Of a stretch of 53,387 bases of DNA, positions 1-53,387 are shown piece after piece (position 1 is the stretch's first letter; every line of letters begins with the position of its first letter). The stretch is from contig WQXJ01000011.1 of the NCBI GenBank assembly GCA_009784895.1, forward strand, positions 1-53,387, in the 5' to 3' direction. The notes below the pieces were generated by a model. That model was given only the letters and a program-made list of their open reading frames with translations. It was not told where the DNA came from and searched no databases. The stretch comes from Micrococcales bacterium. Lineage in GTDB: Bacteria; Actinomycetota; Actinomycetes; Actinomycetales; WQXJ01. Both the position numbers and the translations under genes were made by a program.

Positions 1-142
1 ACTAGCAGCTGATGTTGCCAGGCATCCACCCAGCCCGGTAGCCGCCACTCGAAGTAAACCCACAGGCCAGGCCCCGAAAACCCGCCACCCGACCACACTC
101 AACCAAACGTAACCTCAGCCGCGTGGCAGACCGAAGAAAGCC

Positions 143-177
143 GTGTGGGGCGCCGCGCAAAGCGCGGCGCCCCACAC
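143..177 (-). terminator. Strong hairpin, probable arg operon terminator
   Basis: A perfect inverted repeat with 16-nt arms (GTGTGGGGCGCCGCGC at 143-158 and its complement at 162-177) around a 3-nt loop. On the minus strand it is followed by a short T-rich run (GGCTTTCTTCGG), and on the plus strand by TATTT. It is the most stable hairpin downstream of argG and could stop transcripts from either side. Confidence 0.6.
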
Positions 178-584
178 TATTTGGTCCCCTGTGCGCCAGT
201 GAGGCTCCAGCACGGGCCATCAGGCGCAACTGCTAGCTGGCTCGCTCCACGTCGCGCCAACGGCGTCAAAGCACCGGGGCGACTTCAACCAGCTCGCTCA
301 ACAACTCGCTCGCCTCCTGACGACTTCTTACCCCTGGAGCCGTCAGAGCTACATCAAGTTGCCGGGGGCCACTTAGTCAGCCGGGTGCACGAATCGTTGT
401 TCGGGCCGGCTGAAAGCCTTGGTCAACATTGTGTCCCATAGGTCCCTACTTCCGCGTCGTTGAGGCATCGACGTTCGCTCAAAGCTAGTCCCATTTGGCA
501 ATTCGCCCTGACACCGTGGGTGCAACTACCCAAATGGGCTGCCAGCCAGTCGCCGCCTTGACCAGAAACCCGGACAAATCCTGC
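178..584. other. Intergenic region downstream of argG
   Basis: I see no convincing gene here; short open frames lack ribosome binding sites and family motifs. It holds one further inverted repeat, CCCATTTGG at 490-498 with CCAAATGGG at 530-538, enclosing a smaller CACC/GGTG stem. This lies just beyond the argG stop codon and may be a first weak terminator. The argH gene that often follows argG in actinobacteria is not here. Confidence 0.5.
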
Positions 585-1799
585 CTAGAGCACCACGCCC
601 CGGCCAAAGCGCGCGTCGCGCGCGGCGGCCAGTTTCGACTGCAAGCCGAAGAGCTCAATGAAGCCCTTGGCCTGGGACTGGTCGAACGAATCGCCTTCGT
701 CATAGGTTGCCAGGTTGAAGTCGTAAAGCGAGACTTCGGAGCGCCGCCCAGTCACCACGGCCCGGCCGCCGTGCAAGGTCATCCGAACCTCACCGCTGAC
801 ATACTGCTGGGTTTCGGCGATGAAACGATCTAGGGCCCGTTTCAGCGGCGAGAACCATAGGCCGTCGTAGACCAGCTCGGTCCAGCGTTGGCCCACCGTC
901 CGCTTGAACCGCGCCAGATCGCGTTCAACCGTAGCGTTCTCCAACTCCATATGACCGGCGATCAGCGTGACAGCCCCTGGCGCCTCATAGATTTCCCGCG
1001 ATTTGATGCCAACTAGCCGGTCCTCGACCATGTCGATCCGGCCAATGCCTTGGGCCCCAGCCCGCCGGTTCAACTCGACGATGGCCTGAAGCGGGGTTAC
1101 CGCTTGCCCGTCCAGCGCCACCGGCACGCCAGCCTCGAATCCGATCACGACTTCGTCTTCGATGGGCGGGAATGACGGGTCATCGGTGTAGGTGTAAACG
1201 TCCTTGGTCGGTCCGTTCCAAATGTCCTCCAGATAGCCCGTTTCGATGGCCCGGCCCCAAACGTTTTGATCAATTGAAAACGGCGAAGACTTGGTCGTTT
1301 CGATCGGCAACGAGTGGCGGTCGGCATAGTCAATAGCGGCCGCCCGGGTCAAGGCCAGGTCACGCACCGGTGCCAGGCAGGTCAGATCCGGCGCCAAGGA
1401 GGTGATTGAGACTTCAAAGCGGACCTGGTCATTGCCCTTGCCGGTGCAGCCATGGGCCACAGTCTGGGCCCCAAACTGCCGGGCCGCCTTGACCAGATGC
1501 TTGACAATAAGCGGCCTAGATATGGCCGAAACCACCGGATAGCGATCCATGTACATGGCATTAGCCGCCAATGCTGGCATGCAGTATTCATTAGCGAATT
1601 CCTCACGCGCATCAGCCACGTAGGCTTCGACCGCGCCACAAGACAACGCCCGCTGGCGAATCGTCTCAAGGTCTTCACCGCCTTGGCCCACGTCGACCGC
1701 CACGGCCACGACTTCGCAGCCCGTGGCCTCGCCAATCCAACCGATTGCCACCGATGTGTCCAGGCCACCGGAATAGGCCAATACCACCCGCTCGGTCAT
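585..1799 (-). CDS. argG: Argininosuccinate synthase
   Basis: Joins citrulline and aspartate with ATP to give argininosuccinate, the penultimate cytosolic step of arginine synthesis. The 404-residue product has normal family length. The ATP-binding PP-loop SGGLDTS lies at residues 10-16, followed by the conserved GCTGKGNDQ and [10 protein letters not shown] segments and the C-terminal [10 protein letters not shown] region. The start ATG overlaps the argR stop in an ATGA junction, so translation is probably coupled. It is the last gene of the arg operon here: argininosuccinate lyase (argH) does not follow within the 584 bases before the window edge and must be elsewhere if arginine synthesis is complete. 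Confidence 0.97.
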
Positions 1800-2311
1800 G
1801 ATGATGTCTCTCCTTGGTTCGCTAGTTCAACAAAACGCCTGGCCGTGGCCGCGGCATCGTGAGGGCCGCGGGTGACCACCATGATGGTGTCATCTCCCGC
1901 TATGGTGCCCATCACGGCCGGCAAAACCGAATGATCGATCGCGCTGGCCAGGAAGTGAGCCGCCCCCGGCGGCGTCCGCAGTATGACGATATTCGAGCTG
2001 CCTTCCGCGCTGACCAGCAGTTCGCCAGCCAGGCGGGCCAGTCGCGCAGCCAGCATCTCCGAATCGGCATTGGGGTGGGCGCTCAGGTCACCGGCCCCCT
2101 CCCCCGGCAGAGCATAAACCCGCGAGCCATCGGGCAAGCGCACCTTGTCCGCTCTCAGTTCGACCAGATCGCGCGATAAAGTCGCCTGGGTCACTTCCAG
2201 TCCCACGCCGGCCAGCGCCTTGGCCAGCTCGCTTTGCGACTTGACCGCACCGGAGGTAATAATGCGGCGTATCAGGGCGTGACGCGCCACTTTGGTGTGT
2301 GGAACCGTCAC
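1796..2311 (-). CDS. argR: Arginine repressor ArgR
   Basis: Arginine-responsive transcriptional repressor that usually acts as a hexamer on ARG boxes upstream of arg genes. The N-terminal winged helix-turn-helix is visible in the stretch SQSELAKAL...[10 protein letters not shown], and the C-terminal oligomerisation and arginine-binding domain in [12 protein letters not shown] near the end. I take the GTG at 2311 as start: it overlaps the argF stop (GTGA) and gives 171 residues, the usual length. An upstream in-frame start at 2452 would add an argF-overlapping extension with no family support. The gene lies between argF and argG, the usual actinobacterial position, so the repressor is made from the operon it probably controls. 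Confidence 0.95.
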
Positions 2312-3249
2312 TGGCTCGCCCCGCCGGCCAGCAGCCAGATCAACAGGGCCTTTTGGGCGTGCAGCCGGTTCTCGGCCTCTTGCCAAACGTACGATGCCGG
2401 CCCGTCGATAACCTCGCCCGTCACCTCTTGGCCGCGGTAGGCCGGCAAGCAATGCAAGAAAACCGCCCCTGAGGCAGCTTTGTCCATAGCCGCTTGATCA
2501 ACACGGTAGGGCTCGTAGGCGGCCAGGCGCGCGGCGTCATCGGCCATACCCATTGACTGCCAGGTATCGGTGGCCACCACTTTGGCCCCAGCCAGGGCCT
2601 CATCGGGTGAGTTCGTCACCACCAAACTGGCGCCGGTACTGGCCGCCACGGCCTGAGCTTGGGCCAAAATGTCGCCGTTGGGCAGGCGGCCTGGCGGGCA
2701 GCCGATGGCGATTTCCATACCGGCCACAGCCCCGCCCAGCAGGTAGGAGTGGGCCATATTGTTGCCACCATCCCCCAGGTAGGCCAGTTTGGTGCCAGGC
2801 AGGTGCTCGACCCCGCCTAGGACCTCAGCTGTGGTCATTAGGTCGGCCAGCACCTGGCAGGGGTGGAATTCGTCCGTCAGGGCGTTGACCACCGGCACCT
2901 GGCTGACCTTGGCCATGGCTTCAACCCGGTCTTGACCAAAGGTCCGCCAGACAATCGCCTCGACCTGGCGGTCCAGCACCATTGTGGTGTCCTCGACCGA
3001 TTCGCCGCGAGATGACTGTGAACCGGCGGCGTCTAGCACCAGCGGATAGCCACCTAGTTCGGCAATGCCAACGGCGAAGGAGACCCTGGTCCTGGTCGAA
3101 TGCTTGTCAAACAACACAGCCACCGATTTGGGTCCGGCCAACACCTGGTGACCCAGGCGATTGGCTTTCACCTTCAGGGCCAGGTTCAAAACCTCGGCTT
3201 GTTCGGCCTGGGACAGGTCGGAATCCTTCAGGAAATGTCTAAGCGTCAT
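2308..3249 (-). CDS. argF: Ornithine carbamoyltransferase
   Basis: Transfers the carbamoyl group of carbamoyl phosphate to ornithine to form citrulline. The 313-residue product shows the carbamoyl-phosphate site STRTRVSF (from residue 51), the [11 protein letters not shown] segment and the catalytic [11 protein letters not shown] motif near the C-terminus. The Cys-containing HCLP motif and the ornithine-side SMGM segment (DTWQSMG) separate it from aspartate carbamoyltransferase, which is encoded separately as pyrB. The start overlaps the end of argD by 11 nt. Its substrate depends on carbamoyl phosphate synthase, whose small subunit is truncated in this window. Confidence 0.97.
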
Positions 3250-4447
3250 TTTGGCTCGCTTCGTTCAAGAGACCCTGTAGGGCCTGGGTGAATTGGGCCG
3301 TTTGGGCCCGCGTGATAACCAGCGGCGGGGCCAGGCGAACCACATTGGTGGCCGGGGCGTTGACCAGATAGCCCGCCTTGAGGGCGGCCGCCACCACCCG
3401 CGGCGCCATCGGCTGATCCAGCACCAACCCCAGCAACAGGCCCTGGCCGCGGACCTGGGCCACTCCAGGAACGACCGCCAGTTCGTCCCGCCAGGCCTGG
3501 CTGATGTCATTGACATGGTCCAGCAAGCCGTCCTGCTCAATGATGCCGATTGTGGCCAGGGCGGCGGCGCAGGCCAGCGGGTTGCCGCCCAAGGTGGTGC
3601 CGTGGTCGCCCGGGCTCAGCCGGCTGGCCGCTTCGGCGCTCCAGGCCAGGCAGGCGCTAATGGGGAAGCCGCCACCCAGGCCTTTGCCCAGCGTGACCAC
3701 GTCCGGTTCCACCGGCTCGGCCCCAACCAGGGCCGGGTTTTGATGGGCCAACCAAGTGCCGGTCCGGCCCACACCGGTTTGGACCTCGTCGATAACCAAG
3801 AAGGCCCCGTGAGCCCGGGTCAGTGCCCTGGCCTGCTGCAAATAGCCGGCCGGCAGCGGAATGACACCGGCCTCGCCTTGGATTATCTCGACAAATAGGG
3901 CCGCCACATCATCGCCGGCCAGGGCTCCCTTCAGGGCCTCGACATCGCCAAAGGGCAGGAACTCAACCGGCCCGTTGAACGCCTCGTACCCGCGCCTATA
4001 GGCCGGATTGGCGGTCAGCGAAAGCGCGCCCATGGTCCGCCCGTGGAACGAACCTTCCAGGGCCAGCACTTTGGACCGGCCGCCTTTCAGAGCCATTTTC
4101 AAGGCCGCCTCATTGGCCTCGGTGCCGGTCGAGGCAAAAAAGACCCGGGCACAGCTGGGCGCATTGAAGGCTTTCAGTAGCGTCGTGGCCAGTTCCATTT
4201 GGCCAGGCGAGGCGAAAAGGTTTGAGATATGCGCCAGCTTTGCCGCCTGCTGGCTGACCGCCGCCACCCAGCGCGGATCAGCGTGGCCCAGGGCGTTGGT
4301 CGAAACCCCGGCCAACAGGTCGAGGTAGGGCTTTGAGTCGACATCCCACACCAAGGCGCCTTGGCCCCGCTCCAACACTGCTGGCGGGGCGAAGATCGGC
4401 AGCATGACCTGGCCGTAGGTCTCAAGTTGCTGCGCCGACAGGCTCAT
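3239..4447 (-). CDS. argD: Acetylornithine aminotransferase
   Basis: PLP-dependent class III aminotransferase that converts N-acetylglutamate semialdehyde to N-acetylornithine with glutamate as amino donor. The 402-residue product has the phosphate-binding [12 protein letters not shown] segment (about residues 106-117), [14 protein letters not shown]-like cofactor contacts (about 217-230) and the Schiff-base lysine in TLGKGLGGG (Lys255). The start codon overlaps the argB stop in ATGA. Related enzymes such as ornithine aminotransferase share the fold; the operon position makes the ArgD role clear. Confidence 0.96.
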
Positions 4448-5469
4448 TGCCCAACCCCAGTTTCGTCATCGGCCGCGCCCAACTGCCCCGGCCCGTCAAA
4501 TAGCCCGGCCCCGTCTGTTGGCGGCGAGGCCGAGACCATAGTGCCCATGCCTTCAGTGGTAAAAATCTCATTCAACAAGGCATGCGCCCGCCGGCCGTCA
4601 ACGATATGGGCCTGCGGCAAGCCGGCTCTGATCGCCCTGAGGCAGGCCTCCATCTTGGGCCGCATACCGCCTTCGAGCCCTGGCATCAGGGCCTCCAATT
4701 CCTCTTGGCTCAGCTGGGTGATAAGCGAGTCGGCATTCGACCAGTCCCGGTAGAGACCTTCGACATCGGTCAAAATCACTAGTTTGCGCGCGCCTAAGGC
4801 CACGGCCAAAGCGGCGGCGGCGCTATCGGCATTAACGTTTAGCACCTCGGTGGGGCGGTCGATATTGGGCGCCACGGTCGAAATCACCGGGATGCGGCCG
4901 GCCTGAAGCAAATCCATCACGGCCGTCGGGTCAACCTCGATCACATCCCCCACCAGCCCAACGTCAACAGCCTGGCCGTCGACTGTGGCGCTGCGGCAGC
5001 GGGCCTGGAATAGCCCCGCGTCCTCGCCAGACATGCCGACCGCCAAGGGGCCATGGGCGTTGATCAGCCCAACTAGTTCCCGGGACACCTGCCCGGTCAG
5101 GACCATCCGGACCACATCCATGGTCTCGGGCGTAGTCACGCGCAGCCCGCCTTTGAACTCTGATTCAATGCCCAGCCGGGCCAGCATTTGGCTGATCTGG
5201 GGACCGCCACCGTGGACCACTACCGGTCGCAGGCCAACCCGGCGCAAAAAGACCATGTCCTGGGCGAAGGCCCGCTTGAGGTCCTGATCGACCATGGCGT
5301 TGCCGCCGTATTTGATCACCACTAGGGCGTCGGCGAATTCTTCGAGCCAGTCCAGAGCTTCGATTAGGACCTCGGCTTTGCCGGCCGGATCTAGTGGCGG
5401 CGCGCTGGCTGAATTGTGGTCGGTGGTTTCGTCGCTGGCCCCTAGCCAGGGCGTTGGTTCAAGTGTCAT
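4444..5469 (-). CDS. argB: Acetylglutamate kinase
   Basis: Phosphorylates N-acetylglutamate, the usual feedback-controlled step of the cyclic arginine pathway. The amino-acid kinase core begins at [10 protein letters not shown] (Lys53), followed by VVHGGGPQI, the [11 protein letters not shown] segment and LTDVEGLY. At 341 residues it is longer than the typical 290-310: roughly the first 30 residues are polar and low complexity, and there is a tail after EGMGTMV. The start overlaps the argJ stop (ATGA), which supports the long form, although an internal start cannot be excluded. Sensitivity to arginine cannot be read from the sequence. Confidence 0.95.
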
Positions 5470-6653
5470 GTCGAATAGTCCGCGTTGATGTGAATGTACT
5501 CATGGGTCAAGTCGTTGGTCAGGACGGTGGCCGCCTCTTGGCCGGCCTTGAGGTCAATTTCCACTTTGACCTGCCTGCCGCTTAGGTCAACTAGCTCGCG
5601 GCTGTCTCCAACGCCGCCGCCACGACAAACCCAAATGCCGTTGACGGCCACATCGACTTGAGCCGGGTCGAACGGCGCCACCTCAGGCGATACCGTGCCG
5701 GCGGCGGAAAGGATCCGGCCCCAATTAGGGTCACGACCGGCAATGGCCGTTTTGAATAGGTTGGAGCGGGCCACGGCCCTGGCCACCGCCAGAGCCCCGG
5801 TCTCGCTGGTGGCCTGCTCGACCACGATCTCGATGACATGGTCAGCGCCTTCAGCATCGTCAACCAGTTGGAGGGCCAGATCTTGGCAAACCTTAGTCAG
5901 GCCGGCGGTGAACTTCTCGGTGTTGGCCGCCAGGCCTGACCGACCGGAAGAAAGCAGGAAAACCACGTCGTTGGTTGACATGCAGCCATCGGAATCAGTC
6001 CGGTCGAACGAGTAACGGCAAGCCTGTTTCAGAGCTTGTTTGGCTGTGGCCTGGTCGATTACCGCATCGGTGGTTATGACTACCAGCATGGTGGCCAGTT
6101 CCGGTGCCAACATGCCGGCGCCTTTGGCCATGCCGCCAATGCGCCAGCCGTCGTGTTCGCATTGGGCCTGTTTCGGCACTGTGTCAGTGGTCATAATGGC
6201 CTCAGCCGCGGCCAAGCCAGCTTCGGCGGAATCATCCAGTTGTCCGATGCCGGCGCTTAGGCCGCGCAGCAAGCTCGCCATATCGAGCCGCTGGCCTATT
6301 AGCCCGGTCGATGCCACCAACACCTTAGCCGGGGACAAACCCAAAGCGGCGGCGGCTTGGCTGGCTGTGGTCTCGGCATCGGCCAAACCTGGCTGTCCGG
6401 TGCAGGCGTTGGCCCCACCCGAGTTCAACACCACTGCCACTGGGGTCGGCCCGCCCTTGGCGGCCTGGGCCAGGTGGCGGCGGCACAGCTCGACCGGTGC
6501 GGCGGCGAAACGGTTGGTCGTGAAAACGGCGGCGGCCCGGGCCTGGCCTGGCACTGGGTCAGCCACCACCAAGGCCAGATCCTTCGAACCGGACGGTTTC
6601 AGGCCGGCGGCCAGGCCCGTGGCCTTGAAGCCCTTGGCAAATGTCACGCTCAT
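5466..6653 (-). CDS. argJ: Bifunctional ornithine acetyltransferase / N-acetylglutamate synthase
   Basis: Recycles the acetyl group from N-acetylornithine to glutamate and may also use acetyl-CoA. The precursor is autocleaved into alpha and beta chains; the cleavage motif [14 protein letters not shown] is at residues 177-190, with Thr188 as the expected nucleophile. Total length is 395 residues, normal for the family. The ATG at 6653 has the upstream AGGAG ribosome binding site and overlaps the TGA of a 59-codon ORF that duplicates the argJ N-terminus. Translation of argJ may therefore be partly by re-initiation. ArgJ in this operon implies the cyclic acetyl-recycling version of the pathway. 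Confidence 0.96.
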
Positions 6654-6852
6654 GGGCCAACTCCTAGGTCTGAGGCGGTTGGAGGGTGTTGGGCGAGCCT
6701 TCTTGACGCTGCCCGGGCCTGGCCTGGCACTGGGTCAGCCACCACCAAGGCCAGATCCTTCGAACCGGACGGTTTCCTGCCGGCGGCCAGGCCCGTGGCC
6801 TTGAAGCCCTTGGCAAATGTCACGCTCATGGGCCAACTCCTAGGTCTGGGGC
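6535..6852. repeat. Tandem duplication of the argJ 5' end, period 176 bp
   Basis: Two copies of about 142 bp, at 6535-6676 and 6711-6852, each covering the argJ ribosome binding site, start codon and first 38-40 codons. I see a two-base difference (AG at 6601-6602 versus CT at 6777-6778) and divergence at the outer ends. The near identity points to a recent event. Confidence 0.9.
6650..6829 (-). CDS. 59-residue duplicated argJ N-terminal fragment (leader ORF)
   Basis: A small ORF between argC and argJ made by a tandem duplication of the argJ 5' end. It has its own AGGAG ribosome binding site and ATG. Its first 41 residues equal the ArgJ N-terminus except for Leu18 changed to Arg, after which it runs into ribosome-binding-site-derived sequence and stops. 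Its TGA overlaps the ATG of the full argJ (ATGA), keeping the coupling used throughout this operon. A stable protein function is unlikely because the fragment lacks the catalytic Thr. It may act as a translated leader, or be a by-product of a recent duplication. Confidence 0.55.
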   Translation of the reverse strand: MSVTFAKGFKATGLAAGRKPSGSKDLALVVADPVPGQARAASRRLAQHPPTASDLGVGP

Positions 6853-6887
6853 GACCAGTAGCGGACCCATGAAAGCCCTGTTCGCGG

Positions 6888-8066
6888 TCACGGCGCCACC
6901 CCGCAGGTGGGCAAGCCAGTGGTCTCAGGTAGGCCCAGGGCCAGGTTCATCGACTGGATGGCCGCCCCGGCCGTGCCCTTGACCAGGTTGTCCAAAGCGC
7001 AAACCAGCACAATCCGGTCGGCTTTCTGGTCGAAGGCCAGTTGGATGGCAGCGGTGTTGGCGCCCAAGGTTTGGGCGGTGGTGGGCCAGGTACCTATCGG
7101 CAGCAGCTGGATGAAGGGTTCGTCGCCATAGGCCCGTTGCCAGGGTTCGCGTAGTTTCTCCGGGTCGAAGTTTGGCCCGGGCTTGGCCGTGACAGTGGCC
7201 AAGATGCCGCGGCTCATGGGCACCAGCGTGGGTGTGAAGCTGAGAGTTGGCCTGACCGCCCCTTTTGCCGCGAGGTTGAGCTTTGGCACACTCCCCGTCT
7301 GCTCCCCTTGTCCCGCGAGGTTGAGCTTTTGCACACTGCCTGCCACAACGCCATCGGCCGCGAAACTGAGGTTCTGCACAATTTCCGGAATGTGACGATG
7401 AGTCCCGCCCACGGCATAGGGGCTGGCCGAACCCATGATCTCCGACGCCATCAGGTGTGGCTTATGGGCCTTGCCAGCGCCCGAAGGGCCACAAGCCAAC
7501 ACGGCCACCAGATCATCAGCTGCCAGCGTGCCCGCCGCCAGGCCAGGCGCCAGAGCCAGCGTCACCGCCGTGGCGTTGCAGCCGGGCACGGCGATTGTCT
7601 TCGTCGCCTTGAGCGCCGCGCGCCGCTTGGGCAGGGCCTGGCTTGTCCCCTGTCCCCACCCCGTTAGCAGTTCCGGAAGCCCGTAGGTCCACGGCGCGGC
7701 TGCCTCACCGCCGTAGTACTCACGCCAATCCTCTGGGTCAACCAGCCGGTGGTCAGCGCCTAGATCAAGCACCAGAAGGTCCGGGTCCGCCTTGACCAGC
7801 GCGTCGGTTAGTTCGCCTGAGGCCCCGTGGGGCAGGCCAACTACGACCACATCGTGACCGGCCAGTAGCTCCGGAGTGGAGGCCTGAAGCGTCAGCCCGG
7901 CCAGCTTGGAACCAGCTAGGTGCGGGTGGTGGGTTACGAGCGCATCCCCGGCACTGGCATTTGCGGTGACCGTCTTGACCTGCACCTGGGGATGATCGAC
8001 CAAAAGGCGCAGCACTTCCCCGCCGGCGTATCCGCTGGCACCGGCAACCGCTACTGAGAAGACCAT
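6888..8066 (-). CDS. argC: N-acetyl-gamma-glutamyl-phosphate reductase
   Basis: NADPH-dependent reduction of N-acetylglutamyl phosphate to the semialdehyde. The Rossmann motif VAVAGASGYAGGE opens the protein, the catalytic cysteine is in AVPGCNATA (about Cys163) and the conserved histidine segment is GGTHRHIPEI. I prefer the ATG at 8066, which lies 7 nt after a TATAGT -10 box and suggests a leaderless mRNA; the ATG at 8072 is the alternative. The oddity is an insert of about 30 residues before LSFTPTLVPMSRG: three 15-residue units of the type V(Q/P)KLNLA, whose DNA matches the dispersed satellite repeat at 11.6-12.07 kb. It is the first gene of the operon. Confidence 0.94.
   Translation of the reverse strand: MVFSVAVAGASGYAGGEVLRLLVDHPQVQVKTVTANASAGDALVTHHPHLAGSKLAGLTLQASTPELLAGHDVVVVGLPHGASGELTDALVKADPDLLVLDLGADHRLVDPEDWREYYGGEAAAPWTYGLPELLTGWGQGTSQALPKRRAALKATKTIAVPGCNATAVTLALAPGLAAGTLAADDLVAVLACGPSGAGKAHKPHLMASEIMGSASPYAVGGTHRHIPEIVQNLSFAADGVVAGSVQKLNLAGQGEQTGSVPKLNLAAKGAVRPTLSFTPTLVPMSRGILATVTAKPGPNFDPEKLREPWQRAYGDEPFIQLLPIGTWPTTAQTLGANTAAIQLAFDQKADRIVLVCALDNLVKGTAGAAIQSMNLALGLPETTGLPTCGVAP
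7255..7385 (-). repeat. In-frame repeat block inside argC (three 45-nt units)
   Basis: Three consecutive 45-nt units encode related 15-residue stretches with the cores VQNLSFAADG, VQKLNLAGQG and VPKLNLAAKG. The core AAAGCTCAACCTCGCGG occurs in two of them and again at about 11696-11715 in an intergenic satellite array; one unit shares about 24 continuous bases with that array (CAAAGCTC...GCAAAAG). Confidence 0.8.
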
Positions 8067-8067
8067 C

Positions 8068-8101
8068 TGCATGACTATACACGGTCCCTCATTGTCATGC
8101 A
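8068..8101 (-). promoter_or_regulatory. argC promoter and probable ArgR operator
   Basis: On the minus strand TATAGT (8074-8079) fits a -10 box 7 nt before the ATG at 8066. The region is bounded by a perfect 8-bp inverted repeat, TGCATGAC at 8068-8075 and GTCATGCA at 8094-8101. The inner TGCATGACTATACA is itself a near palindrome of the TGCAT-N4-ATGCA kind, reminiscent of ARG boxes. No good -35 box is evident. ArgR binding is inferred from the operon context. Confidence 0.5.
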
Positions 8102-8158
8102 CTCCAGCGCGCCGCGCCCAATGCCTCGCGGCGACCGCCGCCGGCTGGCGCAGAGGCT

Positions 8159-8220
8159 ATGGGACCATGCGCGCAAACCAGCGGCATGCTTAGACCCCGT
8201 GGGACCATTCGCGCAGGCCG
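8159..8220. repeat. Short direct repeat GGGACCATNCGCGCA
   Basis: Two copies of GGGACCAT(G/T)CGCGCA, at about 8161-8175 and 8202-8216, 41 bp apart in the spacer between the YoeB gene and argC. No function is evident. Confidence 0.5.
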
Positions 8221-8238
8221 GCGACTGGCCCGCCTCAG

Positions 8239-8493
8239 TCAGTAGTGATATCGAGCCTGCAGGATCACCAGGTCCCCGCCCACCACCCGGTAGACCAACC
8301 GGTGTTCTCTCGAAATGCGCCGCGACCAGGCGCCTTCGGCCTCATGCTTGAGGGCCTCGGGTTTGCCAATCCCGGCGGCTGGATCCCTCAAGCAAGCCTC
8401 CACCAGCTTGTTGATGCGCTTGAGCATCGCGCGGTCTTCTGCTTGCCAGTACAGGTAGTCCTGCCAAGCCGCCTCATCCCATGCCAGCCTCAT
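8239..8493 (-). CDS. yoeB: YoeB-type toxin (RelE superfamily mRNA interferase)
   Basis: An 84-residue protein ending in ARYHY, the typical YoeB C-terminus, with WSRRISREHRLVYRV matching the RelE/YoeB core and conserved Glu, Arg and His residues placed as in the family. Known members cleave mRNA at the ribosomal A site. The gene begins 2 nt after the stop codon of a YefM/Phd-type antitoxin gene, the usual antitoxin-first order. It looks intact. Confidence 0.9.
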   Translation of the reverse strand: MRLAWDEAAWQDYLYWQAEDRAMLKRINKLVEACLRDPAAGIGKPEALKHEAEGAWSRRISREHRLVYRVVGGDLVILQARYHY

Positions 8494-8495
8494 GC

Positions 8496-8744
8496 TTAGG
8501 GCTCTATTAGGTCATGCGCCTGGTACTCGCCTCGTTCTGAGCGCTCAAGCGCGCCCCGCAGGCGCTTGGCGTTGGCCGCCGAGGCAAACAAGTGGGCGGT
8601 CTCCTGCCAGGCGTCGTATTCCTCGGCCGGCATCAGCACAGCCGCCCCATGGCGCGAGACAATCCTGATGGCAACCTGGTCGTCGTTGACTTGTTTCAGC
8701 AGTGGAAACAGCGTCCTGCGCGCCTCACTGGCCGTGACCGACAT
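8496..8744 (-). CDS. yefM: YefM/Phd-family antitoxin
   Basis: An 82-residue antitoxin that should bind and neutralise the adjacent YoeB toxin and repress the shared promoter. The N-terminal DNA-binding and dimerisation part MSVTASEARRTLFPLLKQVN and the IVSRHGAAVLMPAEEYDAW segment are classic Phd/YefM, and the C-terminal acidic tail fits toxin binding. It starts with ATG after a GGAGGTGA ribosome binding site. The stop codon is 2 nt before the toxin start. Confidence 0.92.
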   Translation of the reverse strand: MSVTASEARRTLFPLLKQVNDDQVAIRIVSRHGAAVLMPAEEYDAWQETAHLFASAANAKRLRGALERSERGEYQAHDLIEP

Positions 8745-8761
8745 CGTTCACCTCCGCTGAC

Positions 8762-8811
8762 GTACCTGATTGTTGTACCACTAGTGTAAACCACCAACGC
8801 TGCCCCGCCAA
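8762..8811 (-). promoter_or_regulatory. yefM-yoeB promoter with GTAC operator motifs
   Basis: On the minus strand a -35 box TTGGCG (8806-8811) and a -10 box TACACT (8783-8788) are separated by exactly 17 bp. Just downstream, around the expected transcription start, two GGTAC motifs occur at about 8762-8780. Known YefM operators have paired palindromes with a TGTACA core, so autorepression through these motifs is a reasonable inference. Confidence 0.55.
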
Positions 8812-8861
8812 TCTGCCCTCGCCATTATTCAGGCGCGGTCCCGGCGGCTAGCCTTGACGGC

Positions 8862-9803
8862 GTGGATCTTGATGCCCAACCCGATGCGAACCAAACTTTG
8901 GCCTGGGTGGCCCTGCCGGGCCTGCTGTCCGCTCCAAGCGACTTTGACCAGGTCGCCGGGCAGCTCGATATCGAGGTCCGCCGCCTGGATCAGAGAGAAA
9001 CACCGCTGGCGGCGCCGTTTGAGCAACTAGACGAGGCCTTGGGCCTTTCGTCTGGCGAAGGTCAGCTGGGACTTGTGGGTCACAGCCTGGGGGCCTCGAC
9101 GGCCATCAATCTGGCACTGGATCTGCAAATACGTCAGCCAGGCCGGGTCGCGGCCTTGGTTCTGCTGGATCCAGACGTGCCCGCGAAAGGCCCTCTGCCG
9201 CAGTTCTTGGCCAACGACCGCCTGGATGTGCTGGCCGCACGGCTGGTCACGACGCCAAGCCTGTGGCCGCTTCAGACCCGCCTGGCCAAGACCGTCGGCC
9301 GCACCTTCATGCGCATCGATCTGGCCGAGCGCAGGCGCGAGGCCGACAAGACCGCCATCGCCAATCACCGCGCCTTTGCTGACGGGTTCCTCGGCACACC
9401 GGAAGGCTTGCACCGGCTTTGGGACAATCTGCGCACAGCTTGGGTCTACGACCAGGCCCTGGCCCAACGACTTGAGGACTTAGACCAGCCACTGGCGGCC
9501 ACCTTGGGATTCAAACCGTATTCAGTTGTCGGCATGCGTGGCCCCAGGGCGAAACGACAGGCCCAGCGCGAATTTGGCATCTCCCTTGGCGCCCACCTGA
9601 TTCCGGCCTGGGGAGCCAGCCACCTGCTGACCCTGTCCCGCCCCGAACTGGTCGCCAACGTCATGACCTCCGCCGCCCAGCCGCCCGGCCAGGCCGACGC
9701 CTCTGGCAAGCTTCTCGAAGAGCTCGAGGATGTGGCAGCCGCAACGGCGGCAGATGCCAAGGAGTCAGTTCCCTTCAACCGCGACGACTTCGCCAAGGCC
9801 TAG
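8862..9803 (+). CDS. Alpha/beta hydrolase fold protein
   Basis: A 313-residue protein starting at GTG. The nucleophile elbow GHSLGAS (Ser75) follows a beta-strand GQLGLVG, LLDPDVP supplies a likely acid region, and a histidine in WGASHLLTLSRPELV near residue 250 completes a plausible catalytic triad. The oxyanion region is LPGLLSAPSDF near the N-terminus. There is no signal peptide, so it is probably cytosolic. The substrate cannot be told from the sequence. It stands alone on the plus strand between a toxin-antitoxin module and a membrane protein gene, so context gives no pathway. Confidence 0.8.
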   Translation: MDLDAQPDANQTLAWVALPGLLSAPSDFDQVAGQLDIEVRRLDQRETPLAAPFEQLDEALGLSSGEGQLGLVGHSLGASTAINLALDLQIRQPGRVAALVLLDPDVPAKGPLPQFLANDRLDVLAARLVTTPSLWPLQTRLAKTVGRTFMRIDLAERRREADKTAIANHRAFADGFLGTPEGLHRLWDNLRTAWVYDQALAQRLEDLDQPLAATLGFKPYSVVGMRGPRAKRQAQREFGISLGAHLIPAWGASHLLTLSRPELVANVMTSAAQPPGQADASGKLLEELEDVAAATAADAKESVPFNRDDFAKA

Positions 9804-9831
9804 CCTCCCAATGCCGTGATCTAGCCGCAGA

Positions 9832-9848
9832 TATACTGCTTGCGCAGT
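9832..9848 (+). promoter_or_regulatory. Possible promoter with operator-like inverted repeat
   Basis: A good -10 hexamer TATACT at 9832-9837 overlaps an inverted repeat ACTGC-TTGC-GCAGT. It lies about 85 nt before the ATG at 9921. A matching -35 box is weak, so the call rests on the -10 box and position. Confidence 0.3.
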
Positions 9849-9920
9849 GATCAATCCACTGGCATGGTGGCATCTGGCTGATTGCGCCCGCCACCAGGCA
9901 CTACTACCCCAGGAGGGACA

Positions 9921-10470
9921 ATGATCGCCCCCCCCCATCGGATCAGGCCTATTTGCACTAGTTGACCCTTCAATTGGTCTTCTCGCCGAGGACGACAACC
10001 CGGCCAGCGGCTCGGGTGGATCCGGCTCTCCTCTAGTTCTCCTTTTCCTTGCCCTGGTCGCGGGTTGGCTGGCCTTATTCCTCTGGCGCCGTCACTTGCG
10101 TAAGCAAGACAAGACAGAGACGGCGACTTCTCAGGCCGCCACCGACCCCGCGGTGGTGGCCCAGCCAGTTCTCACGGCCGATGGTGCACAGGCCGTTGAT
10201 GCCGAAGGCCGGCCTTTGTTCACCGCCCCGGTCGTGCCAGTGGCTCGAACCAACCCGATGGCCGTAGTCGCGCTAGTGCTCGGTGTCCTTGGCGGATCGA
10301 TCCTGCCAATCATCTTTGGACACATCGCCCGGGCCCAAATCCGTAGAACCGGAGAGAGTGGCGCCGGCATGGCCCTGGCCGGACTGATCTTGGGCTACGC
10401 CACCACCGTCATCGGCATCGGCCTCCTGATCGTCTTCCTGGTGCTGGCCAACTCGGCCTCAAGCTTCTGA
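9921..10470 (+). CDS. DUF4190-like membrane protein, frame broken at a C9 run
   Basis: An ATG at 9921 with a near-ideal AGGAGG ribosome binding site opens a frame that hits a run of nine C (9928-9936) and then a stop. After the run a second frame is open from the C run to 10470 but has no ATG or GTG of its own. With eight C the two join into a 182-residue protein: short N-terminus, Gly/Ser-rich stretch, one membrane helix (PLVLLFLALVAGWLALFLW), a basic then Pro/Ala-rich linker, and a C-terminal DUF4190-like pair of helices (NPMAVVALVLGVLGG...GLIVFLVL-like). The alternative is translation from TTG at 10096 without the first helix. The function is unknown. Confidence 0.65.
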
Positions 10471-10568
10471 TCATTTCGGCCCACGGGCCGTGTTGATCGT
10501 TCCCAACGCGCCGCCAACACAGCTCTGCTTCTTCGCCCCCGGAACACAGCTGGCCGGCCGCCCGGCCG

Positions 10569-10646
10569 GATCGAGTTGAACGCTGCCGTGAATGCCCAGA
10601 TCGAGTTGAACGCTGGTGTGACGCCCCCAAAATGAGTTGAACGACT
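10569..10646 (-). repeat. Companion array, inverted relative to the 31-bp array
   Basis: Three units with the core GAGTTGAACG at 10573, 10603 and 10634, period 30-31 bp. On the opposite strand the core reads CGTTCAACTC, close to the CGTTCAAGTC core of the next array, so the two arrays face each other. Confidence 0.75.
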
Positions 10647-10690
10647 CGATGATCTGTCCCAGGCGTTTGTCCTGGTGGGCACTATCAGCA

Positions 10691-10876
10691 GTAATCGAGC
10701 CGTTCGAGTCGAACTGTTCGTGTCATCGAGCCGTTCAAGTCGATTCGAGCGGGTCATCGAACCGTTCAAGTCAATTGGCTGGTGTCATCGAACCGTTCAA
10801 GTCAATTGGCTGGTGTCATCGAACCGTTCAAGTCAATTGGCTCGTGTCATCGAACCGTTCAAGTCGATCGCCGTCT
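10691..10876 (+). repeat. 31-bp tandem repeat array, six units
   Basis: Units begin at 10691, 10722, 10753, 10784, 10815 and 10846, each 31 bp. The two middle units (10784 and 10815) differ at one base near the end; outer units are more degenerate. Each of the four downstream units carries TCGAACCGTTCAAGTC, containing the small palindrome GAAC-C-GTTC. The period is close to three DNA turns, so the palindromes lie on one face of the helix. There is no unique spacer sequence, so it is not a CRISPR array. Confidence 0.9.
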
Positions 10877-10950
10877 TGGAGGACAGCAGATGCAACGCTG
10901 GCTTGACAGACCCAACCAAGCTGCCCGGGCTCTCGCCGCCACCGTCTTGG

Positions 10951-11340
10951 CTAAGTGTTGAGAGACAGGTGCACGCGAAGGGCATCATCCAGGCGGGCCT
11001 GTGCCTGATAGTTGAGGCTGCCAATGACGCGAACGAACCTTCGAATCGACACCGAACGTACCTGCTCGGCCTGAGCCACCGATGCCACTGGCAGGCCCGA
11101 TTCGTCGGCATCGACAACCGTTTGATAGGGCCGATTGGCGCCAACTGAGGATCGCGTGCGGGTCAAAGGCACAACGGTCAAAACACCGTTGCCGGTCCGG
11201 GTCGCGGCGGTGTTGGCGCCGTCGTTGCTGACCACAACACAAGGACGGGTCTTGTTTTGCTCAGGAGCAACCGCTGGGTCCAGCTCCACCAAGACGATGT
11301 CGCCCCGACGTGGTCCCGCCCCACTGGGAGCTCTTGTCAT
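10951..11340 (-). CDS. mazF: MazF/PemK-family toxin (endoribonuclease)
   Basis: A 129-residue protein with the family signature RRGDIVLVELDPAVAPEQNK followed by TRPCVVVSND and, later, VVPLTRTR and VDADESGLPVASVAQAEQVR, all typical of PemK/MazF mRNA interferases. The N-terminus has a short basic Gly/Pro extension. The start overlaps the preceding antitoxin stop by 4 nt (ATGA). It is probably a sequence-specific RNA endonuclease held inactive by the upstream ribbon-helix-helix protein; the cleavage site cannot be predicted. Confidence 0.92.
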   Translation of the reverse strand: MTRAPSGAGPRRGDIVLVELDPAVAPEQNKTRPCVVVSNDGANTAATRTGNGVLTVVPLTRTRSSVGANRPYQTVVDADESGLPVASVAQAEQVRSVSIRRFVRVIGSLNYQAQARLDDALRVHLSLNT

Positions 11341-11582
11341 GCCTTGTCACCAGCCTCATCGTCCCCGCCAATGCCGTCGGTCAAGGCGCCCTCCCAGAGC
11401 TCTGCATCACCGCAGGCAGCCCATTCGTCAAAGGCCTGGACATAGGACGCGGCCAGGTCACCCTGCCGCAGGGACTGGATGGCCCAAGCCACCACCGCAG
11501 ACCGACTCGAAAACCGCCCGCCGTTGGCATGCGCATCGAGAAACTCCAGATCCTCAGCCGTCAAACTGACACTCACCTTCAT
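11337..11582 (-). CDS. mazE: Ribbon-helix-helix antitoxin (MazE-like, actinobacterial type)
   Basis: An 81-residue protein whose N-terminus KVSVSLTAEDLEFLDAHAN and the following SSRSAVVAWAIQSLR fit a ribbon-helix-helix DNA-binding domain; the acidic C-terminal tail would bind the toxin. It overlaps the mazF start by 4 nt. The ATG lies 7 nt after a TAGCAT -10-like hexamer with no ribosome binding site at normal spacing, which suggests a leaderless mRNA. Three TGCTAC/GTAGCA half-sites cover the promoter and are its likely autoregulatory operator. Confidence 0.85.
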   Translation of the reverse strand: MKVSVSLTAEDLEFLDAHANGGRFSSRSAVVAWAIQSLRQGDLAASYVQAFDEWAACGDAELWEGALTDGIGGDDEAGDKA

Positions 11583-11590
11583 ACCCCCAA

Positions 11591-11619
11591 TGCTACCCGA
11601 GTAGCAACGATTGTGCTAC
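11591..11619 (-). promoter_or_regulatory. mazEF operator: three TGCTAC half-sites
   Basis: TGCTAC at 11591-11596, GTAGCA at 11601-11606 and TGCTAC at 11614-11619 form two overlapping perfect palindromes sharing the central half-site (spacers of 4 and 7 nt). The minus-strand -10-like TAGCAT lies in the first half-site, directly before the antitoxin ATG. Confidence 0.6.
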
Positions 11620-11640
11620 CAACCGCGCCCTCCCCGACGG

Positions 11641-12070
11641 CATCATGCGAAAGCTCGGACTCGCTGCGTTAGTGCAGGTCACGCAGCGATGATGTCAAAG
11701 CTCAACCTCGCGGCAAAAGAGCTTGTCACGAGGCGGCTGCCGGGCGAGCGAGGGCTGAAGCGAAGGCGCGGCTGGCGGGTTGTAGTCGGGGTTTGGCTGC
11801 GGGCATGTGACTTTGGAGATGCGGCGCATCGCCCCAAGTCACGGCGCGAGACGACAACGCGTCAGCCGCGCCGCCCGGGCCAGTCATGCGAAAGCTCGGA
11901 CTCGCGGTGTTTAGGCTGGTCAGGTGGCGATTATGTCAAGGCTCGACCTCGCGGTAAATGGGCTGGTCAGGTGGCGATTATGTCAAGGCTCGACCTCGCG
12001 GTAAATGGGCTGGTCAGGCAGAGAGTGTGTGAAAGCTCGGTCTCGCGGCGGAAGGGGCTAGGGCAGGGCG
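11641..12070 (+). repeat. Satellite repeats flanking a palindromic element (locus A)
   Basis: Two 47-48-bp units at about 11641-11738, then the palindrome at 11765-11872, then four units starting at about 11883, 11930, 11977 and 12024. Units share ATGNCAAAGCTCGACCTCGC-type cores; those at 11930 and 11977 are nearly identical over 40 bases, with an exact 47-bp period. The block fills the space between the mazE operator and metK. A long plus-strand open frame across it is a product of the repeats, not a gene. Confidence 0.85.
11765..11872. mobile_element. 108-bp palindromic (MITE/REP-like) element, copy A
   Basis: Terminal inverted repeats of 19 bp (GGCGCGGCTGGCGGGTTGT and its near complement at 11854-11872, 2 mismatches) bound an internal hairpin GATGC-GGC-GCATC with GTGACTT/AAGTCAC arms. 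A second copy of 107 bp lies at 43756-43862 in the opposite orientation. No transposase gene and no clear target-site duplication are seen, so a non-autonomous or bacterial interspersed palindromic element is inferred. Confidence 0.65.
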
Positions 12071-12074
12071 GCGC

Positions 12075-13265
12075 CTACGGCAGGGCGGCGAGGAGGGCAT
12101 CGGCTTGGCTGGTGTCTTCCCAGCTGAAACCCGAACGGCCAAAGTGGCCAAAAGTGGCCAAGGGCTGGTAGATCGGTCGCTTCAGATCGAGGGCGTCGAC
12201 CAAAGCCGCTGGACGCAGGTCGAAGGTGCGCCTAATCGCCTGGACCAGCGCGGCATCGGGCACAAGACCGGTACCAAACGTCTCCACCGCCACGCTAACC
12301 GGCTGAGCCGAACCGATGGCGTAGGCGATCTGAACCTCGAAACGCGAAGCCAACCCGGCCGCAACGACGTTCTTGGCTACCCAACGCGCACCGTAACAGC
12401 CGGTCCGGTCAACTTTCGAAGGATCCTTGCCACTGAAAGCACCACCGCCGTGGCGGGCCATGCCGCCGTAGGTGTCGACAATGATTTTGCGGCCGGTCAG
12501 CCCAGTATCGGCTCTGGGCCCGCCGTGAACAAAGGAACCAGACGGGTTGATCAGCACCCGGCTGGGACCTGGTAGATCCAGCTCCCCCAGCACCGGATCA
12601 ATGACGTGCCGGCCGAGTACCTCGGCCAGCTCGGCCTGGCTGACCTCCGGTCGATGCTGGGCCGAGATCAGGATCGTGTCGACCCCCACCGGACGCTGAC
12701 CGGCGTAGCGGATAGTGGCCTGGGTCTTGCCATCGGGGCGCAGCATTGGCAACACGCCTTCCAGCCGGAGGCGCTGCATCCTCCTGGCCAAGCGGTGCGC
12801 GGCGGTGATAGGCAGCGGCATCAACTCGGGCGTCTCATCGCAGGCAAATCCAAAGACCAGGCCCTGATCGCCGGCGCCTTGGATTTCAAAGGGATCCTGG
12901 CTACTCAGGCCGCGGGCTTCAAGCGCCACATCAACTCCGGCGGCGATTTCCGGGCTTTGGGCTTCGATCTGGACGGTCACACCGCAAACCGACCCGTCTA
13001 TCCCCATTTCGGCTGAGTTGTAGCCCTGGTCCAGCAACACCTGGCGGGCGATTTCCGCGATTGGCACGTAGGTGGAGGTAGTGACCTCGCCGGCAACCAC
13101 GATTTGGCCATGTCCAATCAGGCATTCGGCCGCCACGCGGGCCTCGGGGTCGTGAGCCAAAAGGGCGTCGAGAACGCCATCGGAAATCTGATCACAGAGC
13201 TTGTCCGGGTGCCCCCCGGTGACGGATTCAGAGGTAAAGAGGTGTTCTTGGGCCACGGGCTTCAC
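12075..13265 (-). CDS. metK: S-adenosylmethionine synthetase
   Basis: Makes S-adenosylmethionine from methionine and ATP. The 396-residue product carries [18 protein letters not shown] near the N-terminus, the nucleotide-binding [15 protein letters not shown] segment and the phosphate-binding loop [16 protein letters not shown]. The start is GTG at 13265. It lies 66 bp downstream of coaBC, the usual actinobacterial neighbour, at the end of the mihF-gmk-rpoZ-coaBC-metK group. The stop codon abuts the last satellite repeat unit. In many actinobacteria priA follows; here the accessory region follows instead. Confidence 0.97.
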
Positions 13266-13331
13266 TTTAGTCGCTGGCGGCGAGCCAACTACTCAATAGG
13301 CACACTCGCCGCTAGGAGGGTTAGTAGGCCG

Positions 13332-14537
13332 TTAGGCCCGCTGCAGGACTTGGCCCACCTCGTCCAAGATGGCCGTGGCGACTTCGGCTTTGGTGCCAAG
13401 GGCGCGGCGAACCTCAGCCCCTTGGGCGTCAAAGATGATGACATCGTTGTGGTCCAACCCAAAGACCTGACCCTCGCCAACCACATTGGCCACCGTCAGA
13501 TCGGTGCCCTTGCGCATAGCTTTGGCCCGGGCGTGTTCGAAGGCTGAAGCCTGAGCGTCACCAGTCTCGGCCGCGAAACCGACCAGCACCTGGCCCGGCC
13601 GCCGCGTCGACACCAGCTCAGCCAGGATGTCGGGGTTAGCCACCAGTTCCAGCGACACCCGGTCTGGCGAATCGGCCCGTTTGACCTTGGTCGGGACGTA
13701 GCTGGCTGGGCGGAAATCAGCCACGGCGGCAGCCTGAATCAACACATCGGCCGTGGCTGCCAGGCCTTCGACGGCCTCGCGCAACTCCAGCGCCGTGGCG
13801 ACATCGGCCCGGCGCACCCCGGCTGGCGTGCGCTGCTCGCAATTACAGGCCACTAGGGCAACCTCGGCGCCGCGCTCGGCTGCGGCCCGCGCCACAGCGA
13901 AGCCCTGCTTACCGGAGGAATGGTTACCCAAGAAGCGCACCGGATCGAGCGCCTCGCGGGTGCCACCGGCCGTCACCACGACCCGGCGTCCAGCCAAATC
14001 TTGAGGCGGTGGGTTGAGCAGGTGCTGGACGTACTCGAAGATCTCTTCCGGCTCCATCATCCGGCCGGGACCGGTGTCAAGGCCGGTCAAACGGCCAGCG
14101 GGAGCGTCCAGCACGGTGGCGCCACGGGCTTCCAGGGTGGCGATATTGGCTTGGGTGGAAGGATGCGACAACATCTCAGAGTGCATCGACGGCGCCAAAA
14201 TGAGGGGAGACTTCGAGGCCAGCAACACCGCTGAAAGCAGGTCGTTGCCCAAACCGGCCGCCGCCCGGGCCATGATGTCCGCCGTGGCCGGCGCCACGAT
14301 GATGATGTCGGCTTCTTGACCCAGGGCGACATGGTCAACCCGGGCCGAATCGTTGAAAACATCCGACACGGCCGGAGCTGTGGTCAGGGCCTGCCAGGTG
14401 GCCGCCCCAATGAACTCGAACGAGGCCCGGGTTGGCACCACCCTGACGGCGTGGCCCGCCTCGACCAGCAGACGGGCCAGATGCACAGCCTTGTAGGCCG
14501 CAATTGCGCCTGTTACTCCCAGTACGATGCGCGCCAT
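13332..14537 (-). CDS. coaBC: Bifunctional phosphopantothenoylcysteine decarboxylase / phosphopantothenate-cysteine ligase
   Basis: Catalyses two consecutive steps of coenzyme A synthesis. The N-terminal flavin-dependent CoaC half shows GVTGAIAAYKA and VAPATADIMARAAAGLGNDLLS; the active-site segment is PSMHSEML, where most homologues have PAMHxxM. The C-terminal CoaB half starts near residue 185 with VVVTAGGTREALDPVRFLGNHSSGKQG and includes AAVADFRP and an FAAETGDA segment. Total length of 401 residues is normal for the fusion. It starts 7 nt after the rpoZ stop. Confidence 0.96.
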   Translation of the reverse strand: MARIVLGVTGAIAAYKAVHLARLLVEAGHAVRVVPTRASFEFIGAATWQALTTAPAVSDVFNDSARVDHVALGQEADIIIVAPATADIMARAAAGLGNDLLSAVLLASKSPLILAPSMHSEMLSHPSTQANIATLEARGATVLDAPAGRLTGLDTGPGRMMEPEEIFEYVQHLLNPPPQDLAGRRVVVTAGGTREALDPVRFLGNHSSGKQGFAVARAAAERGAEVALVACNCEQRTPAGVRRADVATALELREAVEGLAATADVLIQAAAVADFRPASYVPTKVKRADSPDRVSLELVANPDILAELVSTRRPGQVLVGFAAETGDAQASAFEHARAKAMRKGTDLTVANVVGEGQVFGLDHNDVIIFDAQGAEVRRALGTKAEVATAILDEVGQVLQRA

Positions 14538-14544
14538 GGTGGTC

Positions 14545-14808
14545 CTAGCTTTCTGTTCCTTGCATCGTCAACAGCCCCTGATTGATCTCTGTCATGGCAA
14601 TTGACAATGGCTTTTCCTGAGGCGCCGAATCGACCAACGGGCCAACGTACTCAAGCAGACCCTCGTTCAGTTGGGCGTAGTAGCCGTTGATTTGCCTGGC
14701 CCGCTTGGCCGCGTAAATGACCAGTGCGTACTTCGAATCGCAGACCTCTAGCAGGTCATCGATTGGAGGATCGGTAATGCCTTCCGGCGTTGCCTTGGTT
14801 CCTGACAC
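14545..14808 (-). CDS. rpoZ: DNA-directed RNA polymerase omega subunit
   Basis: An 87-residue small subunit that helps assemble the beta-prime subunit of RNA polymerase. The conserved stretch [26 protein letters not shown] is the omega core, and the [13 protein letters not shown] segment matches the C-terminal helix of actinobacterial omega. It sits between gmk and coaBC, the conserved order, with gaps of 9 and 7 nt. Confidence 0.96.
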
Positions 14809-14817
14809 GAATTGTCC

Positions 14818-15408
14818 CTAGTGATTGGTTGTTGGATGCGCGTCCCAGTCTAGCCCCATGACTCGCGCAACTTCTGATGCTGCCTGTTCAACCCGGTCGT
14901 TGATCACAACCACGTCGAACTCGTTACTTGCTGCCAGCTCCGCCCGGGCCACCTCAAGACGGGCAGCGCGCTGAGCTTGGTTTTCCGTGCCCCGCCCCTG
15001 CAAGCGCCGGGCTAGTTCGGCAAAAGTCGGAGGGGCTAAGAAGATTTGGACCGCATCTGGCATTGAGGCCCTAACTTGGCGGGCGCCAGCCAGATCAATC
15101 TCCAACAGAGCTGGCCGGTTTTGGCTGAGCGCCTGCTCCACGCCGTTGCGGGGTGTGCCATAGAGGTGGCCCGAATACTTGGCCCATTCCAGCATCTGCC
15201 CGGAACTGACCATCTCTTCGAACCGCTTTGGGTTGACAAAGTGGTAGTTGACACCGTCCGCCTCCCCGCTACGCGGCGGCCTGGTAGTGGCGCTGATCGA
15301 AAGGAAGACGCGCTCGAAACGCTTGGCGATCAGGGAGGCGACGGTGCCTTTGCCAACCCCGGACGGTCCGGCCAGGACGGTCAGCCTGGCCGGCGCCCAA
15401 GGCGGCAT
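14818..15408 (-). CDS. gmk: Guanylate kinase
   Basis: Phosphorylates GMP to GDP with ATP. The Walker A loop is AGPSGVGKGT near residue 13, followed by the GMP-binding SATTRPPRSGEADGVNYHFV segment and LLEIDLAGARQV. The 196-residue length is normal. It begins 1 nt after the mihF stop, so the two genes are almost certainly co-transcribed. Confidence 0.97.
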   Translation of the reverse strand: MPPWAPARLTVLAGPSGVGKGTVASLIAKRFERVFLSISATTRPPRSGEADGVNYHFVNPKRFEEMVSSGQMLEWAKYSGHLYGTPRNGVEQALSQNRPALLEIDLAGARQVRASMPDAVQIFLAPPTFAELARRLQGRGTENQAQRAARLEVARAELAASNEFDVVVINDRVEQAASEVARVMGLDWDAHPTTNH

Positions 15409-15409
15409 A

Positions 15410-15721
15410 TCAGCCGAAACGCTCGATCAACTGGGCCCGCTGATGCGGCCCAAGGCCGCGAATGCGGCGCGACTCGGAGATGCCGATTTCTTCCATGATG
15501 GCCTTGGCCTTGACCTTGCCCACACCGGGCAGAGCTTCAAGTAGTGCCGAGACCTTGATTTTGCCAATGACGTCGTCCTTTTGTCCCAAAGCAATGACCT
15601 CAGACAAGGTGCCGGTCGAGTTCTTCAACCGGTTCTTGACCTCGGCCCTGGCTTGGCGGGCAGCGGCTGCTTTCTTAAGCGCAGCAGCGCGCTGTTCTGG
15701 AGTCAAAGGAGGAAGGGCCAC
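15410..15721 (-). CDS. mihF: Integration host factor, actinobacterial type (mIHF)
   Basis: A 103-residue nucleoid-associated DNA-binding protein specific to actinobacteria. The C-terminal half (LPGVGKVKAKAIMEEIGISESRRIRGLGPHQRAQL) contains a helix-hairpin-helix-like LPGVGKVKA motif and the family signature, and the N-terminal half is Ala/Lys-rich and helical. The GTG start follows a GAGGTG ribosome binding site. It lies upstream of gmk, as in mycobacteria and streptomycetes. The mapped promoter at 15791-15819 would make it the first gene of the mihF-gmk-rpoZ-coaBC-metK transcript. Confidence 0.96.
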   Translation of the reverse strand: MALPPLTPEQRAAALKKAAAARQARAEVKNRLKNSTGTLSEVIALGQKDDVIGKIKVSALLEALPGVGKVKAKAIMEEIGISESRRIRGLGPHQRAQLIERFG

Positions 15722-15790
15722 GTTGTTTCACCTCAGATACTTCTAGTCAAATATGTCCCTATGCCCAAGGCCAGCTTGAGCACGGTCTAC

Positions 15791-15819
15791 AACATAGCGA
15801 CTGACCTGCATGGACGCAA
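15791..15819 (-). promoter_or_regulatory. Promoter of mihF-gmk-rpoZ-coaBC-metK
   Basis: On the minus strand TTGCGT (15814-15819) and TATGTT (15791-15796) are separated by exactly 17 bp, a good housekeeping-sigma match. It lies about 70 nt before the mihF GTG. Upstream, CAAATTGGGG occurs twice at 11-bp spacing (about 15847-15870), possibly an activator or repressor site. Confidence 0.5.
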
Positions 15820-15874
15820 TCACAAATGGGGCACGATTCGTCATTTCCCCCAATTTGACCCCAATTTGGACCAA

Positions 15875-16741
15875 TTAGACCGGCCTTTCGGGCCACTTGG
15901 CGCCGGCTCCGCCCAGCTCGGCTTGCAGGTTTTCGATACGCCCTAACAGGGCGGCTAGTGAGGGCCCGGCTGAGGCGATAGCGCGCGATGCCGGCGCCAC
16001 CACCTGGGCATACGCCTCACCAAAGACTCCTGCCAGGTCATCGGGGCTGGCTCCTTGAGCGCCTAGACCCGGCGCCAGGATGGGCCCACCGAGTTCCCGC
16101 ACCAGTTTGGCTGTGGCTTCATCGAGTGCTCCAAGAGTCGCCCCGATGACAACACCGACCGAACCGGGGCCGTTTTGGCCGCGATTGGCCCGGCCGGCCG
16201 CTGTTAGCACCGCCTGGGCCACAGTCAGCCCGTCGGCCCGCCGGGCCTGCTGGACCGCCGCACCATCCGGGTTAGAGGTTAGGGCTAGTACAAATACGCC
16301 TTGCCCGGCCCCCTGGGCCAACGCGATGGCCCGCTCAAGCGAGCCAAAACCCAGGTAAGGCGACAACGTCACGGCGTCGGCCGGCATCGGCGCGGCCGGT
16401 CCAAAATAGGTCGCGGCGTAACCGTCCATGGTCGAGCCAATATCGCCCCGTTTGACGTCCAGAATCGAGATCACCCCGGCTTGGCGGCAGGCAGCCAAGA
16501 CCCGTTCGAGCACAGCCACACCGGCCGCGCCATGCCGTTCAAAGAAAGCGGCCTGCACTTTGACCAGCGGCGCCGGCCCAGCCGCGGCCTCAATCAAGCG
16601 CCCGGAGTAGGTTTCCAGGCTGGCCGGTGTGTCTTCGAGGCCCCAGGCCGCCAAAGCCGCCGCCGAAGGGTCAATCCCGACACACAGGTGGCCAAAGCCA
16701 TCGAGCACGCCGGCCAGGCGTGCCCCGAACCCCTCGTTCAC
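15875..16741 (-). CDS. pyrF: Orotidine 5'-phosphate decarboxylase
   Basis: Decarboxylates OMP to UMP, the last step of de novo UMP synthesis. The catalytic motif is [17 protein letters not shown], with the Asp-Lys-Asp arrangement of the longer actinobacterial type; CVGIDPS near the N-terminus and the C-terminal [10 protein letters not shown] phosphate-binding segment are also present. I choose the GTG at 16741, which overlaps the carB stop (GTGA) and gives 288 residues; a start at 16768 would lie inside carB. Co-transcribed with carB. Confidence 0.95.
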
Positions 16742-19700
16742 GCCCCGACCTGCTGTAGAGGGCTGCATTCGAAGGCGCCTTGGCGCTGGGCCTCAATCGC
16801 CTGGACGGCCGCAGCCAACTGTTGGGTGGTGGTGACGATTGGCCGGTCCATCGAGGTGATGGCGGCCCTGATTTCGTAACCATCCGCCCTGGCCCCGGCG
16901 CCGGAGGGAGTGTTGACCACCATGTCTATGGCGCCTTTCAGGATCAGATCAACCACAGTGGGCTCGCCGTTTGGCCCTGGGCCTTCGCTGGCTTTGCGCA
17001 CCGGGCGGCAGGGGATCGAGTTGCGTCGCAGCACCGAGGCCGTGCCTTCGGTCGCCAGCACCTCGAAACCCATTTCGACCAGGCGTTTGACCGGGAAGAT
17101 AAGCGACCGCTTGTCGCGGTCTGCGACCGAGACGAAAACTACGCCGCTGTCCGGCAATCCACCAAAGGCCGCTTTCTGGCTCTTGGCGAAGGCCCTGGGG
17201 AAGTCGCCGGCCCGGCCCATAACCTCGCCGGTTGAACGCATCTCTGGGCCCAGAACCGTGTCGACCGATTGGCCTTGTTCGGTGCGGAAGCGCGAGAAGG
17301 GCAGGACCGCTTCTTTGACGGCGAAGCCCTGGCCTTCGAGTTCCGCCATGTCCGATGCCGGCAAGACGCCTTGGGCCTTCAGCTCACCAATTGGGCTGCC
17401 GGCCATGATGAGACAGGCCGCTTTGGCCAGGGGCACGCCGGTGGCTTTGGCCACAAATGGCACCGTCCGGCTGGCCCGCGGGTTGGCTTCCAAGACGTAA
17501 AGGACATCACCCATTAGGGCGTATTGGATATTGATCAAGCCCTGGACGCCCACTCCCTTGGCAATGGCCTCGGTTGAGCTGCGAATGGTCTCGATATCGC
17601 GTTTGGACAGGGTCACCGGCGGCAGGACGCAGGCCGAATCGCCAGAGTGGATGCCGGCTTCTTCGATGTGTTCCATGACGCCGCCCAGGAACAGTTCCTG
17701 GCCGTCGTAAAGCGCGTCGACGTCAATTTCGATGGCGTCATCTAAGAACCGGTCGATTAGCACCGGCGCGTCGGCGTGTCCACCCACCGGCAGGGCTTTG
17801 GCCATGTAGTCATCGAGCTGGGTTTCGTCGTAGACGATCTCCATGCCCCTACCGCCTAAGACATAGCTGGGGCGAACCAACACTGGGAAGCCGATGCGTT
17901 GGGCCACCTCTTGGGCTTGACCCACGGTGAAGGCGGTGCCATAGGGCGGAGCCGGCAGCCCGGCACGGGCCAAGACCTGCCCAAACGCGCCGCGGTTTTC
18001 GGCCGCGTCGATGGCCTTGGGTGAGGTTCCCCAAATGGGCAGACCAGCTTCAGCTAAGCGATTGGCCAGCGACAGCGGCGTTTGGCCACCCAGTTGCACA
18101 ATGACACCGGCCACGGGTCCTGCTCGGCATTCAGATTCGTAGACCTCCATGACATCTTCGAAGGTCAGCGGCTCGAAGTAGAGCCTGTCTGAGATGTCGT
18201 AGTCGGTTGATACGGTTTCCGGGTTGCAGTTGATCATGACCGTCTCGTACTGCGGACGCAGGGCCAAGGCGGCATGGACACAGGAGTAGTCGAATTCGAT
18301 GCCCTGGCCAATCCGGTTGGGCCCGGAGCCCAGGATCAGCACGGCCGGTTTGGTGCGGGTTTCGACCTCGGTTTGCTCCTCGTAAGACGAATAGAGGTAG
18401 CGGGTGTGGGCTTGGAACTGACCAGAGCAGGTGTCAACCGTTTTGTAGGCCGGGCGCAGGTTGAAGGCGTGACGGATCTCGCGCACGGTCGCCTCGCCAA
18501 TCCGGCGAAGGGAGGCTATTTGGGCGTCTGAGAGCCCGTGGCGTTTGGCCTGCCTTAGAGTCTCAGGGTCGAGGGCCGGGCCTTGGGCCACTTGGGCAGC
18601 GGTTTCATTGATTAGACAGATCTGGTCTAAGAACCACGGGTCGATGTAGCTGGCCTGGAACAGCCGGTTTATGCCGTCGGTGCCCAGGGCCCTCAAGGCT
18701 TGCTGAACGTCGATAAGGCGATGGTCGGTGGGGGTGGCGGTTGACTCGATCAGGTCATCAAGCTCCTGGCCGCTTGGGGGTTGGCCGTCCCAGTGGAATT
18801 GGGTGCCGGTTTTGTCAATCGAGCGCATGGCCTTGCCCAGGGCCTCGGTGAAGGACCGGCCCAGCGACATCGCTTCGCCAACCGATTTCATGGTGGTGGT
18901 CAAGGTTGGGTCGGCCATGGGGAACTTCTCAAAAGCGAAGCGGGGCACTTTGACCACGATGTAGTCGACTGACGGGTCGAGGCTGGACGGGGTGGTCTCG
19001 GTGATGTCATTTGGGATCTCATCGAGGCAGTAACCAAGGGCCAGGCGGGCGGCGATTTTAGCAATGGGGAAGCCGGTCGCCTTCGAGGCCAAGGCGGACG
19101 ATCGCGACACTCTTGGGTTCATTTCAATAACGACAATGCGGCCGTTATGAGGGTGAATGGCGAACTGAATGTTGCAGCCACCGGTGTCGACGCCAACCTG
19201 GCGCAGCACACCGACGCCGATTTGACGAAGCTTTTGCAGCTCCTTGTCCGTCAGGGTCAAGGCTGGCGCAATGGCGATTGAATCCCCGGTGTGAACCCCC
19301 ATCGGGTCGACGTTCTCGATTGAGCAGACCACCACCACGTTGTCCTGGCAGTCGCGCACAATTTCCAGCTCGATCTCTTTCCAGCCAATGATGGATTCTT
19401 CGAGCAACACTTCACTGGTGGGCGAATAGTGCAGCCCGGCCCCGGCAATCCGTTCTAGGTCTTCGCGGTTGTAGGCGATACCGCTGCCCAGGCCGCCCAT
19501 GGTGAAAGACGGGCGGATGACAACCGGATAACCCAAGTCCTCAACTGCCCTTTGGCAGTCCTCCATTGAGTAGGCCATATGCGACTTTGGCACCTGGGCG
19601 CCAACCTGTTCGACCACCTGTTTGAACTGTTGGCGGTCCTCTCCGGAGGTAATGGCCTCGACTCGGGCGCCAATCAGTTCAACGTTGTACTTCTCCAGGA

Positions 19701-20019
19701 CGCCGGCTTTGGCCAAGGCGACCGCGGCGTTGAGACCGGTTTGGCCACCTAGTGTGGGCAGGATGGCGTCCGGGCGTTCTTTGGCGATGATCGTGGTCAG
19801 GGCCTCAAGGGTGATTGGCTCAACGTAGGTGGCGTCGGCAAACTCCGGATCGGTCATGATGGTGGCCGGGTTGGAGTTGACCAAGATCACCCGGATGCCC
19901 TCGTCTTGCAGCACACGGCAAGCTTGGGTGCCGGAGTAGTCGAATTCGCAGGCCTGGCCAATCACAATGGGGCCAGAACCAATCACCAAGACAGAGGTGA
20001 TGTCGGCACGTTTGGGCAT
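16738..20019 (-). CDS. carB: Carbamoyl phosphate synthase large subunit
   Basis: Makes carbamoyl phosphate from bicarbonate, ammonia and two ATP for both pyrimidine and arginine synthesis. The 1093-residue product is full length, with two homologous ATP-grasp halves: [21 protein letters not shown] at the start and the second-half counterpart [20 protein letters not shown]. The C-terminal allosteric domain is present ([19 protein letters not shown]). The ATG at 20019 has an AAGGAG ribosome binding site; an upstream in-frame start at 20097 runs through the leader RNA. Normally carA precedes it, but here the divergent surface-protein genes do. A PyrR-type element precedes the start. Confidence 0.97.
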
Positions 20020-20026
20020 GGGCTTC

Positions 20027-20058
20027 TCCTTCCCCGCCTCACAGGACGGGATTAAAGG
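20027..20058 (-). promoter_or_regulatory. PyrR-binding RNA element upstream of carB
   Basis: The minus-strand leader contains AATCCCGTCC-TGTGAGG-CGGG, a short stem (CCCG/CGGG) displaying the TGTGAGG loop typical of PyrR sites, running into the AAGGAG ribosome binding site of carB. It closely matches the element before pyrR at 42532-42562. This arrangement is known from mycobacterial pyr leaders, where PyrR bound with UMP blocks translation initiation. Confidence 0.7.
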
Positions 20059-20347
20059 CTGGACGCTTCGCCCGGCTAGCCTACCGGCACCGAGCAACGG
20101 CCTGGCGTTGCGGTCGCGGCCGGTTGCTCATCAGCCCGGGACCGGCCCGTCCTTGGTCAGCCCGCCTGTCTAGATACGGCATAATGGAACCAGTCCACAA
20201 CTAAACGCCCCAGAGTTCTGCCGCTCAACCCCGCCAACATACATATCCAGCCCATACGCCATGACACGTGAAGCCCTCATGGTGAGTCGGTTCGAGGTCG
20301 CCCTAGGTGAGCGGCCCCGAACCGCGGTAGGAAGGTGAACCCTCGAA
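20059..20347. other. Divergent intergenic region between carB and the first surface gene
   Basis: It should hold promoters for carB (minus) and the first surface protein gene (plus). On the plus strand a CATAAT hexamer near 20181 is -10-like but lacks a good -35 box, and GGTTCG/CGAACC arms around 20289-20322 could form a hairpin in the 5' untranslated region. I found no remnant of the carA glutaminase domain on either strand. Confidence 0.4.
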
Positions 20348-23300
20348 ATGGCTACAACTCGATTTGGATCCGTCAACAATCCAAAGCGATGGATCGCGGC
20401 CACGGCCTTGGCCGGCCTGGTCTTCGCAGGGTTGGCCACGAGCGCGGCGCAAGCCAACCCGCCGCCTGAGGATGTCACCGCTACGCCGGTGTTGCATAAG
20501 AACACCTCAGATAGCCAGGTCGTACCCGGCCAGTCGTTCACCTACACCATCACCATTGGTTGTTCATCTATTACCGACCGGGGTTGCCGCGACGCGGTTT
20601 TGACTGACGTAGTGCCGGCGCCATTTGTGGTAACTGGCGCGGTGGCGTTGGGTGGAACCAACTCGGGCGATGCCACTTACGCCGGCAACATTGTGACAGT
20701 GGTGTGGACCACCCCCCTGGGCGATGGCACCATTGGCATGCTTGATAACACCACCTCGACAGTGCAGATCACGGCCGAGCTGCCACTCGACGCCTCCTAC
20801 GACTTCAATGGCAGGCCTGTCCTAAACGATGCTGTTATGACTGGCTCCAACTTCGACGATGTCCACGACCAGGTGGCAGTTACCCCCTTGATTCCAAAGG
20901 TGCTGGAGACCACACCAACCAAGACTCTCGACCCGCCAACCCTGGTAGCGCTCCTTGATGAAGCGGTTACGGCCGTGCTAGCAGGCACCAACAACTCCAA
21001 TGGTTCAGTTGAATCTTTGGCTATCCAAGACCCGGTCGACCCGACGGCTACGCCCAATCCCTTCGAATACTTGGAGTTCCAGAGTTTTGGCTCGGTTGTT
21101 CCACCAGCCGGGGCTGATCCAGGCCAAACCACCTACGAGGTCTACGTCGACACCGGCGGTGGGGTTTACGACTGGGTCGACGCCCCCGGCGGCGTGTTAC
21201 CAGCTGGGGTCACCGGCGATATGGTGCGTGGCACCCGCGTCACCTTCTACGGCCTTATCCCGCCAGGAGAGACCGGCACGGTCGAGTTGAACTTGGCTTT
21301 GACGGCCGATGGCGTGGCTCTGGGCGATGGCGCGTTGATCGACAATTCGGTGTTGTCAGAGGTAACGCTCGGTGGCGACAGCGCCACCGGCACGGCCAAC
21401 GACTCGCTGGTGCTGCGCGACAACCAAGTTTGGGTCGGCGCCACCAAAGAGTTCAACCCCTATTGGGTCCTGGCAGGCGATTCGAGCACAGTCACCCTGG
21501 GCGCCTCGAACCAGTCAAGTATTCAGATCACCACGTTGACCATCACTGAACCGTCAAGTGGCACCTTCCCAACTGAGTACACCTTTGGCGGCTTCACCGC
21601 CGGTATTAGATACCCGGCTGGCGCACTTTCGGGGGTTGTGACGGTGTGGATTGGCACCACTCCATATCCAGTGCCGTTTGGTGACGGTGACACTCCGGAC
21701 ATCGCCACTGAGATTGCTCCGGCCCTGCTCTCAGAGGTCGAGTGGTTTGAGGTTACTTTCACCGGGGACATCTTGGCGGGCGGTGACACCGAGATTGTCT
21801 TTGACGTGATTACTGATCCGACCACACCGGGCGTGACCCCGCTGACCAACGAAGTTGGAGTTCACGGCGACAACGGCAGCGCCAGCGATGATGCCACGGC
21901 CCAAGATGACCTCTACATCTACGACGAGGTGATTGAGCCCTACGTCAACAAGTCAGTTCGTCCCACGCCGATTCTGGGTGTGCCCGGCCAGTACGTCACC
22001 GTTTCGCTTGAGGGCGGCCTAACCGATTGGCCCGACCCGCCCACCACTATGACCGGCTCTACCGGCAGCGCCAACCAGATTGTGATCCAAGATCCCCAAG
22101 ATCCGGTTGAGCCAAACGACTGGTGGAACGCCTTTGACCTCTACGCCGTCAGCCAGACACCCATCCCGGCCTGCGCCGAGCTGACCGTTGAGGTCTACGA
22201 CACCACCACCAGCGCTTGGGTTTGGTGGTTTGGCCCAATCCTGGGCGGAACGATCTATTCTGAGGTCTTCCCCGGGCCGCAAGCCACGACCGGTGGCATC
22301 CGGTTCATTTATGACTACGTCGACACACCGCCTTGCCCGGCTGGAGGTTTCCCACCCGGTACCGACTTGGCGCCGAACTTCGTCAGCCAGCTGCGCGATG
22401 ATGGCCGCTACAACCCCGGCCCACCTTTCAGCGACACCAGCTCGACTTTTGTGCCGAACTGCGCCCAAACCGACGCGACCAGCCCCAACGACCCCATCGT
22501 CAGCCCTGGCCAAGCCACCATGCCCCCGGGCACCTGCCCAGAAATTGAGATCCTGCCAGTCCAGCCCGGCCAGGGCCAGGACATGATCGACAAGAGCTTT
22601 GGCCAGTCCAGTTCCGGTGGCATCAAAAGCGTCATTGCCCGCTCGGGTGACACCATTCCTTCGGTGCTGTCCTGGTCCACTGGCGGCTATTCCAACCTGG
22701 ACAGCGTTGAGATCACCGACATCATTGACCCGGCCGGCACCGCCTTGGCCGATTCGATTTTTGACGCCTTCGACCTGCACACCATCCAGGCCATTACCCC
22801 GGCCACTGACCCGCTAATCGCCTACGACCAAGTCCAAGCGGTCTACCTTTACAACCGCACCACCTCGACCTGGGAGCCCGCTGCTAACAGCCCCTGCCCG
22901 GCCGGTTGTGATGGCCAAATGCCAGCCATTACTCTCACCGCCGCCGAGATGGAGACAACCATTGGCGTCCAGTTGGTGATCATCGAAAGCCCAAACCGGG
23001 ATACCGCCTTGCAGGCCAACCCGGCCGGCCCACCGGTTGGTTCCGGCGTGGCCAGTTCCTTTGGCTACTCCCGTCCCATCACACTGGTGTGGCAGGTGCG
23101 TGATAACAGGCGGTCAGACTTCTCACCGGTTTTGGGTGACGAGTGGTACAACCTGCCAGATGAGGGCGATGTACTCAACACTGTGGGCATTACCGGCTAC
23201 CTCCCAGATGGTTCTACCCAGGAAGACACGGCTTCAGATGATGTGCTGATTATCGATGTGCCACTGACCACTATCACCAACAAGACCTGGTCCGGCGGAC

Positions 23301-26300
23301 CGATAGCGGTCCCAGATAGCCCATCTGGACTGACGCCAGATCAATTCCCGGTTTCCCGTATCACCGTGACCACCCGTAACACCACTCCGGCCCGGGTTGA
23401 CCAGTTGGTAATCACTGACCCGGCACCTGGGGCAGTGGCACCGGATACCGATGCTTTTAACGCCTTTGACCTGATCAGTATTGTCTCCATTACGCCGCCA
23501 GCCGGAGCCGACCCGGCCAATACCGTGGTGACGCTGTACTGCACCGGTGGAGCTGAATATGACTTCGACACAACTACGGCTCTGGCCCTGACCTTTACCA
23601 CTATGCCCTGTGCTGATGTGATTGGCATCCAGGTCAGCTTTGACGGACGGATTGCCTCGGGCGGGATTGGCGAAATCGTCTTCGATATGCGGCTGCGCGC
23701 GATCTACCGTGACACCGGCGGCCAGGTCTCGGCCGCAGACGGGCCGCTGTTCAACCGAGCCGAAGGTGTCATTGCCGATGTCGATTCGCCAGGACCGTGC
23801 CCGCCGCCGCCTGGCGCCCGCTACGAATGCGACCAGGCTTCGACCAATATTCCACTGGCCAACCCAAGCTTTGGCGTGGTGGCATCAAAGACAATCAGCC
23901 CCTCCCAGCAGTATGAAGGTGACTACGCGCCGGTCACCGTCACCCTGGGCGGCCAACCGACCGGCTCAGCCCGGGCCTGGACCATGGTGCTGGCCGATGA
24001 CGACCCGGCCTTTTGGAACGCCTTTGACTTTGTTGGTATGGACCCTTCTTGGGCCTTTGCCCCACCCACCGGCCGGGTGCAGGTTTGTTACTACTGGGAC
24101 GGAGACTTCAGCCCAGCCAACGTCGCCGCCGGTGCCAGCGCCGTCGGCGGCACCGAGGTCTGCCAACAATTAGCCCAAATTGGCGACATCGCCATGGCTG
24201 TGTCCTGGCTGACTGCTCAGATGGCCACCCTACCGGCCGATGCCATCCACGGCCTCCAGTTTGAGTTCTGGACGGCCGATGGCTCCGGCTGGGCCAACCC
24301 ATCCAACCCGGTAGTGACGGTGCCTTTTGTAGTTGAACGCCGCGTCACAATGCGCACCGGCGACCCCACGCCAACCACTCGATCTGACCAAACGGCCGCC
24401 CCCGGTCAAGACCAGGCCGGCATCTTCGTTGACGATATGACTGTTGATGCCGAGTCAGTGATCGTTTCCGGTGGCCAGAGATTGCTGGCGGACGATGCCG
24501 CCAACGCCCAGTACCGCCACCTGCACGACACCGTGGCCCTTTCGGTGGTCAAACAACCCCAAGGCGCCGTGCCGCCAGGCAAGGTCATTCCATTTACGCT
24601 GACTTTCACCAACACCGGCATGCTGCCGCTAGTGGATCCAATCTTTTCTGACCGCTTGCCCACTGACGGCACAGGGCCGCAGCTGATCTTTGACCCAGAT
24701 GCCGACCCGACTGTGCCGCCCTGGTCCTTTGCTTTGGCCGGTGCGGCCCCCTCGCCGCCCAATGGCCTGCCGCTACCAACCAGTCCGAATGACGTGACGG
24801 TCGACCAAACCTCAGTCCCCAACGTGATCTACTTCCACATGCCGCCGGGATCGGTGCTGGAACCCGGTCAGACTTACACCATCACCATCAACTTGATGCT
24901 ACGCCCCGGGCTGGAAACAACCGATCAGGCGCAAAACTGGGCCGCCATCGACATTGGCGGGCTGCCGCTTGACTCCTGTGTTTCAACCGAAGACCCCATC
25001 ACCCATGAATGCATGGATGATTCGACCGTCTGGCCAATGGCCGCCCCGGCGCTCAGCACTATCAAATACGTCAAGGGAGATGTCCTGCCCAGCCTGGCCG
25101 CGCCCCTTTCCGGCGTGCCGGACGTTGTCAGTTCGATCAACAACTACGACTGCACCGGCCAGGCCACACCGGACGGCTTCTACCGCGCCCCGTGTATCCC
25201 GGTGACACTGCCAGGTGACACCGAGACTTGGCGCTTTAGTATTACCAACGCCGGTACTATCCCGCTGACAGAGCTGGTGTCCATCGACAACCTGCCCACG
25301 CCGGGCGACCAAGGTCTAATTGTCATTCTGCCGCGGCAAAGCGCCTGGCAGCCGACCTATGCCGACTGGTTCGACAAAACCGGACTGCCAGCTGGGGCCA
25401 CTTTCGATGTCTACACCTCACCGTTGTCTTTGCCCTGCACGGCCGATCTAGACCCACAAGGTGTCCCTTGCGCGTTGGCGGATTGGACCGAATGGGACCT
25501 GACTCCAGACCCAACCGCCGTGCGCAGTTTGAAATTCGTGATCAAGTTTCCCCCTGGTGAGGAGTTCAAACCGGGTGACACACTGTCGATCGAATTCAAA
25601 ACCGCCACCACACCGAACCGACTCAACGCCGCCAACTACCCCGTCGCCTGGAATACCGTCGCCACCGGCGGCCTGGCCGACGATGCCGGCACCAAACTCA
25701 CAGTGCCGGCCACCGAAGGCCGGCGGGTTGGCGTGACCTACGCCACCGGGCCCATCTTGCTAAAGAAAATCGTCACCGGTCCGGCCGCCTCACTAGCCCC
25801 ACTCAATTTCCCGGTCCAACTAGTCTGCACCGTCGCTGGCGTACCAATGAGCGGCCTGCCCATCATCACTCTGGTGGCCAACGGGCCAGAGGTCAGGTTA
25901 GATGGGCTGCCAGTTGGCGCCGAATGCACCGCCACCGAGCAATGGTGGGGACAAACCAGTCACCAAATTGGTACCGCCACCGTGGGCGGTCCGCTTGACC
26001 CAATTGGCCTGATCACCGTCACAAACGATTTCCAAACGGCCAGCCTGCAGATTCGCAAACAGGTTGACACCCCGGCCCTGGACGCCAACGGCGACCCGGT
26101 TGTCTACGGTCCATTCAGCTTTGCTGTCTCCTGCACCTACTTGGGCAGCCCGGTTTACGCTGACGGCTACGACTTAACCCATCCGATGGAAGAAGATCTC
26201 TGGGACGGCAACACCTGGTCGCTGGCAGGCGAAACGCCCACGGGCACCCCGCTGATGCCCACCGGCACCGAGTGCACCGTTACCGAGACGAACAGCGCCG

Positions 26301-27520
26301 GTGCCCTCGACACCGAAATGGTTGTGACCGACGCCCAAGGCAACCAGACCACGGTGCCCGGCAACCAGGCCACCGTCACCATCGATGACCTATTCACAGT
26401 CGAGGTGTTGGGCATTAACACCTTTGGCGCCGGCTCACTTGAGCTACTCAAGACCGTCACCGGCCCGGCCGCCGGGCAATTTGGTAATGGGCCATTTGTT
26501 TTCAATGTGCTTTGCACGCTTGACACTGGTTCAGGACCGGCGACGGTTTTTGACGGCGACGTCACCCTGACCGGCCCCAACAATCTCTCAGCCACCATTG
26601 ATTTCATTGCCGATGGCGCCGACTGCGACATTACCGAGGTCAACACTGGTGGAGCCACCAGCACCGTGATCACTCCGACCACTGTGACGATCGGAAACAC
26701 GACCACGGTCACGGTCGACATCACCAACACCTTCAACGCCGCCGATTTGACCGTGCATAAGGCCGTCACCGGTGCCGGCGCCAGTCTGTGGGGCGCCGGC
26801 CCGTTTGAGGTCACGCTCGACTGCCTAGACGCCAACGGCAATTCCGTTGCCTTGCCTGGTGGTGCCACACGTATCCTGTCGAACCAAAACAGCTTCACGG
26901 CCGCTTATTCGCCTCTACTTCACGGCCTGGTTTGTACGCTGACCGAAACAGGCACAGGCGGCGCCACCAGTTACACCGTGACCGATTCGACTGGCCAAGT
27001 GGTGACCGATTTCACAATTGTGCAAAACCAAGACGTCGAACTGTGGGTCACCAACACCTTCGACCTGGGCACCATCACCGTGCAAAAGACCGTCAGCGGC
27101 ACCCGGGCAGCCTCACTAACCAACGCCAGCTTCATGGTCTGGCTTGACTGCCAGCTGCAGGGACGGGCCATTGCCATCCCCGGCGGTGCCGCCCGCCAGC
27201 TCAAAGCCGGCGCGCAGGTGGTTTACCAGGATTTGCCGGTTGGGGCCCAGTGCACTGTGACCGAAACAGACAGGGGCGGAGCCAGGACGTCAACTGTCAC
27301 CTACGTCGGAACGAACCAGCCCTTCGCTACCGTTGCAGCCAACAGCACCGCCCTCGTCACAGTCAACAATGACTTTGCCAACCTGGCCTTTACCGGCTCA
27401 GATTGGCTCAACCTACTGATCTGGGCTTTTGCCGGCATCGGCGGAGGCCTGGCCATACGACACAGGCGCCAGCCCACTGGTCAACGCCCCGGGCGCCGCC
27501 TGGCCAAACACCGGGCCTAG
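20348..27520 (+). CDS. Giant sortase-anchored surface protein with DUF11-like and five DUF5979-like domains
   Basis: A 2390-residue secreted wall protein of unknown ligand, probably an adhesin or part of the cell envelope. The N-terminus has Arg/Lys residues, a hydrophobic stretch and AAQA-N, a likely signal peptidase site near residue 36. Residues about 40-1800 are beta-rich repeats of the DUF11 class, with a recurring module marked by (N/D)AFD(L/F) at about 22.13, 22.77, 23.46 and 24.02 kb. From about 25.74 kb five tandem DUF5979-like domains follow, each starting like (L/V)xK-VTG and ending TET/TEx-GG-T. The C-terminus is LAFTG, a membrane helix and a basic tail, a sortase sorting signal of the LAXTG type. 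An AGGAAGGTGA ribosome binding site precedes the ATG. No sortase gene is in the window. Confidence 0.85.
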   Translation: MATTRFGSVNNPKRWIAATALAGLVFAGLATSAAQANPPPEDVTATPVLHKNTSDSQVVPGQSFTYTITIGCSSITDRGCRDAVLTDVVPAPFVVTGAVALGGTNSGDATYAGNIVTVVWTTPLGDGTIGMLDNTTSTVQITAELPLDASYDFNGRPVLNDAVMTGSNFDDVHDQVAVTPLIPKVLETTPTKTLDPPTLVALLDEAVTAVLAGTNNSNGSVESLAIQDPVDPTATPNPFEYLEFQSFGSVVPPAGADPGQTTYEVYVDTGGGVYDWVDAPGGVLPAGVTGDMVRGTRVTFYGLIPPGETGTVELNLALTADGVALGDGALIDNSVLSEVTLGGDSATGTANDSLVLRDNQVWVGATKEFNPYWVLAGDSSTVTLGASNQSSIQITTLTITEPSSGTFPTEYTFGGFTAGIRYPAGALSGVVTVWIGTTPYPVPFGDGDTPDIATEIAPALLSEVEWFEVTFTGDILAGGDTEIVFDVITDPTTPGVTPLTNEVGVHGDNGSASDDATAQDDLYIYDEVIEPYVNKSVRPTPILGVPGQYVTVSLEGGLTDWPDPPTTMTGSTGSANQIVIQDPQDPVEPNDWWNAFDLYAVSQTPIPACAELTVEVYDTTTSAWVWWFGPILGGTIYSEVFPGPQATTGGIRFIYDYVDTPPCPAGGFPPGTDLAPNFVSQLRDDGRYNPGPPFSDTSSTFVPNCAQTDATSPNDPIVSPGQATMPPGTCPEIEILPVQPGQGQDMIDKSFGQSSSGGIKSVIARSGDTIPSVLSWSTGGYSNLDSVEITDIIDPAGTALADSIFDAFDLHTIQAITPATDPLIAYDQVQAVYLYNRTTSTWEPAANSPCPAGCDGQMPAITLTAAEMETTIGVQLVIIESPNRDTALQANPAGPPVGSGVASSFGYSRPITLVWQVRDNRRSDFSPVLGDEWYNLPDEGDVLNTVGITGYLPDGSTQEDTASDDVLIIDVPLTTITNKTWSGGPIAVPDSPSGLTPDQFPVSRITVTTRNTTPARVDQLVITDPAPGAVAPDTDAFNAFDLISIVSITPPAGADPANTVVTLYCTGGAEYDFDTTTALALTFTTMPCADVIGIQVSFDGRIASGGIGEIVFDMRLRAIYRDTGGQVSAADGPLFNRAEGVIADVDSPGPCPPPPGARYECDQASTNIPLANPSFGVVASKTISPSQQYEGDYAPVTVTLGGQPTGSARAWTMVLADDDPAFWNAFDFVGMDPSWAFAPPTGRVQVCYYWDGDFSPANVAAGASAVGGTEVCQQLAQIGDIAMAVSWLTAQMATLPADAIHGLQFEFWTADGSGWANPSNPVVTVPFVVERRVTMRTGDPTPTTRSDQTAAPGQDQAGIFVDDMTVDAESVIVSGGQRLLADDAANAQYRHLHDTVALSVVKQPQGAVPPGKVIPFTLTFTNTGMLPLVDPIFSDRLPTDGTGPQLIFDPDADPTVPPWSFALAGAAPSPPNGLPLPTSPNDVTVDQTSVPNVIYFHMPPGSVLEPGQTYTITINLMLRPGLETTDQAQNWAAIDIGGLPLDSCVSTEDPITHECMDDSTVWPMAAPALSTIKYVKGDVLPSLAAPLSGVPDVVSSINNYDCTGQATPDGFYRAPCIPVTLPGDTETWRFSITNAGTIPLTELVSIDNLPTPGDQGLIVILPRQSAWQPTYADWFDKTGLPAGATFDVYTSPLSLPCTADLDPQGVPCALADWTEWDLTPDPTAVRSLKFVIKFPPGEEFKPGDTLSIEFKTATTPNRLNAANYPVAWNTVATGGLADDAGTKLTVPATEGRRVGVTYATGPILLKKIVTGPAASLAPLNFPVQLVCTVAGVPMSGLPIITLVANGPEVRLDGLPVGAECTATEQWWGQTSHQIGTATVGGPLDPIGLITVTNDFQTASLQIRKQVDTPALDANGDPVVYGPFSFAVSCTYLGSPVYADGYDLTHPMEEDLWDGNTWSLAGETPTGTPLMPTGTECTVTETNSAGALDTEMVVTDAQGNQTTVPGNQATVTIDDLFTVEVLGINTFGAGSLELLKTVTGPAAGQFGNGPFVFNVLCTLDTGSGPATVFDGDVTLTGPNNLSATIDFIADGADCDITEVNTGGATSTVITPTTVTIGNTTTVTVDITNTFNAADLTVHKAVTGAGASLWGAGPFEVTLDCLDANGNSVALPGGATRILSNQNSFTAAYSPLLHGLVCTLTETGTGGATSYTVTDSTGQVVTDFTIVQNQDVELWVTNTFDLGTITVQKTVSGTRAASLTNASFMVWLDCQLQGRAIAIPGGAARQLKAGAQVVYQDLPVGAQCTVTETDRGGARTSTVTYVGTNQPFATVAANSTALVTVNNDFANLAFTGSDWLNLLIWAFAGIGGGLAIRHRRQPTGQRPGRRLAKHRA

Positions 27521-27823
27521 CGCCACCTGCCCCCAACGGGTAGAGCCCAGATTCAACCAGCTCCGCCCGGCGCCCTAGACCGGACTGTCCGTTTGGTCAA
27601 AAGCCAGGCGCGGTTTGAACCACGCCCACGCCGCGCCAACGCCGGTGCCAGCCTGGCTGATGGCCACGCCCTCAGGGCGCCTGCGCCGCGCCAGCCTGCA
27701 ATGGCGGTAGGTTAGGGCGCATAGGCTTGGAAATGCGGTAGCCAAGCTGGGCCCTGCCGTGACACGACGCTTCCCCTTCGGTTGGGTGGACCTAGTCACC
27801 ACCGGCACCGCCAGGAGGACACC
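27521..27823 (+). other. Intergenic region between surface genes 1 and 2
   Basis: No credible gene. It has an imperfect hairpin GGCGCGGTTTGAACCACGCC at 27607-27626 (a weak terminator candidate) and TAGGTT/TAGGCT hexamers near 27712-27730 that could be -10 boxes for the second gene. A minus-strand open frame across the region has no ribosome binding site or recognisable content. Confidence 0.4.
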
Positions 27824-30800
27824 ATGACGACCCCAACGTGGCGTAAGGGCTCAAGGACGCTGGGCGCAGCGGCCGTAGCAGCACTGATTCTGACCGGGTT
27901 GACCGCCTTACCCCCAGCCCAAGCCGCCATGCCGGTGCCTTTTGCCCAACGCTTCCAGGTCAACGCCAACGGCGCCATCACCACCTTTGGTAATGCCTTG
28001 TTGACCTGCCAGGCGGCTACGGCCTGCACCACAGCCCAAAACGGGACCACGGCCAACAACAACGACTACACCATGGTCAACATCGATGCCGATACGGACC
28101 CGAGTACCTTCAACTCCTCTGCCTCCAATCTGTCGCTGCCGGCCGGATCAACCGTGCTTTGGGCCGGGCTGTATTGGGGGGCCCGGCTGACAGCCGGTAC
28201 CAGTGGTGCCGCCGGCACCGGTACCCGTACCCAGATGAGGTTGCAAGTGCCAGGCGGTAGTTACCAGACCATCACATCAGCCCAGGAGTTTGGCCCCGAC
28301 TCGACCCAGTCCAACGCCTATCAAGAGTTTGCCGACATCACCACCCTGGTCCAAAACGCCGGCTCCGGCACTTATTGGGGCGCCAATGTGGTGGCAGGCA
28401 CCGGCAAAGACCGCTACGCCGGTTGGTCCATCACGGTGGTTTACTCCGCGCCGGGTATGCCGCTGCGCAACTTGACGGTTTTTGACGGTTTCCAACTGGT
28501 CCAAAGCGGCAAGTCGGTTAGCGTCACCGTCTCGGGCTTCTTGGCACCAACGTCTCCCCCAGTTACGGCCGGGTTGAACATGATGGTCTACGAGGGCGAT
28601 GCTGGCCTGACCGGGGATAACGTCACGCTCAACGGCGCCCAGCTGGCCACGGCCGTCTCCCAAGGCACCAACTTCTTCAACTCCAGTGCTGATGACAACG
28701 GCAGCCTTGTGACCAGCCGCACACCGGCCTACCGCAATATGCTGGGCTTCGACATCAAAGCCCTGACCACCACTAACGTCTTGCCGCCGGGTAACGGCGT
28801 GACGCCAGGCTCGGCCACCTTCGCTTTCAACACTTCTTCTGACACTTACTTCCCCGGCATGGTGGCCTTGGCAGTTGACCTTTACGCCCCGGATTTCAGC
28901 GCCTCGACCAAGTCGGTGGTCAACTTGGGCGGCCACGACCCGGCCAAACCGGGTGACACGCTCGAATACAACGTCACCATTGTCAACTCCGGCCAGGACA
29001 ACGCCGTCAACTCGGTTGTGACTGATTCCTTGCCGCCAAACGTCACCTATGTGCCTGGGTCAATGGAGTTAGTTACCCAGATCGTTGGGGGGACTTCAGT
29101 CATTCTGCCCCAGGCGCTGACAGACGCGGCCGATGCCGATGTGGGGCGTTACGATGCCGCGGCCCGTCGGGTGGTTATCAACGTTGGCCAAGGCGCTACT
29201 AACGCGGCTGGGGGCGAGATTCCGATTGGCCAGCAGGTCTCTTTCAAGTTCCGGGTGACCTTGGATAGTCCCGATTCGGCTGGCACAACTGTGACCAACC
29301 AGGCTGATTTGGCCTACACCGCCAAGGTTTCGCAGGTTTCTTCGAACTACACCACCCCGCCGGTCTCAGTGGTGGTAGCCGAGGAAGCCGATGTTCAGCT
29401 GACCAAGTCCATGTCACCCAACCCGGTCAACGCCGGTGGCACCGTCACCGCCACCCTGCATGTGTTCAATGCTGGGCCTTCGCCGGCCACCGGTGTTTCG
29501 GTGACGGACTCGATGCCGGCCGGTGTCACGGTCACGGCCGTTGATATGTCCATTCCTCCCGGTAACTGCCCTTTGCCCACCGGCCCTGGCCAGCCCTTCA
29601 CCTGCCTGGTTGGGGATATGGCCGTGGGCGATACCGTCACTATCACAGTCACCGGTACGGCGGCAGCCAATTTGGCTCCTGGCCAGCTGGTCAACGTGGC
29701 CACTGCCACCGCCACGACGGCGGACCCGGACTTGTCCAATAACACCGCCGCCGCCACCATTGTCTCTAGGGTCAGCGCCGATGTCGCCATCGCCAAAACC
29801 ACATCGAATTTCGATCCCAAGCCGGGCGAGCTGGTCACTTTCACTTTGACTGCCACCAATCACGGGCCGTCTGATGCCACCAATGTCGTCATTTCTGACG
29901 CCGTCATCACGTCGAGTTACCTCTCCCTGGTGGCGGTTGATCCACTGGCCTCTGGGGCGGTGTGTACCCTGGGCCCGGTTGTGACCCAATGCACTTTGGC
30001 CACCCTGCCAGCTGGTGAGACGGTCGCCGTTGAGGTGACCGGTTGGGTCTCGCCCAGTGCGCCGGCCGGCAGCCCGCTGAGAAACGTCGGCACTGTCACC
30101 GCCGCCACACCCGATCCGGTGATTTCGAACAACCTGTCAACAATTGACATGACTGTGGGCTCACCGGAAGCTGATTTGTCGATTGCCAAGACCGGGCCGG
30201 CCAGCGCTATGCCCGGCGGCACCATCACCTACACCTTGACCGTAACCAACCAAGGTCCCTCGGCTTCCACTGATGCCACTGTCGAAGACATCCTGCCGGC
30301 GGGCCTGACGGCCATCTCCGCCACGTCAACCCAGGGCAGTTGCACCATCTCAAGTGCTGCGGGCATCGACACCGTCACCTGCGACATCGGCCCCATGGCC
30401 GGACCCTCCGCCCCAACCCTGCCCGGTCAGGTGACTGACCCAAGTACCTTGGCCACGGCCACTATCACCATCGTGGCCCGGATCGATCCGGCGCTGACCG
30501 GCTCGCTCAGCAACACCGCCAGCGTCGACGGACCCGAGGACCCGGATGGTGGCAACAACACCACTCCGCCGGTTGTGACTCCGCTGGCCCCACAAGCCAA
30601 TCTGGCCATCACCAAGACTGCCAACCGCACCACTCTTCCCGGCGCTGGTGACGGCGTCACTTACACCGTGACACTGCGCAACCGCGGTCCCTCGGTCAGC
30701 CACGAAGTTGTTATCACCGACCAGCTGCCGGCCGCCTTCGACTTTGACAGCGCCGCCTGGACACTGACCGGCCCTTCGGCCGACGCTGGCGGCTGTTTGC

Positions 30801-33775
30801 CCCTCGGCCCGGTTGTAGGTAGCCACCAACCACTTACCTGCGAAGTGCCGGATATGCCCATTTGGAACCCGTCCGCGCCAGGTGACAACGTTTTGACTCT
30901 GGTGGTGGCGATGACGGCGCCAGCGGGTTACAGCCCGCCGGCCGGCACCACCGAAACCGAAATCGCCTCGGTGCTCGCCATCACGCCAGATCCGATCATG
31001 GTCAACAATGAAGCCACTTGGACCCTGCAAGACACCGCCCAGGTTGACTTAGAGGTCGTCAAGTCCTCCAGTGGCAACCCGGTGGCCGGTGGGCAGGTCA
31101 CCTACACCATCACCGCCAACAACCTCTCGGCGCTCGATAGTGCCGCCGATGTCGAGCTGTCCGACACCTTGCCAGCTGGAGTCACCTTCGACTCGGCTAC
31201 CCCGGCCGGCCAGTGCAGCGCCACCGGTCAGCTAGTGACCTGCACTCCGGCAGGCGGCAGCCTCGCCGCCGGGGGCATCGCTAGCTTCCAGATCCTGGTA
31301 GACATCGACCCCAGCCTGGCTGACGGCACCATGCTTACCAACACAGTCACAGTGACCAGCAGTACACCGGATCCGATCTTGGACAATAACACCGCTTCGG
31401 TGACGGACCCGGTCGCCGCCCAGGTCGACATCCTGGTCGACGCCCTGAACCTGGCCGATGCCGGCGCCGGGGCCTACAACGGCCCGGGTTCGATCCGGAC
31501 TCAGACCTTCACCGTGACCAACGACGGCCCATCGGTGGCCCGGGCTGTCCAGTTCACCGCCCGCCTGGCGGTTGATGCCACGGTTGATGTGGCCGGGCTG
31601 GTTGGCACTATGCCCGGTTGCACCATCAGGGCCCGGTCGATTACCTGCTTGGTTGATAACGGCACCGATGGCAGCTCAGACCTGCAACTCAACCAATCCG
31701 TCGCCGTCACCATCCCGTGGACCTTGGCCTCCAATGTCACCCCTGGCAGCTACTTGGCCGATGGCCTGGTCGGCTGGCCCTACGGCGCCAATGTGACGGT
31801 TTCAACCAGCACCACCGAAACCGACCTGACCAACAACTACCAAGAGGTTGACCTGATCGTTGACCCGGCCCAGACCGATATAGAGCTGACCAAAACCGCC
31901 CTGACCACCACCACTAACCCGGTAGACGGTGACCCCGCCTTCGTGGCTGGTTCGACCTTCACCTACCAACTGACCGCCCAGGTCCTGCCGGGCGCCGCCC
32001 GGGCGGAGAACGTCCAGCTGACCGACACCATGCCTGCCGGCTTTGAGGCCACGGCCGTTGGAACCACTGTTGGTACCTGCCAGGTTGATCCTGGTGGTGG
32101 CTCGATCAGTTGTGACCTGGGCACCATAGAGGGCTTCGATCTGGTGGGCCCGCCGGTGGTGCTGATTACCGTTAGCGGCACCATTGACCCGGCCGCCTTC
32201 TCCGATGGCAGCGGCAGCGAGGTCCAGTACACCAACACCGCTCAGCTAACCTCCAGCACCGACGGCCTAGGCACCAATCCCCTGGCGCCCTTTAGCACAA
32301 CGGCCCAAACCACGGTGGACGTGGTGCGGCAAACCAATTTGTCCATCACCAAGGCGGCTAGTTCGCCCACTTTCACCGCCGGTGGCATAGCCCGTTGGAC
32401 CATTACCGTGGTCAACTCCGGCCCGTCTGATTTGCCGGCCGGCGCCACCATTACTGACACCCTGCAAGCCGGTTTGACCTTCAGCTCGGCCGGCTCCGAT
32501 CCATCGTGTTCAGCCGCAGGTCAGGACGTCACCTGCACGCCTCTGCCTGCCATCGCGGTTGGTGAAGCCGTCAGTTTGCAGCTGGCCGCCCAGATTCCGG
32601 CCGACATCCTAACGACTGATTTGGCCAACCCACCGGTCTTACCTGTTGTTGACGAGGTGACCAACCAAGCCACCATAGACGCACCAAGCCTGCCAGGCCC
32701 GGTGACCAGCCCGCCGGTCGTAACCCCAATCGTGGCCCAAGTTGATGTGGCCATTGCCGGCACCGTCACCCAACAGGTGGTGCCAGCTGGCTCGACCTTG
32801 GTCTACACCATCACCGGGGTCAATAACGGCCCCTCTGCCGCCCGCGATCCGCAGTCCGGTGTCAACTTCCCGCCGGAGTTCCAGATCGATTCGGTGGCTG
32901 TCCCGGCAGATCTGATCCAATGCGCCACCAATCCGACCATTCCTTTCGAAATCGACTGCACCACCATTCCATCTGGTCCAGGCGGCCCCATCGCCTTGCC
33001 CGGCATCTCTGCCACAGGCGTGGTCCAGGTGACCGTGCCAGCCAACACCGCACCTGGGGTCTACCAGGTCCTTGCCCACAATATGATCTTCGACGTTGAC
33101 GGCAACCCGCCGGACTTCAACCCCAGCAACAACATCGCCCGCATCAACGTCCTGGTCATCCCGGTAGCCGACGTTGCCGTCCAAAAAACCACTGTGACCA
33201 ATCCGGTAAAGGCCGGCCAGCCAGTGACCTATGCGCTTGACGTGACAAATTTTGGGCCCTCTGATACCACCGAAGTCCAGTTAGTCGACCAGGTACCGGG
33301 CAAGGCCACCTTCGCCTCGGCCCAGTATTCCGGTGGCGGGGCGGTGGCCTGCACGCCTGGCCCGGCCAGCGAGGACCAGCCGTCCATCACCTGCGAGCTA
33401 GGCGACCTGGCGGTGGGCCAAACCAAGACGGTGCTGGTCACCTTCAACACACCCGCGACGCTGAGCGGCAACCTGACCAACGCTGCGGTAGTCGGTTCAG
33501 TCGCCCAAGACCCGGTGGCAGCCAATAACCAGGCCAGTGTGGCTAACCCGGTGGTGGTAAGCCCGGGTCCCGGCCCCGGCCCTGGTCCAGGCCCCGGCCC
33601 CGGTCCTGGTCCTGGTGGCAGCGGAGCCGGCGGCCGGTTGCCGTGGACCGGCACGGACACGCTCAACCTGCTGGTTTGGGCTCTACTCGCGATTGCCGGT
33701 GGCCTGGCCTTGCGCCGCCTGCGCCACCACGCCAGCGTCAGCCCACGCTATTTGGCCAAACACCTCGCCACCTGA
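27824..33775 (+). CDS. LPXTG-anchored DUF11-repeat surface protein (longer paralogue)
   Basis: A 1983-residue secreted wall-anchored protein. The signal peptide covers residues 1-34 (basic WRKGSR, hydrophobic core, PAQA-A). A roughly 320-residue N-terminal domain contains VLWAGLYWGARL and a DRYAGW segment. Then come about eleven DUF11-like beta-sandwich modules, each recognised by a start such as ADVQLTKS or ADLSIAKTG and the core YTxTVxNxGPS...DxLPAG. A Gly-Pro repeat linker precedes LPWTG, a membrane helix and a basic tail. The ATG at 27824 with GAGGACACC before it matches the start region of the next gene. Such proteins are usually adhesins or stalk-like surface structures; the binding partner is unknown. 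Confidence 0.87.
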   Translation: MTTPTWRKGSRTLGAAAVAALILTGLTALPPAQAAMPVPFAQRFQVNANGAITTFGNALLTCQAATACTTAQNGTTANNNDYTMVNIDADTDPSTFNSSASNLSLPAGSTVLWAGLYWGARLTAGTSGAAGTGTRTQMRLQVPGGSYQTITSAQEFGPDSTQSNAYQEFADITTLVQNAGSGTYWGANVVAGTGKDRYAGWSITVVYSAPGMPLRNLTVFDGFQLVQSGKSVSVTVSGFLAPTSPPVTAGLNMMVYEGDAGLTGDNVTLNGAQLATAVSQGTNFFNSSADDNGSLVTSRTPAYRNMLGFDIKALTTTNVLPPGNGVTPGSATFAFNTSSDTYFPGMVALAVDLYAPDFSASTKSVVNLGGHDPAKPGDTLEYNVTIVNSGQDNAVNSVVTDSLPPNVTYVPGSMELVTQIVGGTSVILPQALTDAADADVGRYDAAARRVVINVGQGATNAAGGEIPIGQQVSFKFRVTLDSPDSAGTTVTNQADLAYTAKVSQVSSNYTTPPVSVVVAEEADVQLTKSMSPNPVNAGGTVTATLHVFNAGPSPATGVSVTDSMPAGVTVTAVDMSIPPGNCPLPTGPGQPFTCLVGDMAVGDTVTITVTGTAAANLAPGQLVNVATATATTADPDLSNNTAAATIVSRVSADVAIAKTTSNFDPKPGELVTFTLTATNHGPSDATNVVISDAVITSSYLSLVAVDPLASGAVCTLGPVVTQCTLATLPAGETVAVEVTGWVSPSAPAGSPLRNVGTVTAATPDPVISNNLSTIDMTVGSPEADLSIAKTGPASAMPGGTITYTLTVTNQGPSASTDATVEDILPAGLTAISATSTQGSCTISSAAGIDTVTCDIGPMAGPSAPTLPGQVTDPSTLATATITIVARIDPALTGSLSNTASVDGPEDPDGGNNTTPPVVTPLAPQANLAITKTANRTTLPGAGDGVTYTVTLRNRGPSVSHEVVITDQLPAAFDFDSAAWTLTGPSADAGGCLPLGPVVGSHQPLTCEVPDMPIWNPSAPGDNVLTLVVAMTAPAGYSPPAGTTETEIASVLAITPDPIMVNNEATWTLQDTAQVDLEVVKSSSGNPVAGGQVTYTITANNLSALDSAADVELSDTLPAGVTFDSATPAGQCSATGQLVTCTPAGGSLAAGGIASFQILVDIDPSLADGTMLTNTVTVTSSTPDPILDNNTASVTDPVAAQVDILVDALNLADAGAGAYNGPGSIRTQTFTVTNDGPSVARAVQFTARLAVDATVDVAGLVGTMPGCTIRARSITCLVDNGTDGSSDLQLNQSVAVTIPWTLASNVTPGSYLADGLVGWPYGANVTVSTSTTETDLTNNYQEVDLIVDPAQTDIELTKTALTTTTNPVDGDPAFVAGSTFTYQLTAQVLPGAARAENVQLTDTMPAGFEATAVGTTVGTCQVDPGGGSISCDLGTIEGFDLVGPPVVLITVSGTIDPAAFSDGSGSEVQYTNTAQLTSSTDGLGTNPLAPFSTTAQTTVDVVRQTNLSITKAASSPTFTAGGIARWTITVVNSGPSDLPAGATITDTLQAGLTFSSAGSDPSCSAAGQDVTCTPLPAIAVGEAVSLQLAAQIPADILTTDLANPPVLPVVDEVTNQATIDAPSLPGPVTSPPVVTPIVAQVDVAIAGTVTQQVVPAGSTLVYTITGVNNGPSAARDPQSGVNFPPEFQIDSVAVPADLIQCATNPTIPFEIDCTTIPSGPGGPIALPGISATGVVQVTVPANTAPGVYQVLAHNMIFDVDGNPPDFNPSNNIARINVLVIPVADVAVQKTTVTNPVKAGQPVTYALDVTNFGPSDTTEVQLVDQVPGKATFASAQYSGGGAVACTPGPASEDQPSITCELGDLAVGQTKTVLVTFNTPATLSGNLTNAAVVGSVAQDPVAANNQASVANPVVVSPGPGPGPGPGPGPGPGPGGSGAGGRLPWTGTDTLNLLVWALLAIAGGLALRRLRHHASVSPRYLAKHLAT
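33562..33617 (+). repeat. GC-rich hexamer repeat coding a Gly-Pro linker
   Basis: Roughly nine degenerate GGYCCY hexamers encode alternating Gly and Pro just before the LPWTG signal of the longer paralogue. The repeat probably spans the peptidoglycan as a stiff linker and could change length by slippage. The shorter paralogue has a different Gly/Pro/Asn-rich linker without perfect repeats. Confidence 0.85.
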
Positions 33776-34027
33776 CAAGGCAGTCAATCCATCTAGCCGG
33801 CCCAATACGGCTCGCCGGCCGTGAGGCGCTGGACTTGAGCCGGGCAGACCAGCCGGCTTGGGCAACGGCCCGCGGCCTGACCGCCTCACCCAGAGCCCTG
33901 ACACTAGCGCCGTTGGCACCACTATTTGGACGTTTTGGCCCGGCCGCCTGAGGCCGAGCCTGGGCCATGTGACAATCCCCGCAACGGTCGGCAATTGACT
34001 GCCTGGCCGCGAGGCGAGGAGGACACA

Positions 34028-37000
34028 ATGACCAACCCAAACTGGCAACGAGGCGCCCGCGTACTAGGCGCGGCGGTGGTCGCCGGGCTCATCCTAACCG
34101 GGTTGGCGGCGCTCCCCCCGGCTCAGGCCGCCATGCCGGTGCCCTTCGCCCAGCGGTTCCAGGTCAACGCCAATGGAGCCATCGCCACCTTTGGCAACGC
34201 CTTAATGACCTGCCAAGCCTCAACGGCTTGCACCACCGCCCAAAACTCCACCACGGCCAATAACAACGACCTGGTCATGGTCAACCTTGATGCCGACTCA
34301 GACCCAACCACCTTCAACTCCTCCGCCTCTCACTTGGAGCTGCCGGCGGGCTCGAGCGTGCTGTGGGCCGGGTTGTATTGGGGGGCTCGCTTGACGGCTG
34401 GCACCAGCGGTTCGGCCGGCGCGGGCGACCGCACCCAAATGCTGCTCAAAGTACCCGGCGCCAACAGCTACCAGGCCATTGCCTCCATCCAAGAATTTGG
34501 CCCTGACACCACCCAATCAGGCGCCTACCAGCAGTTCGCCGATGTCACCACGCTGGTCCAAGGCGCCGGCGGCGGCAACTATTGGGGTGCCAATGTCGTG
34601 ACCGGAACAGGCAAAGATCGATACGCCGGTTGGACCATCACCGTGGCTTATTCCGCCCCGGGTATGCCGCTGCGCAATTTGACCGTCTTCGATGGCTTCC
34701 AGGTGGTGCAAAACAACAAATCGGTTTCGGTGACCGTAGCCGGCTTCCTGGCACCGACCTCCCCGCCGGTCACGGCCGGTCTAACGATGATGGTCTACGA
34801 GGGTGATGCCGGCATTACCGGGGACAATGTCACGCTCAATGGCGCCCAGTTGGCCACCGCCGTCTCGCCGGGCTCCAACTTCTTCAACTCGACCGCTGAC
34901 GACAATGGCAAAGCAGTGACCAGCCGAACCCCGGCCCACCGCAATATGTTGGGTTTCGACATCAAAACCCTGGCCACATCCAACATCTTGACACCTGGTG
35001 ACGGCGTTTCTCCAGGCCGGGCCACGTTCTCCTTCAACACTTCATCCGATGTCTACCTGCCCGGCATGGTCGCCCTGGCGGTCGACCTTTACGCGCCAGA
35101 TTTCAGTGCCTCGGCCAAGACCGTGGTCAACCTCAATGGCAACGACCCAGCCAGGTCCGGCGACACCCTCGAATACCACGTCTCCGTGGTCAACTCCGGC
35201 CAGGACAACGCTGTTAACGCCGTCATCAGCGACGCCCTGCCGGCCGGCGTCACCTACGTTAACGACTCAATGGAGTTGATCACACAAGTGGTTGGCGGCA
35301 CCTCGGTTGTCGCGCCAAAGTTGCTGACGGACGGGGTCGATGCCGACGAAGGCCATTTCGACGCCGGCGCCAACCGGGTGGTGATCAACCTGGGCGAAGG
35401 GGCCACCAGCGCTAAGGGTGGCGAGATTCCAATTGGTCAGCAGGCCTCCTTCAGATTCCGGGTCACGCTGGACGGCCCCAGGGCGGTGGCCACCACCGTG
35501 ACCAACCAGGCTGACCTGGCTTACACCGCTAAGGTCGCCCAGGTCAGTTCTAACTATTCGACCCCGCCGGTTTCAGTCACACTGGCCGCCGAGGCCGATG
35601 TACAACTGACCAAGACCATGTCGCCCAACCCGGTCAGCGCCGGTCAGCCAGTCTTGACCACCTTGACCGTCTTCAACGCCGGGCCGGCCACCGCCTTGGG
35701 GGTGGCGGTTACCGACGCCATGCCTGCGTCTGTCACCGTAGCCGGGATTGCGGTGTCCAATTCCTCCAGCTGCGCCTTGCCGCCCGCCCCCGGTCAGCCC
35801 TTCACCTGCCAGGTGGGCGATTTGGCCGATGCCGAAAAGGTCACCATCACCGTGACCGGCACGGCGGCGGCCAACCTAGCGCCCGGACAGTTAGTCAATG
35901 TGGCCAGTGCCGCTGCCTCTACGCCAGATCCAGACCTGTCAAACAACACCGCCGCCGCCACCACTACTACCGGCACTAGCGCCGATTTAGCCATCACGAA
36001 ATCCACTTCGAATCCGACTCCAAGGCCTGGGGAGATAGTCAGCTTCACCATTACTGCCACCAACCACGGCCCCTCAGATGCCGCTGGTCTGATCATCTCC
36101 GATCTAGTGACCTCTAGTGCCTACCTTAGGTTGGTGGCAGTCGAGCCTGGCACGTCCGGGGCCACTTGTAACCCGGGCCCAATTTTGTCCCAGTGCGCCT
36201 TGGCAGCTTTGCCGGTGGGGCTGACGGTCAGCCTTGAGGTCACCGGATGGGTCTCGCCCAGCGCGCCGGCCGGTACCTCACTTTCCAACGCCGCTTCCGT
36301 CATCGCCACCACACCTGATCCGGCGACCCAAAACAACCTGACCTCAATTGGCCTGACCGTGGCCCCGCCCGAGGCGGATTTGTCCATCACCAAAACCGGC
36401 CCGGCCAGTGCGCTACCTGGTGGCACCATCAGCTACACCCTGTCCGTAACCAACCATGGGCCGGCTGACTCAACCGGCGCCAGGGTTCGCGACACTTTGC
36501 CAGCCGGTCTGACGGCCATTTCAGCCAGCTCGACCCTGGGTAGCTGTTCAATTGCTGGAGCCACTGTCAGCTGTGATCTTGGTGCCATGGCCGGGCCGGC
36601 CGCCCCAAACCTGCCGGGCCAGGCCCCTGACCCGAGCAGCTTGGCCACGGCCACCATCACCATTGAGGCGCAGATTGATCCGGCCCTGACCGGCTCGCTG
36701 GCCAACACCGCCCAGGTAGAGGGGCCCGAGGATCCAGATGACTCCAATAACACCTGGTCGATCGACACCCCGCTTGACCCCGAAGCAGATCCGGTTGCCA
36801 GCCAGGCCGATGTCGAGGTCAGCGCTCTAACGCTTGATAACCCCGGCGGCGCCGACGCCTACGGCGGCCCGGGTTCCCAGCGGATCCAGACCTTCATCGT
36901 GACAAATAATGGCCCGTCTGTGGCCAAGGCAGTCCAATTCACCGCTCAAATCGCCGTCCGTTCCTCGGTCGAATTGGCCCAGCTTGTTGGCACCATGCCT

Positions 37001-39181
37001 ACCTGCAACCTACGAGACACGCAAATCACCTGCCTGGTGGACAACGGCCTAGATGACACCTCTGACCTGCAAGTGGGGCAATCAGTTACCGTCACGATTC
37101 GGTGGACCTTGGCTTCAACTGCCACGCCAGGCGACTATTTGGCCAACGGCCCGGTGGGCTCCGGCTACGGGGCCAATGTGACAGTGGCCACCACCACGAC
37201 CGAGACCGACTTGTCCAACAACTACCAGGCGGTTGACCTGGTCATTGACCGGGCCCAGACCGACCTACTGCTGACCAAGACGGCCCTAACGACCACCACC
37301 AACTCCGACGCAGACCCGGCCTTCGTGGCCGGTTCGGCCTTCACCTACCAATTGACGGCCCAGGTGCTGCCAGGCGCCGCCCAGGCCCAGAACGTCGAAC
37401 TGACCGACTTTATGCCGAAGGGCTTCACCGTCACAGCGGTGGGGACCAACCTTGGTACTTGCGCCATCGCCGCTGACGGTAGTGGTTTCAGCTGCCAGTT
37501 GGGCACCATGGAAGGTGCCAGCGCCGACCAGGCGCCGGTGGCCCAAATCACGGTCAGTGGACTGGTTGATCCGGCGAATTACTCTTCCGGCCAGCCCGGT
37601 GAAGTCCAGTACACCAACACCGCCCAGCTGACCTCTGCGACCGATGGCATCGGCACCAATCCATTGGCGGCGTTTAGCACCACGGCCCGGGCCACTGTGG
37701 ACGTGGTGCGACAAACCAATCTGTCCATCACCAAGGTGGCCAATGACACCGAGTTCCTGGCCGGCGGTCAGGCCAGCTGGACCGTCACGGTGGTCAACGC
37801 CGGTCCTTCCGATTTGCCGGCCGGCGCCACGGTCGAAGACACTTTGCAGTCCGGTTTGGTCTTCGACGCGGCTGGCTCGGACCCGGCTTGTGCGGCCGGC
37901 GGCCAGGTGGTCACCTGCGCACCTCTGCCAGCCATACCGGCTGGCCAGGCCGTCTCAGTGCAGATTGCGGCCTATGTTCCGGTCGATGCCCTGACCGGCG
38001 ATTTGGTGCCCTCAGGCCACGGCGGACCGCTGCCCATCATGGACCAGGTGACCAACCAAGCCACGGTTAGCGCGCCAAGCCTTCCGGCCGCCGTCACCAG
38101 CCCACCGGTCACCACCCCAATTGCGGCCCAGGTTGATACGGCCATTACCGGGTCAGTCTCCCAGCTGGTGGTCCCAGCCGGTTCGGCAATCTCCTACACC
38201 ATTACCGGGGTCAACAATGGACCTTCGGCCGCCCGCAACCCGCTATCCGGCGCCAGCTTCCCACCGGAGTTTGTGATTGACTCGGTGGCCGTGCCGGCGG
38301 ACCTGATCGAATGCGCCCCCAGTAGTGCCCCCGGCTCTGAGATTGGCTGCTCCACCATTGCTTCGGGTTTTGGCGGTCCAATTGCCGTAGCCGGGATCAC
38401 TGCCACCGGCGTGGTCCAAGTCACCATCCCGCCTGACACGCCGCCTGGGGTGTACACCACCGTGGCCCACAACATCATTTCTACCGCGGACGGCAACCCG
38501 GTGGACTCCAACCCAAATAACGACACTGTCAGTATCGAGGTATTGGTCATCCCGGTGGCGGATCTAGAGGTCCAGAAGACCACTGTGACCAACCCGGTAG
38601 TGGCCGGCCAGCCAGTCACCTACGGCCTGGCCGTGACTAACTTTGGGCCTTCTGATACAACCGCGGCTCAGCTGACCGACCAAGTGCCGGCCGGCACCAC
38701 CTTTGTTGCCGCCAAGTACCAAGGCGGAGGGGCAGTTCCCTGTGCCACCAGCCCCACCCGCGAGGATCAACCCTCAATCACCTGCCAACTCGGTGACATG
38801 GCTCTTGGCGACACCGAGACAGTTTTGTTGACCTTCAGCACCCCGAAGAACCTTTCCGGCCCCCTGGCCAACACCGCCTTGGTGGGATCAGCCGCTCAAG
38901 ACCCGGTTGCGGCCAATAATCAAGCCGCAGTAGCCAACCCGGTGCAAACCCCGCCACCTATCACCGGTCCAGGCACAGGCAACTCCGGCACCCCAGGGGC
39001 GGCGGGGCCCAACGGCCCTGGTGGTGCCGGGCCAGCTGGCCGCTTGCCTTGGACCGGCGCGGACACGCTCAACCTGCTGGTCTGGGCCCTGCTGGCGATC
39101 ACCGGCGGCCTAGCCCTGCGCCGCCTGCGCCGCCACGCCAGCGCCAGCCCACGCTATTTGGCCAAACACCTGGCTACTTGA
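34028..39181 (+). CDS. LPXTG-anchored DUF11-repeat surface protein (shorter paralogue)
   Basis: A 1717-residue tandem paralogue of the preceding gene product. It shares the signal peptide (PPAQA-A), the AGLYWGARL N-terminal domain, module order and an almost identical C-terminus (LPWTG, helix, RRHASASPRYLAKHLAT). It has about nine DUF11-like modules; the two corresponding to modules 5 and 6 of the longer paralogue are absent, with the junction at STPLDP/TPL-type linker sequence near 36.77 kb. The ATG at 34028 follows GGAGGACACA; an upstream in-frame start at 33926 would place non-signal sequence before the signal peptide. It ends only 51 bp from the truncated carA, in convergent orientation. 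Confidence 0.87.
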   Translation: MTNPNWQRGARVLGAAVVAGLILTGLAALPPAQAAMPVPFAQRFQVNANGAIATFGNALMTCQASTACTTAQNSTTANNNDLVMVNLDADSDPTTFNSSASHLELPAGSSVLWAGLYWGARLTAGTSGSAGAGDRTQMLLKVPGANSYQAIASIQEFGPDTTQSGAYQQFADVTTLVQGAGGGNYWGANVVTGTGKDRYAGWTITVAYSAPGMPLRNLTVFDGFQVVQNNKSVSVTVAGFLAPTSPPVTAGLTMMVYEGDAGITGDNVTLNGAQLATAVSPGSNFFNSTADDNGKAVTSRTPAHRNMLGFDIKTLATSNILTPGDGVSPGRATFSFNTSSDVYLPGMVALAVDLYAPDFSASAKTVVNLNGNDPARSGDTLEYHVSVVNSGQDNAVNAVISDALPAGVTYVNDSMELITQVVGGTSVVAPKLLTDGVDADEGHFDAGANRVVINLGEGATSAKGGEIPIGQQASFRFRVTLDGPRAVATTVTNQADLAYTAKVAQVSSNYSTPPVSVTLAAEADVQLTKTMSPNPVSAGQPVLTTLTVFNAGPATALGVAVTDAMPASVTVAGIAVSNSSSCALPPAPGQPFTCQVGDLADAEKVTITVTGTAAANLAPGQLVNVASAAASTPDPDLSNNTAAATTTTGTSADLAITKSTSNPTPRPGEIVSFTITATNHGPSDAAGLIISDLVTSSAYLRLVAVEPGTSGATCNPGPILSQCALAALPVGLTVSLEVTGWVSPSAPAGTSLSNAASVIATTPDPATQNNLTSIGLTVAPPEADLSITKTGPASALPGGTISYTLSVTNHGPADSTGARVRDTLPAGLTAISASSTLGSCSIAGATVSCDLGAMAGPAAPNLPGQAPDPSSLATATITIEAQIDPALTGSLANTAQVEGPEDPDDSNNTWSIDTPLDPEADPVASQADVEVSALTLDNPGGADAYGGPGSQRIQTFIVTNNGPSVAKAVQFTAQIAVRSSVELAQLVGTMPTCNLRDTQITCLVDNGLDDTSDLQVGQSVTVTIRWTLASTATPGDYLANGPVGSGYGANVTVATTTTETDLSNNYQAVDLVIDRAQTDLLLTKTALTTTTNSDADPAFVAGSAFTYQLTAQVLPGAAQAQNVELTDFMPKGFTVTAVGTNLGTCAIAADGSGFSCQLGTMEGASADQAPVAQITVSGLVDPANYSSGQPGEVQYTNTAQLTSATDGIGTNPLAAFSTTARATVDVVRQTNLSITKVANDTEFLAGGQASWTVTVVNAGPSDLPAGATVEDTLQSGLVFDAAGSDPACAAGGQVVTCAPLPAIPAGQAVSVQIAAYVPVDALTGDLVPSGHGGPLPIMDQVTNQATVSAPSLPAAVTSPPVTTPIAAQVDTAITGSVSQLVVPAGSAISYTITGVNNGPSAARNPLSGASFPPEFVIDSVAVPADLIECAPSSAPGSEIGCSTIASGFGGPIAVAGITATGVVQVTIPPDTPPGVYTTVAHNIISTADGNPVDSNPNNDTVSIEVLVIPVADLEVQKTTVTNPVVAGQPVTYGLAVTNFGPSDTTAAQLTDQVPAGTTFVAAKYQGGGAVPCATSPTREDQPSITCQLGDMALGDTETVLLTFSTPKNLSGPLANTALVGSAAQDPVAANNQAAVANPVQTPPPITGPGTGNSGTPGAAGPNGPGGAGPAGRLPWTGADTLNLLVWALLAITGGLALRRLRRHASASPRYLAKHLAT

Positions 39182-39226
39182 CCAAGTGGTCGAGCAGTGG
39201 CCCGGCCGGTTGGTTCAGCCACTTGG
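39182..39226. terminator. Inverted repeat between convergent surface gene and carA
   Basis: CCAAGTGG at 39182-39189 and CCACTTGG at 39219-39226 form a perfect 8-bp stem with a GC-rich 29-nt loop. It fills the 51-bp gap between the two stop codons and could terminate transcription from both sides; no T-run follows. Confidence 0.4.
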
Positions 39227-39232
39227 CGCCGC

Positions 39233-39712
39233 CTACGGCGCGGCTTGAACGATCGCTAGCAGCTCCTCGACTGGCCGGGCCCGGCCCTGGGCATCAACTA
39301 ACCCCGATCCGGAGAAAATCCCGGCCCGCGTGGCCCCGCGCCCACGCAAATGCAGCGTCACCGCCCGGGTGTCAACCCCGGCCAGGCCAACCACACCTTG
39401 GGCCACCAGATCGCCTTCGAGCGAACGCTGCCCGCGCCAATTGGACCAGCGCCGGGCCGGATCGCGCAGCACCAGGCCGGCCACTTCGATCCGGTCTGAC
39501 TGGCCGTCCTCATCGTTTAGCCCAACTACGCCAATATGCACTGCCGTCATCACCATGATTTGGCCGCGATTGGCCGGATCGGTCAGAATCTCCTGGTAGC
39601 CAGTCATAGCGGTGTTGAAAACGACCTGCCCAAGGCACTGGCCGGTGGCACCGTAGGGGTGGCCGGAAAAGGTGGTGCCATCGGCCAACACCAGCAGGCC
39701 CTGGGCGCTCAT
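39233..39712 (-). CDS. carA: Truncated carbamoyl phosphate synthase small subunit (N-terminal domain only)
   Basis: The 159-residue product matches only the CarA N-terminal domain: LVLADGTTFSG, GQVVFNTAMTGYQEILTDP and VAGVDTRAVTLHLR-like segments are clear (the text reads GLAGVDTRA). It stops at the point that corresponds to about residue 151 of a 380-residue CarA. The glutaminase domain, with its GICLGHQ nucleophile cysteine and C-terminal His-Glu pair, is missing. Other frames downstream do not continue CarA. The start overlaps pyrC (ATGA) as in an intact operon. The enzyme could at best support subunit contact; ammonia-dependent synthesis by CarB, or a second carA elsewhere, would be needed. 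Confidence 0.9.
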   Translation of the reverse strand: MSAQGLLVLADGTTFSGHPYGATGQCLGQVVFNTAMTGYQEILTDPANRGQIMVMTAVHIGVVGLNDEDGQSDRIEVAGLVLRDPARRWSNWRGQRSLEGDLVAQGVVGLAGVDTRAVTLHLRGRGATRAGIFSGSGLVDAQGRARPVEELLAIVQAAP

Positions 39713-41001
39713 CTAACAACCTTTCCGTCCAGCACGGTGGCACGGCCGCGCAGGAATGTCGCCTCGGTCCGCCCGTGCATTTCGCGGCCGGCCACCGGCG
39801 TGTTGCCCGATGCCGAAACCTGCCTTGCCGCGTCGACCGGCCAGGTTTTGTTGGGGTCAAAGAGGGTCAAATTGGCAACTTCGCCCACTTCAATAGGGCG
39901 GCCTTGGTCATTTAGGCGGCCAATTAGGGCCGGTTTGCTTGACAGCACCTGGGCTACCCCAGCCCAGTCCATCCGGCCCATCTCAACCATCAGCTGGTTG
40001 ACAATGGGTAAGGCGGTCTCCAACCCGGTCATGCCAAAAGCCGCCGCCGCCCATTCGCAGTCTTTTGACTGGAGCGGATGCGGGGCGTGGTCGGTGGCGA
40101 CAATGTCAATAGTGCCGTCGGCCAAGGCTGAGCGTACCGCTGCCACATCATCACTTGAGCGCAGCGGCGGGTTGACCTTGAAAATCGGGTCGTAGCCGCG
40201 CACCGCCTCGTCGCTGAGCAGCAGGTGGTGCGGCGTGACCTCGGCCGTGACGTTGACCCCGCGGGCCTTGGCCCAGCGGATGATCTCAACCGATCCGGCG
40301 GTCGAGACATGACAAATATGCAACCTTGAGCCGACGTGTTCAGCTAGCAGCACATCGCGGGCAATTATGGCTTCTTCGGCCACGGCCGGCCAGCCGGCCA
40401 GGCCCAGTTCGGCCGAGACCACGCCCTCATGCATTTGGGAGTTCTCAGTTAGCCGCGGCTCTTGGGCGTGCTGGGCAATAACCCCGTCGATGGCCTTGAC
40501 ATACTCCAAGGCTCGGCGCATCAAAACTGGGTCGGCCACGCAATGGCCGTCATCGGAAAAGACCCGCACCCTAGCGGCACTGCGGGCCATGGCGGCCAGC
40601 TCGGCCAAACGTTCGCCCTGCAAACCCACTGAAACCGCCCCAACCGGGTGGACATCAACGTAGCCGGCCTCTTCTCCTAGGCGTTTGACCTGCTCAACCA
40701 CCCCGGCCGTATCAGCCACTGGATGGGTGTTGGCCATGGCGTGAACAGCTGTAAACCCACCGGCCGCCGCCGCCTGGGTGCCGGTCAGAACCGTCTCGGC
40801 GTCCTCGCCGCCGGGCTGTCGCAGGTGGGTATGCAGGTCGACCAAACCTGGCAGCAGGACTAGGCCGTCGGCATTTATCGACTTGATGCCCTTGCCCGGT
40901 GAGGCATCCTCACCAAGGGCGGCGATCACGCCATCGGCCAACAAAACCTGGTCCGTCTGGCCGTTCGGTAGGCGTGCGTCCCTAATCAGATACTTCGTCA
41001 T
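39709..41001 (-). CDS. pyrC: Dihydroorotase
   Basis: Cyclises carbamoyl aspartate to dihydroorotate. The 430-residue product is a type I (PyrC/allantoinase-like) amidohydrolase: the metal-binding motif is [12 protein letters not shown] near residue 56, with further metal-ligand segments around [10 protein letters not shown] and [24 protein letters not shown] is also typical. Start and stop both overlap neighbours by 4 nt (pyrB stop, carA start), showing tight operon coupling. Confidence 0.97.
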
Positions 41002-41960
41002 GCCGAGGCCTCCTGCCCGCCGGTTAGGGTCAAATACAGCACCGCCATGCGCACCGCCACGCCGTTGGCGACCTGTTCCACGATGACGCTACGGGCGCCA
41101 TCGGCCGCCTCCTGGGAAATCTCCAGGCCGCGGTTCATAGGCCCGGGGTGCAAGACAATGGTGTGTTGGCGCAACTGCTCTAGGCGCGGGGAGTCTAAGC
41201 CGTATTCGCGGGCGTATTCCTCCGGGCTGGGGAAGAACCCGCCGCCGGCCGCGCTCATCCGTTCGCGCTGGACCCGCAGCATCATCACCGCATCCGGTTG
41301 GGCCTGGTCAAGGGCCTGGTCGAAGGAGTGAGAAACCTGGCAGGGCCAAGGATTGATGCCAACCGGCAGCAAGGTGGCCGGGGCTACTAGCGTCACTTTG
41401 GCACCTAGGGTGTCCAGTAGTTGAACGTTGGAGCGGGCCACTCTGGAATGGAGGATGTCGCCCACAATCACCACGCTCAAACCGTCCAAACCCTGGCCTG
41501 TCGGTTCGGCCACCAGGTGGTGGCGCATGGTCATAGCGTCCAGCAGAGCTTGGGTTGGGTGTTGGTGGGTGCCGTCGCCGGCGTTGATTATGGCCGCGTC
41601 GGTCCAGTCGGAGTGGGCTAAGCGGTAGGCCACACCACTGGCCTGGTGGCGCACCACAATACCGTCAATCCGCATGGCTCCCAGGGTTAGCACTGTGTCT
41701 TTGAGCGATTCGCCTTTAGAAACCGAAGAGCCTTTGGGACTGAAATTGATGACATCGGCGCTGAGGCGTTTGGCGGCGGCCTCGAACGAGATGCGGGTCC
41801 TGGTGGAGTCTTCGTAGAACAGATTGACCACAGTGCGCCCGCGCAAGGTTGGCAGTTTCTTGATCGAACGGGCCTGGGTGGCGGCCATTTCGTCGGCCAC
41901 GTCCAGGATTTCGATGGCCTGGTCTCGGCTCAGGTCGCTGGCTTGCAGGAGGTGTTTCAC
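40998..41960 (-). CDS. pyrB: Aspartate carbamoyltransferase catalytic subunit
   Basis: Condenses carbamoyl phosphate and aspartate, the first committed pyrimidine step. The 320-residue product has the carbamoyl-phosphate loop [11 protein letters not shown], the Ser-Lys loop [30 protein letters not shown] and [13 protein letters not shown]. No regulatory chain gene (pyrI) follows, as expected for actinobacteria. The GTG start overlaps the pyrR stop. Confidence 0.97.
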
Positions 41961-42529
41961 GCGGCACCCTCCTTTTGGTCGGGGTCGCCGGTGATGGTGA
42001 CACCATCATGGCCGTCGACCTCTTCAAGGCAGACCTTGACTCGTTCGGCACTGGAGGTGGGCAGGTTTTTGCCAACGTAGTCCGCTCTGATTGGCAGTTC
42101 GCGGTGGCCGCGATCAACCAACACGGCCAACCTGACAGTTTTGGGGCGGCCAAAATCGGCTAGCGCATCCAGGGCGGCCCGGATGGTTCGGCCGGAGTAG
42201 AGCACATCGTCGACTAAGACCACGGTTTTAGCCTCGATGCCGCCCGGGGGCAGCACTGTTTTGCCCAAGCCCCTGGTTGGTTGAGAGTAAAGATCATCGC
42301 GGTACATCGTGACGTCGAGGGCTCCAAGACCATCGGTGATGGACCAATTGGGATCGATCGCGGCGACCGCAAGGGCTAGTCGGTTGGCCAAGGGAGCACC
42401 TCTGGTGGGGATACCCAGTAACACCAGATTGCCGGTGCCCTGGTTGGCTTCAACCACCTCATGGGCCATTCGGGTGATGGCGCGACTTAGATCCGCGCCG
42501 GTCATGACCTGATTCACAAGTCTTTCCAC
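41957..42529 (-). CDS. pyrR: Bifunctional PyrR regulator / uracil phosphoribosyltransferase
   Basis: Binds pyr mRNA leaders when UMP or UTP is high and often has weak uracil phosphoribosyltransferase activity. The PRPP-binding motif [21 protein letters not shown] is clear, and the N-terminal part contains [18 protein letters not shown]. The 190-residue length is normal. The GTG at 42529 follows AAGGAG, which is part of the PyrR-binding element, so it is probably autoregulated. First gene of pyrR-pyrB-pyrC-carA. Confidence 0.96.
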
Positions 42530-42531
42530 CT

Positions 42532-42562
42532 CCTTTCCCGCCTCGCTGGACGGGACTTAAAG
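42532..42562 (-). promoter_or_regulatory. PyrR-binding RNA element upstream of pyrR
   Basis: The minus-strand leader reads AAGTCCCGTCC-AGCGAGG-CGGG and then AAAGGAGG, the pyrR ribosome binding site. The CCCG/CGGG stem and purine-rich GAGG loop fit the PyrR consensus, and the overlap with the ribosome binding site fits control at translation, as described for mycobacteria. Confidence 0.72.
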
Positions 42563-42582
42563 GAAACTTCTCCTGGGCCAGG

Positions 42583-42595
42583 TCACCGACGGTGA
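42583..42595. promoter_or_regulatory. Operator-like palindrome upstream of pyrR
   Basis: TCACCG-A-CGGTGA is a perfect 6-bp inverted repeat between the nusB hairpin and the PyrR element. It could be a repressor site for the pyr promoter; no binding protein can be proposed. Confidence 0.3.
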
Positions 42596-42608
42596 AAGGG
42601 AAGGCCGC

Positions 42609-42632
42609 CCGCCAAGACTTCGGTCTTGGCGG
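42609..42632 (-). terminator. UUCG-loop hairpin downstream of nusB
   Basis: CCGCCAAGAC-TTCG-GTCTTGGCGG is a perfect 10-bp stem with a stabilising UUCG tetraloop. A second hairpin, GGCGGCT-GCC-AGCCGCC at 42645-42661, lies closer to the nusB stop. Together they should reduce read-through from efp-nusB into pyrR. The following bases are only mildly T-rich. Confidence 0.65.
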
Positions 42633-42671
42633 AACCCGGCTGCTGGCGGCTGCCAGCCGCCGAGCCCGAGC

Positions 42672-43061
42672 CTACCTCAGTGTGTCCTTGATCGCCGAGA
42701 GCCGGCCCAGCATGCCGCTGACGTAATTCGGCGACTTGGCGGTTGACAGTTCGGCCGCCAAGTCGGCGCACTCTTTGAAGACGACTTCATCTGGCACGTC
42801 GTCTTCATAGACCACCTCGTAAGCCCCTAGATAGAGCAAAGCCCGGTCTACTGCCGGCATCGACTGGCGCGGCCAGCCTTCCGAATAGGTGTCCAACCAT
42901 TCGCCAATGGCCGCGAAGTTGGCGGTTACTCCCTTGATCAGCTCAAGGCTGTATGGCGCCAACTCCCGGTCGCTGGCCAGTTCGACCGGGTCTTGGCCGC
43001 GCTGGTCAGCCTCGAAGATGACCTCAAAGGCCCGCTTGCGAGCGGAAGTGCGTTGGCCCAC
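42672..43061 (-). CDS. nusB: Transcription antitermination factor NusB
   Basis: A 129-residue all-helical RNA-binding protein that joins NusE/S10 on boxA RNA in rRNA antitermination. Typical features are TSARKRAFEVIFEADQRG at the N-terminus, AVDRALLYLGAYEVVYEDDVPDEVV and SPNYVSGMLGRL at the C-terminus. The GTG start shares a base with the efp stop (TAGTG), so the two genes are coupled. Confidence 0.95.
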   Translation of the reverse strand: MGQRTSARKRAFEVIFEADQRGQDPVELASDRELAPYSLELIKGVTANFAAIGEWLDTYSEGWPRQSMPAVDRALLYLGAYEVVYEDDVPDEVVFKECADLAAELSTAKSPNYVSGMLGRLSAIKDTLR

Positions 43062-43621
43062 TAGGTGACCCGGCCCAGGTAGTCCCCTGTCCTGGTGTCA
43101 ACCTTGACCTTTGTGCCCGGCTCTAAAAACAGCGGCACCTGGATCTGGTAGCCGGTCTCCAAAGTGGCCGGTTTGGTGCCGCCGGTCGAGCGGTCTCCCT
43201 GCAAACCCGGTTCGGTGTAGGTGATCTCAAGGACCACTGCGGCCGGCAGCTCAACGTACAGCGGCTCACCCTCATGCCTGGCCACCAGGGCGTCTTGTCC
43301 CTCTAGCAGGAAATGCCCGGCGTCACCGACCGTCGCCTCGGCCACATGCAACTGGTCGTAGGTGTCCTTGTCCATAAAGACGAAGTCTTGGCCGTCGCGG
43401 TACAGGTACTGCATATCGGATTTGTCGACTATGGCTGTATCGACCTTGACGCCAGCGTTGAAGGTCTTGTCCAAGACCTTGCCGCTGAGCACGTTCTTCA
43501 ACTTGGTGCGCACAAAAGCGCCGCCCTTGCCGGGTTTGACGTGCTGGAACTCGATGACGGTCCACAACTGGCCGTCTAGGTTGAGCACTAGACCGTTCTT
43601 CAAATCGTTGGTCGTCGCCAC
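43061..43621 (-). CDS. efp: Translation elongation factor P
   Basis: A 186-residue factor that relieves ribosome stalling at polyproline stretches. The N-terminal KOW-like domain begins [19 protein letters not shown], the tip loop is [15 protein letters not shown] with Lys at about position 32, and the C-terminal EFP signature is [17 protein letters not shown] choose the GTG at 43621 with a GAAGGA ribosome binding site; an open frame extending to 43846 runs through the dispersed repeat and is not part of EF-P. Many actinobacterial EF-Ps have PGKGP in the tip loop where this one has PGKGG. Confidence 0.95.
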
Positions 43622-43705
43622 GGGTTGGTCCTTCCTCGCCTTCGCCTTAGCCGCGCATAGTCTAGTGGCTAGTCCCGGCCCCTCCGCCCCGCGCCCCCAA
43701 CCCAG

Positions 43706-43975
43706 CCTCTTGGCCAGCCCCTCTACCGCGAGTCCGAGCCTTGGCATGAAAGGCCGGGGCGACACGCTGTCGTGGTCTCGCGCCGTGACTTGGGGCAATG
43801 CTGCCGCATTGCCAAAGACAAATGCCCGGAGCCAAACCCCGCCCACAACACCGCGCCGCCCCTCAGTTCGCGAGGTTGGGCCTTCGCATCATCCGCCCCA
43901 ACCGCGAGGTAGGGCTTTGGCATCATTTCCCCAACCCGCGAGTCCGAGCCTTGGCATGAAAGCGGGTTCTTGACT
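43706..43975 (-). repeat. Satellite repeats flanking a palindromic element (locus B)
   Basis: In minus orientation, three units with the CTCGCGG-type core (cores at 43936, 43902 and 43868, period 34 bp) precede the palindrome at 43756-43862, and one more unit follows (core at 43726). Cores read like ATGCCAAGGCTCGGACTCGC, the same family as locus A at 11.6-12.07 kb and the block in argC. The unit-palindrome-unit architecture is the same as in locus A. Confidence 0.8.
43756..43862. mobile_element. 107-bp palindromic (MITE/REP-like) element, copy B
   Basis: Imperfect terminal inverted repeats of 20 bp (43756-43775 and 43843-43862, 4 mismatches) enclose a perfect hairpin GGCAATGC/GCATTGCC with a 4-nt loop. 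Copy A has GGAGATGC/GCATCGCC at the same place; the A-T pair here is a G-C pair there, a compensatory change. The stretch CCAAGTCACGGCGCGAGAC is shared with copy A. Confidence 0.65.
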
Positions 43976-44083
43976 CTTGGCCTGTTCAGACCTAGGCCAC
44001 CGCTGCCCGGCAACCCCGCCACTTAGCCAGCCATTGCCAACGCGCCGGGACGCTACGGATGCGTAGGCAGCCTTGGGACTTGT

Positions 44084-45928
44084 ATGGTCCCAATTGTGCG
44101 TCAGTTCACCACACCGGCTTACCTGGACCACGACCCCGGGTTGTCGATTGGCCGGCTGATCGAGAACCGCTGCCTGGCCAACCCCGAAGCCGTCCAGGCC
44201 ACCTTCCGCCAGGGCGATGTTTGGGTCGAGGTCTCAGCCGCCCAGTTCGTTGAAGAAGTCAACGCCCTGGCCAAAGGGCTAATCGCGGCGGGGATCGACA
44301 AAGGCGAGACAGTCGGCATTATGGGCCGGACCTCCTACCAGTGGACTTTGATCGACGTGGCACTGTGGTCCATTGGCGCCGTTGGAGTACCGATCTACCA
44401 GACCAGCTCGGTCGATCAGGCCGGCTGGATTTGCCAAGACGCCTCGCTCAAGGCCGTTTTCGCCGAACTAGACGAACAAGCCGAGGTGATTGCCGGCATC
44501 GGGCATTTCTCAGGCCAAGTCTGGGTTTGGGCCCAAGACGGGCTAGACCAACTGGTCAAAGCCGGACAGAGCGTTTCTGACGCCCAGCTGGCCGCCCGGG
44601 CCAAGTCCGTCACCGGTGATGACCTAGCCACGGTGATTTACACTTCCGGCACCACCGGCCGGCCCAAAGGCGTCGAGCTAACCCACTCTAACTTCGTCAC
44701 GCTGACCCGAAACGCCATCATTGAACTCTGGTTCATCTGCAAGCCGGGCCGGCGCATGCTCATGTTCCTGCCGCTAGCGCACGTCTTTGCCCGCCTGATC
44801 AACGTCATCCTGCTGGCCTCCCCGGCCGTGGCCGGTTACAGCCCTGACACCTCGCGCCTGCTTGAGGATATGCAGACTTTCAGGCCAACCGCCATGTTGG
44901 TGGTGCCGCGGGTGCTGGAGAAGGTCTACAACTCGGCCGAGGCCGCCACCGGCGGCGGCTTCAAACGCAAGCTTTTCCGTTTGGCCGCCAAAGTGTCAAT
45001 GGCCTACTCCCGTGAACAAGACCGCGGCGGACCCAGCCCCGCCCGCCGGCTTCAGCACGCCGTTTTCAAGACCCTGGTCTACCGCAAACTGACCGCAAAA
45101 ATGGGCGGCCAGCTGACCTGCGCCGTGGCCGGTGGCGCCCCTTTGGGCCCGCGCCTGGGCCACTTTTTCCGCGGTATTGGCCTGGAGGTCTTTGAAGGCT
45201 ACGGCCTGACCGAAACGACCGCGCCCACGGCCGTCAACCGCGAGTTTGTCAACAAGATTGGCACCGTCGGCCTGCCTCTTCCTGGGCAAAGCGTGGCCGT
45301 GGCCGATGACGGCGAGGTCCTGGTGCGCGGACCTCACGTTTTTCTCCGCTACAGGAACAACCCCGAGGCCACCGAACAAGCTTTCCGTGACGGCTGGTTC
45401 TTGACCGGTGATGTCGGTTCACTCGACGCCGACGGCTATTTGTCGATTACCGGCCGGCGCAAGGAACTAATTGTCACGGCCTCAGGCAAGAACGTCGCCC
45501 CGGCCGTGCTCGAGGATCGTCTGCGTGGCCACCCACTGGTTAGCCAAGTCGTGGTGGTGGGCGATGACCGGCCGTTTGTGGCGGCGTTGGTTACCCTGGA
45601 CGCCGAAATGCTACCCGGCTGGCTGACCTCGCATAACAAGTCCCCACTGACGCTGGAACAGGCCATCATCGATCCGGACATCCGAGCCTCGCTGGACCGG
45701 GCAGTGCGGCGAACCAACCGGGCGGTTTCCCGGGCCGAGTCGATTCGCGACTTCGTCATCTTGCCTGAAGATTTCACCGAGACCAATGGCTATTTGACGC
45801 CGTCAATGAAGGTCAAACGCTCACTGGTTCTGCACGACTATGCCGGGGCAATTGATCAGTTGTACCTGGCCGCAGCCGCCCGCCGGGGCGAAGGCAATCT
45901 AGTCGAAGAACTCGAAAACCTAGACTGA
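44084..45928 (+). CDS. Long-chain fatty acid-CoA ligase (AMP-dependent, FadD15-like)
   Basis: Activates long-chain fatty acids to acyl-CoA through acyl-adenylate. The 614-residue product has the P-loop VIYTSGTTGRPKGVELTHSN near residues 186-202, the GYGLTETTAP substrate/adenylate motif, and GWFLTGDVGSLDADGYLSITGRRKELIVTASGKNVAP near the C-terminus; a catalytic Lys is expected in the final domain (TPSMKVKRS). The start is ATG at 44084, with GTG at 44096 (VRQFTTPAY) as a plausible alternative closer to homologues. It is the only plus-strand gene in an otherwise minus-strand aro-efp-pyr block, so it is probably transcribed alone. Confidence 0.92.
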   Translation: MVPIVRQFTTPAYLDHDPGLSIGRLIENRCLANPEAVQATFRQGDVWVEVSAAQFVEEVNALAKGLIAAGIDKGETVGIMGRTSYQWTLIDVALWSIGAVGVPIYQTSSVDQAGWICQDASLKAVFAELDEQAEVIAGIGHFSGQVWVWAQDGLDQLVKAGQSVSDAQLAARAKSVTGDDLATVIYTSGTTGRPKGVELTHSNFVTLTRNAIIELWFICKPGRRMLMFLPLAHVFARLINVILLASPAVAGYSPDTSRLLEDMQTFRPTAMLVVPRVLEKVYNSAEAATGGGFKRKLFRLAAKVSMAYSREQDRGGPSPARRLQHAVFKTLVYRKLTAKMGGQLTCAVAGGAPLGPRLGHFFRGIGLEVFEGYGLTETTAPTAVNREFVNKIGTVGLPLPGQSVAVADDGEVLVRGPHVFLRYRNNPEATEQAFRDGWFLTGDVGSLDADGYLSITGRRKELIVTASGKNVAPAVLEDRLRGHPLVSQVVVVGDDRPFVAALVTLDAEMLPGWLTSHNKSPLTLEQAIIDPDIRASLDRAVRRTNRAVSRAESIRDFVILPEDFTETNGYLTPSMKVKRSLVLHDYAGAIDQLYLAAAARRGEGNLVEELENLD

Positions 45929-45942
45929 GCCGCCCAAAGCCG

Positions 45943-46359
45943 TCACAAGGCCGCGAGAGCCAAACGGTAAGAGTCAATGCCGAAACCGGCGATGGTGCCT
46001 TCAACCACCGCCGAAATCACCGAGGTTTGGCGAAATGTCTCGCGGGCAGCCGGATTGGTTAGGTGGACCTCGATCACCTGAGGCACCTGAGCGACTGCGT
46101 CACGCAGGGCGTAGGAGTAGTGCGTGAAGGCGGCCGGGTTCAAGATCACCGGTATGGCTTGGTCGGCCGCTTGATGCAATAGGGCCACTATGGCGGCCTC
46201 GTCGTCCAGCTGGTGGACCGAGACCTGCCAGCCCAGCTCCTCGCCCCACTGATAACAGGCCGCCGCCAGGGCGGCATGGTCAACCAGGCCGTAAACCTCA
46301 GGTTCACGCGCACCCAAGCGACCCAGGTTGGGACCGTTGATTATCATCACTGGCTTCAT
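45943..46359 (-). CDS. aroQ: 3-dehydroquinate dehydratase, type II
   Basis: Third step of the shikimate pathway. The 138-residue product has the type II N-terminus MIINGPNLGRLGAREPEVYG with the catalytic Tyr, the NPAAFTHYSYALRDA segment and EVHLTNPAARETFR with the catalytic His. The second motif reads QLDDEAAI where many homologues have a QSNHEGE-like sequence. The start overlaps the aroB stop in ATGA. Confidence 0.94.
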   Translation of the reverse strand: MKPVMIINGPNLGRLGAREPEVYGLVDHAALAAACYQWGEELGWQVSVHQLDDEAAIVALLHQAADQAIPVILNPAAFTHYSYALRDAVAQVPQVIEVHLTNPAARETFRQTSVISAVVEGTIAGFGIDSYRLALAAL

Positions 46360-47570
46360 GGCGCCACCACCTTGTCGCCACCTTCATTGGTGTCAACCGG
46401 TGGCACATAGAGGGCTTGACCGTAGGGGTTCTCCAGGTTGAAACCTTCACCGCTAGAGGCCGGGTATGGCTTGGCCGCAGCCACCGCAGCGACGGCTTGG
46501 TAGGCCTCGTGCATAACCGAATCGGCCACCCCTTCCAAAATGACTGGGCGGCCAATACCTTCAAGCACAACCAAACGCCGCTTGCGGCCTTGGTTTTTCT
46601 TGTCCCGGCCCATGGCTTTTAGCAGGTCGACCCAATTGCCTGTCTGGTAGCTGGTGGGCAGGCCAACCGAGGCTAGGACCTCGCGGTGGGCACCCAGAAT
46701 GGACGGGTCCAACAGCCCCGAGCGGACGGCGATTTCAGCTGCGAAAACCATACCGACCGCAACCGCGTCGCCGTGGCGCCAAGAGTAGTCTTCGACCAGT
46801 TCAATGGCGTGTCCAAGGGTGTGGCCATAATTCAGGATGGCGCGCCAGCCGGCCTCTTGGGGGTCTTGCGAGACAACCTCAGCTTTGACTGCGACCGAAC
46901 GGCTAACCAGCTCCGGCATGAGCGGACCGCGCGGGTTGAGCGCCTCCTGCGGGCCGGACCAAATCACATCCAAAATGGTGCGGTCGGCCACAAATCCGGT
47001 TTTGATGACCTCGGCCATACCGCTGACCAATTCTGGACGCGGCAAGGTGTCAAGCTGGTCGCAATCGCATATCACCGCGCTTGGTTGATGAAAGGCGCCA
47101 ACCAGGTTTTTGCCCTGAACTGTGTCGATACCCGTCTTGCCGCCAATGGCGGCATCAACCATGCCCAATAAGGTCGTTGGCACATGGACCACCCGAATGC
47201 CGCGCAGCCAGGTCGCTGCCACAAAGCCGCCCAAATCGGTGGTGGCGCCGCCACCAATGGTGACAATCAAATCGGTCCGGGTGAACGAGGCCTCACCCAA
47301 CCGCTGCCAGGCCGCTTGGGCCACATCGATGGTTTTGGCCGCCTCGCCATCTGGCACAGACAGGGCGTGGACTTCCAGGCCACCTCCGCGCAAACGCTCT
47401 GCTAGCGGCATGGTCACTTCACTCAAGGCCGGGGCGTACATCACCATGACGCGAACCACGTCTTTCGGCAAATAGGCTTCGAGACGGCCGATCAGGCCGC
47501 GTCCAACCACAACCTGGTAGCCGGCACCAACTTGGACCGGAATCCGCGCCATCTCTTCCGCCACGCCCAT
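46356..47570 (-). CDS. aroB: 3-dehydroquinate synthase
   Basis: Converts DAHP to 3-dehydroquinate, using NAD and a divalent metal. Recognisable segments: VTIGGGATTDLGGFVAATWLRG, PTTLLGMVDAAIGGKTGID, and the metal-ligand histidines in LNYGHTLGHAIE and RHGDAVAVGM. The catalytic core is about 360 residues and is followed by a tail of about 40 residues (from PYPASSGEG) that I cannot assign. The start may be the ATG at 47570, a GTG at 47564 with a better-placed AAAGG, or the ATG at 47552. Shikimate kinase (aroK), usually between aroC and aroB, is not present. Confidence 0.93.
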   Translation of the reverse strand: MGVAEEMARIPVQVGAGYQVVVGRGLIGRLEAYLPKDVVRVMVMYAPALSEVTMPLAERLRGGGLEVHALSVPDGEAAKTIDVAQAAWQRLGEASFTRTDLIVTIGGGATTDLGGFVAATWLRGIRVVHVPTTLLGMVDAAIGGKTGIDTVQGKNLVGAFHQPSAVICDCDQLDTLPRPELVSGMAEVIKTGFVADRTILDVIWSGPQEALNPRGPLMPELVSRSVAVKAEVVSQDPQEAGWRAILNYGHTLGHAIELVEDYSWRHGDAVAVGMVFAAEIAVRSGLLDPSILGAHREVLASVGLPTSYQTGNWVDLLKAMGRDKKNQGRKRRLVVLEGIGRPVILEGVADSVMHEAYQAVAAVAAAKPYPASSGEGFNLENPYGQALYVPPVDTNEGGDKVVAP

Positions 47571-47705
47571 CCCTTTCTCAGATCAAGTCCAAGCCTAACC
47601 CTAGGGGGTTGGCGAATAGTTGGCGTCAAATGCCAGTGTCAACCGCCGGTAATAGCTCACCCAGGGCGGCAAATCCGCCAAGGGCTTAGCTGCCAGCGGG
47701 CCCAT

Positions 47706-48881
47706 TCAGGTCAAGAAGTCCGCCACTCCGTCGCGATAAGCCGCCAACGAGGCCCTGACCTGGTCAACATGGTCGCCACCAAATTTATCCAGCGCGGCGC
47801 GGGCCAGCACCAGGGCGGTCATGGCCGCTGCCACTACGGCCGCAGCCGGCACTGCCGTGACATCGGAACGCTGGTGGTGGGCCGTGGCTGCCAATCCGGT
47901 CTGGGTGTCGATGGTGCCCAGGGCCTTGGCCAGAGACGGAATCGGTTTCATAGCCGCCCTGACCAGGACCGGCTCGCCGTTCGACATGCCGCCTTCAATC
48001 CCACCGGCGTGGTTGGTCCGGCGTCTAGTTTGGCCATTTTGACGTTCGATTTGGTCGTGCACGGCCGATCCGACTCGGCTGGCCACCTCACAGCCAAGGC
48101 CAATCTCGACCGCTTTGACCGCTTGAATCGACATCAACGCCGCCGCCAACTGGGCGTCGAGCCTCCGGTCAGCTTGGACGTGTGAGCCCAGGCCCACCGG
48201 CACGTTCCAGGCAATCACCTCAACTGTGCCGCCCAGGGTTTCACCGGCTTGTTTGGCTTGGTCGATCCGGCTTTTCATGGCGCTGGCGGCAGCGGCGTCA
48301 AGGCTGCGGACCGGACTGGCGTCCAGCGCTGCCAAATCGGCTGGCCCGGGCCGGTGTTCGGCGGCTGCCATGACGCCACCGAGGCTAACTACGTGAGCTG
48401 TTAGGTCAACCCCGAGGCCCTGAGCCAGGAAGGCCTGGGCGGCAGCGCCCAGCGCCACCCGGGCGGCGGTTTCCCGGGCCGAGGACCGCTCCAAAATGGC
48501 TCTGGCATCACTTTGCTGGTATTTGACCATTCCTGGCAGGTCGGCGTGGCCCGGCCTGGGCCGGGTCAGCGCGGCCGCCCGGGCCGAGGTCGGCACCGGC
48601 GCCGGATCGGCGCTCATAACCTCTTCCCATTTGGGCCACTCAGAGTTTTCGATCTCAACAGCCAGTGGCGCCCCGGTGGTCACCCCGCGCCAGAGCCCAC
48701 CAACGACCCGGATCTGGTCTTGTTCAAAGCTCATGCGCTGTCCCCGGCCATAACCCAGGCGCCGCCGGGCCAGGGCTCGGCTTAGATCGTCGGTGGTGAG
48801 TTCAACCCCGGCCGGCAGTCCGTCAAGTACGGCCAGCAAAACCGGGCCGTGGGACTCCCCCGCGGTTAGCCATCGCAGCAT
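47706..48881 (-). CDS. aroC: Chorismate synthase
   Basis: Final step of the shikimate pathway, forming chorismate from EPSP with reduced flavin. The 391-residue product starts with the canonical MLRWLTAGESHGPVLLAVLDGLPAG, contains RRLGYGRGQRMSFEQD, SARETAARVALGA and the NHAGGIEGGMSNGEPV signature, and ends with the typical AYRDG segment. It starts 12 nt after the aroE stop. The 135-bp gap to aroB on the other side contains no gene. Confidence 0.96.
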   Translation of the reverse strand: MLRWLTAGESHGPVLLAVLDGLPAGVELTTDDLSRALARRRLGYGRGQRMSFEQDQIRVVGGLWRGVTTGAPLAVEIENSEWPKWEEVMSADPAPVPTSARAAALTRPRPGHADLPGMVKYQQSDARAILERSSARETAARVALGAAAQAFLAQGLGVDLTAHVVSLGGVMAAAEHRPGPADLAALDASPVRSLDAAAASAMKSRIDQAKQAGETLGGTVEVIAWNVPVGLGSHVQADRRLDAQLAAALMSIQAVKAVEIGLGCEVASRVGSAVHDQIERQNGQTRRRTNHAGGIEGGMSNGEPVLVRAAMKPIPSLAKALGTIDTQTGLAATAHHQRSDVTAVPAAAVVAAAMTALVLARAALDKFGGDHVDQVRASLAAYRDGVADFLT

Positions 48882-48893
48882 TAGCCCATTGTC

Positions 48894-49742
48894 TCACTGC
48901 GCTGCGCTGGTCGTGGGTAGGGCCGCGCGCATGGCCGCCAGCGGCGCCAGCCGGCCGGTCATCAGCCTGAACTGTTCGGCCGCCTGATGCAGCAGCATGT
49001 CCAGGCCCGTGGCGAGGCGACCGCCACCGTCCTGCCAGGCCTGGGCCAGGGCTGATGGCCAAGGGTCGTAGGCCACGTCGAGCAGAACCCGCCCAGTCAG
49101 GTCGGCCCCCGCAAGCTGGCCGGCCAGCGGCGCGGCGGCGCCAGTCGGCAGCGTCGAAATCACCACTGAGGCGGCCCAGTCATGCCGGGCGGTCGAACCG
49201 GCAGCCGCCGCCGGGCTGGGCCAGGCTCGAAAGCGCGGCGACAAGCCCATGCGCCCGGCCGCGCTCATCAGAGCCTGGCAACGCGCCGTCGAGCGGACAA
49301 AGACCTCAACCGTGGTCAAACCCAGTTCTGCCACGGCGGCCAGGGCCGAGGCGGCCGTCGCCCCACCCCCCAGTAAGGCGGCGCTATCTGCCTGACCTAA
49401 AGGGCCGGCGTCGGTCAAAGCCTGAACCATGCCATAGACGTCAGTGTTGGCACCGACCCAGCCAGCCGGCGTCAACAGCACGGTGTTGACTGCGCCAACG
49501 GCCTGAGCCAACGGTTCAATGTGATCGAGCAGGCCCAAGACGACCTGTTTGAGCGGCCGGGTCAAGGAAAGCCCGGCCCATTCGGCCCCATCTAGGCCCG
49601 CCAGGAAGCCCGCCAAGCCGGCCTGGTCAACATCAAAGGCGTCGTAACGCCAGTTAGCCAGACCCAATTCCCTATAGGCGGCCTGGTGTAGGGCCGGGCT
49701 GAGGCTGTGGGCGATCGGGTGGCCCAGCACGGCCGCCCGCAT
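48894..49742 (-). CDS. aroE: Shikimate dehydrogenase
   Basis: NADP-dependent reduction of 3-dehydroshikimate. The 282-residue product starts MRAAVLGHPIAHSLSPALH, with the shikimate-binding SLSP, GANTDVYGMVQAL and the C-terminal GLDMLLHQAAEQF. The catalytic Lys lies in GLSLTRPLK, where most homologues read G-NVTxPxK, so the usual Asn-Val is replaced by Ser-Leu. The dinucleotide loop is LLGGGATAASALAA. I choose the ATG at 49742, which overlaps the mltG stop; the in-frame start at 49793 would lie inside mltG. Confidence 0.92.
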   Translation of the reverse strand: MRAAVLGHPIAHSLSPALHQAAYRELGLANWRYDAFDVDQAGLAGFLAGLDGAEWAGLSLTRPLKQVVLGLLDHIEPLAQAVGAVNTVLLTPAGWVGANTDVYGMVQALTDAGPLGQADSAALLGGGATAASALAAVAELGLTTVEVFVRSTARCQALMSAAGRMGLSPRFRAWPSPAAAAGSTARHDWAASVVISTLPTGAAAPLAGQLAGADLTGRVLLDVAYDPWPSALAQAWQDGGGRLATGLDMLLHQAAEQFRLMTGRLAPLAAMRAALPTTSAAQ

Positions 49743-50947
49743 CAGCCCTTGCAGCCGTCCGGTTTGTCCCAATTCGGGTTGGCTTTGATCCAAGCCTGCA
49801 GCTTGGCCACCGATTTGTCGTGAGAGGCCTTGTCAACGTTGAATTCGGTGGCGCCGGAGCACAGGTCAACGGTGACGAAAAACATCCACTTGCCTTCATC
49901 CGGCTTCAATACCGCTTCGATCGCCTTCTTACCAGGGTTGGATATGGGGCCCTTGGGCAGGCCAACAACCTTGTAGGTGTTGTAGGGGCTGTCGGAGGCC
50001 CGCTGGGAGTCGGTGGTCCAAACTGAGCCAAATTCTCCAACGGCGTAGTGCACCGTGGCGTCCGAACCAAGCGGCGTTTTGGCATCAAGTCGGTTCAGGA
50101 AGACCCGGGCCGCCTTGGGCCGGTCTTGATCCAAGCGGACTTCCTTCTCCACGATCGAAGCCAGAATGATGGTGTTCTGCCAGTCTTCCTGTGGCACTTT
50201 CAGGTCCGTCAGGGTGGTTTTGGTTTTGGAGACCATTTCTTGGAGTAGCGATTGAGGTGTCGAGGCCTCGGAAATGTTGTAGGTGGCAGGGAACAGCCAG
50301 CCCTCTACCAGCCCGCCGGCCTCGGCCGGCAGGCCAATCGCGGCTGGGTCGGCGGCCGCTTCGACCTCCTCTAAGGGCACTTCCAGCGCGTCAGCAATAA
50401 CCTGGTAAACCTGTTCTGCCCTCATCCCTTCGGTCACGGTCAGGCGGGAACTCTCCCGGTTGGCAGGGTCAAGTAGCGCCGCCACGGCATCGGCCGCGGG
50501 CATTTGCAGATTCAACTGGTAGGTGCCGGGTTGGATTTCGTTGGACCGCGGGTTGGCGCTAAAAGCCGTAATAAAAGCCTGCTCGGTGGCGACTACGCCC
50601 TTGGCTTTGAGCTCAGCGGCCATATCGGATCCGGCAAAACCCCGGCCAATAGTGACCATCACCGTTTCGGAGGAAGGTGGGCCAGGATAGTCCGTGATTT
50701 CGACCGGTTTGTCCTCGCCCCGCCACGACCGTGCGATTGGCATGCCAACGGCGTAGATGATGCCGCCCAGCAGCGCCAAGATCAACACGCTGATGGCCGC
50801 GGTTAGCCCCTTGTTTCGCTTGGTGCGCTTGACCTGCTTCTTGGCTTCAGCCGCTTCTCGCAGGGCACGGCGCGACGGCACCGCCGGGGCCGGTGGTGCG
50901 GCCGGCTCAGCCGGCTCCTCATCACCGAACAGATCCCACTGGTCCAT
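49742..50947 (-). CDS. mltG: Endolytic murein transglycosylase MltG
   Basis: Membrane-bound lytic transglycosylase of the YceG family, thought to cleave nascent glycan strands and end their polymerisation. A cytoplasmic N-terminus rich in Pro, Ala, Lys and Arg (about 60 residues) precedes one membrane helix (TAAISVLILALLGGIIYAVG), then a LysM-like part and the catalytic domain with ASIVEKE (catalytic Glu) and LNRLDAKTPLGSDATVHYA. The C-terminal PKGPISNPGKKAIEAVLKPDEG is typical. The ATG at 50947 has a GGAGG ribosome binding site; its 5' end overlaps ruvX by 26 nt. Confidence 0.94.
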   Translation of the reverse strand: MDQWDLFGDEEPAEPAAPPAPAVPSRRALREAAEAKKQVKRTKRNKGLTAAISVLILALLGGIIYAVGMPIARSWRGEDKPVEITDYPGPPSSETVMVTIGRGFAGSDMAAELKAKGVVATEQAFITAFSANPRSNEIQPGTYQLNLQMPAADAVAALLDPANRESSRLTVTEGMRAEQVYQVIADALEVPLEEVEAAADPAAIGLPAEAGGLVEGWLFPATYNISEASTPQSLLQEMVSKTKTTLTDLKVPQEDWQNTIILASIVEKEVRLDQDRPKAARVFLNRLDAKTPLGSDATVHYAVGEFGSVWTTDSQRASDSPYNTYKVVGLPKGPISNPGKKAIEAVLKPDEGKWMFFVTVDLCSGATEFNVDKASHDKSVAKLQAWIKANPNWDKPDGCKG

Positions 50948-51413
50948 CGATCTGGTCCTCCGCTCCCGCATCGCTGGGCGACAACTTTACCAATTCGTGA
51001 TCAAGTGCGGCCTGCAAGATCACTACGGCCGCCACTTGGTCGACAACTTCGCGCTGGCGCCTGCCCCGGCGCCCGGCCTGATGAAGCTGCTGATGGGCCT
51101 GGATTGTGCTGCCCCGCTCGTCGAAATAGCTCAGGTGGCAGCCCGGCTCCAACAGCCCACCAATTAGCTGACCGATCTGCCTGACGCCCGCCGCCGCCGG
51201 ACCTTCACGGCCGCTGAGGCCAACCGGTAGCCCCAGCACCAACCGTTCGGCCTGGTGTTGGCTGGCCACTTCGGCCAGCCGGGCCGCCAACTGTTGGTCG
51301 TCAAGCTGGCGGCGGTCGAGGGTTTGCAGAGGCATGGCCAGCCGCTTGTCTGGATCTGACAGGGCCAAGCCAACGCGGGCAGCACCCAGGTCAAGACCGA
51401 TCCAGCGGGCCAC
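50922..51413 (-). CDS. ruvX: Putative pre-16S rRNA nuclease / Holliday junction resolvase-like protein RuvX (YqgF)
   Basis: A 163-residue RNase H-fold protein. The first motif WIGLDLGAARVGLALSD carries the first acidic residue, the second is VLGLPVGLSGREGPAA, and the late VVDQVAAVVILQAALD supplies the last Asp. Family members process the 5' end of 16S rRNA precursor. It sits between alaS and mltG, the usual position, and begins directly after the alaS stop. Confidence 0.93.
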   Translation of the reverse strand: MARWIGLDLGAARVGLALSDPDKRLAMPLQTLDRRQLDDQQLAARLAEVASQHQAERLVLGLPVGLSGREGPAAAGVRQIGQLIGGLLEPGCHLSYFDERGSTIQAHQQLHQAGRRGRRQREVVDQVAAVVILQAALDHELVKLSPSDAGAEDQIDGPVGSVR

Positions 51414-53387
51414 TTAGCCGGCCTCAATGATTTGCCCGATGCCGGCCCAGACCTGCTCGAGTCCCTCACCTTGGCTGCCGCCGCCTTGGGCCAGGTCGTC
51501 CTTGCCGCCGCCCCCGCCGCCGAGTTGCTGCGAGATTTGCTTGACCAAGTTGCCGGCCTTTAGGCCGCGCTGGCGAGCGGAATCGTTTAGGGCCACAACC
51601 ACGATGGCCCGGCCGGTTTCAGGGTCAGTGGCGCCTACCGCCACCACTACCGGATCGGCTTCACCGAGGCGTTGACGCACATCAGTGGCCAATGACCTCA
51701 GATCATCGCCTGAGGTGCCGTCATCAACTCTGGCCGCCAGCAACCGGATGTCACCAACCTGGACTGCTGTCTTGGCCAGCATCGAAGCCTGGGCCAGAAC
51801 CTGTTGGCCACGGATGGCGGCTAGTTCCTTGTCGGCTTGTTTGAGGCGGCTGACCAGCTGGCTGACCCTGTCCGTTAGCTCATCTGGGTTGACTTTGAGC
51901 AGGTCGGTCAGCTGGGAGACCAGGGCGTGTTCCTTGGCTTGGTAGCTGTAGGCGGAATCTGCCACTAGGCCTTCTAGGCGTCTGATACCCGCACCAATTG
52001 ACGCCTCGCCCAGTAGCGTCACCCGGCCAATCTGGCCGATCCGCTCAACGTGGGTACCACCGCATAGTTCGACTGACCAGTCCTGGCCAATAGTGACGAC
52101 TCGGACTTGATCGCCGTACTTTTCGCCAAATAGGGCTTGGGCTCCGATTTGCCGGGCTTTGTCCAGCGACATGATCTGGTGGCCAACTTCAAGATCTTCG
52201 GTCAACACCTGGTTGACCTGCTCTTCGATTTGCGCCATGACGCTAGGCGGAACACCGCCGGCCGAGCGGAAGTCGAAACGCAGCCGGCCGGGTGAGTTTT
52301 CCGAGCCAGCCTGAGTGGCGGTCGATCCAAGGTGTTCTAGCAGCGACTGGTGGACCATGTGGGTGGCGGTGTGGGCGCGGGCAATGGCCTGCCGCCGCTT
52401 GGGGTCGATGCTGGCCAGGCCGGTATCACCGATCGCGGCCGTGCCTTGGGTCAGGCGGCCGCGGTGAACGAACAGATCAGTCACAGGTTTTTGGACATCG
52501 TCAACTTCGAAAACAGCGCCTGAGTCCAGTTTGATTGTGCCTTTGTCGGCCAGCTGACCACCGGCTTCGCCGTAGAACGGAGTCAGGTCCAAAATGACCT
52601 CAACTTGGGCCGGGGCGCTGGCCGCCGGTACCGGTTGGCCGTCTTCGAGCAGGGCCAGCACTCGAACAGTCGATTCGACCTGGTCATAGCCGGTGAACGT
52701 GGTCAAGCCGTGCTGGCCGGCCACTTCTTGGTAAACGGCCGTGCCAGTGTGGCCAGCTTTTTTGGCCGCGGCATCGGCCCTGGCCCGTTCCTTTTGCTCC
52801 GCCATGAGCGAAGTGAACTTTTCGTGGTCGACTGATAGGCCCTGGTCAGCCGCAATTTCCAAGGTTAGTTCGATCGGAAACCCGTGGGTGTCATGCAAGG
52901 TAAAGGCTTCCGAGCCGGCCAGTTTGGCCGAGCCGCCGGCCTTGGCCTGCGCGATGGCCAAGTCTAGGACAGCGGCGCCGCCGGCCAAGGTGTTCAAAAA
53001 GGCTTCTTCTTCACCCAGGACGGCTGCCCTTATCCTGCCCCAGTCCCGCTCCAGTTCCGGGTAGGAGGCTTTCATGGCGTCACGCGAAGTGGTGAATAGT
53101 TCCTCGAAGACCGGCCGGCGCAGGCCCAGTAACCGCATCGAGAACAAAGCTCGTCGCAGCAGACGGCGCAGCACATAACCACGCGACTCATTGGACGGCG
53201 CCACGCCATCGCCAATCAGCATCAGCCCAGCCCTGACGTGATCCGCCACCACTCGCAGGCGCACATCGGCCTCTGGGTTGGCCCCATAGCGCAAACCGGT
53301 CAGGCCTTCGGCGCATTCGATCACCGGGTAGATTTCGTCGATCTCGTAGATGTTGTCTTTGCCTTGCAGCAACATCGCCACACGTTC
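51414..53387 (-). CDS. alaS: Alanyl-tRNA synthetase, C-terminal part (cut by window edge)
   Basis: Charges tRNA-Ala and edits mischarged Ser or Gly. The visible 655 residues lack the extreme N-terminal class II motifs, which lie beyond the window. Present are the end of the catalytic/tRNA-binding region (YVLRRLLRRALFSMRLLG), the editing domain with HTATHMVHQSLLEHLGS and CGGTHVERIGQIG, and the C-terminal DHHA1 domain with a glycine-rich stretch and QGGGSQGEGLEQVWAGI. First gene of the alaS-ruvX-mltG-aroE-aroC group on this strand. Confidence 0.96.
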   Translation of the reverse strand, partial: ERVAMLLQGKDNIYEIDEIYPVIECAEGLTGLRYGANPEADVRLRVVADHVRAGLMLIGDGVAPSNESRGYVLRRLLRRALFSMRLLGLRRPVFEELFTTSRDAMKASYPELERDWGRIRAAVLGEEEAFLNTLAGGAAVLDLAIAQAKAGGSAKLAGSEAFTLHDTHGFPIELTLEIAADQGLSVDHEKFTSLMAEQKERARADAAAKKAGHTGTAVYQEVAGQHGLTTFTGYDQVESTVRVLALLEDGQPVPAASAPAQVEVILDLTPFYGEAGGQLADKGTIKLDSGAVFEVDDVQKPVTDLFVHRGRLTQGTAAIGDTGLASIDPKRRQAIARAHTATHMVHQSLLEHLGSTATQAGSENSPGRLRFDFRSAGGVPPSVMAQIEEQVNQVLTEDLEVGHQIMSLDKARQIGAQALFGEKYGDQVRVVTIGQDWSVELCGGTHVERIGQIGRVTLLGEASIGAGIRRLEGLVADSAYSYQAKEHALVSQLTDLLKVNPDELTDRVSQLVSRLKQADKELAAIRGQQVLAQASMLAKTAVQVGDIRLLAARVDDGTSGDDLRSLATDVRQRLGEADPVVVAVGATDPETGRAIVVVALNDSARQRGLKAGNLVKQISQQLGGGGGGKDDLAQGGGSQGEGLEQVWAGIGQIIEAG

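Follow-up and report, generated by a model that had tools for sequence, protein, structure and literature searches.

The window analyzed here, meaning the whole 53,387-nt stretch of DNA, carries argC on its minus strand. Pfam assigned the N and C domains of semialdehyde dehydrogenase to this open reading frame, the C domain being split over two matched stretches, and the top PDB match of the protein was M. tuberculosis ArgC (2i3a). The ATG at 8072 is the more likely start codon, rather than the GTG at 8102. Copies of a short repeat were located within argC and at two other places in the window, as follows:

6888..8102, minus strand: argC open reading frame, N-acetyl-gamma-glutamyl-phosphate reductase (translation, Pfam, PDB match)
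7260..7349, minus strand: inserted 90 nt or 30 residues, VVAGSVQKLNLAGQGEQTGSVPKLNLAAKG, residues 252-281, equal to two repeat units (missing from sister and distant ArgC; PDB; disorder prediction)
7267..7291, minus strand: repeat core copy 1, GTGTGCCAAAGCTCAACCTCGCGGC, read as SVPKLNLA (profile score 31.1 bits; 24-nt identity with 11696-11719)
7312..7336, minus strand: repeat core copy 2, GTGTGCAAAAGCTCAACCTCGCGGG, read as SVQKLNLA (profile score 29.4 bits)
7357..7381, minus strand: core-like copy 3 over native codons (24.0 bits; comparison with relatives)
11643..12049, plus strand: six core copies, intergenic, 3' of the S-adenosylmethionine synthetase gene (11643, 11690, 11884, 11931, 11978 and 12025; mostly period 47)
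43725..43959, minus strand: four core copies, lying 5' of the gene for elongation factor P and divergent from the gene of an AMP-binding enzyme (profile, Pfam)

Other features were also recorded in the window. At 6532-6853, a 146-nt stretch over the argJ start region is duplicated with 176 nt spacing and 97% identity, which leaves a partial second argJ 5' end between argJ and argC. A 31-nt tandem array of ~5.5 copies (GTCATCGAACCGTTCAAGTCAATTGGCTSGT; 10691-10899), unrelated in sequence to the dispersed repeat, lies just before a PemK/MazF-like toxin gene (10951-11340). Three consecutive very long open reading frames of 2390, 1997 and 1751 aa occupy 20348-39181 on the plus strand. No Rfam RNA family matched the window at the gathering threshold.

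The sequence-only reading had described three 45-nt units in argC that code for V(Q/P)KLNLA-like segments, and these were found in register at 7259-7303, 7304-7348 and 7349-7393, with identities to the first unit of 100, 78 and 60%, respectively. Their coding-strand readings are VQNLSFA, VQKLNLA and VPKLNLA, and TRF reported a period of 45 at 7267-7363. The insert is located between the conserved IPEIVQNL and LSFTPTLVP segments. The third unit, the least consensus-like of the three, starts on the native QNL codons and continues as repeat; VQNL is conserved among relatives, but SFAA is not. Since relatives without the repeat also conserve QNL, this unit is anchored on native codons. The claim that ~24 bases are common to an argC unit and an intergenic unit near 11.70 kb proved exact: the 24-nt sequence CAAAGCTCAACCTCGCGGCAAAAG is identical between 7262-7285 on the minus strand and 11696-11719 on the plus strand, with 0 such matches expected from 100 shuffles.

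Comparison with relatives indicated that ArgC is longer by ~29-33 residues. The alignment with 2i3a stops at query residue 250 and restarts at 286, and the solved chain has 3 residues there. In sister ArgC proteins of the same family (sisters compared here were 55-80% identical at the protein level), 8-14 residues separate the conserved QNL from (I/L)SFTP, with two exceptions that carry an Ala/Gly/Pro/Ser-rich filler, and in distant Actinomycetes the same loop is equally short or shorter. Because the loop is short in 2i3a, sisters and distant Actinomycetes, ~30 residues, or 90 nt, corresponding to two units are extra in this ArgC. This agrees with the earlier proposal of ~30 added residues before LSFTPTLVP, the two clear units covering 7260-7349, and the residues were likewise absent from the other solved ArgC structures. 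The same insert encoded by unrelated DNA was not seen in distant ArgC, and the fillers of the two exceptional sisters are unrelated to the insert in both protein and DNA. In sisters, the DNA that fills the ArgC and KsgA loops is of low complexity, codes for Ala/Gly/Pro/Ser and is tandem in part (for example in L224 and L222); the repeat core was not found in it.

As a separate observation, sister genomes (L010, L012, L221, L222 and L224) hold this unrelated low-complexity sequence both in the ArgC loop and in a KsgA loop near the invaded one, the KsgA filler reaching ~100 residues in G016. This gives the impression that housekeeping enzymes of the host's family commonly gain loop length.

Structure modeling, which had been suggested as a check on the insert, pointed the same way. 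An AlphaFold model of ArgC made from a nine-sequence alignment (mean pLDDT 71) matched solved ArgC structures. In this model, residues 251-281 showed no structure, with pLDDT <50, between helix 238-249 and strand 287-293, and the insert thus looks like a loop predicted to be disordered. The model, made from nine sequences, is supportive only, since it has other low-confidence stretches as well.

Combined in a position weight matrix, the copies show a conserved core of 24-25 nt, TNRTGC(C/G)AAA(G/C)C(T/C)C(G/A)(G/A)NCTCGCGG, followed downstream by a weak NAAAGGGGCTGGTCAGG. Genome-wide, AAAGCTCNACCTCGCGG with up to 2 mismatches gave 158 matches, versus 0 for the reversed control. In the ~0.46 Mb of genome stretches read, which lie mostly around copies, 370 copies scored at least 14 bits, versus 0 in reversed sequence at that score; pattern counts in these stretches and in the whole genome give an estimated total of 406-447 (~400-450) copies. 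With up to 1 mismatch, the core pattern matched 172 times in its own genome and gave 4 single matches across 395 other genomes of the order, and 17 family members contained the core at chance level. Therefore, the repeat is private to the lineage on present sampling. The core was not present in viral contigs. Among copies of at least 20 bits, 60 of 336 lie inside genes, although 82% of the read bases are coding according to a codon-usage gene caller; the repeat is depleted in genes and mostly intergenic. The term "satellite" used in the earlier reading fits insofar as copies do form local arrays, but it is too weak for a family dispersed genome-wide.

Some copies stand alone, and others form clusters with as many as 14 members. 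Direct neighbors are mostly 32-34 or 45-48 nt apart, whereas 5'-facing pairs are mostly separated by 0-8 nt (5 nt being commonest) and 3'-facing pairs by 23-26 nt; direct arrays are far more numerous than inverted pairs. Core identity is high at all distances, but the 3' flank is conserved only within ~1 kb, indicating that the core travels and that core plus spacer duplicates locally. A single core folded no better than shuffles (mean z +0.46), and a near-perfect long hairpin was formed by 5'-facing core pairs only. Over 96 kb, contig C2 (L103-L107) carries ~126 copies, many belonging to a local subtype, AAACCCTGGACTCG, whereas none lies in the initial 40 kb of contig C1; thus, the repeat is unevenly spread and locally homogenized.

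Mapping of the copies, also suggested earlier, revealed further in-frame copies in many genes. At a threshold of at least 24 bits, 49 copies were found in 18 called genes (two contig-end TruB halves counted separately), versus 0 hits at this threshold in 20.6 Mb of a codon-resampled null. They occur in both orientations and four reading frames, and the gene is always left open. RlmN contains four copies of alternating orientation, adding ~60 residues before SNVVFLGMGEPLANY that are missing in 16 of 16 aligned sisters. Inserts were similarly clear against relatives in KsgA (two copies, ~30 residues, ahead of the NLPYNV motif), UvrC (four copies, ~95 residues) and HrpA (four copies, ~95 aa, between two aligned blocks). 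Homology likewise supports internal inserts in an ABC exporter, whose ATPase domain is interrupted by copies, and in truB, for tRNA pseudouridine synthase, which meets a contig end inside the repeats, with its halves on C88 and C102. Less secure are the copies at the N- or C-termini of ThyA, TatD, an alcohol dehydrogenase and an MFS transporter. For the N-terminal copies of the first three, translation may begin only after the repeats, so they were not used as proof. Weak in-gene hits below 20 bits (a Fur-like protein, an LRR protein and others) were dropped as likely chance matches.

In several conserved housekeeping genes, the insertion positions correspond to short variable loops in relatives. 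ArgC, RlmN and KsgA are single-copy hosts: the genome gave one match to ArgC and a single full-length match to each of RlmN and KsgA, and we infer from the open frames and the single-copy housekeeping hosts that the inserts are probably expressed. At another locus, a protein with AAA_12 and REase_MTES_1575 domains (L094, 531-3500) holds at least 14 strong copies in a tandem PVSRESELSQQPPTDL-like tract, which is in effect a new repeat domain built from the dispersed element.

The frames used in genes are F1, F3, R2 and R3, and never F2 or R1, in which stops are most frequent across the 49-nt unit (33% and 55%). The four frames give unrelated, mostly polar peptides, one of them ASPSFGT. Such use of four frames would be expected if copies inserted in any frame and those that broke the protein were then lost, and it counts against selection for one peptide. 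Two strong copies are length-neutral: NadE reads FVRKLNLAAVGAENIQAR versus FDAALGLTGVAAENIQAR in relatives, and GlnE reads LLSRESGLSQQIAQDW versus ILGYDPGAAHTMEEDY in relatives, where sisters were used because the GlnE C-terminus lies outside solved structures. NadE is the weaker case of overwriting, because codon-resampled NadE reached 30.0 bits versus 30.6 observed, and its copy could partly be a coding coincidence. The sequences of NadE, GlnE and the third ArgC unit suggest microhomology-guided short-patch copying.

We consider it very probable that the ArgC insert represents two copies of a dispersed, non-palindromic ~24-nt repeat that spread in one actinobacterial lineage. The absence of the insert from relatives, the restriction of the core to this genome and the in-frame copies in many other genes uphold the earlier proposal that the repeat invaded argC in frame. 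Comparison with relatives shows such in-frame invasion of housekeeping genes, and tolerance of the inserts is strongly suggested. Copies would insert with little regard to site, and any that disrupted a gene would be lost. The survivors would be intergenic, or would lie in genes where the frame and a loop tolerate extra, probably unstructured residues, and local tandem duplication at 45-48 or 32-34 nt spacing would then multiply them. The insert would have no job, ArgC presumably working despite it. How a new copy arises is the weaker step. Our best guess is a short patch made by template switching in replication or repair and seeded by microhomology, which would explain the core traveling without its flanks, the length-neutral NadE and GlnE copies and the half-native third ArgC unit. 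The repeat may also represent a new class of selfish DNA, a ~24-nt non-palindromic unit, usually stop-free in four of its six frames, that needs no transposase to spread and overwrites short stretches of its targets by templated patch conversion, although we regard this as rather unlikely; if true, the unit enters essential genes as in-frame inserts or length-neutral replacements.

A dedicated transposase, encoded here or elsewhere, might instead move a REPIN- or MITE-like element, mobile as inverted core pairs and leaving single cores as remnants. The strict geometry of the pairs recalls BIMEs, their 5'-facing form gives the hairpin noted above, and high copy number in two orientations fits such an element. 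However, direct arrays greatly outnumber inverted pairs, the single core lacks a fold beyond that of shuffles, and both movers looked for, the RAYT/Y1 transposase (PF01797; present in 5 of 14 control genomes) and reverse transcriptase (PF00078), were absent from the ~96% complete genome. Hence this possibility is a serious one but doubtful, and as the copying mechanism template switching is ranked ahead of it as a best guess. Selection of the inserts for protein function, for instance as linkers, interaction motifs or regulatory tails, is improbable: open frames do run across the long inserts of RlmN, UvrC and HrpA in single-copy or housekeeping genes, and the polarity of the peptides would suit such roles, but the same DNA yields unrelated peptides in four frames, copies are depleted in genes overall, and the conserved entity is a DNA core rather than one peptide.

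The sequence-only reading had also offered the alternative that native VQNLSFAADG codons resembled the repeat and were amplified in place. The tandem arrangement of the argC units at 45 nt is in keeping with this, as is the third unit, which begins on native QNL codons yet scores 24.0 bits. The other two units, however, match the genome-wide core, including 24 bases identical to an intergenic copy 4.4 kb away, while the native-anchored one departs most from the consensus; further genes also hold the same core, in different frames and orientations. Pure amplification in situ fails because the core is present at hundreds of other loci, so this explanation is very improbable and largely refuted. 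What survives of it is a weaker form, in which the native GTGCAGAACCTC codons, being similar to the core's 5' half, may have been where the repeat landed. Least probable of all, to the point of being negligible, is an artifact of assembly or binning of this metagenome-assembled genome. The assembly has 111 contigs, some of which end inside repeat arrays (TruB, C88/C102), but it is 96% complete and 0.5% contaminated, hundreds of copies lie on dozens of contigs in separate contexts, the 45-nt units are shorter than a sequencing read, and the inserts keep the frame in unrelated genes.

Rickettsia palindromic elements are described as palindromes of 100-150 bp found in frame in genes (PMC3767692; PMC10969869; Ogata et al. 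2000 as summarized there). As described there, RPE-1 to RPE-3 and their relatives resemble the present repeat in being a dispersed family of one lineage that lies in frame in unrelated housekeeping genes, with the frame intact, at sites predicted or expected to be exposed loops. By the same descriptions, RPEs are palindromic, ~100-150 bp long and common to Rickettsia species, whereas the present core is 24 nt, non-palindromic, confined to one actinobacterial genome and read in four frames and both orientations. The host grouped with Actinomycetes in ArgC searches, unlike the RPE hosts (Rickettsiales). Therefore, size, symmetry, host and multi-frame use set the repeat apart from RPEs as described, and the likeness to palindromic elements drawn in the earlier reading extends to the in-frame entry into genes but not to the structure of the repeat.

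Like the present repeat, REP/BIME elements and REPINs with their RAYTs (PMC3116915) number in the hundreds, measure 20-30 nt and lie mostly between genes, and they form clusters in which spacing falls into fixed classes and orientation alternates. They need palindromes and RAYTs (PMC3116915), neither of which was found when tested here. The actinobacterial repeat further differs in having tens of in-gene copies and predominantly direct arrays.

The nearest known system in size is that of the cyanobacterial small dispersed repeats (SDRs), which Elhai and colleagues reportedly described in 2008 as dispersed units of ~21-27 nt with no obvious transposase. The core length of 24-25 nt fits the SDR size; the phylum and the sequence are different. 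SDRs are not known for broad in-frame gene invasion. SDR5 inserts precisely into HIP1 sites (PMC4390886), whereas no such target was found for the actinobacterial repeat. PARCELs (PMC2996958) are likewise read as protein and shuffled within genomes, but their product is a conserved amphipathic motif of 25 residues within particular repeat proteins, whereas here the DNA is conserved and the peptide depends on the frame.

A search of the literature on Actinobacteria for short interspersed repeats that lie in frame returned nothing, which is weak evidence given its limited coverage. Within the literature found, in-frame invasion by a repeat family is documented mainly for Rickettsia palindromic elements, with related ones in Wolbachia. 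The length-neutral NadE and GlnE copies hint at a way of spreading unlike ordinary transposition. The inserts also offer an independent natural test of which protein loops tolerate random sequence, and they indicate that an intergenic repeat can turn into coding sequence many times within one genome. What is new relative to these systems is a much smaller, non-palindromic and free-standing actinobacterial repeat that has an RPE-like effect in four frames and both orientations.

Follow-up and report, generated by a model that had tools for sequence, protein, structure and literature searches.

Organization of the pyr genes

The window (the whole stretch of DNA analysed, 53,387 nt) carries two pyr units on the minus strand, each headed by a hairpin of an identical type (Table 1). 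On this strand, pyrR, pyrB, pyrC and a shortened carA are followed, beyond three plus-strand genes, by carB and pyrF. The start of pyrR was taken to be the GTG at 42517, which comes after AAAGGAGG (the ORF list has 42529). The probable GTG start of pyrF overlaps the carB stop in the sequence GTGA, as read from the DNA and its translation, which makes translational coupling of pyrF to carB likely and would allow a single hairpin to control both genes.

The three intervening genes encode large surface proteins with DUF5979/DUF11 repeats and a hydrophobic stretch near the C-terminus. They carry the motif LAFTG in the first and LPWTG in the second and third. The C-termini of the latter two (within 27782-39181, plus strand) are nearly identical (GRLPWTG.DTLNLLVWALLAI.GGLALRRLR..AS.SPRYLAKHLAT), the result of a recent duplication or exchange.

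Table 1. Features of the two pyr units and of the region between them (window coordinates)
Feature	Position	Strand	Evidence
PyrR-binding hairpin (predicted), carB leader	20028..20058	-	R1 44.1 bits, E 1.6e-7; RF00515 positions 5-36 of 115, 29.5 bits
PyrR-binding hairpin (predicted), pyrR leader	42532..42563	-	R1 36.3 bits, E 7.8e-6; RF00515 32.9 bits
carB Shine-Dalgarno AAGGAG	20026..20031	-	sequence read against the Rfam and R1 structures; 6 nt before ATG
TAGGCT, -10-like hexamer of putative carB promoter	20078..20083	-	TAGGNT in the same zone of 11/15 carB leaders
carB, carbamoyl-phosphate synthase large subunit	16738..20019	-	NF003671 1545.7 bits, TIGR01369 1357.6 bits
pyrF, probable GTG start	15875..16741	-	TIGR02127 251.8 bits on the longer ORF 15875-16768
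pyrR	41957..42517	-	NF003547 261.7 bits, cut-off 230
pyrB	40998..41960	-	NF002032 388.4 bits
pyrC	39709..41001	-	NF006836 720.9 bits
carA, N-terminal domain only, 159 aa, without glutaminase domain	39233..39712	-	PF00988 1-126/126; TIGR01368 to position 132 of 361
three large surface-protein genes between carA and carB	20348..39181	+	20348-27520, 27782-33775, 33926-39181

CarA without a glutaminase domain

The CarA protein of the window includes a complete PF00988 domain and nothing after it. Among the six class-I glutaminase-domain matches and three CarA-model matches of the genome there is no CarA glutaminase. A full-length CarA is present in 13 of the 17 other genomes of the family; the CarA match is cut by a contig end or shortened in two more (G004, G017) and there is no clear match in the last two (G006, G014). 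A CarA limited to the N-terminal domain is also found in an unrelated genus of the same order (g8, family f3), in 7 of 9 genomes, none of the nine having a CarA match over the family cut-off. In all seven its gene lies directly upstream of carB. Together these loci (Table 1 for the window; L117 and L250-L256) suggest a carbamoyl-phosphate synthase using free ammonia that would have arisen at least twice. A search of the literature by titles and abstracts retrieved none on glutaminase-less CarA in bacteria. In the CarB tree described below the branch of the window is long, at 0.29 compared with 0.095 in the near relative G003; a long branch (0.48) also leads to G019, the other genome in the tree with a glutaminase-less CarA.

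A PyrR-type hairpin overlaps the carB Shine-Dalgarno sequence

On the minus strand the carB leader (20058-20017) reads CCTTTAATCCCGTCCTGTGAGGCGGGGAAGGAGAAGCCC-ATG and the pyrR leader (42563-42532) reads CCTTTAAGTCCCGTCCAGCGAGGCGGGAAAGG. The CCCG/CGGG stem that the first-pass annotation had described as common to the two leaders is indeed seen in both. The carB hairpin includes a lower stem CCUUU/GAAGG, an upper stem CCGUC/GGCGG and a CUGUGA loop, and lies 9 nt from the start codon. It overlaps the Shine-Dalgarno sequence, whose AAGG forms the 3′ side of the lower stem (CCUU/AAGG). The same annotation had a GAGG loop merging into the ribosome binding site: the overlap is present and involves the lower stem, not the loop. 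The Rfam structure has CnGnGA as its loop and assigns the next GG to the 3′ stem.

RF00515 was the best match when each leader was searched alone (scores in Table 1). Neither leader reached the gathering score of 54 and the whole window gave no match at gathering. Since the RF00515 matches stay below this score and that of carB ends at model position 36 of 115, we built a covariance model, R1, from 11 pyrR leaders belonging to other families of the order and including no member of the window's family. The first MAFFT alignments (A1, A2) put the 5′ stem in the wrong place because the length of the bulge varies, and an alignment (A3) of 11 leaders with alignable bulges was used instead; those leaders whose spacer is 2 nt long, and also L039, were excluded before pairs were counted. 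In the 11 leaders 115 of 115 cells are paired, against 59 to 75% of cells for slid structures, and compensatory changes occur in 2 pairs against 0.2 in shuffles.

R1 recovers both leaders of the window, the next match scoring 9.1 bits, and in the whole genome (2.36 Mb in 111 contigs) it finds two matches only, one before pyrR and one before carB. The carB leader carries all of the R1 features: CCUUUAA, the upper stem, the CnGnGA loop and the lower stem. The element before carB, a suggestion of the earlier reading, is real, in that a model made from the pyrR leaders of other families finds it together with its counterpart at pyrR. PyrR itself is encoded in the same genome, with a score above the cut-off of the model. 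PyrR and this form of the element are not always found together, since three genomes (G022, G040 and G052) have a PyrR match and gave no R1 element.

Two simpler types of evidence were rejected. The bare core GTCCNGNGAGGC is too common in the window to stand alone: with up to one mismatch it is found 12 times, against 8.2 expected by shuffling, and a third exact copy (45686-45697) is present without a stem. Folding energy alone does not single out the hairpin, the thermodynamic z-scores (-0.42 for the carB leader and -1.75 for the pyrR leader) not being exceptional. The stem of the carB element is nearly invariant within the family and covariation at carB itself is thin for this reason. The argument for the carB element comes from the element as a whole, where it lies and how well it is conserved.

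Distribution of the element within the family

The family set includes 18 genomes, that of the window among them, and the start of carB is readable in 15 (all except G002, G006 and G017). In these 18 genomes R1 gave 31 matches, 17 before pyrR and 14 before carB, and none elsewhere. Fourteen of the 15 genomes with a readable carB start carry the element there. The exception is G001, in which carA adjoins carB on a single contig, with 105 nt between the carA stop and the carB ATG and no carB element. None of the 14 element-bearing genomes has carA next to carB on its upstream side: the two are on different contigs or separated by several kb, or the readable sequence upstream of carB contains other genes. 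Little sequence can be read upstream of carB in three of them, about 60 nt in G005, about 1 kb in G015 and 1.5 kb in G016; the carA of G005 has more than 4 kb downstream without carB, and carA was not found in the search of the G014 genome. All 14 conserve the complete 31-nt element at carB, with its CCTTTAA and its invariant loop, and the layout of hairpin and start codon is alike in all of them.

In a CarB tree (quick IQ-TREE) the family forms a single clade (SH-aLRT 99) with G001, its earliest branch, outside the other 16 members (SH-aLRT 96). A single separation of carA from carB and a single acquisition of the element, both placed on one branch, explain the pattern. The split had been proposed not to be a random recent break, and it is old: it is common to 14 of the 15 readable genomes, together with the element.

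Homogenisation of the carB and pyrR elements within genomes of the family was tested and found no support, the mean difference being 2.33 within and 2.52 between genomes (n=12). In G003 carA and carB are separated by an opposite-strand gene for a large zinc-ribbon protein (L100:6302-10687), and a related gene, with about 50% identity over roughly 190-216 aa, is found upstream of carB in G009, G010 and G014. It may mark the original insertion. The idea that the insert of the window is this same gene was dropped, as no match was found in the window or the genome (in a genome search run without a positive control).

Comparison outside the family

At 30 of 30 loci outside the family no element was found in the 200 nt upstream of carB; at these loci carA and carB are neighbours. 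A larger sample of 149 genomes of the order was scanned with R1. Among the 139 from outside the family, 120 have exactly one element, 19 have none and none has two, while 8 of the 10 family members have two at an E-value of 0.01; the second element of G009 is at E 0.0103 and the carB start of G002 is unassembled. The undivided relatives, whose carB leaders the first-pass annotation had wished to see compared, therefore carry no element at carB, either at the 30 outside loci or in G001, and this comparison, which could have refuted that annotation, favours it. It had left a choice between PyrR control kept or gained by carB-pyrF after the split. As none of the 139 outside genomes has a second element, we prefer a gain of the hairpin, and of the PyrR control that we infer from it, after the split. 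Within the family a single gain would have occurred, on the branch following G001, where carA and carB also ceased to be neighbours.

The motif followed by a carB start occurs in only one of 394 genomes of the class, that of the window. A motif scan of GTDB species contigs returned 63 stretches, 49 of which are not carB and 14 of which have a carB start after the motif. Eleven of these 14 (10 named Bifidobacteriaceae bacterium and one Micrococcales bacterium) match the family of the window, and the three others are from Knoellia remsis, Segniliparus rugosus and Marinicaulis flavus. The motif of M. flavus (L184) has no stem and was taken as a chance occurrence.

In K. remsis the end of carA and the start of carB are 4.3 kb apart and a hairpin precedes carB. 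Both elements of this species show the stem in the form CCUG/CAGG, so that both sides of the stem are changed at another address. In S. rugosus carA and carB are 4.8 kb apart and the hairpin precedes a duplicated part of the 5′ end of carB; the two leaders have 90% identity over 49 nt, a stretch that extends upstream of the hairpin. The carA-carB split and the carB hairpin are thus paired in three cases, the family of the window, K. remsis and S. rugosus, and the element was probably gained independently in the last two. S. rugosus is the weaker of these two independent cases outside the family. At its locus (L201:9423-9680) the out-of-frame partial duplicate (46 nt, 98% identical) stands between the carB leader and the real carB, an arrangement that resembles the outcome of a copying event bringing in the leader along with the beginning of carB. 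The duplicate may be a trace of assembly or of rearrangement.

These distributions also bear on whether the hairpin is a relic, or plain Shine-Dalgarno context, outside PyrR control. Such a reading would sit well with a core 12-mer that is not rare in a GC-rich window and with the weak folding z-scores, but an unselected relic should decay, and here 14 of 15 family genomes retain the whole element, while no locus at which carA and carB are seen adjacent has it. We consider it very improbable.

A proposed second PyrR-responsive hairpin at carB

We propose instead, with a probability of roughly 85%, that the carB element is a second PyrR-responsive hairpin, restoring to carB-pyrF the same control as that of pyrR-pyrB-pyrC-carA. 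When UMP is plentiful, PyrR-UMP would grip the loop (GUCCnGnGAGGC) and hold the hairpin closed. The lower stem would then cover the carB Shine-Dalgarno sequence, ribosomes could not start, and both carB and the overlapping pyrF would remain untranslated. When UMP is low, the hairpin would open and both proteins would be made. Transcription could begin at a carB promoter of its own just upstream of the element. Such a promoter is suggested by a TAGGNT box: of the 15 carB leaders compared, 14 from the family and one from Knoellia, 11 have it 18-46 nt before the element, against a mean of 0.26 and a maximum of 3 in 2000 mononucleotide shuffles. Binding by PyrR, its dependence on UMP, the translational mode, use of the promoter and coupling of pyrF are all inferred, and repression of carB-pyrF by UMP-PyrR at the level of translation would be the best explanation: a known mechanism at an unusual address.

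Fields and Switzer reportedly described PyrR-dependent translational repression of the pyr operon of Mycobacterium smegmatis in 2007. In that operon the PyrR-type loop is said to lie directly over the ribosome-binding site, with no terminator, in an element located at the operon head. The carB leader is similar in having such a loop directly over the ribosome-binding site and no terminator, and differs in being a second element, before a detached carB. With RF00515, which represents the pyr attenuators of Firmicutes, the elements of the window share the loop, the lower CCUU/AAGG stem and the bulge. In contrast to RF00515, they are without the antiterminator and terminator halves and score under the gathering cut-off.

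The lactococcal carB has its own PyrR leader. The pyr genes of Lactococcus cremoris include the units pyrRPBcarA and a separate carB (PMC10986495). As in the window, the bacterium has PyrR control and a carB that is not next to carA. In Bacillus and lactococci PyrR acts by attenuation, whereas our reading for carB of the window is translational. An RNA regulon survey gives 211 pyrR motif sites obtained with RF00515 and, for actinobacterial groups, covers Corynebacteriaceae and Mycobacteriaceae. A literature search by titles and abstracts retrieved no paper about PyrR elements in front of a carB that has left its operon in actinomycetes.

Attenuation of transcription, the Bacillus mode in which PyrR binding lets a terminator form, would offer another way for the hairpin to act. 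The binding loop agrees with the 5′ portion of RF00515, whose full model includes both antiterminator and terminator, and this is the PyrR mode described for B. subtilis and Lactococcus. Nevertheless the carB match spans only the first third or so of that model (positions 5-36 of 115), and the start codon, 9 nt past the hairpin, leaves no room for a leader terminator; the same layout is found in all 14 family carB leaders. Because the terminator half is missing, the carB element is not of the Firmicutes attenuator type, and attenuation appears even slightly less probable than a relic. The short distance to the ATG makes the translational mode plausible. Finally, an artefact of a metagenome assembly in 111 contigs, in which carA is truncated at a junction with foreign genes, is extremely improbable, as a single contig contains the element together with carB and its start, and 13 other family genomes, assembled separately, have the same leader, which is also present, without its neighbours, in named isolates.

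Evolutionary implications

The second PyrR-responsive hairpin proposed here may belong to a wider pattern. In actinomycetes the pyr operon might repeatedly break between carA and carB, with carB then gaining a PyrR hairpin by copying of the pyrR leader, a repeatable regulatory repair. We put this generalization, drawn from the family of the window, K. remsis and S. rugosus, forward tentatively and regard it as possible rather than probable.

PyrR elements are worth seeking at detached pyr genes of actinomycetes, given that the Rfam model at its gathering score finds neither of the two in the window. The locus would provide a clear example of regulation that goes with a gene when it leaves its operon, with a before-state in G001, an after-state in 14 relatives and two independent repeats. 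Since the before-state, the after-state and the repeats can be compared, the co-regulation of the parts of a split operon becomes directly testable with a part of 31 nt.
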